Positions 1-64,000 of a DNA stretch of 64,000 bases are shown piece by piece. Source of the stretch: Geitlerinema sp. PCC 7407. Lineage in GTDB: Bacteria; Cyanobacteriota; Cyanobacteriia; PCC-7407. The position numbers and the translations under genes are program-made. How positions within the stretch are numbered: position 1 is the first letter of the stretch; each line of letters starts with the position of its first letter. The DNA lies in contig NC_019703.1 of NCBI RefSeq assembly GCF_000317045.1, positions 2,096,501 to 2,160,500 of the forward strand, read 5' to 3'. The notes under the pieces were generated by a model that saw nothing but the letters and a program-made list of their open reading frames with translations, did no database searches and was not told where the DNA came from.

Positions 1-5
1 AAGCC

Positions 6-422
6 GTGAATCAAGGGCGATCGCGCACAGACCAGCGAGGCCAGCAGGGCGAAGACCTCGTGGCCGAGTGGCTCCAAGGGCAGGGTTGGCAAATCTTGCA
101 GCGGCGGTGGCGCTGTCGCTGGGGCGAGCTGGATCTGGTTGCTCAGCAGCCCGAAACGGGCGCGATCGCCTTTGTCGAAGTCAAAACCCGCAGCCCCAAA
201 AACTGGGACGCTGACGGCCTGCTCGCCATCACGCCCCAAAAACAGCAAAAGTTATGGCGCGCTGCCCAAACATTTCTGGTCAGTTTTCCCGAGCTGGCCG
301 CCTGTCCGTGCCAGTTCGATGTAGCGCTGGTCGGCTATCGCGAAGCCTCACCTGCCAACGGGGCGATCGCCCCGTCCCTCGTTCTCCAGCAGTATCTTCC
401 CGCAGCCTTCAGCCCCGAATAG
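6..422 (+). CDS. YraN/UPF0102 family endonuclease-like protein
   Basis: This 138-residue protein belongs to the YraN (UPF0102) family, which has the restriction-endonuclease-like fold and an unclear cellular role. The family core is visible: GELDLVA at residues 40-46 and FVEVKTR at 56-62, giving the usual acidic and lysine residues (E41, D43, E58, K60). The start is a GTG at position 6, only five bases from the window edge, so an earlier start cannot be excluded. Family and fold are fairly sure; function is not. Confidence 0.8.
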
Positions 423-457
423 TCTCCGGGCCGCCCAAGCCTGCGACGCTCCAACCC

Positions 458-847
458 CTAAGCCAAGGTCTCCGGGCAATAGCCCAACCCAGACACGAAC
501 TGTTGACGAAACTCTTCGATTTCTTCGCGATCGGGGCTACCGTGGGAAACCACAGCCACCTGATAGCGATGCATCACTTCCACCGGTGATAGACCAATTT
601 CGAGTCCCCACAGCGCCATGCGCACCCGAATTGCCGGTTCGTAGGGAATGCCCAACTCATTCAGGAAGGCCTGAAAGTCTCCATCTTGTTGAGAAGAGAG
701 GGCCTGTTTCATCTTGATCCGGATGACCCAGCCGTCAATTTGGTGAATCACGGTTACAAAGGCAACCGGCAGATCCGAAGACCGATGCAGGTACTCAACA
801 ATCCTGAGGGTTAAGCTGGCATTAGCAAGATAGTGAATATATTCCAT
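458..847 (-). CDS. conserved hypothetical protein, 129 aa
   Basis: I do not recognise a named domain in this soluble protein. It begins MEYIHYLANASL, and the reading frame stays open 27 codons further upstream to position 928. That extension has low-complexity hydrophobic content and no convincing ribosome site, so I chose the internal ATG at 847. The C-terminal half is acidic (SPDREEIEEFRQQF). It faces the YraN gene convergently across a 35-base gap. It is probably a real gene, given its codon usage and single clean frame, but the exact start is uncertain. Confidence 0.55.
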   Translation of the reverse strand: MEYIHYLANASLTLRIVEYLHRSSDLPVAFVTVIHQIDGWVIRIKMKQALSSQQDGDFQAFLNELGIPYEPAIRVRMALWGLEIGLSPVEVMHRYQVAVVSHGSPDREEIEEFRQQFVSGLGYCPETLA

Positions 848-1120
848 ATCGCTCGAATACAGCCAGGCCAGTTCTACACCTATATTCTCACTGGGAAAGG
901 TTAATCCTAGTAGGGGTAAAGTCCCCAAGTCCCATGGGGGGTCTTACCCAAATTTGGCCCTACAGGACAAAAAATCCAAGTTTTAGCGGGGTAGAAGGCC
1001 GCTAGAATGGGAAATCGCGGCAAAAAGCTCCCCTTTGTGGGTGCGCGGCCTGCTGGGACTTTTGTTATGGGAGCAAGACTTGTGAGCGTGGATCTCGGGG
1101 GCGATCGCCCTACTTCGGCA

Positions 1121-2206
1121 ATGACCTCAACGCAATCTCCTCGCGATTGGCAGCTAGCGGCCTACGAGTATGACCTGCCCGAGGATCGCATTGCCCAAAA
1201 CCCCGTCGAACCGCGAGACCACGCGCGGCTCTTGGCGCTCACCTCTCCCACGGAGCATCGTCATCACCACTTTTACGATTTGCCGGATCTCTTGCAGCCA
1301 GGGGATCTCTTGGTGCTCAATAATACCCGCGTGATCCCGGCCCGCCTCTACGGCCGCAAGCCTGAAGGAGCCCAGGTCGAGGTGCTGCTGCTCGAGGAGC
1401 AGGGGCGCGATCGCTGGCTGGCCCTGGTGCGGCCCGGCAAACGCCTGAAGCCGGGAGCCCGCATTCTGTTTGGGCCGGAGGAGGCGCCCACGCTGACGGC
1501 GGAGGTGCTGGCGACGGACGAGGCGACCGGCGGGCGGGTGCTGCAGTTTGCGGTGCCGGAGGGGCGATCGCTGCTGACCCTGCTCGAAGATCTGGGGGAG
1601 ATGCCCCTGCCGCCCTATATTACTGATTCCCAGGCCGCCCCGGAGCGCTACCAGACGATCTACGGCGATCGCCCGGGGGCCGTGGCAGCGCCCACGGCGG
1701 GACTGCACTTTACTCCGGAGCTGCTTGAGCGTCTGGCCGAGCGGGGAATCGATCGGACTTTTGTGACCCTCCATGTGGGGGTCGGCACCTTTCGGCCCGT
1801 GGAGGTGGACGACATCACCACCCACCAGATGCACGGCGAGTGGATTGATGTCCCCGCCGAAACCGTGAAGAAGATCCAGGAAACTCAGGCTCGCGGGGGC
1901 CGGGTGATTGCCGTGGGTACCACCGCTGTCCGCTCCCTGGAAGGGGCCGCTCACGGAGGCGTGCTCCAGCCCTTCGAGGGCAAAACAAACCTGTTCATCT
2001 ATCCGGGCTATCGCTGGCGGGTCGTGGACGGCCTGATTACCAACTTCCACCTGCCGGGGTCTAGCCTGCTGATGCTGGTGAGCGCGCTGGTGGGCCGCGA
2101 TCGCCTGATGGAGATCTACCAAGAGGCGATCGCCCAGGCCTACCGGTTCTATTCCTTCGGCGACGCCATGATCATCTTGCCGGAGGCCCGCCGCTCCGGG
2201 GGCTAG
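1121..2206 (+). CDS. queA: S-adenosylmethionine:tRNA ribosyltransferase-isomerase QueA
   Basis: QueA transfers and isomerises the ribosyl moiety of S-adenosylmethionine onto preQ1 at position 34 of tRNA, giving epoxyqueuosine in the queuosine pathway. The 361-residue length is normal for the family. Characteristic segments include [17 protein letters not shown] near the N-terminus, [23 protein letters not shown] in the middle, and [17 protein letters not shown] near the C-terminus. The frame is open back to 1007, but the ATG at 1121 starts just before the conserved N-terminus, so the upstream 38 codons are unlikely to be translated. It ends 13 bases from the convergent caspase gene. Confidence 0.93.
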
Positions 2207-2219
2207 CGACTCGCGGTCC

Positions 2220-4427
2220 CTACCCGATCTCCCATAGGGCCGACAGGGCGACAAACGCCGCCGTGTCCACGGTGGAAGTGGGCCGTGACGCTGCACTTCC
2301 CGCCCCAGCGCTTCGAGGGGAATCGAGATCGCGGAGCAGATTCTCGAGCATGTCTAGGGACTCCTCGCCCCTGAGGGGCAAAAATCCCCGGCGCGTTTTC
2401 TGCTGGCCTGCCACTCGCTGCAACCCCTGGAAAAAGCTGTCCAGGGGCTGTCGGCTCGCAAAGATCATCACCTCCAGGGACCCGGGTGGTCCCTGGGTGA
2501 GCAGGTTCACGCCGTCCTCGGGGCGGGGGATCACCTGGCTGCTGTTTTGGCGCACTAGGGTGGCATCGTCCGGCGCGTCCCAGGTGACGGGATGCAGCAC
2601 GGTAATGTCGCCGGTGGTGCCGATGGCGATCGCCCCCATGTACAGGTTTTCCGGCTCGCCATTGATCAGCTCGATCTCGATCGAGCGACCAATGCTAGCT
2701 GTGCGAGATTCGCGATCGCCCCCCACCCGCGACCCCGCTTCCTGGGCGCCGCGCGTCGCCACGGCCCGAATCACCTGCCCAGAATCGCGATCGCGCACGC
2801 GAGCGCTCACCCGCAGCGGTGATACTGCCCCCGTCTCCAGCTGCTGCAAGATCCGGTCCACCAGCAGGGACACCAGGCGAGGCCGCAGCCGCGCGACGGC
2901 CTGGGTTGGCGACTCCTCGGGCGGCCCAAACCCCTCGGTCAGCGGGCTGAGGGTCGGCCCAAACAAGCCGATACTGTTCACCGAGGGTAGGGTCGGCAGC
3001 TCCTGCACCTGGAGCTGAAACTGCATTTCGGCCGTCAGGCGCCCCAGGAAGCCATCGAGGGGCGTTCGATCGGTTGTGGGGACCAGCTCTACCATCGGCA
3101 GCTCCGCGATCGCCGCCTCGAGCTCCGCCCGATCGTCCTGGAGCGACTCATCAATTCCCAGGCGCAGCTTCGGACGGGTCGGCAACGCGATGATCTGCTC
3201 CCGCAACCGCAGCCCAGGACGCAGCAGCGCGCGATCGCCCTTCACCCAGCGGCCAGCGCCCCGCAGCCCCTCGCGCTCCAGACACTGGACCTCTCCCACC
3301 GGCTGACCCTGGTCATCCACCGCGCTAAACCGGGTGGTTGCTGTCGGCAGTCTCTGGGGCGAAACGCCCCCCAGCCAGAACTGCACCGTCTCTCCTGCCT
3401 GCTCAGTCACCACCGCCTCCGCCGATCGCCCCGCCAAGGGCGAAAAGTAGACTGGCCGGTCCTGGTTTTGCTGCGGCTGTGTCCCCAAGCTAGGCGGCTG
3501 GGCCGCACCCCGCCGCGCTGCTAGGGCCGTCGTATTTAGCCGCAACGCTTCGTAGAGCTCGGCTGCCGATACCCCTCCCGCCGCTTGCCACAGATAGCGC
3601 GTCAGCAGATAGGTAAAGGCCCCCGCACTAAAGCCATCCATGGGAATCTCTAAAGCCGTCTGGCTGCCCAGGGCCGAGCCGATCGCAACCCCCTTGGCTA
3701 TTCCCTTCGCCCGCAACGCCTCAAACTCCTCAACGGAGAGATTGAGCCGGGCCAGCCAGCGCTCCTGGTCGGCCAGTTCCGCCGCGCTGAGGGGCGTCGA
3801 GAAACCTGTCCGGCTAAAGTGGCCACTTTCTGAGCGCACCAGGGCATTTCCCCGCGTGCTCGACCCCGAGAAGCAGCAGTCGAGGACTACGGTCAGCGCC
3901 TCCGTCGGAATCAGCCTGGAAAGGAGAAAGAGCGATCGCTCGCTGATGTCTGGCGCCTCCCCTTTTCCCCCAGGTCCTAGCAGATCACCTGGCAAAATCG
4001 TGCCCACCAGCCCATCCGATCGCAAGGGCCGAAGGTCGATCATTCTTGAACCGTGGCCGGAGTAGTGCACCACGACCACATCTCCTGCTTTGGTCCCGGC
4101 GATCAACTCTTCCTCAAAGGCTTTGAGAATATTGGCGCGGGTCGGCTTATCCGGGGTGCGATCGGAGAGCTCGATAATATCGCTGGGATTGAAGCCAAAG
4201 CGATGAATTAGTAACTCCCGCTGCAAGTCAACGTCGGTCAGGCAGCCATGGAGACTCGTGGTGGGCTCTGGATACGCATTGATGCCAATCAACAAGGCGC
4301 GCTTGCGGGGCGTATCCTGGGCCAAGACGCGCCCATACTGCATCGCCTGCCGCGAAAACTGTCCCTGGCTCAGCCCCAGGGCCGCCAAGGCTGAACCTGA
4401 AAACTGCAAAAAATGACGGCGTTTCAT
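2220..4427 (-). CDS. exported caspase-family protein (orthocaspase/metacaspase type)
   Basis: This 735-residue protein has an N-terminal caspase-like (peptidase C14) domain. Residues 1-37 carry a twin-arginine-like leader (MKRRHFLQFSGSALAALG), suggesting export through Tat. The caspase fold begins at about residue 42 (KRALLIGINAYP). The catalytic dyad is visible: H125 in HYSGHGS and C185 in VLDCCFSG. The long C-terminal half matches no domain I recognise; it may sense or bind a partner. It lies 197 bases downstream of a TPR-CHAT gene on the same strand, so two caspase-fold proteases sit together. Family metacaspases cleave after Arg/Lys; the target here is unknown. Confidence 0.87.
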   Translation of the reverse strand: MKRRHFLQFSGSALAALGLSQGQFSRQAMQYGRVLAQDTPRKRALLIGINAYPEPTTSLHGCLTDVDLQRELLIHRFGFNPSDIIELSDRTPDKPTRANILKAFEEELIAGTKAGDVVVVHYSGHGSRMIDLRPLRSDGLVGTILPGDLLGPGGKGEAPDISERSLFLLSRLIPTEALTVVLDCCFSGSSTRGNALVRSESGHFSRTGFSTPLSAAELADQERWLARLNLSVEEFEALRAKGIAKGVAIGSALGSQTALEIPMDGFSAGAFTYLLTRYLWQAAGGVSAAELYEALRLNTTALAARRGAAQPPSLGTQPQQNQDRPVYFSPLAGRSAEAVVTEQAGETVQFWLGGVSPQRLPTATTRFSAVDDQGQPVGEVQCLEREGLRGAGRWVKGDRALLRPGLRLREQIIALPTRPKLRLGIDESLQDDRAELEAAIAELPMVELVPTTDRTPLDGFLGRLTAEMQFQLQVQELPTLPSVNSIGLFGPTLSPLTEGFGPPEESPTQAVARLRPRLVSLLVDRILQQLETGAVSPLRVSARVRDRDSGQVIRAVATRGAQEAGSRVGGDRESRTASIGRSIEIELINGEPENLYMGAIAIGTTGDITVLHPVTWDAPDDATLVRQNSSQVIPRPEDGVNLLTQGPPGSLEVMIFASRQPLDSFFQGLQRVAGQQKTRRGFLPLRGEESLDMLENLLRDLDSPRSAGAGSAASRPTSTVDTAAFVALSALWEIG

Positions 4428-4624
4428 AGATAGGAGGAAAACAATGAAAATTTCAAAAAATAGCCCAAAATGGCCGAAAAATTCTTCTTAAGCAGAGTGC
4501 ACTCCCCCTCAAGGTACACGCTGCGATCGCCGGATCTTTTCCCTCCACACATTCCTTTAAGGAGGCAAGTAAGGGCGCGAGGACGCGGGCTCTCTCTTTG
4601 TCATAAAGGCAGAGAGAGAGGCAA

Positions 4625-7600
4625 TCAGAAACTATTGCCAATGAGCGTGAAAGGCGCCCAGTAATAGGGATGCTGAAACGATGAGAGTTTGGGAGCCTCT
4701 GACGCGTCGCGCGCCTGGACTTGTAGACTCGATCGCTTCGCTGCTGTCACCAGCGCCGAGTCACTGCGCAACAGAGAAAGCTGAGCCTGCCGCAGGGCCT
4801 CCGCTTTTGTCATCGTCTCTGCGCCCGCAGGCTGCGCGAGGCGGTCATAAAAAAGCTGCATTAGCAGACTGGTACTGGCATCATTCACTGCCCACAGCGA
4901 TGCCATCACAGACTTGGCGCGGCCCTTTTCCAGGAAATAGGCGCTGATGCCTGCGATCTCGGTGCCGTCTGCGGCAGGTCCTCCCAGTGCCGTCTCACAG
5001 GCCGAGAGCACCACGAGGTGCACATCTCTCAGCTGACGGCCAATGGTGTTGATATCGGTAATTTTTAGCGGATCGCCATTGCCCAGGAGCAGATAGGAGG
5101 CTTCTGGCGCGCCGGGTTCAAACTTCGCGTGGGTGGCAATGTGGAGAACCCGGTGATCGCTGGCGCGATCGCGCATTGTCTCAAAGTCAAAGGCCTGATT
5201 CAAAAAGATCTCACCCGGATAGATCCCTTGGACATCTGCCGGATCTTGTCGGATCACGCCCTTCAGTTCACTCATAACATGGGGCAGCGGATTGAAGCCC
5301 GAGACTGCTTGCGACAGGCCCAGTCCCAGCACCGACGGTGGCTCAGCGCTCAGGCGATCGCGCGTATCTGTGAGCTCTGCTGAGAGGACCGTACTCACGG
5401 CGTAGTCCTCGATCAGGTAGCGATCGCCATCGTACAGCGCCGCCATCGGCAGATAGCGCGTCACCCGGTCCTGAGCAAACACCAAGTGCTGAATTTGGTT
5501 TTGCTGGATTTCCTTCGCTAGGGGCTCTATTAGCCACCCATAGAGCTGCTGTCCCTTGGCCTGAAGCTCTGGCAGCGACGACGCTTGCCCCGCTTGAATC
5601 AGCTCTCGGAACGCTAGCACCGTCTGACCAAGCTCCTCTTGGCTCACGGGCACCTCGATCTGGCCGACTACGCCTCCAGCACCGGTCCACAGCAGCCACA
5701 GCCGATCTTCGGTCACGAAAGGATAAATTAGCAGGGTTCCTGGCTGCGCCTCGACAATATCTCGCGCTGCATCACTGAGATAGCTCGGATCATTGAAATA
5801 CTGATCGCGATAGCGATTGTCTCTCACCTTTGCTTCGAAGGCTTTAACCTGCTCGTTATACTGAGCGACTAGAGATTCTTGCTGTCGATAGAGATCTTTG
5901 AGGGTGTCGCACTGGCTTTGTTCACAGGTATAGATCTTCTGGCCCAGCGCCACCAAGCTGCCGTGGTCGCTCACGATCTCTTGTTCGAGGGGCGTCATCT
6001 GAATCCCTTCGCTGGTCCAGGTTGCCCGAGTATCCCGAGAAAATTCTCGCAATTCCTCTAGCTTCAGCAGCTCCAAGACCTGCTGCGCTTCTCCCAGACG
6101 CCCCTGGGTAATCAGCAGATCTGCGAGGGACCGATAACGATCGCTCACGGTCTGTGTAAAAGACTCTTGCTCCTCGTGGGAGAGACTGCGCAGATCTTTG
6201 CGGATCTGCTCGGTGAGATTCACCGAGGTCTTGAGAAAGGCGATCGCCACCTCCGGCTGATCTGGCGCTACGAGATTTCCCAGCGAAGAAAGCGATCTGG
6301 CTTCATAGCCAGTTTCCTTGAGCTCACGGGCGATCGCCACCGACTGCCGCAGCGCTTCCTGGGCTTTTGCAGGCTGGTCGAGATCTTGATAGGTCAGCCC
6401 AAAAATATAGAGTGTCTCTTGGATATCCGATCGCAATCCAATTTTTTCTTGAATGGCCAGCGCCTCTTGCAACAGCGGCAATGCTTTTTCGGGACGTTTC
6501 TGCTTCTGATTAATATGGGCAATAACGCGCAACGTCCGACTTTCATTGGCGATCTCTCCTGCGCTCTGGCTATAGCGCAGCGCCTGCTGATAGTAGCCCA
6601 TCGCATCGTCATAGCGCTCTTGATTCAAGGCGATTGATCCCAAAGTAGCTAAACTCTGGATCTCCTTACGCTGATTTTTAATCTTTTGGCTGAGGGTGAG
6701 AGCTTGATTGGCGTAGTCCAAGGCGCGATCGTACTGCCCCAAGGAGCGATAGAGAAACGAGAGACTGAGCTGATCCCCAATCTCTTGTGAAACAGCGCCC
6801 ACCGATCGATGAATCTCCAAGGCTTCCTGTTGTAGCTTCAGCGCTCGAGCATACTGCGCCTGAGCCGCATAAAGGGAGGCAAGATTTCCCAGCGCAACGG
6901 CCTCTCCTCCTTTTTGGCCATTAGCCTGAGCAATTTCTAGAGATTGTTGAAGCTTTGTCTGCGCGTCTTCCGTACGTCCTTGGTCAGAATAAATTAAGCC
7001 TATATTGTTGAGGGGAGTAGCCAAGCTTTGTCCAGCCTCTTGAGCCAAGCCCTGGGCTTGTTGATGAAGCTCTAGAGCCCTTTGTAGGTCTCCCTGGTTA
7101 TGGAGCACGATTGCCCAGTTTCCTAAAATAGATGTTTCTAGGCGTTTTACCGGAATGCTGCGAGCTAGGTCTAGTGCCTGAGTATAGGCCTGGATGCCTT
7201 GAGGATACTGGCCGCGATCGCTATAAATTTGCCCTAGAGCGTTGAGGCTATGGGCCTGCTGCGCTTGATCTCCGACTGCCTTTGCCAGACTTATAGACTC
7301 ATGGGTGAGCGATAGAGCCTGCTCATACTGGCCCATATCGAGATACACTGCCCCCAAATTTTGGAGAGTTTTAGCTTGGTTGCGTCGATCGGCCTGCTCG
7401 CGCGCGATCGCAAGAGATTCTTCGTAGGCGCGGATCGCATTGGCATATTCGCCAACGTCATGATAGACAAGCGCAACATTATTCAGCAGTATGCTTTCTG
7501 CATAGCGAACTGAGCTCAAGCAGGATTTGCGGCCATACCCATCTACAGAGAAACCAGTACAGAGAGCGACTAAAGCATCTGGATCTCCGTCTTGAATGAG

Positions 7601-9628
7601 TTCAGTTCGTTTACGGTTGAGCTCTAGTACTTCTAAATAGGTCTCTAAGGCCTGAAGATGAAGCTCTCGATAGGTGTAGACGTTGCCGATATTCTGAAGG
7701 GAGGCAATTTCAAGCATCAAATCGCTGCCTCGGGCGAGCTCTAAGGCTTCTTGGAATGACGCGATCGCCTCATCATGGCGATTAGACGCCGTCAGCAATA
7801 ACCCCACCCGATTGAGGAGGAGACTTTTCTGCTTATTGTCTTGAATGTAGCGATCTTGAAACGGTAGAAGCGACTGAGCAATCTCAAGGGCCTTGTCCAC
7901 TTGATTTAGCTCGCGATAGACATCTGAGATGAACATGCGAGCCGCAAATTCTCCTGCGCGATCGCCTTGCTGCTCCGCGATCGCCAGAAATTCTTGATAG
8001 ACTTTCAGGGCCTCTTCCTGACGCTCATTATCTCGATAGGAGCTGGCCAAGCTGCCCAAAATTGTCTGCTTGTAGGCGGGCAGTTCCTCAGCCGGAAACC
8101 ACTCCTCGTTGGCTTCCAAAAATCTGATCGACGCCTGAAAGGCTTGCAGCGATTTTTCATGCAGGCTTTGGGTACTCCAGGCATGTCCCTGAGCCGTGTA
8201 GGTGTGGCTTATCCCTATGATGGCAGAGTATGCGAGGTCTTTTTGATTGTTTTTTTGAGCCTGAAGCAGAGCCTCTTGGAGGTACGGCAAAGCTTGGTTA
8301 TGGACTTCGATCGCCTCTAAAAATTGTCCTCGCTTAAATAAACTTTGGGCTTCGGTAACATAGGACTGCCCGATGCTCAGTGATGCTTGAGCTTGTTGCT
8401 TGGTATCCTCTAACGCTGTTACTGCGGCCTGATACTGGTGAAAGCGCTCTCGCCCTGCTGCGAACTGCCCATCCCAGATCAGCGCATATCCCCACAGACT
8501 CAGCACTTCTGCCTGGGCTGCGCGATCGCCCACCGCCCGAAATGTTGCCTCTGCCTGCTGAAAGGCGGCGATCGCCTCCGGATAGCGTTCTGCACTGGAA
8601 TAAGCGCTGCCTAGATTAAAGCTCAGCCAAGCAATGTCTTTGGAGGTGGCCGGATCGTCGAACTGCTGCCACGCCGTCAGCGATCGCTCCAAAGCGGCGA
8701 TCGCCTCATCGTAGCGCTTTTGGAAAGAGTGCAAGCGGCCAATCGATCGCAGCAGCGTTGCTTCGGTGCGCCGATCGTCCAGGGTTTCCGCCAGGACTAA
8801 TCCTTTTTGGTAAGCCTCTAGGGCGATCGCAGGATCGGATGCCTCGGTCAAAATCCCCTCTAGGAGAAAACCCGAAGCCATCAAAGGAGCGTGGTTGAGT
8901 TCTTGGGCCAGTGCTTGGGTTTTCGCCAAAGAGGCCTTGGCCTCGGTCGCAGCCTGAAGCTGAGAGTAGGCGCTGGTCTGCCACATATAGGCAATCGCCA
9001 AATAGTATTGCCGCTCGGGTACCTGCTCCGGCGACATCTCCAGCGCCTCTAGCTGCGCGATCGCCCCTCGCAAAGTCTCTAGGGCTTCTTTAGGATCGCC
9101 TTGCTTGACTTGGGCCACGCCCAGCCAACCTTGAACTCGCCCTTCTCGCAGGCGATCGCCCCGCGCTTGCCACACCGCCAGAGAAGGCTCGATCGCCGCG
9201 ATCGCCTCCGGGATCTGGTCTTGGCTCAGATAGGCCTCCGCTACCCACTGCTGGGCCTCCGCCACGCCCTCCTCATCTCCCAAGTCCTCGTAGATCGCCA
9301 ACCCCTTCTGGGCTAGCGCCAGCGCCTCTCCATAGTCTCCCTGCCACACGATCGCCTGCGACAACCCTAACAGCGCTGCGGCCTCCAGAGAGCGATCGCC
9401 GCCGCGTTTCGCCGCTGCCCGCACCTGCTCAAAGCCGCGCCGTGCTTCTGCTAGCTCCCCGCGATACAGGTGCGCAAAGCCTGTCTCTAGAGAGGAGGAG
9501 ATCTCCACCTGAGCGATCCAATGTCTCGAAGCCTCAGTCCGCTGCGCCGATGCCTCAGCCGGCAGCAGCAATCCAGCACTTCCCAGCAGCAGTACACACC
9601 ATGACACATCCAGAAGACGAGGGGGCAT
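4625..9628 (-). CDS. secreted TPR-CHAT protein, 1,667 aa
   Basis: The protein starts with a signal peptide (about residues 1-29, ending in AEASAQ). More than 1,000 residues of tetratricopeptide repeats follow, and it ends in a CHAT domain, a caspase-like peptidase fold. CHAT landmarks are HIATHAKFEP with the likely catalytic His at about 1500, and LSACETALGG with the likely catalytic Cys at about 1544, then ASLWAVND. The ATG at 9628 was chosen because AGGAG lies eight bases upstream; a GTG three codons earlier is weaker. TPRs probably bind a partner that controls the CHAT domain. The next gene downstream encodes a caspase, so the two may act in one proteolytic pathway; that is inference. Confidence 0.9.
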   Translation of the reverse strand: MPPRLLDVSWCVLLLGSAGLLLPAEASAQRTEASRHWIAQVEISSSLETGFAHLYRGELAEARRGFEQVRAAAKRGGDRSLEAAALLGLSQAIVWQGDYGEALALAQKGLAIYEDLGDEEGVAEAQQWVAEAYLSQDQIPEAIAAIEPSLAVWQARGDRLREGRVQGWLGVAQVKQGDPKEALETLRGAIAQLEALEMSPEQVPERQYYLAIAYMWQTSAYSQLQAATEAKASLAKTQALAQELNHAPLMASGFLLEGILTEASDPAIALEAYQKGLVLAETLDDRRTEATLLRSIGRLHSFQKRYDEAIAALERSLTAWQQFDDPATSKDIAWLSFNLGSAYSSAERYPEAIAAFQQAEATFRAVGDRAAQAEVLSLWGYALIWDGQFAAGRERFHQYQAAVTALEDTKQQAQASLSIGQSYVTEAQSLFKRGQFLEAIEVHNQALPYLQEALLQAQKNNQKDLAYSAIIGISHTYTAQGHAWSTQSLHEKSLQAFQASIRFLEANEEWFPAEELPAYKQTILGSLASSYRDNERQEEALKVYQEFLAIAEQQGDRAGEFAARMFISDVYRELNQVDKALEIAQSLLPFQDRYIQDNKQKSLLLNRVGLLLTASNRHDEAIASFQEALELARGSDLMLEIASLQNIGNVYTYRELHLQALETYLEVLELNRKRTELIQDGDPDALVALCTGFSVDGYGRKSCLSSVRYAESILLNNVALVYHDVGEYANAIRAYEESLAIAREQADRRNQAKTLQNLGAVYLDMGQYEQALSLTHESISLAKAVGDQAQQAHSLNALGQIYSDRGQYPQGIQAYTQALDLARSIPVKRLETSILGNWAIVLHNQGDLQRALELHQQAQGLAQEAGQSLATPLNNIGLIYSDQGRTEDAQTKLQQSLEIAQANGQKGGEAVALGNLASLYAAQAQYARALKLQQEALEIHRSVGAVSQEIGDQLSLSFLYRSLGQYDRALDYANQALTLSQKIKNQRKEIQSLATLGSIALNQERYDDAMGYYQQALRYSQSAGEIANESRTLRVIAHINQKQKRPEKALPLLQEALAIQEKIGLRSDIQETLYIFGLTYQDLDQPAKAQEALRQSVAIARELKETGYEARSLSSLGNLVAPDQPEVAIAFLKTSVNLTEQIRKDLRSLSHEEQESFTQTVSDRYRSLADLLITQGRLGEAQQVLELLKLEELREFSRDTRATWTSEGIQMTPLEQEIVSDHGSLVALGQKIYTCEQSQCDTLKDLYRQQESLVAQYNEQVKAFEAKVRDNRYRDQYFNDPSYLSDAARDIVEAQPGTLLIYPFVTEDRLWLLWTGAGGVVGQIEVPVSQEELGQTVLAFRELIQAGQASSLPELQAKGQQLYGWLIEPLAKEIQQNQIQHLVFAQDRVTRYLPMAALYDGDRYLIEDYAVSTVLSAELTDTRDRLSAEPPSVLGLGLSQAVSGFNPLPHVMSELKGVIRQDPADVQGIYPGEIFLNQAFDFETMRDRASDHRVLHIATHAKFEPGAPEASYLLLGNGDPLKITDINTIGRQLRDVHLVVLSACETALGGPAADGTEIAGISAYFLEKGRAKSVMASLWAVNDASTSLLMQLFYDRLAQPAGAETMTKAEALRQAQLSLLRSDSALVTAAKRSSLQVQARDASEAPKLSSFQHPYYWAPFTLIGNSF

Positions 9629-9985
9629 CGTCAACACTCCTGATTGAAACTATCCAAGATGCCTATCTAGTTCCGCTGCTCAACGTAACCAGAGACTACG
9701 AAAATTCGATCGCAAAGAATTTTCAGAGGCAACCTATCTGATTGAAACATTCAGATGAATTCTAATTTCGTATGCCTTGGAAAAAATCTACTGATTGCTC
9801 AAGCGATCGCCTGGGCCGGACAAAACTTGACCTAGCTATAGAGCCTTGTACACTGTTCAATCATCCCTAAAAAAATCCCTCTTTCATTGTTTGTCCGAGC
9901 TTGATCAGAAAAACAATAAAAGAGGGAAAATCGTAATTTAAATGAAAAAGAATCTGGCGAGATTCTTATCTCTGCGCTCTACTCC
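9629..9985. other. intergenic region, TPR-CHAT 5' end to PEP-CTERM gene
   Basis: This 357-base stretch holds the presumed promoter of the TPR-CHAT gene and, at its other end, the strong terminator of the PEP-CTERM gene. I see no additional gene in it. Confidence 0.6.
9868..9930 (-). terminator. rho-independent terminator of the PEP-CTERM gene
   Basis: A 17-base stem (9876-9892 against 9911-9927, one mismatch) closes an 18-base loop. Read on the minus strand it is followed by a run of seven T residues, as expected for termination of the gene ending at 9986. Confidence 0.75.
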
Positions 9986-10729
9986 CTAGACTCTTTTCTG
10001 AGTCTTGCGGTAGCGGGATACTCCCAAAGCCGCAGCCACCAAGCCCAGACCTGCCAAAGTTGTTGGCTCAGGGACTGAAACCGGATCATCACCCCCAATA
10101 TCCTCAATCGGATCAATCGGCGGCACAACTGGCGGATTAGAAACGGTCACTGTCGAAGGTGCAGTTCCTAGCGTCTTGCTGCTGAGCCCACGGTCACCCA
10201 TAGGAGAACCCACGCTCATCATGCGGACGCCCACGCTCTGTGACGTAAAATCACTCAAGTCTAGATTGGGACCAGAAATTGTAAAGGTTACAGTTTGAAA
10301 GTCATCTCCCCCTGCAATGCCTTGTCGGCCAATTTCTGCTCCTACATTGAAAGCTTGGCGAATACCCCGTAGGTCAGCACTATTACTAAAGTTTCCAAAG
10401 TCCCCGTTTGTCGAAATAGCTGTCAAAGGGCCACCGGCGAAAGGATTAATCGATAGGCCGCTGATGCCAGGAAGATTGAGGTATACGCCTCGTAAATCGC
10501 CAATATATCCTGTTGGTCCAGGCACCACATCGACTTTTACCGTAATCGCGCCTGGATTACGGGTATCGTCGAGCGTGACTCGCACCGAAGGGTAATCTTG
10601 AGTATTCGAATTTGTTTGATCGGTCAGATCGATCACTAAAGTATCTGCTTTTGCTGAGGTTGATGCAGCCAACACAAGACTAGCTGTCAGCAAAGCGGTT
10701 CGTAGAGTGGTTGAGAGCGCGTTCTTCAC
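9986..10729 (-). CDS. PEP-CTERM sorting-domain protein
   Basis: This 247-residue exported protein has a signal peptide (about 1-28, ending in STSAKA). A C-terminal PEP-CTERM tail carries VPEPTTLAGLG, a hydrophobic stretch and the basic end SRYRKTQKRV. Such tails are recognised by an exosortase, which anchors or releases the protein at the surface. The middle is beta-rich and rich in Asn, Gly and Ser, with no named domain visible to me. The start codon is GTG at 10729, fixed by the signal peptide. A terminator lies 60-110 bases downstream. No exosortase gene is present in this window. Confidence 0.82.
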   Translation of the reverse strand: MKNALSTTLRTALLTASLVLAASTSAKADTLVIDLTDQTNSNTQDYPSVRVTLDDTRNPGAITVKVDVVPGPTGYIGDLRGVYLNLPGISGLSINPFAGGPLTAISTNGDFGNFSNSADLRGIRQAFNVGAEIGRQGIAGGDDFQTVTFTISGPNLDLSDFTSQSVGVRMMSVGSPMGDRGLSSKTLGTAPSTVTVSNPPVVPPIDPIEDIGGDDPVSVPEPTTLAGLGLVAAALGVSRYRKTQKRV

Positions 10730-11295
10730 AGTGACTAGACTCGAATTATAGGGATAAGTATTCTACGTGCCACTAATATTTTGCCCAAGCTAGAACCTGA
10801 AATCACCTGTTGCCCTTTTCTGTAGGGATCTTTTCACCAAATCTTCATCAAGACCTTATGATCACGCAGTCATTTGCCTACTTCTCTTGCCCAAAAGATT
10901 CTGTACAGAATGTACTGGCCCTAGTCCTCGTGAAAAACTCTTGATGAATTTAAGTGAATGTTCTGATTGTCTCATGTGTTTCAAGTGAGACTTGATTTGA
11001 GTCTTGGATGAGTCTCGAATTGTCTTGATTGTTGGCTATGGACTGCACCCCGGAATAAATCTCGGCGAGTTTGCGGTTGTGTCAGCTTTAGGCCATCTGG
11101 ATACGATGACTTATCGCTGGCCCAGGTTGCTGAAGTTGAAGGGTAATTGTTTTGCAGGACGCCCTAACGGTGTATCATCTTAGGTTTCACTTCAAACCCA
11201 CCCTAGCTGTCGATCGGCGGCTGCGATGCGCTCTTGCTCTTAAAAAGAGAAGTCTGCATCCCCTAGATTCACGACTGAGAAATTAGCAATAAGCA
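10730..11295. other. intergenic region with no recognised gene
   Basis: This 566-base divergent spacer lies between the PEP-CTERM and malic enzyme genes. It must contain both promoters. I found no tRNA-like fold, no clear operator and no plausible reading frame. Confidence 0.5.
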
Positions 11296-12687
11296 ATGAC
11301 AGAACTCACCCCAAACCCTAGTTACAGTTTGTCGATTCGCGTGCAATTGCCCAACCGTGCCGGAATGCTGGCGAGTGTGATGACAGCTATTGGCGAGGCT
11401 CGGGGCAATCTGGACCAAGTTGAACTGCTTGAGCGAACGCGCCATGTATCTATCCGAGATATTTCTGTGGACGCTGCGAGTGTTGAGCACGCCGAGCAGA
11501 TTGTGGCGGCGGTCAAGGGAGTGCCAGACATTAAAGTGCTGAGCGTGTCTGACCGGACGTTTAGCTTGCACCGGGGGGGCAAGATTGCGATTCAAAGTAA
11601 ACTATCGCTCCATCGTCAGTCAGATTTGGCGATGGCCTACACGCCGGGGGTGGGCCGTATTTGTACGGCGATCGCAGAGGACCCAGAACAGGTCTATCGC
11701 TTGACAGTCAAGCAAAATATGGTTGCGATTGTCACGGATGGCAGCGCAGTGCTAGGACTTGGCAATCTAGGGCCAGAGGCTGCTCTCCCGGTGATGGAGG
11801 GCAAAGCGATGCTGTTCAAGGAATTTGGGGGAGTCGATGCCTTTCCCGTTTGCTTGGCTACGCAAGACACAGATGAGATCGTTGAGACTGTCAAGCGTAT
11901 CGCGCCTGTGTTTGGGGGAGTAAACCTAGAAGACATTGCGGCCCCACGTTGTTTTGAGATTGAGGCTCGACTGCGCCAGGAGCTCAACATCCCTGTCTTT
12001 CACGATGATCAGCACGGGACGGCGATTGTTTCCCTAGCGGCACTCATGAATGCCTTGAAACTAGTTGATAAGTCCCTGACTGAAGTACGCATTGTCATCA
12101 ATGGTGCTGGAGCAGCAGGGGTAGCGATCGCGCGTCTCCTTCGCAAAGCTGGTGCCCAGACCATCTGGATCTGCGACTCCAAGGGAATCCTGTCTCACAG
12201 CCGATCAGACCTCACAGAGCAAAAGCGTGAGTTTGCCGTCGAAGCTCAAGGCGGTTTGGCCGATGCAATGAAAGGCGCAGATGTTTTCTTGGGGGTGAGC
12301 GTTCCAGGTGTGGTGACGCCAGAAATGGTGCGCTCGATGGCTAGAGATCCGATTGTGTTTGCGATGGCTAACCCAATCCCTGAGATCCAGCCTGAGCTGA
12401 TTGCCAATGAAGTTGCGGTTATGGCGACAGGCCGCAGCGACTATCCCAATCAAATCAACAATGTGCTGGCTTTCCCAGGAATTTTCCGAGGAGCGCTAGA
12501 CTGCTATGCCACGGAAATGACAACCAACATGTACCTGGAGGCAGCGTCGGCGATCGCTTCATTGGTCAAGCCTTCTGACTTAGACCGCGAGCATATTATT
12601 CCTTCAGTCTTTGATGAGCGCGTGGCAACCGCAGTGGCAGCGGCTGTCCAGCACGCTGCTCGCCAAGACGGAGTAGCTCGTCGCTAG
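11296..12687 (+). CDS. NAD(P)-dependent malic enzyme with N-terminal ACT domain
   Basis: Malic enzyme oxidatively decarboxylates malate to pyruvate and CO2. The 463-residue protein begins with an ACT ligand-binding domain (about residues 8-85, LPNRAGMLASVMTAIG), a common amino-acid-sensing module. The catalytic part follows: AYTPGVGRIC, GNLGPEAALPVMEGK, NLEDIAAPRCFEIE, the metal-binding FHDDQHGTA, and a Rossmann nucleotide site (INGAGAAGVAIARLL). The ACT fusion suggests allosteric control by a small metabolite. It stands alone, with a hairpin after its end at 12755-12797. Confidence 0.9.
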   Translation: MTELTPNPSYSLSIRVQLPNRAGMLASVMTAIGEARGNLDQVELLERTRHVSIRDISVDAASVEHAEQIVAAVKGVPDIKVLSVSDRTFSLHRGGKIAIQSKLSLHRQSDLAMAYTPGVGRICTAIAEDPEQVYRLTVKQNMVAIVTDGSAVLGLGNLGPEAALPVMEGKAMLFKEFGGVDAFPVCLATQDTDEIVETVKRIAPVFGGVNLEDIAAPRCFEIEARLRQELNIPVFHDDQHGTAIVSLAALMNALKLVDKSLTEVRIVINGAGAAGVAIARLLRKAGAQTIWICDSKGILSHSRSDLTEQKREFAVEAQGGLADAMKGADVFLGVSVPGVVTPEMVRSMARDPIVFAMANPIPEIQPELIANEVAVMATGRSDYPNQINNVLAFPGIFRGALDCYATEMTTNMYLEAASAIASLVKPSDLDREHIIPSVFDERVATAVAAAVQHAARQDGVARR

Positions 12688-12754
12688 GGTCGGTTATCCG
12701 TCCTTGCAGCTTTGCGACCAACTCGAATGCTGTGAGCTACACTCGACTTAGATG

Positions 12755-12797
12755 CTTACCTAAGGGCAGCGCTGCTTATGCTGTTGCCCTTAGTAAG
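12755..12797. other. hairpin between malic enzyme and 2TM gene
   Basis: The segment 12755-12768 pairs with 12785-12797, with one bulged base. There is no T-run after it, so it may be an attenuator or weak terminator rather than a classical rho-independent one. Confidence 0.45.
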
Positions 12798-12829
12798 ATT
12801 CTGACTCAAGTCTTGGGAGCTGCTGTCCT

Positions 12830-13315
12830 GTGCTACACGATACCTACCGTCAGGAAGATCTTCAAGCAATTCTACAGATTGCGATCACTCGTCAGGCGAT
12901 GAGTGGAGAGTTTACGCGTTCTCAGCTTCAAGAAATTGCCGAAGACTTGGGTATCTCATCAGAGATTTTATATCAAGCAGAGCGAGAGTGGCTTGCTGAG
13001 CAACAGCTGCTTTCAGAACGAGGGATGTTCAAAACCTATCAGAAGAGGCGATCGCGTCAGAAATTATTCAAATTTTTAATTGTGAATAGCTTTTTGATCC
13101 TACTGGACTGGGCGACCGGTGGGGGCCTAAGTTGGTCATTGATTTTATTGTTGCTGTGGGGAGCGGGCCTAACTTTAAATATCTGGCGTGCTTCCCAAGA
13201 TGAGGGAGAAGAATTTGAGCGCTCATTTCAAATTTGGCGACGAAAACGCCAGCTTCAACAATCCATGAACAGTTTGGTCGATCGTTTTTTTCGCCTAGCT
13301 CCTATTTCTAACTAA
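12830..13315 (+). CDS. 2TM-domain membrane protein, 161 aa
   Basis: A soluble N-terminal part (residues 1-75) contains a helical segment, FTRSQLQEIAEDLGIS, of a kind often seen in front of cyanobacterial 2TM domains. Two hydrophobic helices follow (about 82-96 and 100-118), then a basic, coiled tail ending in FFRLAPISN. It resembles the 2TM-domain family, of unknown function. The start is a GTG at 12830. The 207-residue gene at 33560 has a similar N-terminal segment. Confidence 0.62.
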   Translation: MLHDTYRQEDLQAILQIAITRQAMSGEFTRSQLQEIAEDLGISSEILYQAEREWLAEQQLLSERGMFKTYQKRRSRQKLFKFLIVNSFLILLDWATGGGLSWSLILLLLWGAGLTLNIWRASQDEGEEFERSFQIWRRKRQLQQSMNSLVDRFFRLAPISN

Positions 13316-13368
13316 TCAACGGGCACCATTGCGCTGATCTTATCTCATTCAAGAGTGTTATTCAGCAA

Positions 13369-13665
13369 GTGAGCATATTGAAGAAGCGAAGCATAATCAT
13401 TTGCCAATATCGTTCTTGCGAACGGAACGGAGCCAATAAAATATTAGAAGCCTTTAATGCAGTAGACTTACCAAACGTAACAGTTGAAGGGAGTGACTGC
13501 ATGGGGCAATGTAGTGCGGGCCCGAACGTTCGAGTGGTGCCGGATCGAGTATGGTATTGTCGCGTAACAATCGACGACGTTAGTCGAATTATCGAGGAGC
13601 ATCTTAAATCTGACAATCCGATTAAGGATTTAATGCATCCTCGCTTTCATGGATTTGTGGATTGA
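13369..13665 (+). CDS. thioredoxin-like [2Fe-2S] ferredoxin, 98 aa
   Basis: This small iron-sulfur protein has the thioredoxin-like ferredoxin pattern: C12 and C17 (CQYRSC), then C44 and C48 (DCMGQC). These four cysteines would bind one [2Fe-2S] cluster for electron transfer; the partner is unknown. The start is a GTG at 13369. The codons from about residue 81 onward, from base 13611, lie inside the left arm of the giant palindrome, so the last 18 codons are duplicated in inverted orientation at 19715-19769. The gene itself looks intact. Confidence 0.82.
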   Translation: MSILKKRSIIICQYRSCERNGANKILEAFNAVDLPNVTVEGSDCMGQCSAGPNVRVVPDRVWYCRVTIDDVSRIIEEHLKSDNPIKDLMHPRFHGFVD

Positions 13666-13752
13666 GTGTTTAAGTGTTTGCGATCGAGTTGAGTTGTGGC
13701 TAGGGATGGGTTTTTATCGCATCCACTCTATCTCATCCCATCGCTCAATATC

Positions 13753-16383
13753 TCATCTTATTAATTCATTCAGTTCAATAATTTCTGCAATTTTTTCCAA
13801 ATTAGGATGTCTGCGATTATGCCTCGAGCCAATTTCATGTTGTTCGTGGTGTTTTTCTAGCTCCGTTTTCAGCTCATCAAAGACAGCAGCAACGTGTTTT
13901 TGATTAGCGCTCAACCCATGAGTTCTCAGGAGAGTTTGAACAACAGGGAAAGAGATATACCACTTATCATTGAAAGCCCGCCCCTCTTGGCTGTTAAGAG
14001 AAATAAGAGCCTGGACTGCCCGTCGAATATGATGTAGAGCCTCCTTTTCTGGGATGCGTTTCTTTGGGGACTTTGGCGAATCAGAAACATCCACCGAAGA
14101 TCGAGTTAAAGCAGGAGCGATCGCAGACTCAACCGGCCGCATCATCCGGTCGTCAACCGCTTGCTCTTGCTCCAGCTCTTGCTCTTGTCCTTGCTCCAGT
14201 TCTTGCTCTTTTTCATCCTGAAACGCATCCGTAAGCGATTCCGTTCCCAATAAGAGTTGTCTAAAAGCTTGAAGCTTCCTCCTTGCCTCATCGCACTCCT
14301 GCTTGAGCCGTTGGTTTTCAAGCCGTAGCGCCTCCCCTTGAGCAGAGACTTGTACCTGCCGTACCTGAGCGATCGCCTCATCTCGCTCCAGCTTCAGCGT
14401 TTCCACCAGTTGTTCCAGAGCTTCCATACGCTCTGTCAGCCAAGCGAGAGTTCGAGCCTGGTCCCTAATCGCAGCGATCGCCCCATCATCCGGGAGAAAC
14501 TGAGACGTAGTCCTCGTGACAGCGTAGGATTGCCCCTGAGCAAGCTGCTCTAGTATTTGTCCCAGAGCAGCCTCATAGCTCAGTCCCCCCGCTCCTCCAC
14601 GACCGCGGACCTGAATATTAAAAGAAGCTGCAACCGTTTTCAGAAGGTCAGGGTCAACAGAGAGCATCTTACGCCGATGTCGCACCTTAGGTTTAGCCTC
14701 CAAACGAGATGACATTTCTGTTGAAGATAGAGCATTAGCCCCTTCAGCCGCCGTAATTGGTTCATCCATCATCGTTGCTCCCTCTTCCGCCGCCGCTGCC
14801 TTCCGCCTCCTCAACACCTCCAGTACCTGGACATTGTGTTGTCCCAACTTGAGCCCTCGGCCATCCCTATCGGCCATAAAACCTGCCGTTCCACTTGCCT
14901 GGATCGCCCCCAGAAACGTCCCTTTCTCAACCTCAAGCGGACAGAACCAGTAAATAGCGATCGCCGAATACAACGCCCTCAAATCTGATACCGACTGCAG
15001 AAGCACCAAATCATCGAAAGTGCGCTCACACACCTTCCTAATCGCCGTACCCATCTCTTCTTCTGGCAGCGGCTCTAATTTCTGCCACCTCTGCCAAGCA
15101 GTGACCACCTGCCTAGCTCCCATGAGCGTTGGCACTTCCAGTCCATCAACCAGAATAGAGAACCCCGACTTCTCCTCCAACCGCTGCCCCATCAACGATT
15201 GAATCGTTCGGCCCGTCAGCAATATCAAACCCGTCACCGCCTCTGCCCACCCTTGAGCAAAGAGGAGTCGATCACCCGCACGGTAAATTAGAGCATTAAC
15301 AGTTTCTAGCTTCAATGATTTGCTGGACACCGCCGCGCCATGGTCGTTCTGATTGGTTGCTTTTTCTGGTTGAAACACCTCTAACACCTCCACCCCTGGC
15401 AAACCCAACTTTACTCCTGACTCTCCAGCAACCCGATCTCGAATAAGATAATCATCATAGTTTTGTCGAGCTGAATAGTTTGGAATTTTCTGCCCATTAG
15501 TAGTCAATTTGAAATGCCCTTGGATTTCCGCCTTAAATCGATGATCGGGCACCCAATCAGGCTTGTAATAGTACGTAGCAATTTCCGCATACACCGCTCG
15601 AAACAAATGGGTATAGAGTCGTTTACCATCGTCTGTTTCCGCCTTCCGCCCTGGCACCAAATCAGCGAAGTGCTGACGACAAGCATGAGGCACCCCAGAG
15701 TATCGGGCATTAATGCGACGTTTGAGATGACTTTCTGGCAGATTAAGTGCCCTCAGATCTCTAATATTCCAAACCTCTTGCAGATGAGTGATAGCCTCCA
15801 GCACTCGATGAGCGGGAGCCAGTGTAGGAATTTCAAATTCAATTTCTATCTCGTCGCGGCGTTTGACTGCCGTGCAAAACAACAGACTGTAAGCAGTTTT
15901 TGATTTGAACTTAGAAATAAGAATTTCACTAATACGGCGACCGACCAATACTGCTAGCCCGGCCGCTACCTCGTTAGGTTTCTCACTACCTAGCAGCGCG
16001 ATCGCCTTTTCTACTAATTCATTGGCTTGTTGAATAGAAAATAAATTATTGGCACGAGTATTGAGACGATTTGCCTGTTCATTATTTAACTGAGTGTAAA
16101 CATCAGAAGGCAGCAGGATAAACGGAATAACTGGATGATTTGGGGTAAAAACTCTAAGAGCATTAGCGACATCGGTGCGCCGATTTTTCTGTTGCTCTGG
16201 CGTAGTAAGCTTTTTTTCTTCAAACAAGAGGTCAATTTGGTTTGCCCAGTTGGAAGCAGTTTCTTGCCATTCTGGAGATTCTGTAGTTAAGCTCCACACC
16301 TGAGGTAGTAAGTTTGTTAATGCTTGCTCAAGCCAGCATGTTTTTGCTTGGGCCGCTGCTTGACGGATAAGAAATGTATTCAT
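13753..16383 (-). CDS. telomere resolvase (protelomerase), left copy, 876 aa
   Basis: This protein resembles protelomerases such as TelN, TelK and TelA, tyrosine-recombinase relatives that cut a replicated telomere junction and seal each half into a hairpin. Catalytic-domain landmarks: GLAVLVGRRISEIL (R149), TAVKRRDE (K174), FEIPTLAPAHRVLEAI, FRAVYAEIA (R262), EIQGH (H290) and NYDDYLI (Y309, candidate nucleophile). Residues about 360-530 repeat the same fold in decayed form. A coiled coil (about 640-740) and a basic C-terminal domain (about 775-876) follow. At 876 residues it is longer than TelA (about 440) or TelN (about 630). It is transcribed away from the palindrome centre, starting 307 bases from it. 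Several HIP1 octamers inside it suggest long residence in cyanobacterial DNA. Confidence 0.85.
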   Translation of the reverse strand: MNTFLIRQAAAQAKTCWLEQALTNLLPQVWSLTTESPEWQETASNWANQIDLLFEEKKLTTPEQQKNRRTDVANALRVFTPNHPVIPFILLPSDVYTQLNNEQANRLNTRANNLFSIQQANELVEKAIALLGSEKPNEVAAGLAVLVGRRISEILISKFKSKTAYSLLFCTAVKRRDEIEIEFEIPTLAPAHRVLEAITHLQEVWNIRDLRALNLPESHLKRRINARYSGVPHACRQHFADLVPGRKAETDDGKRLYTHLFRAVYAEIATYYYKPDWVPDHRFKAEIQGHFKLTTNGQKIPNYSARQNYDDYLIRDRVAGESGVKLGLPGVEVLEVFQPEKATNQNDHGAAVSSKSLKLETVNALIYRAGDRLLFAQGWAEAVTGLILLTGRTIQSLMGQRLEEKSGFSILVDGLEVPTLMGARQVVTAWQRWQKLEPLPEEEMGTAIRKVCERTFDDLVLLQSVSDLRALYSAIAIYWFCPLEVEKGTFLGAIQASGTAGFMADRDGRGLKLGQHNVQVLEVLRRRKAAAAEEGATMMDEPITAAEGANALSSTEMSSRLEAKPKVRHRRKMLSVDPDLLKTVAASFNIQVRGRGGAGGLSYEAALGQILEQLAQGQSYAVTRTTSQFLPDDGAIAAIRDQARTLAWLTERMEALEQLVETLKLERDEAIAQVRQVQVSAQGEALRLENQRLKQECDEARRKLQAFRQLLLGTESLTDAFQDEKEQELEQGQEQELEQEQAVDDRMMRPVESAIAPALTRSSVDVSDSPKSPKKRIPEKEALHHIRRAVQALISLNSQEGRAFNDKWYISFPVVQTLLRTHGLSANQKHVAAVFDELKTELEKHHEQHEIGSRHNRRHPNLEKIAEIIELNELIR

Positions 16384-16419
16384 AGAAAAAATAAACCTAT
16401 TTCTATAAAAAATATCGAT

Positions 16420-16442
16420 ATGAAATAAATTTCTTATTTCAT
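16420..16442 (-). promoter_or_regulatory. dyad in left resolvase leader
   Basis: This is the mirror image of the dyad at 16938-16960: two 9-base half sites (ATGAAATAA) separated by five bases, ending 37 bases upstream of the left resolvase start. A 10-base palindrome, ATATCGATAT, sits beside it. It could be an operator for autoregulation or an accessory resolvase site. Confidence 0.4.
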
Positions 16443-16937
16443 CTTCCTGATTTGTAAGCGATTACATAGATACGGTTTTATCTCTGACTTCATCTGAAGG
16501 AATTCACTCTTATTGTAGTTCTTTGCTCTAGTCTATTATATGTTGCTGCAAGTAAATACTACTGCTATAGTCCTTTCCAGGACGGCTTAAATAACTTATT
16601 TAATATTGATGTAAAATAAGTATAAAACTAGATCAATAAAATATTGAGATTTTTATTAATTGAGTTCTTTTTCTAATAAGTTTATTATCAGATAATAAAC
16701 TTATTAGAAAAAGAACTCAATTAATAAAAATCTCAATATTTTATTGATCTAGTTTTATACTTATTTTACATCAATATTAAATAAGTTATTTAAGCCGTCC
16801 TGGAAAGGACTATAGCAGTAGTATTTACTTGCAGCAACATATAATAGACTAGAGCAAAGAACTACAATAAGAGTGAATTCCTTCAGATGAAGTCAGAGAT
16901 AAAACCGTATCTATGTAATCGCTTACAAATCAGGAAG

Positions 16938-16960
16938 ATGAAATAAGAAATTTATTTCAT
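16938..16960 (+). promoter_or_regulatory. dyad in right resolvase leader
   Basis: ATGAAATAA and its complement TTATTTCAT are separated by GAAAT, ending 36 bases before the ATG. The palindrome ATATCGATAT (16959-16968) overlaps its right end. This could be an operator or a resolvase contact site. It is mirrored at 16420-16442. Confidence 0.4.
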
Positions 16961-16996
16961 ATCGATATTTTTTATAGAAATAGGTTTATTTTTTCT

Positions 16997-19627
16997 ATGA
17001 ATACATTTCTTATCCGTCAAGCAGCGGCCCAAGCAAAAACATGCTGGCTTGAGCAAGCATTAACAAACTTACTACCTCAGGTGTGGAGCTTAACTACAGA
17101 ATCTCCAGAATGGCAAGAAACTGCTTCCAACTGGGCAAACCAAATTGACCTCTTGTTTGAAGAAAAAAAGCTTACTACGCCAGAGCAACAGAAAAATCGG
17201 CGCACCGATGTCGCTAATGCTCTTAGAGTTTTTACCCCAAATCATCCAGTTATTCCGTTTATCCTGCTGCCTTCTGATGTTTACACTCAGTTAAATAATG
17301 AACAGGCAAATCGTCTCAATACTCGTGCCAATAATTTATTTTCTATTCAACAAGCCAATGAATTAGTAGAAAAGGCGATCGCGCTGCTAGGTAGTGAGAA
17401 ACCTAACGAGGTAGCGGCCGGGCTAGCAGTATTGGTCGGTCGCCGTATTAGTGAAATTCTTATTTCTAAGTTCAAATCAAAAACTGCTTACAGTCTGTTG
17501 TTTTGCACGGCAGTCAAACGCCGCGACGAGATAGAAATTGAATTTGAAATTCCTACACTGGCTCCCGCTCATCGAGTGCTGGAGGCTATCACTCATCTGC
17601 AAGAGGTTTGGAATATTAGAGATCTGAGGGCACTTAATCTGCCAGAAAGTCATCTCAAACGTCGCATTAATGCCCGATACTCTGGGGTGCCTCATGCTTG
17701 TCGTCAGCACTTCGCTGATTTGGTGCCAGGGCGGAAGGCGGAAACAGACGATGGTAAACGACTCTATACCCATTTGTTTCGAGCGGTGTATGCGGAAATT
17801 GCTACGTACTATTACAAGCCTGATTGGGTGCCCGATCATCGATTTAAGGCGGAAATCCAAGGGCATTTCAAATTGACTACTAATGGGCAGAAAATTCCAA
17901 ACTATTCAGCTCGACAAAACTATGATGATTATCTTATTCGAGATCGGGTTGCTGGAGAGTCAGGAGTAAAGTTGGGTTTGCCAGGGGTGGAGGTGTTAGA
18001 GGTGTTTCAACCAGAAAAAGCAACCAATCAGAACGACCATGGCGCGGCGGTGTCCAGCAAATCATTGAAGCTAGAAACTGTTAATGCTCTAATTTACCGT
18101 GCGGGTGATCGACTCCTCTTTGCTCAAGGGTGGGCAGAGGCGGTGACGGGTTTGATATTGCTGACGGGCCGAACGATTCAATCGTTGATGGGGCAGCGGT
18201 TGGAGGAGAAGTCGGGGTTCTCTATTCTGGTTGATGGACTGGAAGTGCCAACGCTCATGGGAGCTAGGCAGGTGGTCACTGCTTGGCAGAGGTGGCAGAA
18301 ATTAGAGCCGCTGCCAGAAGAAGAGATGGGTACGGCGATTAGGAAGGTGTGTGAGCGCACTTTCGATGATTTGGTGCTTCTGCAGTCGGTATCAGATTTG
18401 AGGGCGTTGTATTCGGCGATCGCTATTTACTGGTTCTGTCCGCTTGAGGTTGAGAAAGGGACGTTTCTGGGGGCGATCCAGGCAAGTGGAACGGCAGGTT
18501 TTATGGCCGATAGGGATGGCCGAGGGCTCAAGTTGGGACAACACAATGTCCAGGTACTGGAGGTGTTGAGGAGGCGGAAGGCAGCGGCGGCGGAAGAGGG
18601 AGCAACGATGATGGATGAACCAATTACGGCGGCTGAAGGGGCTAATGCTCTATCTTCAACAGAAATGTCATCTCGTTTGGAGGCTAAACCTAAGGTGCGA
18701 CATCGGCGTAAGATGCTCTCTGTTGACCCTGACCTTCTGAAAACGGTTGCAGCTTCTTTTAATATTCAGGTCCGCGGTCGTGGAGGAGCGGGGGGACTGA
18801 GCTATGAGGCTGCTCTGGGACAAATACTAGAGCAGCTTGCTCAGGGGCAATCCTACGCTGTCACGAGGACTACGTCTCAGTTTCTCCCGGATGATGGGGC
18901 GATCGCTGCGATTAGGGACCAGGCTCGAACTCTCGCTTGGCTGACAGAGCGTATGGAAGCTCTGGAACAACTGGTGGAAACGCTGAAGCTGGAGCGAGAT
19001 GAGGCGATCGCTCAGGTACGGCAGGTACAAGTCTCTGCTCAAGGGGAGGCGCTACGGCTTGAAAACCAACGGCTCAAGCAGGAGTGCGATGAGGCAAGGA
19101 GGAAGCTTCAAGCTTTTAGACAACTCTTATTGGGAACGGAATCGCTTACGGATGCGTTTCAGGATGAAAAAGAGCAAGAACTGGAGCAAGGACAAGAGCA
19201 AGAGCTGGAGCAAGAGCAAGCGGTTGACGACCGGATGATGCGGCCGGTTGAGTCTGCGATCGCTCCTGCTTTAACTCGATCTTCGGTGGATGTTTCTGAT
19301 TCGCCAAAGTCCCCAAAGAAACGCATCCCAGAAAAGGAGGCTCTACATCATATTCGACGGGCAGTCCAGGCTCTTATTTCTCTTAACAGCCAAGAGGGGC
19401 GGGCTTTCAATGATAAGTGGTATATCTCTTTCCCTGTTGTTCAAACTCTCCTGAGAACTCATGGGTTGAGCGCTAATCAAAAACACGTTGCTGCTGTCTT
19501 TGATGAGCTGAAAACGGAGCTAGAAAAACACCACGAACAACATGAAATTGGCTCGAGGCATAATCGCAGACATCCTAATTTGGAAAAAATTGCAGAAATT
19601 ATTGAACTGAATGAATTAATAAGATGA
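16997..19627 (+). CDS. telomere resolvase (protelomerase), right copy, 876 aa
   Basis: It is identical in sequence to the left copy: catalytic R149, K174, R262, H290 and Y309 in the first domain. In the second domain (about 360-530), R392 and R469 remain, but the lysine hairpin is deleted, the His position reads S497, and no tyrosine follows. Shared flanking motifs (VKLGLPGVEVLEV at 324-336, LKLGQHNVQVLEV at 511-523) show that the second domain is a tandem duplicate. The start at 16997 has only a weak AGG 12 bases upstream. Two identical, divergent copies suggest one gene per telomere. An ordinary integrase is less likely because the Arg-Lys-Arg-His-Tyr spacing and the YAEIA helix follow protelomerases. 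Confidence 0.85.
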   Translation: MNTFLIRQAAAQAKTCWLEQALTNLLPQVWSLTTESPEWQETASNWANQIDLLFEEKKLTTPEQQKNRRTDVANALRVFTPNHPVIPFILLPSDVYTQLNNEQANRLNTRANNLFSIQQANELVEKAIALLGSEKPNEVAAGLAVLVGRRISEILISKFKSKTAYSLLFCTAVKRRDEIEIEFEIPTLAPAHRVLEAITHLQEVWNIRDLRALNLPESHLKRRINARYSGVPHACRQHFADLVPGRKAETDDGKRLYTHLFRAVYAEIATYYYKPDWVPDHRFKAEIQGHFKLTTNGQKIPNYSARQNYDDYLIRDRVAGESGVKLGLPGVEVLEVFQPEKATNQNDHGAAVSSKSLKLETVNALIYRAGDRLLFAQGWAEAVTGLILLTGRTIQSLMGQRLEEKSGFSILVDGLEVPTLMGARQVVTAWQRWQKLEPLPEEEMGTAIRKVCERTFDDLVLLQSVSDLRALYSAIAIYWFCPLEVEKGTFLGAIQASGTAGFMADRDGRGLKLGQHNVQVLEVLRRRKAAAAEEGATMMDEPITAAEGANALSSTEMSSRLEAKPKVRHRRKMLSVDPDLLKTVAASFNIQVRGRGGAGGLSYEAALGQILEQLAQGQSYAVTRTTSQFLPDDGAIAAIRDQARTLAWLTERMEALEQLVETLKLERDEAIAQVRQVQVSAQGEALRLENQRLKQECDEARRKLQAFRQLLLGTESLTDAFQDEKEQELEQGQEQELEQEQAVDDRMMRPVESAIAPALTRSSVDVSDSPKSPKKRIPEKEALHHIRRAVQALISLNSQEGRAFNDKWYISFPVVQTLLRTHGLSANQKHVAAVFDELKTELEKHHEQHEIGSRHNRRHPNLEKIAEIIELNELIR

Positions 19628-19714
19628 GATATTGAGCGATGGGATGAGATAGAGTGGATGCGATAAAAACCCATCCCTAGCCACAACTCAACTCGATCGC
19701 AAACACTTAAACAC

Positions 19715-19769
19715 TCAATCCACAAATCCATGAAAGCGAGGATGCATTAAATCCTTAATCGGATTGTCA
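19715..19769 (-). pseudogene. 3' stub of the [2Fe-2S] ferredoxin gene
   Basis: This is an inverted copy of the last 18 codons of the ferredoxin gene at 13369-13665, carried along in the right palindrome arm. It has no start, no cysteines and cannot be functional. It marks how far the inverted copying ran past the resolvase gene. Confidence 0.85.
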
Positions 19770-19863
19770 ATCTTATCGAAACGAACAAGTGAATCTTTGC
19801 AGATTGACTATTCAATAAGCTAAAAGCATTTTTCGCCACGGAAGTGTCAGGGGAGAAGATAAC

Positions 19864-21606
19864 CTATAAGACCTCTTCAGACGGGGGAAGATCAGCCTCT
19901 GGAAGCGCTGGCTCGGGAAATGCCTCGACAGGAGCCGGCTCAGGTTCTTCTGGTATTGCCTCGGGTTCTGGTAGAGGCTCAGGAATCGGTTCGGGTTCGG
20001 GCATAGGTTCAGGAATGGGTTCAGGAATGGGTTCAGGAATGGGTTCAGGAATGGGTTCGGGGAGTAGTGGTTCTGACTCAGGTACTGGTTCGACCTCTGG
20101 AAGCGGTTCGGGTTGCGGCTCAGGTTGTGGAATCGGCTCTGGTTCGCTGGGCTCTGAGGTAGGTATCGGTTCCTCAATTGCGGGGGTCGGCGTGGTTTCT
20201 GGGGTCGGCGTGGCTGACGGTGTTTCTGGCGCAGGTGCATCATTGCTGGGCGGTGCAACTGGCTCGGGAGCTGGGTCAGTTGCGGTTTCTGCGGGCTCTG
20301 GGGGCGCAGACTCGGCAGTGGTCGGAGTTGGGATCTCGACAGAACGGCGCTCACCGCGCTCCCGGGCGGCGCGGTTGCGTTCAGAGCCCTCGATGTTGAG
20401 GTCGTACTCGATGGGGACACTGGCTCCACCTTCGACAGGTTGAAAGCGCGATCGCTGGGCTGCTTCGATGGCGGCGCGATCGATAGCAGCATTGCCGCTG
20501 GAGCGGGTCAGGACAACGCTGCGAACGCTTCCATCCGCGTTGATCTCGACGTTGACGAGAGGCTGACCTTCGATGCCTGCTTCGACAGCGCTTTCGGGGT
20601 ACTCTGGCTCGACACAGTCTTCACAAGCGACGGTCCGCGAACCGCCCCCGCGAGTTTCTTGGCCAGCACCAGAGCTGGGGCGATCGCCAGTGCCATTGCC
20701 CGAACTAGTGTTTGTGTTGCCGGGGCGAGTGCCGGAACCTGCAGCGGTCACTGTGCCGGAACCTCCGGGAGCGTCGCCTTGGCCATTCCCACTTTCGGAG
20801 CGGCTGGCATTCGCAGCAGTGCTTGAACCTTGAGCAGTGGCACTTTGAGCAGCGGGTCCAGGACGAGCGGCGCTGGTCTCGCGATCGCGCAATCCCCGCA
20901 AGAACGACCGCAGGCGATCGCGCTGGGAAGGGTCAGGCGCTGTCGCTGCAACCCGAGGCTCTTCAGGCGCTTCTGGTTGAGACTCTGCGGGCGCTGCGGG
21001 CGTTTTGGGGGCTTCGGGCTCTGGCTTGGGAGGCTCTGTGACCTCGGATGCCGCTTGAGTTTCAGCTGCTGCCTCGGGCTCTTCGAGCGGCGTTTCTTCA
21101 GCGATTTCTTCGACGGGTTCTGGCTCGGGGGCTGCCGGTTCAGCTACATCCTCCGGCACAGGAGGCTCAGGGAGGGCTTCAGCAACCTCTGGCTCCTCAG
21201 GGAGGGGGGCAGCTTCGGGCTCCGAAGCTGGGGCAGCAGGCTCTGAAGTCGCCACGGGCACAATGTCGGCGGCGGGAGCAGCGTCAAGGGCGACAGCACT
21301 AGCGTCTGAGGCTGGGGCTGCGTCTAGGCTAGGAACTTCAGGGTCGAAAGTCTCGCTGCCCAGTTCGGCAGGCTCAAGGGGTTCCTCTGGGGGAGGCTCG
21401 GGGAGCACAGGCTCAGTGGGTTCCGCCACGATGATCTCCAGAGGCGTGATCTCGGCGGTGACGGGTCGCTGCCAGATCCCCAGATAGCTGAGAGCAAATG
21501 CGACCAAGTGGACCCCCACAGAGCCCAGAAGTCCCCAAAGTATTACCTTTCGCAGAGCGGCTTGCTCTCGATCGTGCTGCTGTGCGCAAACCTCTGAAAG
21601 ACTCAT
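19864..21606 (-). CDS. tonB: TonB-family energy transducer with internal C-terminal-type domain and Pro/Glu tail
   Basis: TonB couples the proton motive force, via ExbB-ExbD, to outer-membrane transporters. The 580-residue protein has one membrane anchor (about 20-42) and a long Pro/Glu/Ala-rich periplasmic spacer (50-220). A Gly/Ser/Asn-rich stretch (255-325) and a TonB domain (about 327-405: [19 protein letters not shown], then [16 protein letters not shown]) follow. Unusually, another 175 residues of Pro/Glu-rich sequence follow the TonB domain, including PEPI tandem units near 516-534. It diverges from the exbB operon, and a Fur-like box lies 49-63 bases upstream of its start. Confidence 0.86.
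20005..20060. repeat. 12-bp tandem repeats within tonB
   Basis: About four near-perfect 12-base units (AGGAATGGGTTC) encode the EPIP/EPMP repeats in the TonB C-terminal tail. This is coding low-complexity sequence, prone to length change by slippage. Confidence 0.8.
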
Positions 21607-21654
21607 AGCCCCTGCCTACTTCCCAAATGCTGCTTAAACGCTATTCATCATAGT

Positions 21655-21669
21655 TGACAATTGCTCTCA
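21655..21669 (-). promoter_or_regulatory. Fur-like box upstream of tonB
   Basis: Read on the minus strand this is TGAGAGCAATTGTCA, matching 12 of 14 defined positions of the TGATAATNATTATCA Fur pattern. It lies 49-63 bases upstream of the tonB start and differs by one base from the box at 21897-21911. Confidence 0.6.
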
Positions 21670-21896
21670 TTCAGTCAAGAGCTATCAAGAACTATTCTCA
21701 GGCGAATTGGCAAAATTAAGCGGCCAGGTAGTATAGGTCAGTCAGGGGCGATCGCCCCAAAACATTCATCCAATCAGGATTCTCTTCAGAAAGTTTTGCT
21801 TCGCCCCTGACTCTAGTCCCAGATCTGGCTGTCGTTTATCAAGATAGATTCTCAAGAAAAGCTTGACTTTGAAGACGAGATCGGGCTCAATCGTTT

Positions 21897-21911
21897 TGAG
21901 AGTAATTGTCA
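21897..21911 (+). promoter_or_regulatory. Fur-like box upstream of exbB
   Basis: TGAGAGTAATTGTCA matches 12 of 14 defined positions of the Fur pattern and is nearly identical to the tonB box. It lies about 105 bases upstream of the exbB start, so iron repression of both divergent units is likely. Confidence 0.6.
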
Positions 21912-22015
21912 TTTGTTTTTGGTTATTTGTGCTTGGGGCTGAGAGGCTGGCGACTACAGAGACAGCCAGACAGAACAGCGGTCCTGAGCTGCCCGTTTAG
22001 CGTGAGTTGTAGATC

Positions 22016-22666
22016 ATGGGAAGTATTTTTGCGGCAGGCGGCATCGTCATGTGGCCGCTGCTAGCGTTTTCGATTGTGGCGATCGCCCTGATTGGGGAGC
22101 GCCTGTTTTTTTGGTTTCGCCTAAACCAGCGTCAACGCCCTTTCATGCGGGAGATCCTGCGGATCTATCGCCAGAGCCCGACGGATGTGTTTCCCCGGCT
22201 GCGCCAAAATGTCCATTTGCCGATCGCCCGCATTTTCCTGGAAGCTCTGGAAATCGACGGCGCGAGCCCGAAGCAGTTTCACCTCGCGCTGATGAGCGCG
22301 ATACAGGCAGAATTACCCCATCTCAAGCGCTTTAGCACGGTTTTTGCGACGATTATCAGCACCTCGCCCCTGCTGGGTCTGCTCGGCACCGTCTTGGGCC
22401 TGATTACGTCCTTTGACGCGCTCCGGCTCGGCGACGTAGGCACCAACTCCTCGATGGTCACCGGGGGCATCAGCGAAGCCCTGGTATCGACGGCGGCGGG
22501 GCTGGTGGTGGCGATCTTCACGCTGATGTTTGCCAACCTGTTTCGCGGTCTGTATCGACGTCAGGTGTCGCTGATCCAGGAGTACGGCGGTCAGCTGGAG
22601 ATTCTCTATGAGTCTCACTATGAGCGGCTGCAACAGGGCAAGGAGGCTAGCTATGTATCTCCCTGA
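22016..22666 (+). CDS. exbB: ExbB, MotA/TolQ/ExbB proton channel protein
   Basis: ExbB forms the proton-conducting inner-membrane channel that powers TonB. The 216-residue protein shows a first membrane helix (about 10-28), a cytoplasmic loop, and the conserved pair of C-terminal helices. These carry TSPLLGLLGTVLGLI and the glycine- and threonine-rich ISEALVSTAAGLVVAI. It starts a tightly packed operon: exbD overlaps its end by 14 bases. A Fur-like box lies upstream. Confidence 0.93.
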   Translation: MGSIFAAGGIVMWPLLAFSIVAIALIGERLFFWFRLNQRQRPFMREILRIYRQSPTDVFPRLRQNVHLPIARIFLEALEIDGASPKQFHLALMSAIQAELPHLKRFSTVFATIISTSPLLGLLGTVLGLITSFDALRLGDVGTNSSMVTGGISEALVSTAAGLVVAIFTLMFANLFRGLYRRQVSLIQEYGGQLEILYESHYERLQQGKEASYVSP

Positions 22667-23072
22667 AGAACCAGAAGAGGAGTTTGAACTCAATATCGTG
22701 CCGATGATCGATGTCATCTTCGCGATTTTGACCTTTTTCATCATTTCCAGCCTGTTTTTGACCCGCTCTGAGTCGCTGCCGGTGAATTTGCCCAAGGCGG
22801 CTACGGCCCAGATGCAGCAGCGCACCAAGATCACAGTGTCGGTGGATCCAGAGGGCCAAATCGCCCTGAACCGCCGCCCCACGTCCCTGGAGGCCCTCAA
22901 GGCCGATGTCCAGCAGGAGATGGCCAAGGTGCAAGAGTCGGTCATCGTGATCAGCGCCGATGAGGCGGTGAGCCATGGCCAGGTGATCGCGGTGATGGAT
23001 GAGCTGCGGACCATCGAGGGGGCGACTCTGGGCATTGCTACCAAGCCCCCAGCCCCCGACGAGCAGCGATGA
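22653..23072 (+). CDS. exbD: ExbD, biopolymer transport protein
   Basis: ExbD is the small partner of ExbB and supplies the proton-binding aspartate. The 139-residue protein has an N-terminal cytosolic end, one membrane helix with the conserved Asp (NIVPMIDVIFAILTFFII), and a periplasmic domain. The start at 22653 lies inside the exbB end, directly before MYLPEEPEEEFELN. Its stop overlaps the next ATG in the ATGA arrangement, a sign of translational coupling to the ABC permease. Confidence 0.93.
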   Translation: MYLPEEPEEEFELNIVPMIDVIFAILTFFIISSLFLTRSESLPVNLPKAATAQMQQRTKITVSVDPEGQIALNRRPTSLEALKADVQQEMAKVQESVIVISADEAVSHGQVIAVMDELRTIEGATLGIATKPPAPDEQR

Positions 23073-24070
23073 ATCGCACTGGACTCTTGGGCTCTGCCCG
23101 GCGTCTGTGGCTGGGGCTGCCGGTAGGGGCTGCGCTGCTGGGCGTGTGCTTTTGGCTCAGCGTGACTCTGGGGTCGGCGGACGTCCCGCTGGAGACGGTG
23201 TGGCGATCGCTGGTGGCCTTTGATGGATCGACGGAGCATCTGATCATCCGGACGGTCCGCCTGCCGCGATCGCTGCTGGCGATCGCGGTGGGGTCGGCCC
23301 TAGCGGTGGCGGGTGCCCTAACCCAGGGGCTGACCCGCAATCCCCTGGCGGCCCCCGACTTGCTGGGGGTAGAGGTGGGAGCGGCCCTGGCCATGGTGCT
23401 GGCGCTCTACGGCGGCGGCACCCGCTCGGTGGGCTTTGCGCTGGCGGGGGCGGCGATCGCGGCGGCGGCGGTGTACTGGCTCGGCTCCCTGGGCCGCAGC
23501 GGCCTGACCCCCATGAAGCTGATTATTGCCGGGGCGGCGCTGTCGTACCTGCTGGGGTCGCTGACGACGGGGGTGCTGCTGGTGAGTCAGCAGACCCTCG
23601 ATGAAATTCGCTTTTGGCTGGCGGGGTCGCTGGCGGGGGCGGATCTGGCGGCCCTAAAGCTGGTGCTGCCCTACTGGGGGGTGGGAGTGCTGTTGGCGCT
23701 TCTGTTGGGGCGATCGCTCACCCTGCTAGCCCTGGGCGAAGACGTCGCCCAAGGCTTAGGCCTGCCCACTGCCTGGATCAAAGCCGGAGCCGCCCTGGCG
23801 GTGGTGCTGCTGGCCGGTAGCGCTGTGGCGGTGGCCGGTCCGATCGCCTTTGTGGGCCTGGTGGTGCCCCACGGGGTGCGCTTTTGGGTGGGGGTCGACT
23901 ACCGCTGGATTGTGCCCTACACCCTTTTGGCGGGCGGGATTTTGCTGCTGGTGGCCGACATTGCGGCCCGTTTGCTTTTGCAGCCCCAGGAGCTGCCCGT
24001 CGGCATCATGACCGCCCTAGTGGGCGCGCCTTGCTTTCTCTACCTTGCTCGATCCCACGTAAAACGATGA
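23069..24070 (+). CDS. FecCD-family iron-siderophore ABC permease (first)
   Basis: This 333-residue permease has about nine to ten membrane helices and the BtuC/FecCD signatures [39 protein letters not shown] and GPIAFVGLVVPHGVR. With the second permease it would form the membrane channel for a ferric siderophore or related chelate. It overlaps both neighbours by ATGA junctions. No substrate-binding protein gene lies nearby. Confidence 0.92.
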   Translation: MNRTGLLGSARRLWLGLPVGAALLGVCFWLSVTLGSADVPLETVWRSLVAFDGSTEHLIIRTVRLPRSLLAIAVGSALAVAGALTQGLTRNPLAAPDLLGVEVGAALAMVLALYGGGTRSVGFALAGAAIAAAAVYWLGSLGRSGLTPMKLIIAGAALSYLLGSLTTGVLLVSQQTLDEIRFWLAGSLAGADLAALKLVLPYWGVGVLLALLLGRSLTLLALGEDVAQGLGLPTAWIKAGAALAVVLLAGSAVAVAGPIAFVGLVVPHGVRFWVGVDYRWIVPYTLLAGGILLLVADIAARLLLQPQELPVGIMTALVGAPCFLYLARSHVKR

Positions 24071-25119
24071 CGTTGACCAAACCTTGGCTCTCGGTTCGGC
24101 TTCGGCCCTTGGGGGTGTCGTTTCGGGTCAGTCGCCCGACGCCCTGGGTGTTGGGAGGCTTGGGCCTGCTTTTGGTTTTCCTGGTGGGCCTCCACGTCAG
24201 TCAGGGCGAGTACCCGATTCCCCTGGGGGCGGTGCTGGCAACGCTGCTGGGCCTGCCCGCCGCCGACCCCAATCACGCCTTTGTGGTCCTGGATTTGCGG
24301 CTGCCGCGGGCGCTGGTGGCGGCCCTGGTGGGAATGGGGCTGGCGATCGCCGGCACGATTATTCAGGGGCTGACCCGCAACCCCCTGGCCGCCCCCGAAA
24401 TTATTGGCATTAATGCTGGGGCGGGGTTGGGGGCGCTGCTGCTCCTGGTGCTGTTTCCCTCGATGTCTCTGGTGGGCTTGCCCATGGCGGCCTTTGGCGG
24501 GGGTCTGGCGGCAGCGATCGCCATCTACGCCCTGGCCTGGAATCGCGGCAGTTCGCCCCTGCGCCTGATCCTGATGGGGATTGGCCTGACGGCCCTCCTG
24601 GGCGCCCTGACCAATGTCCTGGTGACCTTCGGCGAAATCAACGTAGTGGGGCAGGCCCTGGTGTGGCTGACGGGCAGCGTCTACGGCCGGAGCTGGCAGC
24701 ACGTGGGGCCGCTGGTGCCCTGGCTCTTGGGGGCAGGAGCGATGGCGCTGCTGCTGGCCCGCGACCTGAACACGCTGCATCTGGGGGACGAGGTGGCCCA
24801 GAGTTTGGGCATTGCGGTGGAGCGGCAGCGATCGCTGCTGTTGCTGTGCGCCGTGGCCCTGGCGGGAGCGAGCGTGGCGATCGCCGGGAATGTCAGCTTC
24901 GTTGGGCTGATGGCGCCTCACCTGAGCCGCCAGCTGGTCGGCCCCTCCCACGAAGGGCTATTGCCGACGGCGGCGCTGGTGGGGGGCTGCATGGTGACGC
25001 TGGCGGATCTCCTGGGCCGGCTGGTCTTTGCGCCTCTGGAGCTGCCCTGCGGCGTAGTGACTGCCGTGGTGGGCGCGCCTTACTTTCTCTATCTGCTCTA
25101 TCGCAATCGCAACGCATAA
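24067..25119 (+). CDS. FecCD-family iron-siderophore ABC permease (second)
   Basis: The 350-residue second half of the permease pair repeats the family signatures: [37 protein letters not shown] and [15 protein letters not shown]. The ATG at 24067 overlaps the previous stop; the frame is open further upstream, but that part overlaps the first permease. The N-terminal cytoplasmic extension of about 30 residues is rich in Arg and Pro. Confidence 0.92.
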
Positions 25120-25127
25120 CCCCTCCC

Positions 25128-25982
25128 ATGTTTGACTCTGATGCTCCTTCAGCTTTGGCAGCTCACCAGCTCACCCTGGCCTACGACGGCGCGGTGATCG
25201 TGCGGGGGCTGGACCTGACGATTCCGCGTCAGCAGATCACCACCCTGGTCGGCCCCAACGGCTGCGGCAAGTCAACCCTGCTGCGCGGGCTCGCCCGCCT
25301 GCTGCGGCCCCAGGCAGGCGCGGTGTACCTGGAGGGACGGGCGATCGCCCAGCTACCGGCCAAAGCTCTGGCCAAACGGCTGGGCATCCTGCCCCAGAGC
25401 CCGGCGGCCCCCGAAGGTCTGACGGTGCGAGAGCTGGTGGCCCAGGGCCGCTATCCCCACCAAGGCTGGCTCCAGCAGTGGTCCGCCGAGGATGAGCAAA
25501 AAGTCGAAGCGGCGATCACCACCACCCACCTCCAGGACTTCGCCAACCGCCCCCTCGACACCCTCTCCGGCGGCCAGCGCCAGCGCGCCTGGATCGCCAT
25601 GGCCCTGGCTCAGGACACCGAAATTTTGCTGCTGGACGAGCCCACCACCTACCTGGATCTAGCCCACCAGATCGAAGTCCTCGATCTGCTCTACGACCTC
25701 AACTACCAGGCCCAGCGCACCATTGTGATGGTGTTGCACGACCTCAACTTGGCCGGTCGCTACAGCCACCACCTGGTGGCCCTCCGCCAAGGAGCCGTGA
25801 TCGCCCAGGGGACGCCTGGGGAAGTCATCACTGAGGCCGTGATCAAAGCGGTCTTCGATCTTGACAGTCGCGTGATCCGAGACCCCCTGACCAGCACGCC
25901 TCTGTGCGTGCCGATCAGCCGAACCATTGTTGCTTCTCAATCCACTTCAACGAAGACAATACTGAGAGCCGATAAAACTTAA
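25128..25982 (+). CDS. iron-siderophore ABC transporter ATPase
   Basis: This is the 284-residue ATPase of the transporter. It shows Walker [10 protein letters not shown] (about 42-50), signature LSGGQRQR, Walker B ILLLDEPT and the switch histidine in VLHDLNLA, in the usual order for the FepC/FecE group. It begins eight bases after the second permease stop. The last 25 residues, rich in Ser and Thr, are a short extra tail. It is the last gene of the exbB operon. Confidence 0.93.
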
Positions 25983-26568
25983 AATCCCGGGGTAGAAATG
26001 GTGCCTCGTATGGAAAAATCAGTCTTTTCCTGAAGGAAATCGGCAATATCGCGACTAAACTCCTATTGCAACTAGAACCCATAAACCTTCTTGAACAGCA
26101 TTAAATTCTCCTGTCTTAGATAGTGAGACTGAGTATTGTTGCAAAATTTATACCTCTCCTCCAGAGCCAGTAAAATTGTGATGCTTGGGGGATAGTGAGT
26201 TGTGCTTTCTTAAACCTTGGCGCTCCAGCGTTGTCAACTCCTCAAAAACGAGGGAAAGTCAGAGGTTTGAGATATGTGCGGCTTGGAGAAGACTAATGGA
26301 TTGGGGAACAAAATTCAGGTTTTCAGGGAAAATTGCCAGATTTTACAGAAATTTCAGTATCAAAAAAGACAATTTCTAACTTTTGCGTCTCAACACTCTT
26401 GTAATATTTTTACTTTTGGTCAAACAAATGACGAACCGGGCATCGGTACTCGTCAAATTATCAATAGTTTCGATCAGCGATCGGGCCTCTAGCAGACATT
26501 AGTTGAGTCATTCAGAGCCTGCTGCCCCCTAGCGGCGTATCAATGAATATCTGAACATATAAGGTGGC
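25983..26568. other. intergenic region with no recognised gene
   Basis: This 586-base stretch is AT-richer than its surroundings. Short frames at 26185-26492 have no ribosome sites and no recognisable protein character. It presumably contains the end of the iron operon and the NB-ARC promoter. I see no tRNA or repeat. Confidence 0.45.
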
Positions 26569-28188
26569 ATGGCGGATTCAATTTGGGCATCTCAAGCAGG
26601 TCTGAGGCTGGTAGATCAGGCCAGACGCCTAAGACAGTGGAATAAAACTGCGGGAATTTGGTGCGATCGCGCTTTGACTTCTCGCGCAACCCTCAACCGA
26701 TTTTGGGCTTGTCGGCCGATCCGGCGAGAAACCTTCATTGCGATTTGTCAGGCAGTCGAGGTGAACTGGCAAATGGTGGCGGATCCGCAGGCGATCGCTC
26801 CCTTGTCCATCGCGGACGCCGTCAGCATCACAGACTTGCCGCTCCAAGAAGGATCCTGGCAAAGCTGGGGCGACGCCCCAGACACCGGCGTTTTCTATGG
26901 TCGGGCCGAGGAGCTGGCTCGCCTGGAGTCATGGATCGTCAAGGAGCGGTGCCGCCTGGTGGCGCTCCTGGACATGGGCGGCATCGGCAAGACGGCCCTG
27001 GCGGCGAAACTGGGACGCCGTATGGGCGGAGACTTCGAGCGGGTGATGTGGCGCAGCCTGCGCAACGCGCCGATGCTGGAGGAGATGCTGGCAGATTTTG
27101 GGCAGTTCTTTGGCTATGGGGCAGAGGGCGATCTGCCGAACCACCTCGACGGCAAGATCCTGGCGCTGATGGAGCATTTGCAAAACCGCCGCTGCCTGAT
27201 CGTGCTGGACAATCTGGAGTCGATCTTGCAGGAGGGCGATCGCACGGGGCGCTACCGACCGGGCTATGAGGGCTACGGCCAGCTTTTGCGCTACGTGGCA
27301 GACACCGCCCACCAGAGCTGCGTGCTGTTTACGTCGCGGGAGCGGCCCAAGGGCTTGGCCACCTTCGAGGGGCACACGCTGCCGGTGCGCTGTTTTTTGC
27401 TGTCGGGGCTGCTGGAGGCAGAGGGACGGGAGATTTTTCGCACGAAAGGGACCTTTTCGGCAACCAATGAGGATTGGAGCCTGCTGATTCGGCGCTACGG
27501 CGGCAATCCCCTGGCCCTCAAGATCGTGGCTTCGGCAGTGCGAGATTTCTTTGGCAGCGATATTGCGCAGTTTTTGGAGTTTTTGCGCCAGGGGCCGTTT
27601 ATTTTCGACGATATTCGCGAGCTGCTAGAGCGTCAGTTTGGGCGCCTGACGCCCCTCGAGCAGGAAATCATGTACTGGCTAGCCCTCAACGGGGAGTCGG
27701 TTTCTTTCCAGACGCTCCAGGCCAATCTGGCGATGCCGCTGCCACCCCTGGAGGCGCTGGAGTCCCTGGCTTCGCTCCAGCGGCGATCGCTGATCGAAAA
27801 AAGCGGCGATCGCTTTACCCAGCAGCCGGTGGTCATGGAGTACGTCCTGCATCGCTTCATTGAGCGCGTGACCGAAGAGATCACCCGCCGCGATCTGCAA
27901 CTGTTTTGTCAGCATGCGCTAATCAAGGCCCAGGCCCAAGAGGCCCTGCGGGAAACCCAAAGAATTCACATCGTGCAGCCGCTGCTGTACTACTTGCTGG
28001 CTCGCCTGGGACCACCGGAGCGCCTCCGGCTCACCCTGGAGGCGCTACTGGCGGATCTGCAGGGAAAGTCCGCTCCAGAAATTGGCTATGCGGCTGACAA
28101 TCTCCTGCATCTGCTGGGGGCGCTCGCAGGCGATCGCCAAAGCTACGGTGCCTCGAGCCTGATCAGCCGCCAAAGCGACTCGACCTAG
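26569..28188 (+). CDS. NB-ARC (STAND) ATPase, 539 aa, without sensor repeats
   Basis: NB-ARC proteins are signal-transducing ATPases that switch by nucleotide-driven oligomerisation. The N-terminal 90 residues look like a small helical DNA- or protein-binding domain (TSRATLNRFWACRPIRRETF). Walker A is MGGIGKT (136-142), Walker B CLIVLDNLE (near 210), then LFTSRERPKGL and a GNPLALKIV motif, followed by a winged-helix region. Many cyanobacterial relatives continue into WD40 or TPR sensors; this one stops about 150 residues after the winged helix. An AAGGTGG precedes the ATG. It is convergent with the kaiC-like gene across a HIP1-containing palindrome at 28188-28201. Confidence 0.85.
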   Translation: MADSIWASQAGLRLVDQARRLRQWNKTAGIWCDRALTSRATLNRFWACRPIRRETFIAICQAVEVNWQMVADPQAIAPLSIADAVSITDLPLQEGSWQSWGDAPDTGVFYGRAEELARLESWIVKERCRLVALLDMGGIGKTALAAKLGRRMGGDFERVMWRSLRNAPMLEEMLADFGQFFGYGAEGDLPNHLDGKILALMEHLQNRRCLIVLDNLESILQEGDRTGRYRPGYEGYGQLLRYVADTAHQSCVLFTSRERPKGLATFEGHTLPVRCFLLSGLLEAEGREIFRTKGTFSATNEDWSLLIRRYGGNPLALKIVASAVRDFFGSDIAQFLEFLRQGPFIFDDIRELLERQFGRLTPLEQEIMYWLALNGESVSFQTLQANLAMPLPPLEALESLASLQRRSLIEKSGDRFTQQPVVMEYVLHRFIERVTEEITRRDLQLFCQHALIKAQAQEALRETQRIHIVQPLLYYLLARLGPPERLRLTLEALLADLQGKSAPEIGYAADNLLHLLGALAGDRQSYGASSLISRQSDST

Positions 28189-28202
28189 GGGCGATCGCCC
28201 CC

Positions 28203-29918
28203 TCAATCAGCCCAGCGAAACTTAGCGATGATCTCCTGCTCCCGCAGCAAACCCGCCTTTTCCGCATCGTCAGCCTGGCATAGATAGTTCAGCTCCTGAG
28301 TCTCAGCCTCCATCTGCTGCTGGAGGGCCTCGATCTGGGACTGGAGGAGGTGCCGCTGCTGCTCGATTTCGCGGCGGCGGCGGGCGATCTGCTGCTGCTG
28401 CTGGAGGTGAGCTCGCTGGTCAGCGGCCTCCTGTTGCAGGCGAGCCGAGCCCGTCAGGACCGTCCCTTGTCCCAGATAGACATCGATCAGGTCAACGCCC
28501 TGACTGCTCAGGCGAAACTCCCGGACTTGATTGGAGTGCTCCATCCCTCGGGACTTGATCACCTGCAAGATTCGATTTCGCTCACCGTTACTCTCCATGA
28601 TCCGAACCTCTAGCCAGGTATCCATCAGCGAGGAGATGCCGATCTCGGTGGATTCGAGGGGACTGCCGCCAGTGATCAGGTTCGTCATCACCGTGGTGAT
28701 CTGCTGGGACTTGAGATAGTCGATCAGCCGCATGAAAAAAGCTTTGGCTTGCAGAGTGCTGCCGGTCAGGGTCAGGTTACTGATGGGGTCGATGACGACG
28801 CTGTGAGGCCGAAAGGTCGTAAGCCAGCGATGAATCTGCACCAAATGCAGCTCGAGGCCGTGGGCCGTGGGGCGGATGGCCTGGATATCGAGATTGCCCT
28901 GGCGGAGATAGGGTTCTAGATCCAGACCTATCGAGCGCATGTTGCGCAGGATTTGCTGGGGGGCTTCTTCAAAGGCGATATAGAGACACCGCTCGCCGCG
29001 ATCGCAGACCGACGCGGCAAAGGAGGCAGCGAGGGTACTTTTGCCCGTGCCGGCCATTCCCGTGATCAAAATACTGCTGCCTCGAAAATAGCCCTGTCCG
29101 CCCAGCATGGCATCGAGGCGAGAAATCCCTGTAGAAACGCGATCGCTGGAAATCGGGTGATTGAGGCCGATCGACGTAATGGGTAAGACAGAAATGCCGT
29201 TCTCTTCGATCAAAAAAGGATACTCATTGCTGCCGTGGTGAGATCCTCGATATTTCAGAATCTGTAGACGGCGCGTCGAGAGCTCCTCGTGAATGCGCTG
29301 ATCGAGGCGAATCACGCAGTCAGAAACATACTCTTCGAGGCCCTGGCGAGTGAGACTATTTTCGCCTCGCTCACCGGTGATGACAGCCGTGACGCCCTTG
29401 GTCTTGAGCCAGCGAAACAGGCGGCGCAGCTCCGCCCGGACAATGGAGGCATTGGACAGGCCAGCGAAAAGAACCTCGACCGTATCGAGAACAACGCGCT
29501 TGGCTCCAACACTATCGATGGCGCTATTGAGACGAATAAAGAGTCCCTCTAAATCATAGTCGCCCGTTTCGTGGATATCTGCTGGATCAATATAGAGATA
29601 ATCTAAACCAATAAGCTTATCGGCAATGAGCTGCTCTAGATCCCAGCCCAGGGAGGCGACGTTTTGAGTCAGCTCCTCCGAGGTCTCCTCAAAAGATAGA
29701 AAGACACCAGGTTCGCCATACTGGGTAGCGCCCCGCACCAAAAATTCCATGCTCAAGAGGGTTTTGCCACACCCAGCAGCACCACAAATCAGGGTGGGAC
29801 GACCTTTGGGCAGGCCGCCGTTGGTGATTTCGTCCAACCCTTGAATGCCGGTGGGGCATTTTTGGAGCATGTTGCGTAAAGTGCTGGGCCGATCGGTAGG
29901 AGACATAGGATTTGGCAA
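28203..29918 (-). CDS. KaiC-like double-RecA ATPase with C-terminal coiled coil
   Basis: Two RecA-like KaiC domains are present. Domain one has Walker A GAAGCGKT (46-53) and catalytic EE (77-78); domain two has GMAGTGKS (287-294) and EE (317-318). At the positions of the KaiC phosphosites (Ser431-Thr432) it has Ser429-Ser430 in GISSLMDT. After about residue 490 it has a long Gln/Arg-rich coiled coil and no KaiA-binding tail like that of clock KaiC. No kaiA or kaiB is adjacent. It probably acts in signalling or a non-canonical timer rather than as the core oscillator. An alternative start is Met5. Confidence 0.85.
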   Translation of the reverse strand: MPNPMSPTDRPSTLRNMLQKCPTGIQGLDEITNGGLPKGRPTLICGAAGCGKTLLSMEFLVRGATQYGEPGVFLSFEETSEELTQNVASLGWDLEQLIADKLIGLDYLYIDPADIHETGDYDLEGLFIRLNSAIDSVGAKRVVLDTVEVLFAGLSNASIVRAELRRLFRWLKTKGVTAVITGERGENSLTRQGLEEYVSDCVIRLDQRIHEELSTRRLQILKYRGSHHGSNEYPFLIEENGISVLPITSIGLNHPISSDRVSTGISRLDAMLGGQGYFRGSSILITGMAGTGKSTLAASFAASVCDRGERCLYIAFEEAPQQILRNMRSIGLDLEPYLRQGNLDIQAIRPTAHGLELHLVQIHRWLTTFRPHSVVIDPISNLTLTGSTLQAKAFFMRLIDYLKSQQITTVMTNLITGGSPLESTEIGISSLMDTWLEVRIMESNGERNRILQVIKSRGMEHSNQVREFRLSSQGVDLIDVYLGQGTVLTGSARLQQEAADQRAHLQQQQQIARRRREIEQQRHLLQSQIEALQQQMEAETQELNYLCQADDAEKAGLLREQEIIAKFRWAD

Positions 29919-30117
29919 GGCTAACGAGTAGAAGCGGACGAGAGCCGGCCTTTTTGTTGGCTTATTCTCACGCTAGATCGCTGAAATGAAAAAACTTTGA
30001 AGTTGGAAAATAGCTTCTTGAATATTTACATTTGGATATTTACAAAGTATTCCTATTTTAGAATTTGAGCCAATTTAAGGATAAGTTTTCGGCAAATTCC
30101 TGGGATGCTCGCTTGGT

Positions 30118-30456
30118 TTATTGGAGCTTTCCTCGACGAATGAGATAGAGGGAGCCCGGTAGCCAAAAGAAAAGGGCGGGCAGCAGGGCCAGAAATTGGC
30201 GATCGCGCCCTTGTTCCCAAACAAAAAACAGGCTGCCGATCAGGCCTATCGCGCCAATGCCGCGCAGAGTCACCGGATGGGTGCGGGGAAAGAGACAGGC
30301 GATCGCCATCAGAGCGCAGAGACCGACCAGGGCGATCGTGCCACCGATAAAAAGAAGCGGCTCTTCAGGGGGCCGCTCTTGCCAGATTTCGAGCGATCGC
30401 AGAATCAGCGAGAGTCCAGCCATCAGGGACAAAACGCCCAAAATCCGATAAATCAT
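30118..30456 (-). CDS. small integral membrane protein, 112 aa
   Basis: I do not recognise a family. The protein has four hydrophobic segments (about 4-22, 33-55, 66-82 and 88-105), joined by short charged loops with LEIWQERPPEEP and WEQGRDRQ. It precedes the cydAB genes on the same strand but is downstream of them, separated by 145 bases, so a shared transcript is possible. Confidence 0.6.
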   Translation of the reverse strand: MIYRILGVLSLMAGLSLILRSLEIWQERPPEEPLLFIGGTIALVGLCALMAIACLFPRTHPVTLRGIGAIGLIGSLFFVWEQGRDRQFLALLPALFFWLPGSLYLIRRGKLQ

Positions 30457-30601
30457 GGGGATAGCCCTCCGGTGCTTGGCACTGTCATTTTGCTACAAAA
30501 GCGCTGGAATGGATATCTCATTCCAGCGCGCCATGGAAAATTTTAGATTTTGGACAGCTTTTAGCGGGAGCAGCTAACGTATTCAGCGTGCAGTCAGCCG
30601 T

Positions 30602-31618
30602 CTATTCGCCACCATAGACTTCTCCCGTCACTTTGCCTCGGAAGACAATGTAGTTATAGATGTTGTAGAACAACATGATCGGGATGAGAAAGCCGATGAA
30701 AATGATCATGAAGACCAGCGCGCTAGGGGCTGCCGCTGCCTGGTAAATGGTCACCGACGGCGGAATGATGTAGGGAAACACAATCATTCCAAGACCAATG
30801 AAGGTGAGCAAAAAGATCAAAATCGTCCAGACAAAGGGCGTTCTCTCTTCTGCTCGGCTGAGGCTGCGCAACAGGAGACCAACCAGGAAGATTCCCAAAA
30901 CAGGAATGGCGGCAAAGAGATAGACAAGGGGCTCCTGAAACAGGCGCGATCGCGCGCTTTCATAGAAAATCGGCGTCGTGATCGTGATGAAAATTGCCCC
31001 CACCAAGGTGGTCCAGGCCGCGATCTTCGCGGTTCGGTAGTGGGTCTTTTGGAGCTCTCCTTCCGTTTTCAAAATGAGATAGGTCGAGCCAATCAAGACA
31101 TAGCCCTGGATCAAAGTGAGAGCAACCAAGAAACTCTGCAAGGTCAGCCAGTCCCAGGTCCCCCCCACAAAGTGGCCTTCGGCATCTACGGGGATACCGG
31201 CAATCACAGAGCCCAAGGCAAATCCCTGGCCCAAGGCCGCCAAAAAGCTGCCTGCCCCAAAGGCCACATTCCAGAAGTATTTGCGGCGGGCGTGCTCTCG
31301 AAACTCGAAGGCGACGGCCCGAAAAATCAGACCAAAAATCATCACCCAAATGGGCACATAGAGGGCGTGGAGAATGGTGGCGTAGGCCAAAGGAAAAGCC
31401 CCAAACAGCGCCCCGCCCATCAGCACCAGCCACGTCTCGTTGGCGTCCCACACATTGCCAAGACTGGTCATCAAAATGCTGCGGCGCTCCTCAGAGGAGG
31501 CCGTGAGAGAGAGAATGCCCACGCCTAGGTCAAAGCCATCTAGCATGACGTAGAGCAGCAGAAAGAGCGCCAGAATGACGAACCAAACCTGGGGCAAAAA
31601 GTGTAAAAGGGCGTCCAT
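30602..31618 (-). CDS. cydB: cytochrome bd ubiquinol oxidase subunit II
   Basis: CydB is the second core subunit of the bd-type quinol oxidase, which reduces oxygen using plastoquinol or ubiquinol. The 338-residue protein has about eight or nine membrane helices and family segments LYVMLDGFDLGVG, GNVWDANETWLVLMGGALFGAFP and a long C-terminal helix. It starts only eight bases after cydA, with AGGA upstream, so the two are co-transcribed and translated together. Confidence 0.94.
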   Translation of the reverse strand: MDALLHFLPQVWFVILALFLLLYVMLDGFDLGVGILSLTASSEERRSILMTSLGNVWDANETWLVLMGGALFGAFPLAYATILHALYVPIWVMIFGLIFRAVAFEFREHARRKYFWNVAFGAGSFLAALGQGFALGSVIAGIPVDAEGHFVGGTWDWLTLQSFLVALTLIQGYVLIGSTYLILKTEGELQKTHYRTAKIAAWTTLVGAIFITITTPIFYESARSRLFQEPLVYLFAAIPVLGIFLVGLLLRSLSRAEERTPFVWTILIFLLTFIGLGMIVFPYIIPPSVTIYQAAAAPSALVFMIIFIGFLIPIMLFYNIYNYIVFRGKVTGEVYGGE

Positions 31619-31626
31619 ACAGTCTC

Positions 31627-33069
31627 CTATTGCTGCGCTTCGAGGGGTCGGTGATCGGGCTCGTGGGTCGCCGGCGCGGTCTCCACGGCGGGCTGATCTT
31701 CGAGGCCCGGCACCGGCAGGGTGAGGTTTGGCCCCTTGCGCAGGATGCGGCTACCAAAGTAGAGCGTGGAGACAAACAGAACGCTATAGATGACTGCAAA
31801 ACTCGTCAGAGATCCCAGGACGGTGGAGGCAGGCAGGTTGGAGACAGCGTCCACGGTGCGAATCTGGCCATAGACGGTCCACGGCTGACGGCCAACGCAG
31901 CGCACGATCCAGCCAGACTCCACGGCGATATACCCCAGGGGCGCGGCCAAGATCCAGCCGCGCAGGAGCCACTTTTGGCGGGCGATCGCCTCCGGCGCGA
32001 GCTTGCCGCGCAGCCACTGCACCACGCTGACGCCCATCAGCGCTGCGAAGAAAAAGCCAATGGCGATCATGATCCGGAAGGCGTAATAAATTAGCGGAAT
32101 CATCCGGGGCTGCTCTTCGGGCTGGAAGGCGCGCAGGCCCGGCACATCGTGGGAGAGAGTCGGCTTGAACTCCAAGATATAGCCGAGGGCCTGGGGAATG
32201 CTGATCTCCCAGTCGTTGCGCTGCTCACCCTGATTGGGCAGGGCGATCAAGCTCCAGTCTGCGGTTTCTCCGGCGAGGCTGGTCTCCCACTTCGCCTCCA
32301 TGGCGGCGAGCTTGGTGGGCTGATAGCGGGCGACCTGTTCGCCGCTGAGGTGACCGATATAGATCTGGAGCGGCGCAACGGCGATCGCAGCGGCCAGGAC
32401 AATTTTGAGAGATTTGGCAAAAAAGGCCGAATGGCGATCGTTTAGGATATACCACGCGCTGATGCCGCCAATCACAAACAGCGAAGTCTCCAGCGTGGCA
32501 AAAAACATATGCAGCACGCTGTTGAGCATAAAGGGATTCAAAATCGCCTGGAAATAGTCAGAGACCACGAACTTCCCATTCACCATCTCACCGCCAGCGG
32601 GGGTTTGCATCCAGGAGTTGGCCGCCAAAATCCAGAAGGTGGAGAGGTTGGCCCCAAAGGCCACCATGATGGTCGAAAAATAGTGAATGACGGGATGCAC
32701 GCGGCCCCAGCCAAACAGCATAATCCCCAGAAACCCTGCCTCCAGCATGAAGGCCATGGCTCCCTCAAAGCCAAGAATACTGCCAAAAAAGTCGCCAACC
32801 GCTTCGGAGAAGGGAGCCCAGTTAGTGCCAAACTGAAACTCCATGGGCAGCCCAGAGGCAACGCCCACGCCAAAATTAAGCACGTAGAGCTTGGCCCAAA
32901 ACCGCGCATGGCGGTAGTAGTCCGGGTTTTGGGTCTTGAGCCAGAGGCCTTCGATAATGACTAGATAGATCGCCATGCCGGTACTCAGCACGGGCCACAG
33001 CATGTGAAAAATTGCCGTTAGCGCGAATTGCATTCGCGATAGGGCGAGGGTGTTGGATAACAGTTCCAT
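31627..33069 (-). CDS. cydA: cytochrome bd ubiquinol oxidase subunit I
   Basis: CydA carries the b558, b595 and d haems and the quinol site. The 480-residue protein shows the N-terminal haem ligand region (FHMLWPVLSTG, H22), EFQFGTNWAPFSEAVGDFFG, HYFSTIMVAFGANLSTFWILAANSWMQ split over a helix pair, and a GRQPWTVYGQIRT motif near the end. The Q-loop looks short. In cyanobacteria this oxidase usually serves thylakoid or plasma-membrane respiration and protects against over-reduction. Confidence 0.94.
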   Translation of the reverse strand: MELLSNTLALSRMQFALTAIFHMLWPVLSTGMAIYLVIIEGLWLKTQNPDYYRHARFWAKLYVLNFGVGVASGLPMEFQFGTNWAPFSEAVGDFFGSILGFEGAMAFMLEAGFLGIMLFGWGRVHPVIHYFSTIMVAFGANLSTFWILAANSWMQTPAGGEMVNGKFVVSDYFQAILNPFMLNSVLHMFFATLETSLFVIGGISAWYILNDRHSAFFAKSLKIVLAAAIAVAPLQIYIGHLSGEQVARYQPTKLAAMEAKWETSLAGETADWSLIALPNQGEQRNDWEISIPQALGYILEFKPTLSHDVPGLRAFQPEEQPRMIPLIYYAFRIMIAIGFFFAALMGVSVVQWLRGKLAPEAIARQKWLLRGWILAAPLGYIAVESGWIVRCVGRQPWTVYGQIRTVDAVSNLPASTVLGSLTSFAVIYSVLFVSTLYFGSRILRKGPNLTLPVPGLEDQPAVETAPATHEPDHRPLEAQQ

Positions 33070-33559
33070 CTCGATCTCCGCAAATTCGCCTGAACCTTGA
33101 ATGGCCCATAGCCCTTAAGATAGCGGCAATCTCGCGCGGCTTCTATATTCTAGGCCGCAATAGCCATTGGGCGATCGCCGATCAAATTTTCCAAAAGCTT
33201 CTAATACAAGATACAGGTTTTCTCAAAATAGAGCCTGATTAAAAGCGCTTTTGTGAGTCCGGCTCGCATTTTAGAGTTGTTATTTTTCAGATTTCAATCG
33301 TGAGAAACGGTTGAGTCAATGGTCTTTAGAGAGTGTTTAAGACGTGTCTCAGAAAGCCAAGCGCTTGAGCATGAGTCAAATCATTGTGCTCACTAGATAA
33401 AAGCTTGGGAAATTTCAGGCAAAGCCCCATGGTCCCCTAAACCTTTGCAAGCTTTTGTCCTCAATTTGGTGAGTTCCATCAGCCTTGTGCATTAAAAAGG
33501 AGTTTTCGTACAGTAGTAAGTGGCAAGGTTGAGCGCGATTTCTGAGAGAGCTTCTAGGT
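33070..33559. other. intergenic region with no recognised gene
   Basis: This 490-base divergent spacer lies between cydA and the 33560 operon and must hold both promoters. I see no convincing FNR-, Fur- or NtcA-type site, tRNA or ORF. Confidence 0.5.
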
Positions 33560-34183
33560 ATGAAACAGCGATTAACTCAGGTACAACTCGAACAAGTTGT
33601 CGCAGAAGTGCAGCGCTTGTCTGAGCGACAACAGGCAGAATTGGATGCAGAGCAGGTGAAGGGCATTCTGCAAGAATTGAATTTGCCACCAGAGCTATTA
33701 GAAGAAGCGATTTTACAGCTGCACCGACGCGAGGCGTTAGTAGAGCAGCAGCGGCGACGCCGCTGGATTATTGGTAGTGTCATCGGTTTGATCGCCTTGC
33801 TCCTGTTGGGGGTGACGGTGTTTACCCAGTCTCAACAGCAGTTGCTGACTCGAGTCACGGCGGAACGCGATCGCATTACTCTGGTCCAAGATGATGGTGG
33901 CGACCTCAGCACCGTATTACGACAAACCAGCGGTGAAGTGGTTTACCGGGTGACGCTATCGGATGCACCGGTGGGCCAAAAACTCTCCCTGTCTTGCAAC
34001 TGGATGGATCCCAATGGGCAGATTGTTCATCAAAATCGCTACCAAACTAAAGAAATCACAACGCCGGTTTGGAATACAATCTGCCGTCACACCATTGGCT
34101 CAGCTGCACCGGTTGGGACGTGGAAAGTTCAGATGTTGTTGGGCGATCGCCTTCTGAGTGATACCACCTTTGTGGTGAAATAG
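33560..34183 (+). CDS. membrane-anchored hypothetical protein, 207 aa
   Basis: The N-terminal 65 residues are helical and charged, with a segment (EQVKGILQELNLPPELLEEAI) like the small helical domain in front of the 2TM protein at 12830. One membrane helix follows (about 72-90). The outside part (residues 95-207) looks beta-rich, with LSCNWMDPNGQ and VGTWKVQMLLGDRLL, like an Ig-type fold. It begins an operon with the asparagine-synthetase-like gene five bases downstream. Function unknown. Confidence 0.6.
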   Translation: MKQRLTQVQLEQVVAEVQRLSERQQAELDAEQVKGILQELNLPPELLEEAILQLHRREALVEQQRRRRWIIGSVIGLIALLLLGVTVFTQSQQQLLTRVTAERDRITLVQDDGGDLSTVLRQTSGEVVYRVTLSDAPVGQKLSLSCNWMDPNGQIVHQNRYQTKEITTPVWNTICRHTIGSAAPVGTWKVQMLLGDRLLSDTTFVVK

Positions 34184-34188
34184 ACGAA

Positions 34189-35940
34189 ATGCCTAGGAAT
34201 ATGACCGTCAGCGTTGCCACCTGTCCACAGCAGCTCGTGGGGTATTGGGGCTATGGCGATCCGGCAAGATTAGGGCAATCGTTGAAGCGGCTTTTATCCC
34301 AAGCTAGGGAAACAGACTGGGCCGTCACTTCTCAGCCTACTTCTGATGGCACCTTGGCGGTTTTGTCTGCGGCTGGTTTGGCCTCTGATCTACAGACAGA
34401 GACTGCCTTAGCTGATATCTGGGTACAGGTGGGAGAGCAGAGCTTGACCCTGGGACGACAAGCCTTTGGACGAGTGCCACTCTACTGGATGCAGGTTGAG
34501 CAGGTGATCTGGTTTTCCTCGCGGTTACAAACGCTCCTGCCACTCGTAGCCTCTCCAGGCGTCAACTTTGCTGCTTTGTATGGCTATAGCTGTTTCTCCT
34601 ATGTGCCCACGCCGTTAACCCCCGTTGAAGGGGTTGTCGCTGTACCTGCTGGAGTTGAGGAAACTTGGCGAATGAGCGCGGGAACCCTGGCATCTCCTCA
34701 CTCCCGCGATCTCTTGGACTGGCGAGAAGTACCTGACCCAGTGGACAACGAGCAAGCGGCGATCGCTCAACTCCAAACTCTCTTAAAAGCGGCGGTTGAA
34801 CGGCAAATCACTGACCTGCCTGATGAGACGGTCGGTGTGCTGCTGTCGGGGGGCTTAGACTCTTCGATTGTGGCAGCGCTGCTGGTGCAAATGGGGGTGA
34901 AAGTACGTGCCTACACCCTCGATTTTGGGGATGAGTTTGAGCGCGGAGGCATGACAGAATCTCCGTACGCCGAGCAGGTTGCTAGCTGGCTAAACATTCC
35001 TCTGATTAAAGTCGATGCTACTCCCCGACGGATTCAGGCTGCTTTGATTCCCACGATTAAAGCGTTGGATCTACCCTTTGGGGATGGAGTCACGGTTCCC
35101 CTGTCTTTGCTCTGTCAGGCGGCCAGTCAGGACACCGGCATTATCTTCAATGGTGAAGGAGGTGACCAGTTATTTGCGGGGTGGACGAACAAACCGCTGA
35201 TTGCCGCCAGCATTTATCAATCGGAGCATCCCGATGATTATCAGTCGTTCGCCGACCATTATCTACGAACCTTTCATCGCCTCTGGGGGTATGAAGCACA
35301 GGTATTTCAGCCCGCTGTTTATGCTGCAATTCAGGATATGAATCCTCAGGATTGGTTATATCCCGCATTAGACCCGACCGAAACTCGATCGCTCCTCCAT
35401 CGACTGCGCCGAGCCTCTCTGATGCTGAAGGGAGCCCAAAATATCCACCCACGAGCAACTAACCTGGCGTTTGCCCACGGCTTGCAGGTTCGATCGCCCT
35501 TTTGTGACATGGCGCTTGCCCAATGGACTTTTCAAGTGTCGAGTGAACTGTATTTGCAGGGAGCGTGCGAGAAATATATTCTCAAGCGGGCGGTAGAACC
35601 CTGGCTCCCTCCAGAGATTGTGTGGCGGCAAAAGCGCGGGATGGGGGTTCCTTTGACCGCGTGGTGTTTGAATGAATGGTGGCGATCGCTGGGAGTCTGG
35701 TTGAATCCTGGTACTTTACAAGCAGAAGGACGATGGCAGCCTGATTTAGCAGCGCGTATTGTTGAAGGTAATTTAGGAGGCATGATTCAGGGGCGACGGA
35801 TTGGTGAAACCCTTTGGTTATTGATTGTTTGGCAATTGTGGCGATCGCACGTTCTGGGTGAACCCCTAGAGAATCCATCCTGGAACCATCCTTTTTTACT
35901 GCCCTATCAGTTGTGGAGGTTTACTCACCGATGTCTCTAG
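34189..35940 (+). CDS. asparagine-synthetase-like amidotransferase lacking Cys nucleophile (first)
   Basis: The 583-residue protein has the two-domain layout of AsnB. The C-terminal ATP-pyrophosphatase domain is clear: SGGLDSS at 220-226 and NGEGGDQLFAGW near 320. The N-terminal part does not begin with Met-Cys-Gly and shows no glutaminase nucleophile, so glutamine-dependent amidation is unlikely. Relatives of this type (beta-lactam synthetase, lasso cyclase) activate a carboxylate with ATP for internal amide formation. It overlaps the next gene by ten bases and follows the membrane-anchored protein by five, suggesting one operon. Confidence 0.82.
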   Translation: MPRNMTVSVATCPQQLVGYWGYGDPARLGQSLKRLLSQARETDWAVTSQPTSDGTLAVLSAAGLASDLQTETALADIWVQVGEQSLTLGRQAFGRVPLYWMQVEQVIWFSSRLQTLLPLVASPGVNFAALYGYSCFSYVPTPLTPVEGVVAVPAGVEETWRMSAGTLASPHSRDLLDWREVPDPVDNEQAAIAQLQTLLKAAVERQITDLPDETVGVLLSGGLDSSIVAALLVQMGVKVRAYTLDFGDEFERGGMTESPYAEQVASWLNIPLIKVDATPRRIQAALIPTIKALDLPFGDGVTVPLSLLCQAASQDTGIIFNGEGGDQLFAGWTNKPLIAASIYQSEHPDDYQSFADHYLRTFHRLWGYEAQVFQPAVYAAIQDMNPQDWLYPALDPTETRSLLHRLRRASLMLKGAQNIHPRATNLAFAHGLQVRSPFCDMALAQWTFQVSSELYLQGACEKYILKRAVEPWLPPEIVWRQKRGMGVPLTAWCLNEWWRSLGVWLNPGTLQAEGRWQPDLAARIVEGNLGGMIQGRRIGETLWLLIVWQLWRSHVLGEPLENPSWNHPFLLPYQLWRFTHRCL

Positions 35941-37247
35941 CCTCTAACCCAAATCCAATGGGCGATGACACTTTGGATCTGCCGTTTTTCCTCTCCCCAT
36001 CCCTCGCTCAGGAACTGCTCAAGACTTACGGCTCTCCGCTTTATGTCTATGATGGCGATCGCCTCAAACAAACCATTGAGCAGATCACTCAGGCAATTCC
36101 CTATCGCCACACCCAGTTTTGCTTTGCCAGTGTCACCAATGGCAACCTTTCCCTGCTGCGGATCTTTCGAGAGGCTAATTGGGGGCTTCATGCCAACACC
36201 CCCGGAGACATTTATCTGGGTTTGCAGGCAGGATTTCAGCCCTCTGCGATTGTCTACAGTGGCAGCAATTTAAACCGTGAAGAAATGGCGCAGGTGTTGA
36301 CGTGGGGAGTTGCAACACTCAACCTAGATAGTCTAATGCAACTGCAATTGTGCTGTGAGGTCTATCACGCTCTGCCAGCCGCCGCTAAACCTCCCTCGCT
36401 CCGTTTGGGACTGCGGTTGAATCATCCCAAGCTGACAGGAGAGAGTCGCATTGGGGTCCGTCCCCAGGAGTTTCCCGATGCAATTCGGATCGTGGCCCAA
36501 GCCAACCATGCCAATGCTCACAGCCAATCAACCAGCCTGAAGTTAAGTGGGTTGCATTTTTATCGGGGAACGGGCACCAATGCCACTCAAGCCTTTACGC
36601 AAGTGATTGACAGCGTTCTCGACCTGGCTCAACAGTTACCTGACTGGGAATACTTAGACTTTGGTGGTGGCTTTGGCTATCCCTATCACCATCAGGGAGC
36701 CACCTTTGATTGGCCCGAGTTTGGTCAGACTTTAACCGAAAAATTGGCGGAGCGATCGCAACGAGTCGGAAAAGCGCTCCAGCTTGTGATCGAACCAGGA
36801 CGAGCCGCGATCGCCGGTTGCGCCACCTTACTCACCACCGTTGTCTCTATAAAGTGGCAAGATCATCAACAAATCGTCGGAACCGATACCACCGTTGCCA
36901 ATCTTTCTGTACCCACTGTTCACGGCGGGCATCGCGAAATTATATCCCTGGTTCCCAGCCTTCATCGCTCTGCTAGCCCCTTATACTCAACCGATGTTTG
37001 CGGCAATACTACCTATTCGCGCGACTATTTGGGACGGCACTGCCAGCTACCAAATCTGTCTGTTGGCGATACGCTGGCCATTCTGGATGTGGGGGCCTAC
37101 GGTTATGCGATGTCATCCCACTTTTTACATCGACCCCGTCCAGCAGAAGTTTTACTAAGGCAAAATCATCATCACTTAATTCGTCAGCGTGAAAATTATG
37201 ACGTATTGCTCACCAATCAGGTGTTTGATTCCAATAATGTATTCTGA
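35931..37247 (+). CDS. diaminopimelate/ornithine decarboxylase-like protein lacking the PLP lysine
   Basis: The fold-type III PLP decarboxylase layout is kept: YGSPLYVYD at 33-41, a LHFYRGTG turn near 209, DFGGGFGYP at 243-251, EPGR at 288-291, C357 and GAYG at 388-391. However, the segment that normally reads Tyr-Ala-Val-Lys-Ala-Asn is FASVTN (65-70), so the Schiff-base lysine is V68. The codon is GTC, three changes from a lysine AAG. It may be a non-PLP enzyme, a binding protein or a pseudoenzyme partner. The ATG at 35931 follows a GGAGG; an in-frame GTG 18 bases earlier is possible. Confidence 0.8.
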   Translation: MSLASNPNPMGDDTLDLPFFLSPSLAQELLKTYGSPLYVYDGDRLKQTIEQITQAIPYRHTQFCFASVTNGNLSLLRIFREANWGLHANTPGDIYLGLQAGFQPSAIVYSGSNLNREEMAQVLTWGVATLNLDSLMQLQLCCEVYHALPAAAKPPSLRLGLRLNHPKLTGESRIGVRPQEFPDAIRIVAQANHANAHSQSTSLKLSGLHFYRGTGTNATQAFTQVIDSVLDLAQQLPDWEYLDFGGGFGYPYHHQGATFDWPEFGQTLTEKLAERSQRVGKALQLVIEPGRAAIAGCATLLTTVVSIKWQDHQQIVGTDTTVANLSVPTVHGGHREIISLVPSLHRSASPLYSTDVCGNTTYSRDYLGRHCQLPNLSVGDTLAILDVGAYGYAMSSHFLHRPRPAEVLLRQNHHHLIRQRENYDVLLTNQVFDSNNVF

Positions 37248-37286
37248 TCGAGTTCAGTTTCGCCAAAGCTTTCCGGTGAATACCTT

Positions 37287-38417
37287 ATGAGATGCATTCA
37301 ATGCGGTACAGATAATAAACTTCAAGAGCGCACCAACAATCAGGGTCGATGCAAAAAGTGCAATCATCAATTTGTCTTTGAGCCGAGGGCAGGAGATACC
37401 CCTAGTCGGCTAACTGATGTTTTATTTGCAAAAGCGCTCAATGAGTTATCTGCTAATAACACTCTCTATTTCACACCCAAACAGCTTTTTTACTTTTTAG
37501 AGAAGCGTTTCTATAGCAAAGGGCTCACTCTAGGGATAAAAGTTGAAAATCTTGTTGTATTTGTATGCGCGGGAATTTTAATAGCGATTGGAAGTCACCT
37601 GGCATCGGTGCGGCTGTTCGTCATGGGTCTTATAGTGTTGCTGATCAGCTTGATTATCCCGGGTAAGCCACGGCCAAAGCGCTCTAGAAACTTGTCCATT
37701 ACTCAAAGCCAAGTGGGGCCATGGGTCAATCGCTGGAATCAGGTAAACCCTCCTTCTGAAAAACTACTTCCCTCCCTAGGATCCGGGTCCACGGCTCGGA
37801 TTCAGCCTACATCCATAGCAGGGGATGTCACAGTTTATAGCTTCGATCGCCTCGTTGTCTGTGACAGTGTGGAGGTCGCCCAGATGTTGATCGCCAATAA
37901 CTTTCACTTTGAAAACAACTGCGCTGTATTGAGTATTTCAGGCTATCCTGAACGAATTTTTTCAACCGTTATGCAAATGCTCCGCCGAAACTCAGATTTA
38001 CAAGTATTTGCGTTCCATAATTGCAGCCCTAGCGGGATAGGAATCCTACATCAGCTGCGTACCGATCCGGCTTGGTTTGCAGAGAGTAATGCTGTCATTA
38101 TCGACGTTGGGCTTTTACCTCGGCAAATCATGACAGCAAAAAAAGACATCACGATTCAAAACGCCAAGCAATCCACCCAAGATTTAGCACCACAAATTCG
38201 GCAAACTCTCTCTGAGGCCGAGTTGCAGTGGTTGGACGCAGGGAATTGGGTCGATCTAGAGTCCTTTACCCCAAAAGCTTTGATTCAAATTCTCCAGCGC
38301 AGTATTGCCAGAAGCCAGACCATCAATGAAACAGATAGCGGTCTATTAAGTATTGAAGATGAAACGGGCCGACGTGGCTCTATCTACATAACAGATGGCA
38401 TAGGTGGGTTTGGCTGA
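37287..38417 (+). CDS. zinc-ribbon membrane protein with a TOPRIM-like C-terminal region
   Basis: The 376-residue protein starts with a zinc ribbon (C3, C6 and C22, C25). Two membrane helices follow at about 90-130, then a soluble region with VYSFDRLVVCDSVEVAQ, AVLSISGYPERIFS and FAFHNCSPSGIGI. The last two segments resemble the TOPRIM fold of topoisomerase VI-A/Spo11 proteins, but the acidic metal ligands are not obvious. It is the last gene of the plus-strand group and faces the second asparagine-synthetase-like gene, only four bases apart. The fold assignment is a guess from pattern. Confidence 0.55.
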   Translation: MRCIQCGTDNKLQERTNNQGRCKKCNHQFVFEPRAGDTPSRLTDVLFAKALNELSANNTLYFTPKQLFYFLEKRFYSKGLTLGIKVENLVVFVCAGILIAIGSHLASVRLFVMGLIVLLISLIIPGKPRPKRSRNLSITQSQVGPWVNRWNQVNPPSEKLLPSLGSGSTARIQPTSIAGDVTVYSFDRLVVCDSVEVAQMLIANNFHFENNCAVLSISGYPERIFSTVMQMLRRNSDLQVFAFHNCSPSGIGILHQLRTDPAWFAESNAVIIDVGLLPRQIMTAKKDITIQNAKQSTQDLAPQIRQTLSEAELQWLDAGNWVDLESFTPKALIQILQRSIARSQTINETDSGLLSIEDETGRRGSIYITDGIGGFG

Positions 38418-38421
38418 TTCT

Positions 38422-40146
38422 TTATTTTCGGTTTACCTGCAACCAGATTTCTAGGCTCACCAGTAGCCACAATTTCACGCCATAGCGCTGCCAGGTATCA
38501 CCCCGATAATTAAGCCATTCTCGAATCAATGCTTGGTTAAGATAGGGGGCGATCGCTGCCTTACGATTGAGCAATAAAGCCTTAGCTTCTCGCTGCCAGT
38601 ATTTCCGAAATCCCCGTTGGACGGGCACCATCATGCCGCTTTTCGGGCGCAGCAAAATCTGCTCTGGCAGCAAATCAGCAACTGCTTGTTTCAACACAGC
38701 TTTCTCTTGCACACCAGATAATTTGTACTCTGGTGGAATCTGCATACTAAGTTCGACAATCCGCTGGTCAAATAGGGGCGATCGCCCTTGCACCCCCGCC
38801 GCTCGCGTCAAGTTATTGACCTTGGTGAGAATCTGATCCGCTCCTTTGAACTTAATATTCAACGCCATCAAGCGATTTAAATAGCTGGCGGACGAATCTA
38901 GATCTTCAGAAAAAACAGAGGGTTCATGTTGCACGGCTTTCCAGATCTCTGGTTTTAGCAGTTGAGGGAGATCGGAGGCACATTTTTGAAACGCCAGCAG
39001 ATAGGCCTGAAGCGAATCCTGCTGAGTAACGGCTCCATACAGCTGGTTCAGCAGCATGGGCTGATTTTTGGGTCCGCCGAAGCAGGGATCCCCACCTTCA
39101 CCGTTTAGCACGACCCTAACGGATTCTTTCGCTAGCCGCCCCACTAGCAAGTTAGGTACAGTCAACGGATCGCCGATGGGATCATCCAAGTACGCCATCG
39201 TTTCCGGCAGTTGATCCCACATTTGGCGGAACGTAATTTCTAGAATATGGTGGTTGGTGCCACAGTGATGGGCGACCAAACTAGAAAATTCCAGTTCGTT
39301 TGGGCAAGCTTCTCCAAAGTGAATGGAGTAGGTATGCACAGGTTCAGAATGAAACTTAGATGCTAGGGCAGTGACGCTACTCGAATCTAACCCTCCCGAG
39401 AGAAACACTCCTACAGGTTCCTGCTTTGGCAGACATTCCTGCACAACCTGATCGAGCACTGTGCGCAACTTTTGACCATGCCACTCTAGAGGGCGTCCCC
39501 CTCCTGGCTCCAAGTCATCGCTTATCGTCTTCTCTTGCAATTGCCAGTAGGTGCGGATTTGCTCCCTTGGAAACGATAGGACGCTTCCCGGTCGCAGCTC
39601 TCGCACCTGCCGCCACAGGGTTCGCGGTCCGGGGACGAATGCGCAGCACAGATAATCCCGCAACGCCACCAAATCCAGCTCTTTTGCATGGTAGGGAATT
39701 AGCGATCGCAGGTTGGGAGCCACCCAGCGGGTCGATCCGCTGGTTGTGTAATACAGGGTACAGGCGCCTGTGCGATCGCGCCCTAGCCACAACATTTGTC
39801 GCTCTCGATCCCAAACGGCTAGGGCAAACATGCCGACTAATTTGGTGAATGTCGCCTCACCCCAGCGTTCCCAAGCTGCTGCAATCCATTGCAGATCGGA
39901 TAGTGCTAATGAATGATTCGTATCTATCCCTGTCGCCAGGGGCCGGCGATCGCTCAGCCAGACATCTCCGGCCACCACAAACCGCTGAGAAGGACTAAGA
40001 ACTAAAGGCGAAATGCCACCCGGTGACTGGGATCGAAAAATAGCAATTTGTTCATCCTTCCAAGCTGCTTCAGTCAGTGCAGCAACTTCACCCCAAGCCA
40101 AATGCCAAGTGGGTGGAATTGTTAATTGGAAACGCTTACTAAACAA
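38422..40146 (-). CDS. asparagine-synthetase-like amidotransferase lacking Cys nucleophile (second)
   Basis: This 574-residue AsnB-like protein is clearly related to the one at 34189, but divergent. SGGLDSS occupies 250-256 and NGEGGDP lies near 340. The N-terminal glutaminase-like domain (LGRDRTGACTLYYT, about 121-134) again lacks an N-terminal Cys. The protein begins MFSKRFQLTI. It is transcribed convergently toward the 376-residue gene. The pair may make two successive amide or lactam bonds, or act on different substrates. Confidence 0.82.
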   Translation of the reverse strand: MFSKRFQLTIPPTWHLAWGEVAALTEAAWKDEQIAIFRSQSPGGISPLVLSPSQRFVVAGDVWLSDRRPLATGIDTNHSLALSDLQWIAAAWERWGEATFTKLVGMFALAVWDRERQMLWLGRDRTGACTLYYTTSGSTRWVAPNLRSLIPYHAKELDLVALRDYLCCAFVPGPRTLWRQVRELRPGSVLSFPREQIRTYWQLQEKTISDDLEPGGGRPLEWHGQKLRTVLDQVVQECLPKQEPVGVFLSGGLDSSSVTALASKFHSEPVHTYSIHFGEACPNELEFSSLVAHHCGTNHHILEITFRQMWDQLPETMAYLDDPIGDPLTVPNLLVGRLAKESVRVVLNGEGGDPCFGGPKNQPMLLNQLYGAVTQQDSLQAYLLAFQKCASDLPQLLKPEIWKAVQHEPSVFSEDLDSSASYLNRLMALNIKFKGADQILTKVNNLTRAAGVQGRSPLFDQRIVELSMQIPPEYKLSGVQEKAVLKQAVADLLPEQILLRPKSGMMVPVQRGFRKYWQREAKALLLNRKAAIAPYLNQALIREWLNYRGDTWQRYGVKLWLLVSLEIWLQVNRK

Positions 40147-40468
40147 TATTTCTAACAGCCTTATAGTGTTACAAAGGTAGCGAAGCTACAATCTAGTGCC
40201 ATGCGATCGCCAAGATCCTTGAACGGTAAAGAATCTAGCAAAAAATTTCCAAAATTTTAACTTGCCCATAACTAATAGCTGGGTCAGTCAAAAAATTCAC
40301 GGCAAAATCAAGTTTCTAGGCCGCTTCAAGCTAAAAACTGGCCCGTAAATAGCCATTTTCCGGAACGTTTTCGTTAAATCACAAAAATTTTCTACAGCAA
40401 TCGAGAGGTTAGTTGAGACAAAACATAGAAGATCTTCGCTGACCTAGGACCTCTGCCATGCTGAGCCC
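40147..40468. other. intergenic region with no recognised gene
   Basis: This 322-base AT-rich spacer presumably carries the promoter of the second asparagine-synthetase-like gene. I see no ORF, tRNA or convincing terminator in it. Confidence 0.5.
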
Positions 40469-40792
40469 CTACATCGGGAAACAAAATAGCTGCCCAATGG
40501 TTTTTGCAGCCTCTACTGCCAGTTCAGCATCAAATAAATTTCGCTTCAAAATCTCGAACCACAGCTCTTGTCCCCCGTTTGCCTCAGTTGGGATGACGTA
40601 GCTTTCGGGTCGCTGATTCGTAAAAATATAAACTTCATCAGACTCGAACCAATCTCCCGTCTTGAAGCAGATACGAATAATGTGCTGCCACGGGATTTCG
40701 TCGGACCAGGGATTCCCGTGGGGAGGATTGACCTGTAGCGCAATCCGGCTTTCATCAAAGCGAACGATGTACCATTCGGCTAAAGAAGGCAT
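40469..40792 (-). CDS. conserved hypothetical protein, 107 aa
   Basis: I do not recognise a family. The protein is soluble and mildly acidic with many aromatic residues (WYIVRFDESRIAL, SDEIPWQHIIRICF, YIFTNQRPESY). This suggests a small beta-sandwich or an immunity-like single-domain protein. It stands alone. Confidence 0.5.
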   Translation of the reverse strand: MPSLAEWYIVRFDESRIALQVNPPHGNPWSDEIPWQHIIRICFKTGDWFESDEVYIFTNQRPESYVIPTEANGGQELWFEILKRNLFDAELAVEAAKTIGQLFCFPM

Positions 40793-40905
40793 TGGATAAT
40801 AAGGTTTGTGAAAGATCAGTGAAAATTAACGGTTTGATTTTAGAGCGAAATTCAGTTCTGTGGGGTTAAAAACCTAGCTCTAGAAGTTTGCGGTTCTTTC
40901 GAAAA

Positions 40906-41709
40906 CTAGGCTGAAGGCAGTTTCCGAAAGCGATGGATGAGATAGGCCGCTAGGAAAAAGAACGGTGCCCAGCTGAGGAAAAAGAAGAGAAACACGGGCG
41001 AAAACTGGCCAGGCTGGTTGCCGAGGTAGGGACGCGTGGAGAGATCAGCGCATTGGATGGCAATGGCGATCGCCGGTCCAAATCCCTGAAGCGCCCCCCA
41101 CCAGCTGAAAGCAGCCAAGCAGCTCATGCCGATGCGATGACGCAGAATTTCGGTTCTGCGGTGATTGGATAAGGATAAGCGAGTCCGGGCCATAATGATC
41201 ACAATCAGCGTGAAAGTCCAAATCATCCACAGCGCGCCTGTCCAGGGATTGAGTCGCAAAGCGATGATGGCTGTGAGCGAGAGCCCTGTGCCGACGAGCA
41301 GGCTGGGCACGACCAAAGCATTTTGGGGGGAGAGTGGCGCTCGGGAGGGCGTGGCCTCTCGCAAAAGATAAAGAACGCAAAGACCCACAAACATGAATCC
41401 CAGACGAGCGGGATAAGTAGGGGGCATGCTGTAGCCAGCGTATTTGGTGTGGTTCTCTTCGACGAAAAAGCAGAGCCGGACAATATCTAGCACGATGCCG
41501 CTCAGGGCAACGCCGATCATCGATCCTGTAAATAGTCGCCCGGACTGTAAGTGTAGTCGGCCACCCTTTCTAGCTTTGAAAGCGGCGATCGCTGCAATAG
41601 GGGCGATCGCCCCCGCAATGATGTGACCCAAAAGAACCATTAAAAAAGCAGAATTTGCCCAAAAACTGCCGTAAATCACTGGCTTGTGAAGCAGGAACGT
41701 TGACTCCAT
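40906..41709 (-). CDS. polytopic membrane protein, 267 aa
   Basis: Seven hydrophobic segments are visible over 267 residues, including the start (FLMVLLGHIIAGAIAPIAAIAAF) and a basic HLQSGRLFTGS loop. The pattern of a HIIAG helix followed by a small basic HxxxGR motif recalls the DUF2306-type cytochrome-like membrane family, with His residues that might bind haem. I am not sure of the family. It is upstream of the P-loop gene at 41761 on the same strand. Confidence 0.55.
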   Translation of the reverse strand: MESTFLLHKPVIYGSFWANSAFLMVLLGHIIAGAIAPIAAIAAFKARKGGRLHLQSGRLFTGSMIGVALSGIVLDIVRLCFFVEENHTKYAGYSMPPTYPARLGFMFVGLCVLYLLREATPSRAPLSPQNALVVPSLLVGTGLSLTAIIALRLNPWTGALWMIWTFTLIVIIMARTRLSLSNHRRTEILRHRIGMSCLAAFSWWGALQGFGPAIAIAIQCADLSTRPYLGNQPGQFSPVFLFFFLSWAPFFFLAAYLIHRFRKLPSA

Positions 41710-41760
41710 GGTTAATTCATGAGTTCATATCGAGTGGGGCGATAGGTCCCGATATGCGCA

Positions 41761-42255
41761 TCATATCCGCTCATAGCGAAGGACGTTGAAGCCTTCCTCG
41801 ATCGCAGGAGCCTCAAAATAGGCCGTGATCGCGTCAAATTCCGCCTCAGTGGTCCAGGCGCTACCGGGCGGTAGCCCCTTGCTGCGCTCTTTTAGCTGGC
41901 GCTTGCATACCTCATCGGAGGCATCAATAAAGTGGAGCTCGTGGGCGGTCTTTGCCTGCTCGAATAGGTCGCGAAACCAGGCGCGCTGCTTGCGGGTGTT
42001 GCCCGGAAAGTCCAGGACAACGGAGATCCCTTTGGAGAGCAGAAGGCAAATGTGGGGGCTGAGGGCGGCTCTGAGGCGAGCGGAATATTTCACAAAGTCC
42101 GCGATCGCAATGATTTCCCCGGGGAAAAGCTGCTCTAGAAATTCATCCTGAATGATCAAGACTGCATTTTCTCTCTCAGCCAATTCTCGGGCTAGGGTCG
42201 ATTTTCCTGCGGCCATCTTGCCGCACATAAAAAGCAGCTTTGCCTGACTGTGCAT
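41761..42255 (-). CDS. P-loop kinase-like ATPase, 164 aa
   Basis: The protein begins LLFMCGKMAAGKSTLA, a Walker A with GKMAAGKST at about 12-20, followed by LIIQDEFLEQL and LDFPGNTRKQR. This is the layout of small nucleotide or zeta-toxin-like kinases (AAA_33). It is probably a kinase of an unknown small molecule. There is no antitoxin-like neighbour. Confidence 0.72.
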   Translation of the reverse strand: MHSQAKLLFMCGKMAAGKSTLARELAERENAVLIIQDEFLEQLFPGEIIAIADFVKYSARLRAALSPHICLLLSKGISVVLDFPGNTRKQRAWFRDLFEQAKTAHELHFIDASDEVCKRQLKERSKGLPPGSAWTTEAEFDAITAYFEAPAIEEGFNVLRYERI

Positions 42256-42460
42256 CCTTGGGATCTCCTGGGTTCGTCTCCTGGGGGCTACATTTATGAA
42301 GTCGAGGGAGCGTGAAAAACCACCAGGGCAAGGCCTCTAAGGGCTAAACCAGACTCCCTCAACTGAGAAACTCTTCATAGCAGGTCAGCCAGTTTTCGGT
42401 CACAACGTCTGAATTTAGAGAAGATCAGGAACTAGGAAGAGAGATGACGCCAATTTTGGT

Positions 42461-42490
42461 CAAAAAAAGAGCCTGATTTTTTCAGGCTCT
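42461..42490 (-). terminator. rho-independent terminator after arsC
   Basis: AGAGCCTGA pairs with TCAGGCTCT around a five-T loop. On the minus strand it is followed by seven T residues, ending the acr3-arsC transcript, although it lies about 200 bases beyond arsC. Confidence 0.75.
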
Positions 42491-42502
42491 AAGAAGATGT
42501 CT

Positions 42503-42563
42503 GAGAAGTCCAAGAATTGCCCTCATCCCCCAACCCCTTCTCCCAAAATTGGGGGAAGGGGAG
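42503..42563 (+). repeat. dispersed intergenic hairpin repeat, copy A
   Basis: This 61-base element closely matches 54905-54966 in inverted orientation. Shared features are GAATTGCCCTCATCCCCC and the hairpin CCCCTTCTCCCAA / TTGGGAGAAGGGG, mutated in this copy. It is a short non-coding repeat, probably a MITE-like element or a dispersed REP-type sequence. Confidence 0.7.
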
Positions 42564-42687
42564 CTGAAATCCCTTTCCTCTTGCCCAATTTTGGGAGAGG
42601 AAAACAGAAGGGTGTGTGAGCAATACCGAAGCTTGCGGCACTTTCCAAACATCCTCCAAGTTAATTTCAGCAACAAACCAGCTTGTT

Positions 42688-43104
42688 CTAGGACTTGCTC
42701 GGGCTGGGTTCCTGGAGCGTTTGCACCAGGGCTTCGACTCGCTCTTTGACTTCGCCGCGGACTCGCTGGAAGGTGTCGAGGGAGTGGCCTGCGGGGTCGT
42801 CCAGCTGCCAATCTTCGAAGATCGGGCGAGTGACCCACTCGGGCGGCAGACTGACGCCACAGCCGCACAGAGAGATCACAGCGTCGAAGTCCTGGGGGTC
42901 GAACTCCGAGAGGGCTTGAGAGGTTTGTTGAGAGATGTCGATACCCACTTCGGCCATGGCTTGGACCGTGAGGGGATCAACACTACCCGGCTCAAGACCG
43001 GCACTAACAGCCTCGATAGCGGCCCCGCCCAGGTTTCGCGCGAAGCCTTCGGCCATTTGCGATCGCCGGGAGTTGTGGCGGCAGACAAACATAATCCGTT
43101 TCAT
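42688..43104 (-). CDS. arsC: arsenate reductase, low-molecular-weight phosphatase type
   Basis: ArsC reduces arsenate to arsenite for export. The 138-residue protein has the phosphatase P-loop CRHNSRR (C8, R14) and the cysteine pair C80/C82 in SLCGCGVSLPPEW. This C8/C80/C82 set matches the Synechocystis enzyme, which uses glutaredoxin/glutathione as reductant. It follows acr3 by 48 bases on the same strand, so arsenite made here is pumped out by its neighbour. Confidence 0.92.
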   Translation of the reverse strand: MKRIMFVCRHNSRRSQMAEGFARNLGGAAIEAVSAGLEPGSVDPLTVQAMAEVGIDISQQTSQALSEFDPQDFDAVISLCGCGVSLPPEWVTRPIFEDWQLDDPAGHSLDTFQRVRGEVKERVEALVQTLQEPSPSKS

Positions 43105-43152
43105 GAACCAGACTCCAGTGGGTGAGTAATGGGTGAGGGTTGGCTGGAAAAC

Positions 43153-44307
<1,155 letters not shown>

Positions 44308-44397
44308 TGAAAACTCCGGGGTTCAAACCCTGTCTCTCTGGAACGGCTTGAGAGGGGGGTAGCCGCCAGTACCTAAGATTTCTTGGACCTAGTTATG

Positions 44398-44427
44398 TAA
44401 TATTTCAAAAAAACTTGTTATGTCAAG
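44398..44427 (-). promoter_or_regulatory. promoter of acr3-arsC with possible ArsR dyad
   Basis: On the minus strand TTGACA (44421-44426) and ATATTA (44398-44403) are separated by 17 bases, a good housekeeping-sigma promoter. The dyad CTTG-6-CAAG (44414-44427) overlaps the -35 box and could be an ArsR operator. Confidence 0.6.
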
Positions 44428-44499
44428 CAAAAAATAAGCCGATCAAGCCTAGGTTCAGCCATGCGATCGCCCCCAAGCGCCAGGTAGGCGGCCCAGGAC

Positions 44500-44826
44500 T
44501 TACTCGTCTCGGCAGGTCCGCGTCGGCAAAATCGGGCTGTAGCGGCGAAACTCAGCCAGGTACTGCTCAAGCACCACAAACTGGGGCAAATTAAGGCTGT
44601 AGTAAATCCAGCGGCCCTCTTGCTTGGCTTTGACGAGCTGGGCTTCCTTGAGGGTTTTGAGGTGAAAGGAGAGCTTGGAGGGGCTGATCCCCATGGCCTC
44701 TCGCAGATCGCACACGCACAGCTCCCGCTCCCGCAGCAGCTCAATGACCTCCAGGCGAAGCGGATCCGAGAGCGCATGAAACCCGGCGATCGCCAACTCA
44801 GAGGGACGGGAAAGCGTATTGGTCAT
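44500..44826 (-). CDS. arsR: ArsR-family arsenic-responsive repressor
   Basis: This 108-residue winged-helix repressor has the arsenite-binding ELCVCDLREAMG motif in the alpha3 region and a DNA-recognition helix (SPSKLSFHLKTLKEAQL). The ATG at 44826 was preferred to a start 18 codons upstream because the ArsR fold begins right after it. It lies upstream of acr3 in the same direction but with its own spacing, so it likely controls the acr3-arsC unit. Release by arsenite is expected from the motif. Confidence 0.88.
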   Translation of the reverse strand: MTNTLSRPSELAIAGFHALSDPLRLEVIELLRERELCVCDLREAMGISPSKLSFHLKTLKEAQLVKAKQEGRWIYYSLNLPQFVVLEQYLAEFRRYSPILPTRTCRDE

Positions 44827-44934
44827 ATCTGCCGTGGCTCGCTCCAGCTTCAAAACAATTTTTTTTGATTTGACACTCAATGATAGTCTGAGTCTTTAAG
44901 ATAAAACAAATAATCCTTATCCCTGCTCAAAAGC

Positions 44935-45363
44935 ATGACCCATTGGCGTATCAAGCTGCTCTATGACGGAGAGTGTCCCCTGTGTGTGCGGGAAGTCAAC
45001 TTTCTACGGCGTCTCGATGCTGGCAGGGGCCTAGTGGCCTTCGTAGACATTGCCGCCCTCGACTATCGGCCCGAGGACAATGGCGGGATCGACTTTGAAA
45101 CGGCCATGGGTCGTATCCACGCCATCTTGGCAAATGGCCAAGTGATCCAAAACCTAGAAGTCTTTCGCCAGGTGTACGCCGTGTTGGGTCTGGGGTGGGT
45201 TTACGCTGCCACCCGCTGGCCCGTCCTCCGGTCCCTGGCGGACTGGGCCTATGGCTGGTGGGCAGACCGGCGCTTGGCCCTGACCGGGCGACCCAGTCTA
45301 GAGACTTTGGTCGCCCAGCGTCAGTCGTGCGAGGCCGAGGGGCGCTGCCGCCTAGAGGTCTAG
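44935..45363 (+). CDS. DCC1-like thiol-disulfide oxidoreductase family protein
   Basis: The 142-residue protein begins with the diagnostic DGECPLCVREVNFL, whose CPLC pair is the presumed redox site of the DUF393/DCC1-like family. Two hydrophobic segments follow in the C-terminal half. It diverges from arsR by a short spacer but is probably not part of the arsenic response. Its stop overlaps the end of the WG-repeat gene by four bases. Confidence 0.85.
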   Translation: MTHWRIKLLYDGECPLCVREVNFLRRLDAGRGLVAFVDIAALDYRPEDNGGIDFETAMGRIHAILANGQVIQNLEVFRQVYAVLGLGWVYAATRWPVLRSLADWAYGWWADRRLALTGRPSLETLVAQRQSCEAEGRCRLEV

Positions 45364-47039
45364 GGGCGAATATAGCCCCACTGACCGCCCCGCAGCTCAT
45401 CAGAGTAGGCGGGGCCGTCTTGCTGGACGCCGGAGAGAACCCGGGTCCAGCTACCGGCGTAGTTGGCCAGGGCCAAGCCTTCCGAGAGCTGAACAATGTC
45501 GGCAAACTCCGGCGCAACGACGAAGCGGCCGGTCTTGTCGATGATGCCAGCGGTGTTGCCGGTGCGGGCGATCGCGAAGTTACCCGAAAAAGCCGAGGCG
45601 GGTCGGACCACGCCGGAAAAAGGCCCCGCGATGGCGATCGCCCCGCTGGGGTTGATGTAGCTCCAGCCCTCTGCCTGAGCCACGGCGGCTAGCCCTTCCG
45701 AGAAGGACTGGGCCGCCTGAAACTTGGGCTCGATGACGATTTGGCCGGTTTTGTTGATGTAGCCCCAGCGATCGCCCACCTTCACCGCCGCTAGACCTTC
45801 CGAGAAAGACTGGACATCCGCAAAGCGCGGCTCAATGACGATTTGGCCGGTCTTATCGATAAAGCCGATCTGACCATTTTGAGCGATCGCGGCGAGGCCC
45901 TCGGAAAAGTCCCAGGCGTAGTAGGGCTGAGGGGCGATCGCCATCCGGCCCGTTTTGTCCACATAGCCGACTTGGTCAAAGTCGATGCGCACCCGCGCCA
46001 GCCCGTCCGAGAAATCAGACACCTCAACGGACGAAGCGTTCGGGTAGCTCACCTGGAAAACCACCTTGCCAGTGGAGTCAATGAAGCCGGTTTGGCCATC
46101 TTCCTGGACCCTGGCGAGGCCCTCTGAGAAAGGACCGGGCTCCTGGAGAAAGCGCGGCTGGATCACTGTTTGCCCCGATTTGTTGATGTAGCCCCAGCGA
46201 TCGCCCACCTTGACTGCCGCCAGACCCTCGGAGAAATTCGCGCCCCCGTCAAACTGAGCGGCGATCGCCAGAGCGCCTTGGGTATTGAGATAGCCGTACT
46301 TGCCCTTGGACACCGCCAGGGCCAGCCCATCCTTGAAGGGGCCTCTGCCCCCCAGCTCCGGCGCGATCGCAAAGGGGCGATCGCCCCCCGCGACATACTG
46401 GGGCGAAATCGTTTGGCGCAGCCCCTCCGACTGACAGAGCATCGTCGCCACCTCTCCCCGGGTTGCATTTTGGTTGGGGCGGAGCTGGCGAGAGCTGGGG
46501 TTGCTGACCACCAGGCGTCCTCGGGTCGCCGCAAGCACGCCCGCCTGGGCGTAGGTCGGCACCTGGGCCGCATCCTCAAAGTACGCCCGCAGCCCAGCCC
46601 CCGGATCGGGGGCGCTGGCAAACTGGGCCGCATTGGCTAGGACCGCGAGGGCCTGGGCGCGGGGAATTGCCTGATTGGGCAAAAAGCGTCCGTCCGGATA
46701 GCCCGCAAAAAACTCCCGAGCGTAGGCGTCCCGAATCGCCCGGTAGGCCCAGTGGGTGGTGGGCACATCCCGAAACGCGATCGGGCTGCGAGTAGGCTCG
46801 ACCTCAGGAAAAGCATTCAGCATCAGGACCGCAAACTCAGCCCGAGTCAGGGTGCCATTGGGGCGAAAGGTATTGTCGGGATAGCCGCTGACGAGCTTGC
46901 GCTGAAACAGCTGATCGATGCAGGTGGAGCGCCAGTCTCGCGACAGATCCGAGAAAGCCAAGGCGCTCAGCGGCGTAAAGCTGCCCACAAGGAGCGCCGC
47001 TGCTGAAACCACGGGCAAAAAACGGCGAGCATGAACCAT
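45360..47039 (-). CDS. secreted SLH-domain and WG-repeat protein, 559 aa
   Basis: The signal peptide is residues 1-28. Surface-layer-homology repeats follow, such as AFSDLSRDW with FRPNGTLTRAEFAVLMLNAF, TRSPIAFRDVPTTHWAY and FLPNQAIPRAQALAVLANA. WG beta-repeats of the form GYINKSGQ or GFIDKTGQ fill the rest. The SLH part would anchor it to the cell wall or outer envelope. The start at 47039 is set by the signal peptide; the frame is open further upstream over trm1. Confidence 0.85.
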   Translation of the reverse strand: MVHARRFLPVVSAAALLVGSFTPLSALAFSDLSRDWRSTCIDQLFQRKLVSGYPDNTFRPNGTLTRAEFAVLMLNAFPEVEPTRSPIAFRDVPTTHWAYRAIRDAYAREFFAGYPDGRFLPNQAIPRAQALAVLANAAQFASAPDPGAGLRAYFEDAAQVPTYAQAGVLAATRGRLVVSNPSSRQLRPNQNATRGEVATMLCQSEGLRQTISPQYVAGGDRPFAIAPELGGRGPFKDGLALAVSKGKYGYLNTQGALAIAAQFDGGANFSEGLAAVKVGDRWGYINKSGQTVIQPRFLQEPGPFSEGLARVQEDGQTGFIDSTGKVVFQVSYPNASSVEVSDFSDGLARVRIDFDQVGYVDKTGRMAIAPQPYYAWDFSEGLAAIAQNGQIGFIDKTGQIVIEPRFADVQSFSEGLAAVKVGDRWGYINKTGQIVIEPKFQAAQSFSEGLAAVAQAEGWSYINPSGAIAIAGPFSGVVRPASAFSGNFAIARTGNTAGIIDKTGRFVVAPEFADIVQLSEGLALANYAGSWTRVLSGVQQDGPAYSDELRGGQWGYIRP

Positions 47040-47071
47040 AGAAGCGTTTGTTGGGGGAAGGTGAGGTGAAG

Positions 47072-48178
47072 TTAGCAGGTGCGGGCGATTTCCAGGCATT
47101 GGGCGATCGCGGCGTCTGTCTTGATCGCCTGGGAGTCGAGGTGGGTGGGGCTGGCGCGAAATCCCTGATCTCGCAGGGCCGCAATCAGGCGATCGCGATT
47201 GGGGATGTCCATTTTGCCGCGCCGACCGATTTCTCCCAGGGGGATCAGGTAGGGCGGCAGGGAGGCCTCTTGGGCCATCACCTCTAGAAGACGGTAGCGA
47301 TCGCCCCAGTCCCACCGCCCAGCCAGCTCCATCATCGGTTGGAGCATTCCGGCGCCGTGGAGCGGCCCCAGCCACATCGGTCCGCTCAGCGTCAGAGGCT
47401 GAGGGGTGGGATGGTGAAGACACTGTGCCCGATTGAGCCGACGCCAATCGACGCACTGATAATCACCACAGCCATGACAATAGCCCAAAAAACCGTAGCA
47501 GTCGGGGTATGTTGCCGATTCTGAAACCAATCGCACCATTACCCGGTAAATCTGGCCGATATAGAGCGAAAACACCGGCTCAATCCCAAAACCCCGTGCG
47601 CTCGCCTGCTGCGAAAGCCCTCCCAGCAGAATTCGCAGCCCCTGCTCTTGCAACGATGGATGGGAGCGCGCGTAGGTTCCGTAGAGGCGCAGGCTGTCAG
47701 CGGGCGATCGCCCCGAAATCGTGCGGCCATCGGTGCTGGTGAGATAGATCAGGCCCCCCAGGCGCGTTGCTCCCAGGATGCTGCTCACATAGGGTGCCGG
47801 TGTGCCAAAACAGTCTAAATCCACCAGATCGTAGTAGTCGCGCCGCACCAGGCAATCGGCAAACACCCGGTTGGCTTCCCAGTGGGTGACCCGGACCTGC
47901 TCTGGGGCGAGCTGAGCAAGATTTTGGGTCAAAATGGGGCCGACCTCCGGATCGGCGTCATTAGCCCAGACAGCCGTCGCGCCCCCCTCCAGGACATAGC
48001 GCAGCGCCCGGACTCCGCAGCCCGTCGTCGCGTCGAGCACCCGAAACTCCGCCTGACGCTGGCGCTGAACCGCCACCGCCAGCACCCCCAAATCCCGTGA
48101 AATCTGGCTCTCAGCTCGATAAAACGCGTTGCCCACCTGGAACGTGGTCGTCCCTTCCTGACGCACTCCTGCCGCCAT
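47072..48178 (-). CDS. trm1: tRNA (guanine-N2)-dimethyltransferase Trm1
   Basis: Trm1 methylates guanine at position 26 (or 26/27) of tRNA from S-adenosylmethionine. It is common in archaea and eukaryotes and rarer in bacteria, where cyanobacteria and Aquifex have it. The 368-residue protein shows DATTGCGVRALRYVLEGG (SAM site), DLDCFGTPAPYV and a C-terminal cysteine set (GYCHGCGDYQC). It ends just before the SLH gene and starts four bases from the next gene, so they may be co-transcribed. Confidence 0.9.
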   Translation of the reverse strand: MAAGVRQEGTTTFQVGNAFYRAESQISRDLGVLAVAVQRQRQAEFRVLDATTGCGVRALRYVLEGGATAVWANDADPEVGPILTQNLAQLAPEQVRVTHWEANRVFADCLVRRDYYDLVDLDCFGTPAPYVSSILGATRLGGLIYLTSTDGRTISGRSPADSLRLYGTYARSHPSLQEQGLRILLGGLSQQASARGFGIEPVFSLYIGQIYRVMVRLVSESATYPDCYGFLGYCHGCGDYQCVDWRRLNRAQCLHHPTPQPLTLSGPMWLGPLHGAGMLQPMMELAGRWDWGDRYRLLEVMAQEASLPPYLIPLGEIGRRGKMDIPNRDRLIAALRDQGFRASPTHLDSQAIKTDAAIAQCLEIARTC

Positions 48179-48182
48179 CGAT

Positions 48183-48482
48183 CTAGGACTTGCGCTCCAG
48201 AACCTGGGCGATCGCCGCTTCGAGCTGCGCTTGATCCAGCGAGGTCACAATAAACACTTCCTGGAAAGTCTTGCCCTGACGAGCGATCACCTTGAAGCCC
48301 CCGCGAATCGGCACCGACACCCGCAGCTTCATCTTGGGGACGTGGGATCGCGCCTTTCCGAGGACTCCAGGAGTAATCGTCTGGATGCCCGGCGCCAGCG
48401 TCAGCCGCTCCAACAGCGGGATCACCCCCGGTAAATGGGTGGAGTGATTCCAGACAAGACGACCTCCGGGAGCGTTACCCAT
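48183..48482 (-). CDS. DUF2103-like small protein, 99 aa
   Basis: This short basic protein has NHSTHLPGVIPLLERL near its start and RVSVPIRGGFKVIARQGKTFQEVFIVT in the middle. It resembles the DUF2103 family, annotated as predicted metal-binding in cyanobacteria. It starts upstream of trm1 and is separated from it by four bases, suggesting co-transcription. Confidence 0.7.
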   Translation of the reverse strand: MGNAPGGRLVWNHSTHLPGVIPLLERLTLAPGIQTITPGVLGKARSHVPKMKLRVSVPIRGGFKVIARQGKTFQEVFIVTSLDQAQLEAAIAQVLERKS

Positions 48483-48554
48483 GACTGCGGATCCAAGATG
48501 ACGGCAATCTCAGTCTAAGGGGTATCTGGGAGCCAAATCCGAGGCGATCGCCAC

Positions 48555-48591
48555 AAAAATAGCGGCTTCTGGAAACGAAGCCGCTATTTTT
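48555..48591. terminator. bidirectional rho-independent terminator after clpS
   Basis: A 15-base stem, including AGCGGCTTC, closes a seven-base loop, with A and T runs at its base. It ends the clpS transcript on the minus strand. Confidence 0.75.
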
Positions 48592-48617
48592 GTTCGAAAT
48601 CCCATGGGACCGAAGCC

Positions 48618-48926
48618 CTAGGCCGACTCCAGAGGAGCCATCGTCAAGCCCGATCGCCGAAGCTGCATATGATAGAGCTCCGCTTGCTCTTGAGGCCCGA
48701 CCCACACGACTGCTTGGCCTTCGTTGTGCACCTGAAGCGTGAGATCCCAAGCGCGATCGCCCGTCATAAAGGGAATGTACTTCAACAGGCACTCAGCCAC
48801 GTGCTGAAAGGTGTTGAAGTCATCATTCAGCACAATGACCTTGTAGTTGGGGTAGGTCTTGGCAGTGGTTTGGCTCGAGCGCTCCGGTGCCTTGACCGGA
48901 GAGGCGGCTGACAATCGCGTAGCCAT
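48618..48926 (-). CDS. clpS: ATP-dependent Clp protease adaptor ClpS
   Basis: ClpS delivers N-degron substrates to ClpAP/ClpCP. The 102-residue protein has the core YKVIVLNDDFNTFQHV, followed by HNEGQAVVWVGPQEQAE; the NDDFNT motif binds substrate N-termini. It has an N-terminal tail of about 22 residues that would enter the protease ring. It ends at a strong terminator. Confidence 0.93.
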   Translation of the reverse strand: MATRLSAASPVKAPERSSQTTAKTYPNYKVIVLNDDFNTFQHVAECLLKYIPFMTGDRAWDLTLQVHNEGQAVVWVGPQEQAELYHMQLRRSGLTMAPLESA

Positions 48927-49073
48927 GATGGGGTCCGAAATGATCTTTACAAAAGTATAAAAGGGCCGCCTCCATTGTAGCGGAGGCCCCTAGCTTGCGA
49001 TCAGAGCGCGGCGGGGAAATTGGGATCGAAGGTTCAGGGCGAGCAACAGCCCACCCTGAACTCCCCAAGTCCT

Positions 49074-51104
49074 CTAGCGCCAGTCATCCCAGTCGAGATT
49101 GAAAATCGACGTGTCGGGGAAGGCCGTCGGGTTGCCGTCTTGCTCTAGGCGGCGGCGCAGCGCCTCCAGCTCTGGCTCTCGGCGGGGCAGCTCGTCCACC
49201 AGCTGGTAGGGCACCACCCCCCGCTCCAGGGCAAAGGAGGCCGTCGTGCCCGCCGCCGCCCCCGAGGACCATTCAAAGGAGTGCACCCGGTAGGCCGCCG
49301 CTGCGATGTGGCTCGTCGCGATGCTCTTGCCCGCCACCAGGAGATTGTCGACTTTCTGAGGAATCAGCGATCGCAGCGGAATTTGGAACGGGTAGGCCTG
49401 CCCTGCGCCGCGCCGCTCGCCCTCGCGCTCCGTGTTGCCCGGAGCCTCAGCGGGACTCTCGGTCATACAGGGATGGAAGTCGATCGCGTAATGGCCGATG
49501 CCCACCGCGTCCGGGTAGATCGTAGAGCGCGTCCGGCGCGTGGTCTGCTCAGGGTCTACCTGGCCGCTGAGGATCGAGCCCGCCTCTAGGCCTGCCAGAG
49601 AGGCCCGCAGGTTGCGGTACATGTCTGGCGGCAGCGTTTCGCGATAGTACTCATCGCTGTAGTCTCGCCGAGAGATGTCGATTTCGGAGATGTAGAAGCC
49701 CTCTGGATATCCCCAGGCAGGCCGTCCCAAGATGCGCCGCCCCTCTCTCATATAGGGATACTTCGACAGGCCGTGGGCCGTATCCATCGGCGCATCAAAG
49801 CCTGCCAAAAAGCGGTTATTTGGCTCCGGCTGCTTCACATCAGGCCCCAGCTGAGAATCGGTGGTCCCGGCCACCAGCCAGTGAAAATACCCCTTTGCGT
49901 GCTCTTCGCCTGCCGCCAGGGTTTCCGTGCGCAGGCCGCCCATCCAGCCTCCCGGCGCTAGCTGACCCGTCGCTTCCAGCTGCTGACGGGTATAGATCAA
50001 GTTGTCCTGGGCCGTCCCGGGGCGGTAGTCATTGCCCCAGGTCCAGTTTTGCATGGAGATATCGCCGGGCTTGGGCGGAATGAAGGTCAGGCCGCCAAAG
50101 GTCATCTTCTCTGGCTGCTCTTTGTCGCGGCCCGGGCTCCAGATGCGGCGATAGGTAAATACCAGCGGGAAGCTAGCGAGGCGGGGCAGCTCGTAGCTGT
50201 AGTAGGGGGCGTAGCGCTGGTAAAAAGAGGGCTCCGGGTGATCCTGCGGCTCCTCGGTGTGCTCCATGGCGAAGGTGTAGGTGAAGCCCTGGGGGCAGTA
50301 GGGATCGCCGTCAACGCTGGAGGAAGAGGGTTCGCGGGCCGAGAGGGGATCGATCCCAAGTCGATAGGGCACGTCTGCGAGGGCGATGATTTCGCCGGTT
50401 TCTGTCGCGTCGATCACGTACCAGGCTTGGGGAGCGGGGCGATCGCCCTTGGGGGGCGAGGGCTGGAAGCGAACAATGGATTTCTCGAGGCGATCGGAGT
50501 TGGCGTAGGTGTAGGCGTCTTCGATGGTCTCGGAGAGCGGGAAGGTGTTGAGGGGCGGAGCGCCCGCAGCGGGCTGGTGCTGGATGGCGATCGCCCCCGC
50601 AATCTGTGACCCGTTCAGGTCCAGCTCTTTGATCACCGTGTTGGGGAACCAGCGCAGGGTTCCTTTTCCTTTGCGGGCGGCATCCTTGAGCAGGGACATC
50701 AGCACCTCGTGACCGTCTTCGGGCAAGAAGCACGATTCGCTGACCCAGCAGCGACCAGGATTGAGCTTGCCGTACTCTTTCTCGATGCGATCGCGCAGGG
50801 CCAGGTATCCCCGCGAATAGAAGAGCTGAGCCCGCTGGGTCGTGCGCTCATCCAGGGCCGAAGTCCCCTGAGACGAGATCTGGCCGCCCACCCAGTCGGT
50901 GATCTCCGTCAGGCACACCGTCCGGCCATCCAGCAGGGCCTCGTAGGACGCCGCCGCCCCCGCCAAGCCGCCCCCCGCCACCAGCAGATCGCAGGTCAGG
51001 GTCTGGTCAGGCGATCGCGGGGGGGCAGCCACCGCCGGCGGGATGAGGGAGTTGAACAGAAGCGTTACAAGCGTGAGCCGAAGCCAGGAGCGGCGCATAG
51101 TCAT
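49074..51104 (-). CDS. secreted FAD-dependent oxidoreductase, 676 aa
   Basis: The protein has a signal peptide (about 1-28, ending in AVAAPP), then a dinucleotide site (CDLLVAGGGLAGAAAS) typical of the FAD_oxidored family. The middle and C-terminal parts include WVGGQISSQGTSALDE and LLVAGKSIATSHIAAAAYR. The start at 51104 puts the signal peptide at the N-terminus; the frame is open 109 codons further upstream, over the neighbouring gene. Export implies a periplasmic or extracellular role; substrate unknown. Confidence 0.85.
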   Translation of the reverse strand: MTMRRSWLRLTLVTLLFNSLIPPAVAAPPRSPDQTLTCDLLVAGGGLAGAAASYEALLDGRTVCLTEITDWVGGQISSQGTSALDERTTQRAQLFYSRGYLALRDRIEKEYGKLNPGRCWVSESCFLPEDGHEVLMSLLKDAARKGKGTLRWFPNTVIKELDLNGSQIAGAIAIQHQPAAGAPPLNTFPLSETIEDAYTYANSDRLEKSIVRFQPSPPKGDRPAPQAWYVIDATETGEIIALADVPYRLGIDPLSAREPSSSSVDGDPYCPQGFTYTFAMEHTEEPQDHPEPSFYQRYAPYYSYELPRLASFPLVFTYRRIWSPGRDKEQPEKMTFGGLTFIPPKPGDISMQNWTWGNDYRPGTAQDNLIYTRQQLEATGQLAPGGWMGGLRTETLAAGEEHAKGYFHWLVAGTTDSQLGPDVKQPEPNNRFLAGFDAPMDTAHGLSKYPYMREGRRILGRPAWGYPEGFYISEIDISRRDYSDEYYRETLPPDMYRNLRASLAGLEAGSILSGQVDPEQTTRRTRSTIYPDAVGIGHYAIDFHPCMTESPAEAPGNTEREGERRGAGQAYPFQIPLRSLIPQKVDNLLVAGKSIATSHIAAAAYRVHSFEWSSGAAAGTTASFALERGVVPYQLVDELPRREPELEALRRRLEQDGNPTAFPDTSIFNLDWDDWR

Positions 51105-51189
51105 GGAGTGCAGGGGGTGAAAGTTGGGCAACAAAACTAAAATCGCAGAAAAACTGAGTCTCAAGATGAGATCAAGTTCTAGAGAGGGG

Positions 51190-52014
51190 CTAAACCACGA
51201 GCTCAGGGTGGATAAACGAATATCCCGCCGCTTTGAGCTTTTGGTTTGAGACCCTTGCATTGTAGGGACGGTTGCTCGAAGCGCTGGGGTTCCAAGAGAC
51301 CTTGGGCAGGTCGTGGCGATCGCACAGGCGATCGAGCAGGTCGCGCGTGGTCCAAGGCGTGTCGTGGACAAGGTTGTAGAGGCCGCTGAGCGACTGCTGA
51401 CGAGCAAACTCGATCGCCCCCACGATGTCATCTAGATGGATCCAGTTACTGGCATCTTCTCCAGTGCCGGGGCGCGTCGTTCCAGCCACCGGGCGAAAAA
51501 TCTTGACCAGTTCGCGATTGGGGCCGTGGATGCCGCCCAGACGCAGGATACACACAGCGCGGTTTTCTGTGGCGAGGGCGAGGAGGCGATTTTCGGCCTC
51601 TAGCAAGATCTCGCCGTTGCGGTGGGATGGCTGGGCGGGGCTTTCCTCAGTGACCCAGGCGCCCTGGCGATCGCCATAGACCGAGTAGCTGCTGGTGTAA
51701 ATAATCTGGGTCAGGTTTGGTAGATGGGGCACGACGGCGGCCAGGGCCTTGGTGGTGTGGTCGTAGGTGGCTTCGTAGGCGTCTGGCGCGGGGGCGCCTA
51801 TGCTGACCAGGAGAGTTTCTTGCTGGGAGAGCAGGCGGTGCAGGGCGGCTTCATCGTGGCCGCGCAAGACCTCGACGTGATGGGCGATCGCCGCCAATTC
51901 GCTCACCCGGCTCGGCGTTGTGGTGGTGGCGGTGACCTTCAGATTGCGCGATCGCCACTCTTTCGCCACAACTTTGCCGACGTAGCCACATCCCAAGATG
52001 GTTGCGTTTGTCAT
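51190..52014 (-). CDS. NAD(P)-dependent epimerase-like protein
   Basis: This 274-residue Rossmann-fold protein starts MTNATILGCGYVGKVVA, an NAD-binding GxGxxG site. YTSSYSVYGD and GGIHGPNRE in the middle are typical of the extended SDR, YeeZ-like group. The catalytic YxxxK is not conventional (SSYSVYG), so it may act as a binding or atypical SDR protein. It lies upstream of the FAD protein on the same strand. Confidence 0.8.
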   Translation of the reverse strand: MTNATILGCGYVGKVVAKEWRSRNLKVTATTTTPSRVSELAAIAHHVEVLRGHDEAALHRLLSQQETLLVSIGAPAPDAYEATYDHTTKALAAVVPHLPNLTQIIYTSSYSVYGDRQGAWVTEESPAQPSHRNGEILLEAENRLLALATENRAVCILRLGGIHGPNRELVKIFRPVAGTTRPGTGEDASNWIHLDDIVGAIEFARQQSLSGLYNLVHDTPWTTRDLLDRLCDRHDLPKVSWNPSASSNRPYNARVSNQKLKAAGYSFIHPELVV

Positions 52015-52206
52015 CTCTCTCTCCCGCGATCTCCCAACGATCTCTCAACGCAGCCTGACTCTATCAAAAAACCTCGGCCTTGGGGCTGTGGTTGCCACCC
52101 AGCCAGCCCTCGCGGGACAATTGCCCTAGCTGGGGATCAGCCAGCCTAGGGTGATTTTTCCACCCTAAAGGGCGATCGCCCCCAAACACTCACCACAGGA
52201 GCCCCA

Positions 52207-52614
52207 ATGGGACAGCTAGAGCGCCTAGTTCTCATGGCCGAGGACGAATTAACCCAGTACAGCACCGACGCCCGGAAGATCGAGAAGCTGCGGCAAAAGA
52301 TCGGCATCTCGGTATCGCGGCAAGAGCAAGAGCAGGTCAAGGCGGCGCTGCTCGAAGAGATGCCCACCGACTTTGTCAGTCAGCTCGTGGAAACCCAGCG
52401 CCAGCCGGTCGCTCTGGTTTTTTGGGGCATTGCCGGACTGAGTCTGCTGCTGGGGATCTCCTTTTTTCAGCCCCTAGACCTCGTGATTACCGCCGGGGCG
52501 GGATTTGCCGCCTTCAAGATCCAGCAGTGGGGCTGGCGGCTCCAGGCCAAGCGCCTCGTCCTCAAGACCCTCGACGATCTCGAAGAGCGGATGCGCAACC
52601 CCAGCGCCAACTAG
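52207..52614 (+). CDS. membrane protein, 135 aa, unknown
   Basis: The N-terminal 60 residues are charged and helical (MGQLERLVLMAEDELTQY, KIEKLRQKIGISVSR). Two membrane helices follow (about 69-85 and 89-101), then a basic tail. It overlaps the convergent RluA-family gene by four bases. No family is recognised. Confidence 0.6.
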   Translation: MGQLERLVLMAEDELTQYSTDARKIEKLRQKIGISVSRQEQEQVKAALLEEMPTDFVSQLVETQRQPVALVFWGIAGLSLLLGISFFQPLDLVITAGAGFAAFKIQQWGWRLQAKRLVLKTLDDLEERMRNPSAN

Positions 52615-53567
52615 CCCACCAGAGGGGGCGGCGGCTCGGCCACAAAGGCCAGGGGCTCCTGGGTGCGCGGGTGGGTGAAGGTGAGGCGGTGGGCGTGGAG
52701 AAGGTAGCCGCAGTCTCCCGGCACCGGAAGCTTGCCAGGGGCGATCGCCGCTGAAAGGTGCGGCACGCCCCCCACCCCGTAGAGCGGATCGCCCAGGAGC
52801 GGATATCCCGCCGCCGCCATGTGAATGCGAATTTGGTGAGGGCGGCCGGTGAAGATGGTCACCTCCACCAGGGTGCTGGTGGGCGATCGCCGCAGCACCT
52901 TGCATTCGCTGTGGGCGTCGAGGCCATCGGGCGTCGCGCCGTAGACATAGCCCAGCACGGGGTGGGGCAGCTTGCCGATGGCATAGCGCAGAGAGAGGCG
53001 ATCGCCCGCAACGTTGGGGCCAACCAGCGCCCGATAGACCTTGTGGATCTGCCGATCGCGCATTTGCTGGCTCAGGTGGGCCTTGGCCAGGGGCGATCGC
53101 GCCAAGAGCATCAGCCCCGATGTCCCCCGGCCCAGGCGATGGATCGGCACCGGAGTCGGACGGGGACAGCGCACCTGAAGCTGCCACAGCAGCGTGTGCT
53201 CGAGAAAGCCGCCCCCCGGCAACACCGGCAGCCCCGACGGCTTGCTGACCACCCAGAGATCTTCGTCCTCGTGGAGCACCGCAAAGTCGAGAGGCACCGG
53301 CGGCTCGACCCAGGGCGGGCGGTGATAGGCCAAGCGCTGGCCCCGCTGCAAAAGCGTCTCAGGTGCGGCTGGCCGATCGTCAAGGCGAATCTGGCCCGAC
53401 TCGATGCGATCGCGCCATTCCGGCTCGCTAGAGTGGCGATAGCGCTGGGTATAGTACTGGAGCAGGGTTTGGCCCGCCCCTGCCGCGTCCACGCGATCGC
53501 GATAGATCCAGCCGTGATTCAGATAGCCAGCAGGGGCGTCAGCCCCGAGCGAAGCGCTTTGATTCAT
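52611..53567 (-). CDS. RluA-family pseudouridine synthase
   Basis: This enzyme converts uridine to pseudouridine in rRNA or tRNA. The 318-residue protein carries the RluA signature HRLGRGTSGLMLLARS with its catalytic-loop Asp position replaced by the Gly-Arg-Gly form (HRLGRGTSG rather than HRLDRxTSG). This would remove the usual catalytic aspartate, which is odd and worth checking. The start at 53567 was chosen as MNQSASLG; a start ten codons earlier is possible. Confidence 0.8.
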   Translation of the reverse strand: MNQSASLGADAPAGYLNHGWIYRDRVDAAGAGQTLLQYYTQRYRHSSEPEWRDRIESGQIRLDDRPAAPETLLQRGQRLAYHRPPWVEPPVPLDFAVLHEDEDLWVVSKPSGLPVLPGGGFLEHTLLWQLQVRCPRPTPVPIHRLGRGTSGLMLLARSPLAKAHLSQQMRDRQIHKVYRALVGPNVAGDRLSLRYAIGKLPHPVLGYVYGATPDGLDAHSECKVLRRSPTSTLVEVTIFTGRPHQIRIHMAAAGYPLLGDPLYGVGGVPHLSAAIAPGKLPVPGDCGYLLHAHRLTFTHPRTQEPLAFVAEPPPPLVG

Positions 53568-53766
53568 CGATTTCTTTGGAGGAGAGAGGCTAAACAATCT
53601 CTATACAACACCTCCCGCCCTCCAATCTCTCCTGTCTTTGGGGTAATTAACACAGTAATGAACTCTCTTTTCTTTTTTGGGTGGGAGATTTTTTGGGTGC
53701 GATTGCTTCAAACCCACTCACACAGAAAATTGTCCCAAGTGTCAAGAAATATGAAGACATCTCTGA

Positions 53767-54852
<1,086 letters not shown>

Positions 54853-54904
54853 CCCTTTCGAAGGCTCAGAGAATATCTAAAAAGTATCTCAAGCCAAGGA
54901 ATTT

Positions 54905-54966
54905 CTCCCCTTCTCCCAACATTGGGAGAAGGGGTCGGGGGATGAGGGCAATTCTTTGACTTCTTA
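54905..54966 (-). repeat. dispersed intergenic hairpin repeat, copy B
   Basis: This is an inverted copy of 42503-42563. Its hairpin is perfect here: CCCCTTCTCCCAA (54907-54919) and TTGGGAGAAGGGG (54922-54934), separated by two bases. It is followed on the plus strand by the por terminator. Confidence 0.7.
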
Positions 54967-55021
54967 GCTAGAGCAGCCGAAGCCTCACACCAAATCAGAG
55001 TTATGGCGTGAGATGAAGGAG

Positions 55022-55055
55022 AAAGGCGGTTGATAGGATTATCAACCGCCTTTTT
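55022..55055. terminator. rho-independent terminator shared by por and amidohydrolase genes
   Basis: An 11-base stem (55025-55035 with 55040-55050), extended by A/T pairs, and a following T-run end the por transcript. Read the other way it also lies right at the end of the convergent amidohydrolase gene. Confidence 0.85.
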
Positions 55056-55057
55056 GT

Positions 55058-56410
55058 TTAGAGATTAGCGCGGCGGCGGGCCTTCATCGCTCGCTCTCGG
55101 GCCTTGGCGAGGACCGCCTCTTCGTCGACGGTGAGAACCTGGCGATCGCGCATGACGATCCGGCCATCGACGATCACCGTCGTCACATCTGAGCCCCGCG
55201 CCGAGTACACCAGCGTCGCCACGGGGTCGTGCAGAGGCGTCATGTGGGGCACCTGGGTATCAATCAGGATGATATCGGCCAGGAATCCCGGATGAAGGCT
55301 GCCCAGAGAGTCAGCCATGCCGATGGACTTGGCACCGCCGCGAGTGGCCATACGAAAGACATCTTGGGCGACCAGCACCTCCGGCTGGCGGGTGACGACC
55401 TTGTGCAGCAGCGCGGCATCTTTCATCACCTGGATCATGTCCTGGGTGTTATTGCAGGCGGGGCCGTCGCAGGCGAGGCCGACGTTGACGCCCTTCTGGC
55501 GCAGCTCGGGGACCGGCGCTACGCCCGACGCGAGGATCATATTGCTGGTGGGGTCGTGGATCACGTGGGTGCCTGTCTGGGCGATCAGATCCATGTCTTG
55601 CTCAGAGAGATGGACGCAGTGGTTGAGCATGACGCGATCGCCCAGAGCCCCGACATCCGCCAGCATTTCCACATTGCTTTTGCCGGTCCGCTGACGCACC
55701 AGATCGTTATATTCCGGCGTTTCTGCGGTGTGGAGATGGAGATGAACCTGCTTCTCCTGGGAGAGCTGCACAGCATCCATGAAGGCACCCGGCGTCGAAC
55801 CCCAGGGAATTAGTGGCCCTAGACCAATCTGAGTGCGGTGATTTTGGCAGCGACAAATCAGGTGCTCGGAGCGCTGGACAATCTCTTCGCGGGTCTCGAT
55901 AAAGCCATCAAAGCCCTGCAAGAAAGTCTCATCATTGGAGCAGCGAAAGAAGACGGTGCGGATTCCGGTGCGATCGAGACTATTGACGGCGATTTCATCC
56001 ACGCCTTGGTCATAGTGGGGGCTAAAAAACACCTCGCAAATGGTGGTGTTGCCAGCTTTGAGATTTTCGAGGGCACCCAGCTCCATGCTGATGGCGTAGT
56101 CCTCGGGCTTGAAGGCCTGCATCAGAGGGATCTGGGAGTCTGAAAGCCAGTGCAGCAGAGCGCGATCGCTGCCGAGCGATCGCCCCAGGATCATGCACAG
56201 ATGGGTGTGAGCATTGATAAATCCCGGGCAGACCAGCATTCCCTGGGCGTCTACTACCTGGTCGACCGCTTGGACCGTGGCGGGATGGGGAGAGCCTTCG
56301 GCAACTTCTACAATATGGCGATCGCGAAGGATGATGTAGCCTTGATCAATCACTCGCCCTTCATCATCGCTGGTCAAAATCGTGCCGCCTGAGATCAAAA
56401 TGCTCGCCAT
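55058..56410 (-). CDS. amidohydrolase of the SAH/MTA deaminase-like group
   Basis: The 450-residue protein has the metal site of the amidohydrolase superfamily: HTH in GFINAHTHL near 65, HLHLHTAETPEYND, and a C-terminal DGPACNNTQDM aspartate. This resembles S-adenosylhomocysteine/5'-methylthioadenosine deaminase and chlorohydrolase-type enzymes. The likely substrate is an amino-purine or related compound. The start at 56410 is MASILISGGT, with an alternative 11 codons upstream. Confidence 0.85.
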   Translation of the reverse strand: MASILISGGTILTSDDEGRVIDQGYIILRDRHIVEVAEGSPHPATVQAVDQVVDAQGMLVCPGFINAHTHLCMILGRSLGSDRALLHWLSDSQIPLMQAFKPEDYAISMELGALENLKAGNTTICEVFFSPHYDQGVDEIAVNSLDRTGIRTVFFRCSNDETFLQGFDGFIETREEIVQRSEHLICRCQNHRTQIGLGPLIPWGSTPGAFMDAVQLSQEKQVHLHLHTAETPEYNDLVRQRTGKSNVEMLADVGALGDRVMLNHCVHLSEQDMDLIAQTGTHVIHDPTSNMILASGVAPVPELRQKGVNVGLACDGPACNNTQDMIQVMKDAALLHKVVTRQPEVLVAQDVFRMATRGGAKSIGMADSLGSLHPGFLADIILIDTQVPHMTPLHDPVATLVYSARGSDVTTVIVDGRIVMRDRQVLTVDEEAVLAKARERAMKARRRANL

Positions 56411-56502
56411 GAAGAGACTCCGAGACAGTTTATCGCAATCCAAGATCTCCCTTTTTGCGCTAAGGGATTCCTAGCTTCGCCCTTCTCTTCTATCACACTT
56501 TT

Positions 56503-59500
56503 TCAGACAACTCCCTGGACAGGCAGCGTGATGGTAAACTCAGCGCCGCCGCCCGCCAGAGACGAGACTTCGAGGGTTCCCTGGTGCTTGTCGACGACGA
56601 TTTGATGGGCGATCGCTAGACCGAGTCCTGTCCCTTGGCCCACCGCTTTGGTCGTAAAAAGATGATCAAAAATCCGATCGCGGATTTCCTCAGAGATACC
56701 CGGACCGTTGTCCTGAATGCGAATCACCACCTGGGGAGAATGGAGCTCTGTGCGGATGGTGATCCGGTTGGGATTTTTTTGCAGATCTTCAAAGGTGCGA
56801 TCGCGGTTGGACTCTTCAAGAGCATCAATGGCATTGGCCAGGAGATTCATAAAGACCTGATTGATCTGGCCAGGAAAGCAGCGAATCGGCGGCAGATCGC
56901 CATACTCTCGCACAATCTCCACCGCAGGGCGAGTTCCGTTGGCTTTCAGGCGGTGCTTGAGGATCAAGATGGTGCTCTCTAGGCCATCGTGAAGCTGAAA
57001 GGGCGTCTGGCGATCGCTGTCTGCCCGCGAGAAGGTGCGCAGACTCATGCTGATGCTGCGAATCCGGTTTACGCCCTCCCGCATAGACGCCAAGAGCTTG
57101 GGCAAATCTTCTTTGATATAGTTCAGATCCATGGCCTCGATCTCTTCGAGAATATCGGGCCCTGGCTCTGGAAAGGTTTCCTGATAGAGATCGATCAGGC
57201 CGAGCAGATCGTCGACATAGTTCCGCGCAGGAGTGAGATTGCCAGCGATGAAACCCACCGGATTGTTGATCTCGTGGGCCACCCCCGCCACCAAGCCGCC
57301 CAAAGCCGACATTTTCTCACTCTGCACAAGCTGGATCTGCATCGCTTGCAGCTCGCGAATCGAGTCTTCTAGCTTTTGGGCATAGTCCTGAGACTGCTGA
57401 TAAAAGCGGGCATTTTGGAGCGAGATCGCGGCCTGGGCGCTCAGCAGGTTGATAAACTGAATGCGATCGCTCGTGAATGCGCCAGCGCACTGGTTATTTT
57501 CCAAATAGAGAATGCCTGCAATCTGACCGCGATGGAGAATGGGCAAACACGCAACACTCTGGGGCTTCCGGCGAGCAATATACGCGTCATCTGCCCAAGT
57601 TAGCCTGTGGGCAGCGTTTTCCAGCACCATCTCTTCTTGGGTACGCCGGACATAATTGACGAGGCTCACCGGCACCTGATCGCTCTGGCTCACCGGAACA
57701 GACTGCAAAACGGTAATAGATTTTTGGCCCGTTTGGGGGGCGATCGCAATGCCTTCGATGCGCCACTCCTCCGCGTGGGGCAGCATCAGCACGCACTTCT
57801 CGGCACCGGCGTTTTCGAGCACAACTTCGATCAAAGCGGTGAGAAGACTATCGAGCCGAATCTCGCTGGAGAGAGTCTGAGCGGCCTTGATCACGGACAA
57901 AAGATCGAGAGAGTCGGCCGTGGTGCTGCGGCTATTTTGCTCTGGGAGGGCTTCTAGACCAGAGGCCAAAAGGGAACCCGGTGGACTTTGCAAAATCGGG
58001 GAGAGCCACTGACCGTAGCGCGCTTCTAGGTCTGCCACCTTGGCGGCGGCTCCCCAGCGCTCATAGGCGTAATAAGCATCAATTAGATAGACCTGAGCCA
58101 GCTTTTCGCGGCCACAGGCGAGATAAAATTCGGCGGCTCGCTCACAGGCGATCGCCTCCTCATGGATATACCCTGCGCCCTGGGCTCTCTGGATGGCGCG
58201 ATCGTACCACTCAGCGGCCTGCCAGGGTTGCGCCTCCACTCGATAGCGTTCGGCCTGGAGCAGGTCAGCTTTGGCCTGATAGTTGGTGGGGGCGTGCTCG
58301 GCCCAGCCCTGAACTTTTTGCTGACAGACCGCGATCGCCGCCAGCGCTGCGGGACGATCGCCTGGGGCCAGGGCCAGATACCCCGCCAGCAAAATCAGCC
58401 CCCGATAAAAGTAATACTCCGCAGAAAGATTCATGCCGCCCACAGCCACCACATAGGGCTCAGCCTGCTGACTATAGTCCTGGGCCCGATCGTAATTGCC
58501 AAAGAGATAGTTCAAAATAGCCTGGCAGCTATAGACCGAAAAGAGAGACATAACAGTCTGGCTCTCTTGGAGCATGGGGAGATGCTTTTGGACGTCAAAC
58601 CCCTTGCCCATCAGGCGATCGCGCGGCGCGGCTGGATCGGTCAGCTGCAGCGCTAGCTGATGAATAATGCCGGTATGCAGGATCAAAAACGCCTGTTTAT
58701 TTTGGCGCATGAAGCTGATATATTTTGCCTGCTCCTGGGTGACAGCGGCCAAGGGATAGCCCACAAAAAAGAGATTGTGGCAGTAGATAGTGCCGCTGTA
58801 GCCGGCATACTCGAGATCGCCCACCTCAAGGGCTGACTGGAAAGACTTTCGGAGGGCCTCCAGCGTCGTTTCCAGAGGATCTTTCCAGTGTTTGACAAAC
58901 CCAGCAAAAACCTCTTCCACTTTGCAGTTAATTTCGCTCACCGCAAAGTGCTCCAAAATGCTCACCCCCAGCTGACCAAACCGATATCCAGACTCGATAT
59001 CCCCCAGCACGCCGCACAGCAGCCAGCCATAAAAGACATAGGCAAAGGCAGCCAGAGGAGAGTTGCCGTGGCGAATGCAAAGCTCCACCATTTTGGCAGC
59101 CAGCAGTGGCATCAGATGGGGATAGCCGATCAGCACTGGCGCAAACAAAATCGTCAAAATTCGCATGGCCTCTTGTTTGGCCGGCTCGCTCATGGCAGGC
59201 AGATCGGCGAGATCCTCAATGGCGGTGAGGCCGCGATCGCGCATCTCCTGGTGAAGCTGCGCGACTAGGTCCTGGGGAGCGGTGTCCGGATCGGGCAGGG
59301 TGACGTCGAGGTCAGCCAGGGCGGGGCGAGCGATCGCCAAAACCGTCGATAGCTGATTTTGCGCAATTAAAATCAGCAGCTGCTTGGCGGTGATCTTGAC
59401 CTGGTCGAGGGGGTCGGTCACCCCCTGGCGAGCCTGCTCGACCAGCTGCTCCGCCCGCCCAAAATCCGTCATCAAATAGGCGGCTTCAATGGCTTCAAGG

Positions 59501-61908
59501 TACACATCGAGCATGAGCGCATAGTGCTCTTGCCAAGCCGTCGGGGGGAGGAGCATGAGGGCAGCCTGGAGATAGCGATCGGCAGGTTCATAGGCCGTTG
59601 CGCCCTTGGCCTTCCGGCTGGCCGTGAGATTGAGCTGTGCTAACTGCTCTCGCTCCGATGGCTCAGTCAACAGCTCCAGCCCCATATTGAGCTGATTCAC
59701 GATCTCAAAGATGCGCTCTTCGAACTGCTGAGGCGGCGTGTTGCGCAGCAGCTGCTGACCGATCTTGAGATGAGTCAGGCAGCACTCATCGGCGAAAATC
59801 AAGCTGTAGGCAGCCTGCTGGACGCGATCGTGGAGAAACTTGTAGGCGATCGCGCTGTCTTCCCAGTCGGGCAAGCCCCCCTGGGGCAGGGGCTGAAAGA
59901 CCTTGTAGTTTTCGTTGCGCGGGACTATCAGCCCCTCTTGAATGGCGCGCCACAGGTCCGTCGCGGTGTCTCTTGGCGTCTTTTCATGGACGATCGCCAG
60001 CGTCGCCAGATCAAACTGATTCCCAATGCAGGCCGCCAGCTGAAGCACCTTTTGCGTCGCGGCGGGCAGGCGCTGGAGCTGCGTCGAGACAAACTCCACC
60101 ACATCATCACTCATCATGAGATTGTGGATAGCTGCAATGTCATACTGCCAGCCGCCCATCTCCGGGCTAAAGCGCACCAAACCGTCTTCGGCCAGCGCCC
60201 GCAGCAGCTGAGTGGAAAAGAAAGGATTGCCCCGCGTCTGCTGATACATCACCTGGGTCAGCGGCCCTGCGGTCTCCGCCGAGCACAGCAAAGCGTCAGC
60301 AATCATTTGGTTGAGATCGGCGGGCTGGAGCGGCTCAAGGTGCAGCCGATGGAGCATGGTGCCCGCCTTCTCGATTTGCGCGATCGCCTCTCGCAGGGGG
60401 TGAGATTCGCCCACCTCCCGATCCCGATAGGCCCCGATCACCAGCAGATAGGGGGTCTCAGCCTTGCCCAGCAGAGTCTGCAAAAGCTGGAGCGAAGGAT
60501 TATCGGCCCACTGAAGATCATCAATAAACATCACCAGTGGATGATCCGGCGTGGCAAACAGCTGGATGAACTTTTGCAGCAGCCGATTAAACCGCGTTTG
60601 GGCCGCATCCCCCGTCAGCGGCGGCACCGGCGGCTGGGGACCGAGGATCACCCCCAGCTCCGGCAGCACATCGATAATGACCTGAGCGCTGTCTCCCAGG
60701 GCCTGGAGGATCTCACGCTTCCACTGCTCGATCTGGGCGTCGCTTTCGCTCAGCAGCTGCTCCATCAGATCTTCGAAGGCCTGGACCAGGGCGTAAAACG
60801 GGATATTGTGCTGGAACTGATCGAACTTTCCCTGAATGAAATATCCCCGCTGGCGCAAAATCGGCTTGTGGATTTCGTGGATCACAGCGGTCTTGCCGAT
60901 GCCCGAAGCGCCCGTCACCAACATCACTTCGGTGGTGCCCAGACTCACGCGCTCGAAGGCAGACAGCAGGGTTTTTACCTCAGCGTCGCGGCCGTAGAGC
61001 TTCTCTGGGATCGTGAAGCGATCGCTGCGATCGCGCTCCCCCAGCTCAAAAAGTGGCACCAGTCCCGATTGCTGATAGACCTGTTGGCAGTGCAGCAAAT
61101 CGTGCCGCAGCCCCGTTGCGCTCTGGTAGCGATCCTCCGCATTTTTGGCCAACAGCCGGGTCACCACCGCCGAGAGCCCCTCCGGGACCGCCGGACGCAG
61201 CTGGTGGATGGGGATGGGCTGGCGCGCCAGATGGGCATGGACCATCTCCATGGGATCTTCGAAGTTGAAGGGGATCTGGCCCGTCAGCAGCTCATAGAAC
61301 GTAACGCCTAGGGAATAAAAGTCGGCGCGATAGTCAATGCCCCGATTCATTCGCCCTGTTTGTTCAGGCGCGAGATAGGCCAGGCTGCTCTCTAGCGTCT
61401 GCGGAATGGGCATTTCCTGGCTTTCTCGGGGCAGCAAAGAGGCAATGCTAAAGTCAATCAGCTTGATGTGGCGGGTAACCGGATGAATCAGAATATTATC
61501 GGGTTTGATATCTCTATGAATAATGTGATGCTGATAGAGAGATTCGAGCACCTCAGTCATCTGTAAGGCGATCGCAAAAAATATCTCTAGATCCAATGGC
61601 TGAGCCGCTGCATACTGACTTAGAGAAATGCTGCCATCATCGGCCATTACCAGCACATAGCCGTTTCGATATCGCTCCAAACCATAGATTTGGACAAAGC
61701 GATCGCCCTCTAGATGCTTGGCAATGCCATACTGATTTTTGAGATGCAGCAGCTCTCGCAGGCTGGGATATTCTCGCTTGAGGCTTTTGAGAACCACTGG
61801 CCGCTGATCCGCTTCCCGCACCGCGCGATAAAGAATGGTGCGAGGACTCTCATAGAGCGTCTCGACCAGACAGTAGCCTGAAATAGTGGGGAAGGGATAG
61901 GTCTGCAT
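56503..61908 (-). CDS. giant Ser/Thr kinase-ATPase-GAF-histidine kinase, 1,801 aa
   Basis: Order of domains: a Ser/Thr protein kinase (about 1-260, with IIHRDIKPDNILIHP and IDFSIAS), a large AAA/STAND ATPase (Walker A TGASGIGKTAV near 330; FIDDLQWADNPS), a long helical repeat region, a GAF domain (about 1360-1520), and a histidine kinase core (GVAHEINNPVGFI, then HATPase NLLANAIDAL, DNGPGISEE, GTGLGLAIAHQIV). Such fusions are common in cyanobacteria and integrate several signals. No response regulator is adjacent. It starts at 61908 with MQTYPFPTISGY. Confidence 0.88.
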   Translation of the reverse strand: MQTYPFPTISGYCLVETLYESPRTILYRAVREADQRPVVLKSLKREYPSLRELLHLKNQYGIAKHLEGDRFVQIYGLERYRNGYVLVMADDGSISLSQYAAAQPLDLEIFFAIALQMTEVLESLYQHHIIHRDIKPDNILIHPVTRHIKLIDFSIASLLPRESQEMPIPQTLESSLAYLAPEQTGRMNRGIDYRADFYSLGVTFYELLTGQIPFNFEDPMEMVHAHLARQPIPIHQLRPAVPEGLSAVVTRLLAKNAEDRYQSATGLRHDLLHCQQVYQQSGLVPLFELGERDRSDRFTIPEKLYGRDAEVKTLLSAFERVSLGTTEVMLVTGASGIGKTAVIHEIHKPILRQRGYFIQGKFDQFQHNIPFYALVQAFEDLMEQLLSESDAQIEQWKREILQALGDSAQVIIDVLPELGVILGPQPPVPPLTGDAAQTRFNRLLQKFIQLFATPDHPLVMFIDDLQWADNPSLQLLQTLLGKAETPYLLVIGAYRDREVGESHPLREAIAQIEKAGTMLHRLHLEPLQPADLNQMIADALLCSAETAGPLTQVMYQQTRGNPFFSTQLLRALAEDGLVRFSPEMGGWQYDIAAIHNLMMSDDVVEFVSTQLQRLPAATQKVLQLAACIGNQFDLATLAIVHEKTPRDTATDLWRAIQEGLIVPRNENYKVFQPLPQGGLPDWEDSAIAYKFLHDRVQQAAYSLIFADECCLTHLKIGQQLLRNTPPQQFEERIFEIVNQLNMGLELLTEPSEREQLAQLNLTASRKAKGATAYEPADRYLQAALMLLPPTAWQEHYALMLDVYLEAIEAAYLMTDFGRAEQLVEQARQGVTDPLDQVKITAKQLLILIAQNQLSTVLAIARPALADLDVTLPDPDTAPQDLVAQLHQEMRDRGLTAIEDLADLPAMSEPAKQEAMRILTILFAPVLIGYPHLMPLLAAKMVELCIRHGNSPLAAFAYVFYGWLLCGVLGDIESGYRFGQLGVSILEHFAVSEINCKVEEVFAGFVKHWKDPLETTLEALRKSFQSALEVGDLEYAGYSGTIYCHNLFFVGYPLAAVTQEQAKYISFMRQNKQAFLILHTGIIHQLALQLTDPAAPRDRLMGKGFDVQKHLPMLQESQTVMSLFSVYSCQAILNYLFGNYDRAQDYSQQAEPYVVAVGGMNLSAEYYFYRGLILLAGYLALAPGDRPAALAAIAVCQQKVQGWAEHAPTNYQAKADLLQAERYRVEAQPWQAAEWYDRAIQRAQGAGYIHEEAIACERAAEFYLACGREKLAQVYLIDAYYAYERWGAAAKVADLEARYGQWLSPILQSPPGSLLASGLEALPEQNSRSTTADSLDLLSVIKAAQTLSSEIRLDSLLTALIEVVLENAGAEKCVLMLPHAEEWRIEGIAIAPQTGQKSITVLQSVPVSQSDQVPVSLVNYVRRTQEEMVLENAAHRLTWADDAYIARRKPQSVACLPILHRGQIAGILYLENNQCAGAFTSDRIQFINLLSAQAAISLQNARFYQQSQDYAQKLEDSIRELQAMQIQLVQSEKMSALGGLVAGVAHEINNPVGFIAGNLTPARNYVDDLLGLIDLYQETFPEPGPDILEEIEAMDLNYIKEDLPKLLASMREGVNRIRSISMSLRTFSRADSDRQTPFQLHDGLESTILILKHRLKANGTRPAVEIVREYGDLPPIRCFPGQINQVFMNLLANAIDALEESNRDRTFEDLQKNPNRITIRTELHSPQVVIRIQDNGPGISEEIRDRIFDHLFTTKAVGQGTGLGLAIAHQIVVDKHQGTLEVSSLAGGGAEFTITLPVQGVV

Positions 61909-62494
61909 TGCAGTGGAGCCTCCGACTTCAGGTTGGCGCAAAAGCCATTATTCCCTATCATGGCGAAAAAGCTTTCAAAGAAAGCCCAAACGACCGGGTG
62001 ATTTTGGCATCATCCAGTTGGGTCGGCGACAGCTTCAATTCAGATACCTCAGCGCGATCGCTGCCCTGTCAGAGATCCGCTCACCCAAAGCGACCCATCA
62101 AAGAGATATCTACCGCAAATCTTATACTCCCAGTCCTCCTCGCAGCGCTGCCTTGACAGCCGCCAGCTCCCTAGCCAGCGATCAGTCAGCCAGATCGATA
62201 CCACCCCTTCTGAGATCACCTTTGACTATACGCCCTAGTCCTGTGGTCTCTAGCTCAAAAGCATCATACTCATTCTTCCAGCGTACTTTAATTAAAAATT
62301 TTGGGTAAAAGATCGCTCTTTTTGGCGGGCGCTAAAGCTCGCAAAAATGCTGATTTTAGGCCTTTTTAGGCGATCGCCCGCCAAAATATAACGCTTAATA
62401 AATTTTTCTAGAAAAAGATGAAGATCTATCGCCAAAATGAAACCTTGCTAGGCCCAAGCGAGGGAAAAGAGTATCTTGTGACATACTCCCGCGC
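61909..62494. other. intergenic region with no recognised gene
   Basis: This 586-base stretch upstream of the giant kinase probably contains its promoter. Frames here are short and lack ribosome sites. I see no tRNA or operator. Confidence 0.45.
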
Positions 62495-62518
62495 TCATGC
62501 TGACGCGTAGAGCACGGG
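62488..62518 (-). repeat. terminal hairpin of an IS200/IS605-type element
   Basis: CCCGCGCTC and GAGCACGGG pair with one mismatch around the end of the TnpB remnant. Such subterminal hairpins are typical of the right end of IS200/IS605 elements. Confidence 0.45.
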
Positions 62519-62638
62519 CTTCTCAGTGACCCCTGATATCCCATCGGGCGTGTCCTGGGCTTTATCGACGATACGAGATGCCCCACCGCACCGGAACAAT
62601 ACTAAAGAGGTTTGTTCATCCTTTGTACTGCTGGACTT
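62495..62638 (-). pseudogene. TnpB C-terminal remnant
   Basis: This open stretch of 47 codons ends in GVTEKPVLYASA before its stop (62495-62497), a C-terminal ending seen in IS200/IS605-family TnpB proteins. Upstream the frame is closed by a TAA, so only the tail is left. It lies in the gap between the giant kinase and a small hypothetical gene. Confidence 0.45.
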
Positions 62639-62942
62639 TTACCTGCTCACAGAAGCAACGACAAATCGTCTGTTTCCAGGCAGAACCCCCAACTCCAGGT
62701 TGTCAAGGGTCAGATGCTAGGGCGGCGATTCGCTCAAATCCTGAGCCTGAGTTTATCAAGCCCGTTTTGCATCATGAACACTTTACTCGTTTGCTCCACC
62801 TCTCCGTCCCGCACCTGCGGCATCGGTCAGAGGGGTGTCGTCATCTCGCTCGCATTCACTCAGCGCCAAATCAAAGATGATGGCGTGAGGCTTCTGCTGC
62901 TTTAGTTAAAAAAACTTGCAAGGGCTGGAGGCAAGGATTGTT
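62639..62942. other. intergenic region, probable insertion-sequence debris
   Basis: This 304-base stretch follows the TnpB remnant. Overlapping short frames give no recognisable protein. It may be decayed element sequence. Confidence 0.35.
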
Positions 62943-63140
62943 ATGGTTTTGTTTGACCAACAGGATCAACGCTGGACTAAGGATGGCGCTCTCAAGCAAG
63001 CCTTAGCATTTCTCCCCCAGCAGCGGGGGGAATTTGCGGCCTATATCGACTACATTTGCACCCTTGAGCAGCAGGGCCAATTAGCACCAGAAGCGGCCTA
63101 TGTCCATATCAAGACTTTTTGGCAAAACCAAAAACCATAG
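62943..63140 (+). CDS. small hypothetical protein, 65 aa
   Basis: This short soluble protein begins MVLFDQQDQRWTKDGALKQA and ends with IKTFWQNQKP. It is helical with many Gln. The ATG at 62943 was chosen over an in-frame start nine codons earlier. I do not recognise a family, but codon use fits a real gene. Confidence 0.5.
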   Translation: MVLFDQQDQRWTKDGALKQALAFLPQQRGEFAAYIDYICTLEQQGQLAPEAAYVHIKTFWQNQKP

Positions 63141-63168
63141 GCCACTCATTGTCTGGTTTTCAGAAGCG

Positions 63169-64000
63169 TTAGGAGCTGGGCTGGGCAGGCAGTGTCCCCA
63201 GGCGAGCCGTGAGGCCAAGAGAGCGATCGCCTCTTTGGACCTGGAGCTTCACCTCGTCGCCTACTTTTTGCTGCGACACCAGCTTCTGAATCTCGGCTGC
63301 ATCCTTCACTGATTGACCATCCACCGTCGTTATCACATCCCCGGCCTGCAGGCCGGCTTGAGTCGCTGGGGAGCCCGGCACAACGTTGGTTACCAAAATC
63401 CCAGTGTCGGCGCGGACCGTGAAGGGAAGATCCGTCGTGTTGGCAAGCTCGCGCTGCACATCCGGCGTCAGAGTCACCATTTGGATCCCCAGATAGGTGT
63501 GCTCGGCCCGGCCCGTGGCGATGAGCTGATCGGCGATCTGCTTGGCAGTACTAATCGGAATCGCAAAACCGATGCCCTGGGCTCCCTGAATGATCGCCGT
63601 GTTGACCCCGATCACCTCGCCGCGGCTGTTGAGGAGAGGGCCGCCGGAGTTGCCGGGGTTGATGGCGGCGTCGGTCTGGATAAAGTCGACTCGCTTGTCC
63701 GGGATGCCGACTTGGCCGCTGGATCGCCCGGTGGCGCTGACGATCCCCACAGTGACGGTGTTGTCGAGGCCCAGGGGATTGCCAATGGCGATCGCCCACT
63801 CTCCGGGCTGGATCGCCTCCGAGTCGCTGAGGCGGACGGACGGCAAACCAGTCGCCTCCACCTTGACCACTGCCACATCGGTCACCGGATCGCTTCCGAG
63901 TACCTTACCCTGGAGCGTGCGCCCGTCTTTGAGGGTGACTTCGACGGAGTCTGCTCCCGCCACAACGTGGGCATTGGTGAGGATGTGGCCAGACTGATCG
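63169..64000 (-). CDS. HtrA/Deg-type serine protease, 5' end beyond window
   Basis: This is the C-terminal part of a periplasmic or thylakoid-lumen Deg protease. Visible parts of the catalytic triad are the His in LTNAHVV at the window edge, an Asp in [11 protein letters not shown], and the Ser in [16 protein letters not shown] domain follows, starting near [18 protein letters not shown]. The gene continues past 64000 on the minus strand, so its signal peptide and N-terminus are not seen. It resembles cyanobacterial HhoA/HhoB/HtrA. Confidence 0.9.

Follow-up and report, generated by a model that had tools for sequence, protein, structure and literature searches.

A perfect palindrome in the genome of the cyanobacterium Geitlerinema sp. 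PCC 7407 very probably represents, as its likeliest reading, the fused hairpin telomeres of a main chromosome that is linear and bears a 3.1-kb inverted repeat at either end. We favour this reading because the palindrome is perfect, the resolvase encoded in it has an intact active site, its core is shared, its arrangement recurs in other genomes and it lies at the switch in GC skew. It was found in a stretch of 64,000 nucleotides, hereafter the window, for which a first-pass annotation had proposed the joined ends of a linear replicon with identical terminal inverted repeats. Sequence comparisons lend support to this proposal through the identity of the enzyme, the presence of the core at the ends of a linear plasmid (NIES-4102 plasmid2), the mirror palindromes and palindromic contig ends found elsewhere, and the position opposite dnaA.

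Structure of the palindrome and its flanks

An inverted-repeat search over 10-24 kb of the window returned exactly one long pair, whose two arms of 3,079 nt each are reverse complements (100% complementary) separated by a 1-nt spacer, A16690 (Table 1). The next-longest palindromic arm within the 64-kb window has 17 nt, and the 3,079-nt palindrome is therefore not a product of chance. Each resolvase gene points its start codon to the palindrome centre from a distance of 307 bp, and a whole-genome search of the single contig of 4,681,111 bp found these two copies, both in the palindrome, and no third. The first-pass description of 3,079-base arms mirrored round A16690, each with an identical 876-residue protelomerase-like gene, was borne out with zero mismatches between the arms.

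Table 1. Coordinates of the palindrome and of the neighbouring genes in the window.
Feature	Position	Strand	Basis
Ferredoxin-like gene, intact, 98 aa, starting in the left flank and ending in the left arm	13369..13665	+	
Left arm, putative left-end inverted repeat of the proposed linear chromosome	13611..16689	.	Inverted-repeat search
Telomere resolvase gene (predicted), left copy, 876 aa, start codon towards the telomere, 307 bp off	13753..16383	-	
Putative telomere core TATTATC-A-GATAATA, odd-centred palindrome round A16690	16683..16697	.	ATTATC-A-GATAAT common to both ends of AP018283.1
Right arm, putative right-end inverted repeat, matching the left arm exactly as its reverse complement	16691..19769	.	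Inverted-repeat search
Telomere resolvase gene (predicted), right copy, identical, 876 aa	16997..19627	+	
Ferredoxin-like remnant, residues about 80-98, at the inner edge of the right arm; putative copying junction 19769/19770	19715..19769	-	
tonB-like gene, unique right flank	19864..21606	-	
NB-ARC gene; homologue adjoins the resolvase gene in G006:C9	26569..28188	+	
cydB-cydA (cytochrome bd); homologues adjoin the resolvase gene in G006:C9, order and orientation kept	30602..33069	-	

The outer flanks had been described as different, with ferredoxin on one side and tonB on the other. The tonB side is indeed unique, but the ferredoxin-like gene does not lie wholly outside the palindrome: it runs from a GTG start at 13369 to a stop at 13665, and its last 18 codons (55 bp) are within the left arm. 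Ferredoxin homologues align as far as residues 94-97 of 98, and the 3′ tail hence belongs to the gene. Since the right end has no more than the tail of a gene that is complete on the left, the left end is the older one; it would therefore have been copied to the right end, probably through recombination of the two.

Both flanks hold ordinary chromosomal genes (malic enzyme, tonB/exbB, cydAB), and nothing recognisable as a plasmid backbone gene lies between flanks and arms. In another genome, G006, the resolvase gene is flanked by NB-ARC and cydB-cydA genes, as in the right flank of the window, and the resolvase gene has therefore probably long been resident in this cyd/NB-ARC chromosomal neighbourhood. 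The left flank also carries, at 2220-9637, adjacent genes for a caspase-domain protein (735 aa) and a TPR-CHAT protein (1,670 aa). Such pairs are often tied to cell-death or defence functions.

Position on the chromosome

The gene dnaA is found at base 382 of 4,681,111 and the palindrome at 2,113,190. GC skew was taken from 20-kb stretches sampled along the chromosome, and its best two-segment split falls at 2.10-2.18 Mb (left mean +0.017, right mean -0.007, p 2e-4). The skew is weak, and the terminus of a circular chromosome would give the same switch. The palindrome is thus placed opposite dnaA, at the GC-skew switch, a position that fits chromosome ends.

The encoded enzyme

Domain match, profile hits, catalytic residues and predicted fold all identify the 876-aa protein as a putative telomere resolvase, which upholds its first designation as protelomerase-like. 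The Pfam family ResT-TelK_cat (PF16684) matches residues 120-296 (E 4.5e-34, 118 bits for a cut-off of 27). Searching the PDB with a profile of nine cyanobacterial relatives retrieved TelA (2.3e-29), TelK (1.9e-22) and ResT (8.2e-9), and nothing beyond these three at E 0.01. When the predicted fold (pLDDT 75) was submitted to Foldseek, ranks 1-8 were occupied by TelA, TelK and ResT (E 2.6e-8 to 5.9e-4), with Cre appearing from rank 9. The match to the NCBIfam equivalog for TelA of Agrobacterium (NF052462) reaches 43.6 bits, below the cut-off of 800; judged by sequence, the protein is a relative of TelA, not TelA itself.

The active catalytic domain spans about residues 72-345 and contains R149, K174, H259, R262, H290 and Y309, all invariant across 18 homologues. 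The catalytic residues of TelA are Arg255, Lys286, Arg366, His394 and Tyr405 (PMC3558466), the first four of which align with R149, K174, R262 and H290, while Y309 was assigned as the equivalent of Y405 by its position after the GH motif. The position of TelA Tyr363 is occupied here by a histidine (H259). The catalytic domain recurs at about residues 355-535 (blastp of domain versus domain, E 5e-11), in a copy that lacks equivalents of K174, H259, H290 and Y309 and is hence degenerate. A coiled coil (about residues 633-740) and a C-terminal domain (about 778-876) follow.

Besides the window enzyme, the clade with two such domains comprises those of G024, G006, G072 (Pantanalinema sp. GBBB05) and G182. 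A scan of genome contigs with the single protein gave no relatives and an alignment-based scan gave 15; enzymes of the family are present in 95 of the 390 cyanobacterial genomes sampled. A scan of IMG/VR yielded no relatives, leaving a phage origin unsupported, and PHROG has two families, both of unknown function, that match the catalytic part. Several proteins (L015/L022, at G023:C1 about 3701370-3702390, as well as L010, L011 and L021) contain the C-terminal part of the resolvase (about 563-872) with no full catalytic domain recognised, and are possible telomere-binding or partition partners.

The telomere core and the ends of linear plasmids

The 15-mer TATTATCWGATAATA (TATTATC-A-GATAATA) occurs in 2 of 390 cyanobacterial genomes, once here, at the palindrome centre, and once in G352. 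The latter genome is not among the resolvase carriers listed, and its copy was rejected as a telomere and regarded as an ordinary, unrelated short site. Plasmid2 of Chondrocystis sp. NIES-4102 (AP018283.1), deposited as linear, carries ATTATC-A-GATAAT 95 bp inside both record ends, and beyond the tip its record continues for 94 bp as reverse complement; this record reads through the putative hairpin. Both ends of the plasmid are identical over all 2,500 bases compared, and it encodes a relative of the resolvase (39% identity over the catalytic part). In plasmid3, from the same strain, one end shows TATATC-A-GATATA. A palindromic target of the replicated-telomere type is accordingly seen in the window, as a perfect palindrome with a core shared with linear plasmid ends, to which binding of the enzyme is putative.

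We compared seven elements of the odd type, reading outward from the centre. TC-[A/T]-GA is central in all of them, except that the contig of G024 breaks off immediately ahead of this motif. In G052, G053 and G088, contigs bearing a resolvase gene terminate within odd TC[A/T]GA palindromes. In the sister clade (G117, G094, G179 and Gloeocapsa PCC 7428) the palindromes are even-centred, and odd and even telomere centres split onto the two sides of a fully supported branch of the enzyme tree. This tracking of centre type with enzyme clade is the strongest sign that the palindrome centres would be the substrates of the resolvases.

No terminal palindromes were found at the record ends of PCC 7822, pLBX, pLBY and NIES-3755, and a palindrome in G003 (L032, centre GCTGAGC) was set aside, its centre not being TCNGA. 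A linear plasmid of L. boryana NIES-2135 (553,673 bp) and a plasmid of IU 594 labelled circular (553,597 bp) begin with the same sequence. Being near-equal in size and opposite in label, these two show that the topology labels of such replicons are unreliable. Outside the cyanobacteria, a 51-kb plasmid of Xanthobacter dioxanivorans labelled circular (NZ_CP063365.1) encodes a protelomerase family protein, and its topology may deserve a check. The linear plasmid of Gloeocapsa PCC 7428 has a CBASS-type defence operon near its protelomerase gene, towards one end (L225 6002-10229).

Mirror arrangements in other genomes

Two mirrored resolvase genes are also found in a perfect palindrome of G117:C1, with 14,465-bp arms and distinct flanks, in a palindrome of G094:C54 with 8,741-bp arms, and in a palindrome of G293:C72, where 4,116-bp arms surround an N scaffold gap. 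In G094:C54 the left arm reaches the contig start, as expected if the assembler reads round a hairpin. G144:C241 has a resolvase gene at both ends.

A further argument for our reading comes from G024:C1, a single contig of 5,458,034 bp with dnaA at 48% of its length and a resolvase gene 8 kb from its right end, facing that end; the contig end is GTATTATC. Its first 77 bases are an inverted repeat of a stretch 5 kb from the right end, which we read as a 5-kb terminal repeat that may have been assembled once; the GC skew, which has no clear switch at the contig ends, gives this no confirmation. From about 4.64 to 5.21 Mb (G024:C1 4641000-5207000) the sampled skew is negative where the opposite sign would be expected, a hint of a large inversion close to that end. 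Between this resolvase gene and the right contig end lie Tn7-like genes (TnsB-, TnsC- and TniQ-like by translation; L023 15142-18276), degenerate inverted relatives of which stand at the left end of the contig (L024 452-4249); subtelomeres may be landing sites for Tn7-like transposons. Within the double-domain clade a full palindrome is seen only in the window, and none was present near the gene in the stretches read of G006, G072 and G182, where at least 17 kb separates the resolvase gene from the contig end towards which its start codon points; this counts against our reading, as does the lack of a clear skew switch at the ends of G024.

Discussion

In the model that we propose, we infer that the chromosome is linear in the cell, as well as the chemistry of cleavage, the length of the stagger and the history of the assembly. 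Each chromosome end would be a covalently closed hairpin with its tip at the centre of TATTATC-A/T-GATAATA, and each tip would be followed by the identical 3.1-kb terminal inverted repeat with a resolvase gene about 0.3 kb away. Bidirectional replication from a dnaA-proximal origin would copy round the hairpins and produce a circular head-to-head dimer, whose telomere junctions would be the palindrome seen in the window. By analogy with TelA, a resolvase dimer may cut both strands, staggered round the centre, through Y309 phosphotyrosines, and the cut strands would then fold back and the breaks be resealed as two hairpins. The TelA crossover has a 6-nt self-complementary overhang (PMC3558466), and the odd centre found here is a counterpoint to our reading. 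Indeed, an odd centre could not yield a symmetric 6-nt overhang, and a 5- or 7-nt stagger leaving one unpaired A or T at the tip would be expected. An assembler unable to separate the identical arms would have joined left flank, hairpin and right flank as one continuous chromosome.

That the deposited assembly runs as one continuous contig through the palindrome speaks against a linear chromosome and for a true internal palindrome of a circular one, namely the relic of a linear-plasmid telomere, or a captured one, integrated at the terminus and no longer resolved. The relatives of the enzyme are mostly plasmid-borne and the terminus is a common landing region, both in keeping with such an event; yet with both enzyme copies intact and the core perfect the site should be cut, and a 6-kb perfect palindrome with a 1-nt spacer would be expected to be unstable, as such structures generally are in replicating cells. 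Furthermore, G006, which belongs to another family, keeps NB-ARC and cydBA beside the gene, a sign of long chromosomal residence, and the absence of recognised plasmid backbone genes between flanks and arms also argues against capture. We consider an internal palindrome unlikely.

Full identity of the arms would also be expected had the assembler used the consensus of one arm twice, the palindrome then being an assembly artefact without hairpin telomeres in which a chimeric or foldback read doubled one arm. A foldback would lead back into its own flank, but the second arm here breaks off within the ferredoxin copy and enters a different flank; the centre, moreover, equals the ends of independent linear plasmid records, and its odd or even character follows enzyme phylogeny, making such an artefact extremely improbable. 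The frequency of family resolvases on linear plasmids could, on the other hand, suggest that the hairpin telomeres belong to a separate linear replicon, joined by mistake into a circular chromosome. This is highly improbable for a genome that is a single contig, in which malic enzyme, tonB/exbB and cydAB genes flank the palindrome and the GC-skew split falls upon it. The fused telomeres of a linear main chromosome are the reading that we retain.

Hairpin-ended linear bacterial chromosomes are known from few lineages. If our reading is true, a cyanobacterial chromosome that looks complete and unbroken is in fact linear, and its signature (mirror resolvase genes and palindromic contig ends) can find more, given the share of sampled genomes that carry such an enzyme (95 of 390). 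The split of odd and even centres along the enzyme phylogeny would give a direct handle on the measurement of resolvase stagger and on tip folding, and the dead second domain a natural experiment in the building of resolvase dimers. We give even chances to a wider proposal, that of a cyanobacterial main-chromosome hairpin system in which the telomere is odd-centred, the stagger measures 5 or 7 nt, the resolvase pairs a live catalytic domain with a dead one, and the terminal repeat of every end bears the gene for it, an architecture common to at least one other lineage (G024) and missed as assemblies were circularised through the palindrome.

The first-pass annotation regarded such a system as not known to be described, a view that is correct in part. 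Cyanobacterial hairpin telomeres have received a passing mention of one word (PMC3558466), the linear Cyanothece 51142 chromosome has been reported (PMC4674748), and protelomerase linear plasmids were already known, several deposited linear cyanobacterial plasmid records being annotated with a 'protelomerase family protein'. On the other hand, our search, which covered the open literature, found no description of a linear cyanobacterial main chromosome, an odd-centred telomere, a double-domain enzyme or a resolvase gene in each terminal repeat; the first three look new.

Comparison with known systems

TelA of the Agrobacterium linear chromid offers a parallel in being a resolvase of the tyrosine-recombinase type with the same catalytic domain and residues (R255, K286, R366, H394, Y405; PMC3558466), and in having as target the palindromic replicated telomere of a chromosome-size replicon, a role that the palindrome described here would share. 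The two differ in several respects. Telomeres of the TelA/TelK type are even, with a 6-nt self-complementary centre, whereas those of the window and its clade are odd (TC-A-GA) and those of the sister clade even. The window enzyme has His (H259) for TelA Y363 and twice the length of TelA; its second catalytic domain is degenerate, and its C-terminal region includes a coiled coil. Unlike the TelA system, the window also carries the resolvase gene twice, once per terminal repeat. Borrelia ResT and phage TelN/TelK resemble the window enzyme in catalytic fold (ResT 8.2e-9, TelK 1.9e-22) and in the hairpin-end strategy, but are distant in sequence, have other accessory domains and act in other hosts.

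Among cyanobacteria, Cyanothece ATCC 51142 has a linear chromosome of 430 kb (PMC4674748), likewise a linear chromosome-like element; it is, however, a second element beside a circular main chromosome, and its description makes no mention of telomeres or of a resolvase. The same enzyme family is found on linear plasmids, namely NIES-4102 plasmids 2 and 3, Leptolyngbya boryana pLBX/pLBY, Gloeocapsa PCC 7428 pGLO7428.02 and Gloeothece PCC 7822 Cy782202, which differ in not being a dnaA-bearing chromosome and in having shorter enzymes. NIES-4102 plasmid2 shares the 13-bp telomere core and likewise has identical terminal repeats, but its resolvase gene is central, outside the terminal repeat.

Follow-up and report, generated by a model that had tools for sequence, protein, structure and literature searches.

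A telomere resolvase with a decayed second catalytic domain, encoded twice in a perfect palindrome at the replication terminus of Geitlerinema sp. PCC 7407, and a proposed linear chromosome

Why should a chromosome recorded as a closed circle carry a telomere resolvase gene twice, in a long palindrome opposite dnaA, and what could the second, decayed catalytic domain of this enzyme do? The stretch of DNA analysed here (64 kb, hereafter the window) corresponds to positions 2,096,501-2,160,500 of a single 4,681,111-bp contig. We propose a linear main chromosome that ends in 3.1-kb terminal inverted repeats with hairpin telomeres and was closed into a circle by the assembly; from the sequence, we would give this reading about three chances in four. 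The features of the locus are collected in Table 1.

Table 1. Features of the resolvase locus and its surroundings, in window coordinates
Feature	Position	Strand	Evidence
Left flank: genes for malic enzyme and a 2TM-domain protein; farther out, queA, caspase and CHAT-TPR genes	11296-13315	+	Pfam
Inverted repeat, left arm; interpreted as the terminal inverted repeat at one chromosome end	13611-16689	-	3079/3079 bases complementary to 16691-19769
Telomere resolvase gene, copy 1, identical to copy 2	13753-16383	-	ORF list, repeat alignment
Palindrome tip TATTATC-A-GATAATA; putative joined hairpin tip (centre of a replicated telomere)	16683-16697	.	unique in genome, folds, G024 end
Inverted repeat, right arm; read as the other chromosome end	16691-19769	+	arm complementarity
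Telomere resolvase (protelomerase) gene, copy 2, 876 aa, tandem catalytic domains	16997-19627	+	PF16684 4.5e-34; TelA fold match Z 18
Catalytic domain 1, residues 108-340, intact R150 K174 R262 H290 Y309	17318-18016	+	five residues invariant in the relatives covering them
Catalytic domain 2, decayed (residues 355-530); T393 at Arg I, S497 at His, R469 (Arg II) retained; Lys hairpin and Tyr segment deleted	18059-18586	+	Pfam, profile, model, alignment
Predicted coiled coil, residues 633-712	18893-19132	+	two long helices in model; 64% mean pairwise identity
Conserved C-terminal helical domain, residues 776-876	19322-19624	+	common to one-domain relatives and to proteins matched in the C-terminal part alone
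Right flank: TonB (-); ExbB, ExbD, two FecCD, ABC ATPase (+)	19864-25982	.	Pfam

The resolvase and its two catalytic domains

The 876-residue open reading frame of copy 2 was confirmed in the window. The whole protein matches the Pfam family PF16684 (ResT-TelK_cat) at E 4.5e-34 in two stretches, and its predicted N-terminal and first catalytic parts superpose on TelA (Z 17.5-18.1), TelK (Z 14.9) and the catalytic domain of ResT (Z 13.7); by sequence and predicted structure, it belongs to the hairpin telomere resolvases. A match to PF16684 alone is no proof of a linear replicon, since the control genome of Synechococcus elongatus also has one. The initial annotation had assigned R149, K174, R262, H290 and Y309 to the active site of the first domain. 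The last four stand, while the first arginine (Arg I) has to be moved to R150, the second Arg of a GRR motif, with which the catalytic R255 of TelA aligns (the R255A crystal chain reads TGRAPYEV). Mean pairwise identity in this domain is 0.80 over six long proteins, those with both domains. Elsewhere, proteins of four genomes (G038, G023, G026 and G002, loci L012, L017/L024, L023 and L025) match, in the present search, just the coil and the C-terminal part, about residues 563-871, and are possibly stand-alone telomere-related proteins. Promoter and terminator scans yielded no better than chance, and neither Rfam families nor tRNAs were found in the 64-kb window.

The second half had been proposed to repeat the catalytic domain, a proposition confirmed here. 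Taken alone (residues 351-545, 18047-18631), it matches PF16684 at E 1.7e-6 with 28.2 bits, the cut-off being 27, and the corresponding half of a Pantanalinema relative does so at E 4.1e-8. A profile built solely from the catalytic regions of 30 one-domain relatives matches all six long proteins in their second halves, with E-values of 1e-20 to 1e-25, and none of the 1,200 shuffles that served as control scored better than E 1.5; at the level of sequence, the recombinase similarity is far beyond chance. The full-length model was of low confidence in domain 2, because just two alignment rows covered it, and the domain was therefore modelled separately. This second model (mean pLDDT 86.8, pTM 0.83) superposes on TelA 211-414 with a Z of 16.9 and 2.4 A over 153 residues, although the input alignment of the model contained domain 1 rows and biases it towards that fold; against the ResT catalytic domain, the two halves score Z 13.7 and 14.0. 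The predicted fold is that of the TelA, ResT and TelK catalytic domains, not an unrelated one.

The catalytic residues of domain 2 have been lost in nearly every position. At Arg I the six long proteins read GRT or GRS, that is T or S (T393 here), and the segment GRTIQSLM, which had been taken to keep this arginine, has in fact lost it. The Lys has gone together with its hairpin and the Tyr segment is deleted, as the initial annotation had it for this protein and as holds for the aligned long proteins. The Ser noted at the His position is present here (S497) but not conserved, the six proteins having S, P, A or R. Arg II is the sole catalytic residue to survive, in five of the six proteins (R469 here), with Q in G182. 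The tandem layout is shared by the five relatives aligned, all of them without the catalytic Lys, His and Tyr in domain 2, and long-type matches occur in 7 of the 388 genomes of the class (in G340 as fragments). Judged by these residues, domain 2 cannot cut.

With the same predicted fold, its catalytic residues lost and signs of retention by selection, domain 2 has the attributes of a pseudoenzyme half of a tyrosine recombinase. It could instead be a decaying relic without function, every catalytic position but one being lost and even Arg II being Q in one relative. This is highly improbable, because a relic would have drifted like the linkers: mean pairwise identity over the six long proteins is 0.55 in domain 2 and 0.26-0.27 in the linkers, domain 2 has invariant core residues, and it is kept in six of six long proteins from several families. 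The tree unites the second halves in a single clade (100/99), apart from the first halves of the same proteins. The duplication that had been suggested is supported; by the tree it is old, not recent, and the origin and placement of the clade are unsure owing to its long branch. The second half is acidic in four of the six long proteins (pI 5.1-5.7), which disfavours plain DNA binding and would point to protein contacts or regulation. We consider domain 2 most likely to be a non-catalytic structural or regulatory half. No description of a two-domain resolvase was found in the open-access literature.

The palindrome and its place in the genome

The initial annotation had overlooked the identical second copy of the gene and the inverted repeat in whose arms both copies lie. 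The repeat is perfect, with 3,079 bp per arm, zero mismatches and a one-nucleotide centre at 16690, and spans about 6.2 kb in total. That these might be two independent gene copies was rejected, as the identity extends through non-coding sequence up to the centre. A genome-wide search tolerating up to one mismatch finds the tip here and nowhere else. As single-stranded DNA, the centre folds into a lone hairpin closed by a 3-nt loop (z -16.3); among the other palindromes in 1.74 Mb sampled from the genome, the longest has arms of 26 bp. The start codon of copy 2 faces the tip, 306 bp away, and the perfect palindrome is a candidate target of the resolvase. The window also holds an 81-nt direct repeat in four copies (63-85% identity) inside a coding region at 45625-46236, and a 63-nt inverted repeat, 90% complementary, at 42501-42563 and 54905-54967, 12.3 kb apart, perhaps a mobile element remnant.

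The centre of the palindrome lies at genome position 2,113,190 (2.113 of 4.681 Mb), opposite dnaA, which stands at contig position 382, the contig beginning just before it. Cumulative GC skew, computed from a sampled 1.7 Mb plus the window, climbs until about 2.06 Mb, is level as far as 2.16 Mb and declines thereafter; the palindrome centre is on this plateau, and local skew around it is uneven, a point against the linear reading. The skew thereby places the palindrome at the replication terminus, where forks end. Were a linear chromosome with its origin in the middle recorded as a circle, its ends would meet here, at the skew maximum.

The flanking genes indicate that the palindrome is surrounded by chromosome, not by a plasmid or prophage. 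Beyond the right flank of Table 1 follow NB-ARC, a KaiC-like gene, cydB, cydA and asparagine synthase. In G006, NB-ARC and cydBA adjoin the long-type gene, and in G039 NB-ARC is near it; the long-type resolvase is therefore a resident chromosomal gene. Caspase, CHAT-TPR and NB-ARC genes are found near both putative ends (window 2220-9637 and 26569-28188). The genome encodes SbcD, with a strong match at 4.29 Mb; a second, weak SbcD-like match is located at C1:2066314-2066589 (L218), about 47 kb from the palindrome.

A linear chromosome and the readings that compete with it

We propose that the window spans both ends of a linear main chromosome, joined at their tips. Each end would consist of a 3,079-bp terminal inverted repeat with the resolvase gene in it, sealed covalently by a hairpin at 16690. 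Forks from an origin near dnaA would reach and round both tips, giving a circular inverted dimer whose halves are connected through palindromic replicated telomeres. A resolvase dimer would bind there, each subunit cutting one strand with Y309 of domain 1, by analogy with TelA, ResT and TelN, and the cut ends would fold back and be resealed as hairpins, as these three enzymes do (PMC3558466, PMC12624138). The circular record would result from an assembly that passed from one repeat round the tip and into its counterpart. The most likely role of domain 2 would be in the cohesion or regulation of the complex, through subunit contacts, restraint of the enzyme or masking of the hairpin from SbcCD. 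Literature cited in PMC12624138 describes SbcCD as cutting hairpins and long palindromes, and TelN protects hairpins from it separately from cutting (PMC12624138). The combination of a resolvase gene with a tip-to-tip palindrome argues for hairpins over terminal-protein ends of the Streptomyces type.

The putative ends are symmetric, a palindromic tip being flanked by inverted arms, and the origin lies away from them, as would be expected of a hairpin-ended linear chromosome; both points find support in G024, a cyanobacterium of a different family. On its single contig of 5,458,034 bp, the long-type resolvase (60% identity) is found 8 kb short of the right end and dnaA at 2,633,868, or 48% of the length. 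The first 77 bases of this contig have an exact inverse copy 5.0 kb from the right end, so that both contig ends run into one and the same terminal stretch. This overlap is expected of 5-kb terminal inverted repeats, and an assembly graph in which two ends lead into one repeat is the published signature of linear replicons with such repeats (PMC9453081, PMC13293297). The last bases of the contig read ...TATTATC, and 12 of the 16 terminal bases equal the window tip in register. We regard these as independent signs of a linear chromosome; the GC skew of G024 is weak, a point against the linear reading, and is not usable on its own.

Further relatives offer partial parallels. The contig of G182 that bears a long-type gene starts in a 45-nt palindrome, and no terminal inverted repeat partners were found in its fragmented assembly. 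Contigs of G052 and G053 with one-domain resolvases end in the odd-centred palindromes GTTC-A-GAAC and GTTC-T-GAAC. Odd-length centres of the form TC-W-GA mark the putative telomere tips at the ends of L063 and L065 and at 16690 in the window. Counting against the linear reading, the long-type gene is away from the tip in G024 (8 kb from the contig end), in G182 (21 kb) and in G072 (at least 23 kb). Further in than the last 16 bases, the tips share no convincing box: for the pairs of this genome with G024 and with G182, about 5 of 200 shuffles are equally good. No binding motif is therefore claimed. A one-domain resolvase at G221:C1:9026-9994, 9 kb from the start of a 4.5-Mb cyanobacterial contig, may mark another chromosome end. 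A huge palindrome in G340 (L192) was discarded as merely a run of N, and an initial scan of genome contigs with the single protein as query gave no matches.

The proposed reading has to be weighed against others. The inverted repeat itself could be an assembly artefact, in which a single end has the resolvase and the sequence running round its hairpin was misjoined, within the mirrored part, to the other end, the chromosome then being linear but without 3.1-kb terminal repeats. The absence of any mismatch in 3,079 bp is what such a read-round would give, and in G024 the gene lies inward of the implied terminal repeat instead of within it. However, a misjoin that ends 142 bp past the stop codon at unrelated sequence would mean that the assembly lacks the real second tip, and linear replicons commonly have terminal inverted repeats of 1-5 kb (PMC13293297; G024), so that we hold this explanation to be unlikely. 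Less probable still is a true circle in which two resolvase genes lie in a perfect 6.2-kb palindrome, a pair of telomeres that fused or was left unresolved and persists because the enzyme is inactive or rarely active. The deposited record, a closed contig rotated to dnaA, does count against linearity, a single contig starting just before dnaA being what a finisher would deposit for a circle, and S. elongatus likewise has a PF16684 gene. Yet SbcD is present, and perfect palindromes of about 6 kb are unstable in bacteria with SbcCD; moreover, the active-site residues are all intact, the arms are undecayed and G024 bears its own signs of a linear chromosome. As for the resolvase having arrived with a linear plasmid or telomere prophage that integrated at the terminus, related one-domain resolvases do occur on cyanobacterial plasmids, several recorded as linear, but this is scarcely credible and already largely refuted by the flanks, given that none of the 20 flanking ORFs tested (queA, malic enzyme, TonB-ExbBD, cydAB and others) is a plasmid or phage gene, that no relative was found in 50,697 phage records or in a scan of viral contigs, and that NB-ARC and cydBA are linked to the gene in G006.

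Implications and comparison with known systems

If the linear reading is correct, a photosynthetic lineage would possess a linear main chromosome, linearity would have arisen in another phylum, and linear main chromosomes could hide among finished genomes recorded as circles; when and why bacteria become linear, and how hairpins escape SbcCD, would become testable. A resolvase with a dead second domain would, in addition, offer a natural separation of cutting from binding or protection, and cutting and protection have recently been told apart in TelN (PMC12624138). It can be hypothesised, at about even odds, that scattered cyanobacteria have a hairpin-ended linear main chromosome, some of them recorded as circles, with a chromosomal resolvase whose dead domain binds or caps the telomere and with an odd-length telomere centre.

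Telomere resolvases and hairpin telomeres are already known. To our knowledge, hairpin-ended main chromosomes occur in very few bacteria, namely Borrelia and, by report, a phytoplasma. ResT of Borrelia resembles the role proposed here in that it maintains the hairpin ends of a main chromosome, but in a different phylum; as far as we know, it has no second catalytic domain, and its gene does not lie in a long terminal repeat at both ends. TelA of Agrobacterium tumefaciens shares the catalytic fold and active-site set of domain 1 (Z 18) and serves a hairpin-ended linear replicon. It differs in having 442 residues and a single catalytic domain, in that its replicon is a secondary chromosome, and in the 6-base overlap TCATGA of its DNA, whereas the centre here is odd (TC-A-GA), which counts against the linear reading. 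The resolvases TelN and TelK of the telomere phages N15 and phiKO2 likewise act on a palindromic site; these replicons are phage-plasmids, whereas no phage genes surround the palindrome here.

Cyanobacteria have been mentioned in passing as carriers of hairpin-ended linear chromosomes (PMC3558466), and we found no description of a resolvase-capped linear cyanobacterial main chromosome in the open-access literature. The closest cyanobacterial counterparts are the resolvases of Leptolyngbya boryana pLBX and pLBY, Chondrocystis plasmid2 and Gloeocapsa pGLO7428.02, which belong to the same family and have the same N-terminal, catalytic and C-terminal parts. These four plasmids are recorded as linear, and their resolvases have one catalytic domain. 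The linear plasmids of Rhizobiaceae, with hairpin ends, a resolvase gene, terminal inverted repeats of 1.1-1.2 kb and the same assembly-graph signature, come near to the architecture proposed here, but they are 80-kb plasmids, not a main chromosome (PMC13293297).
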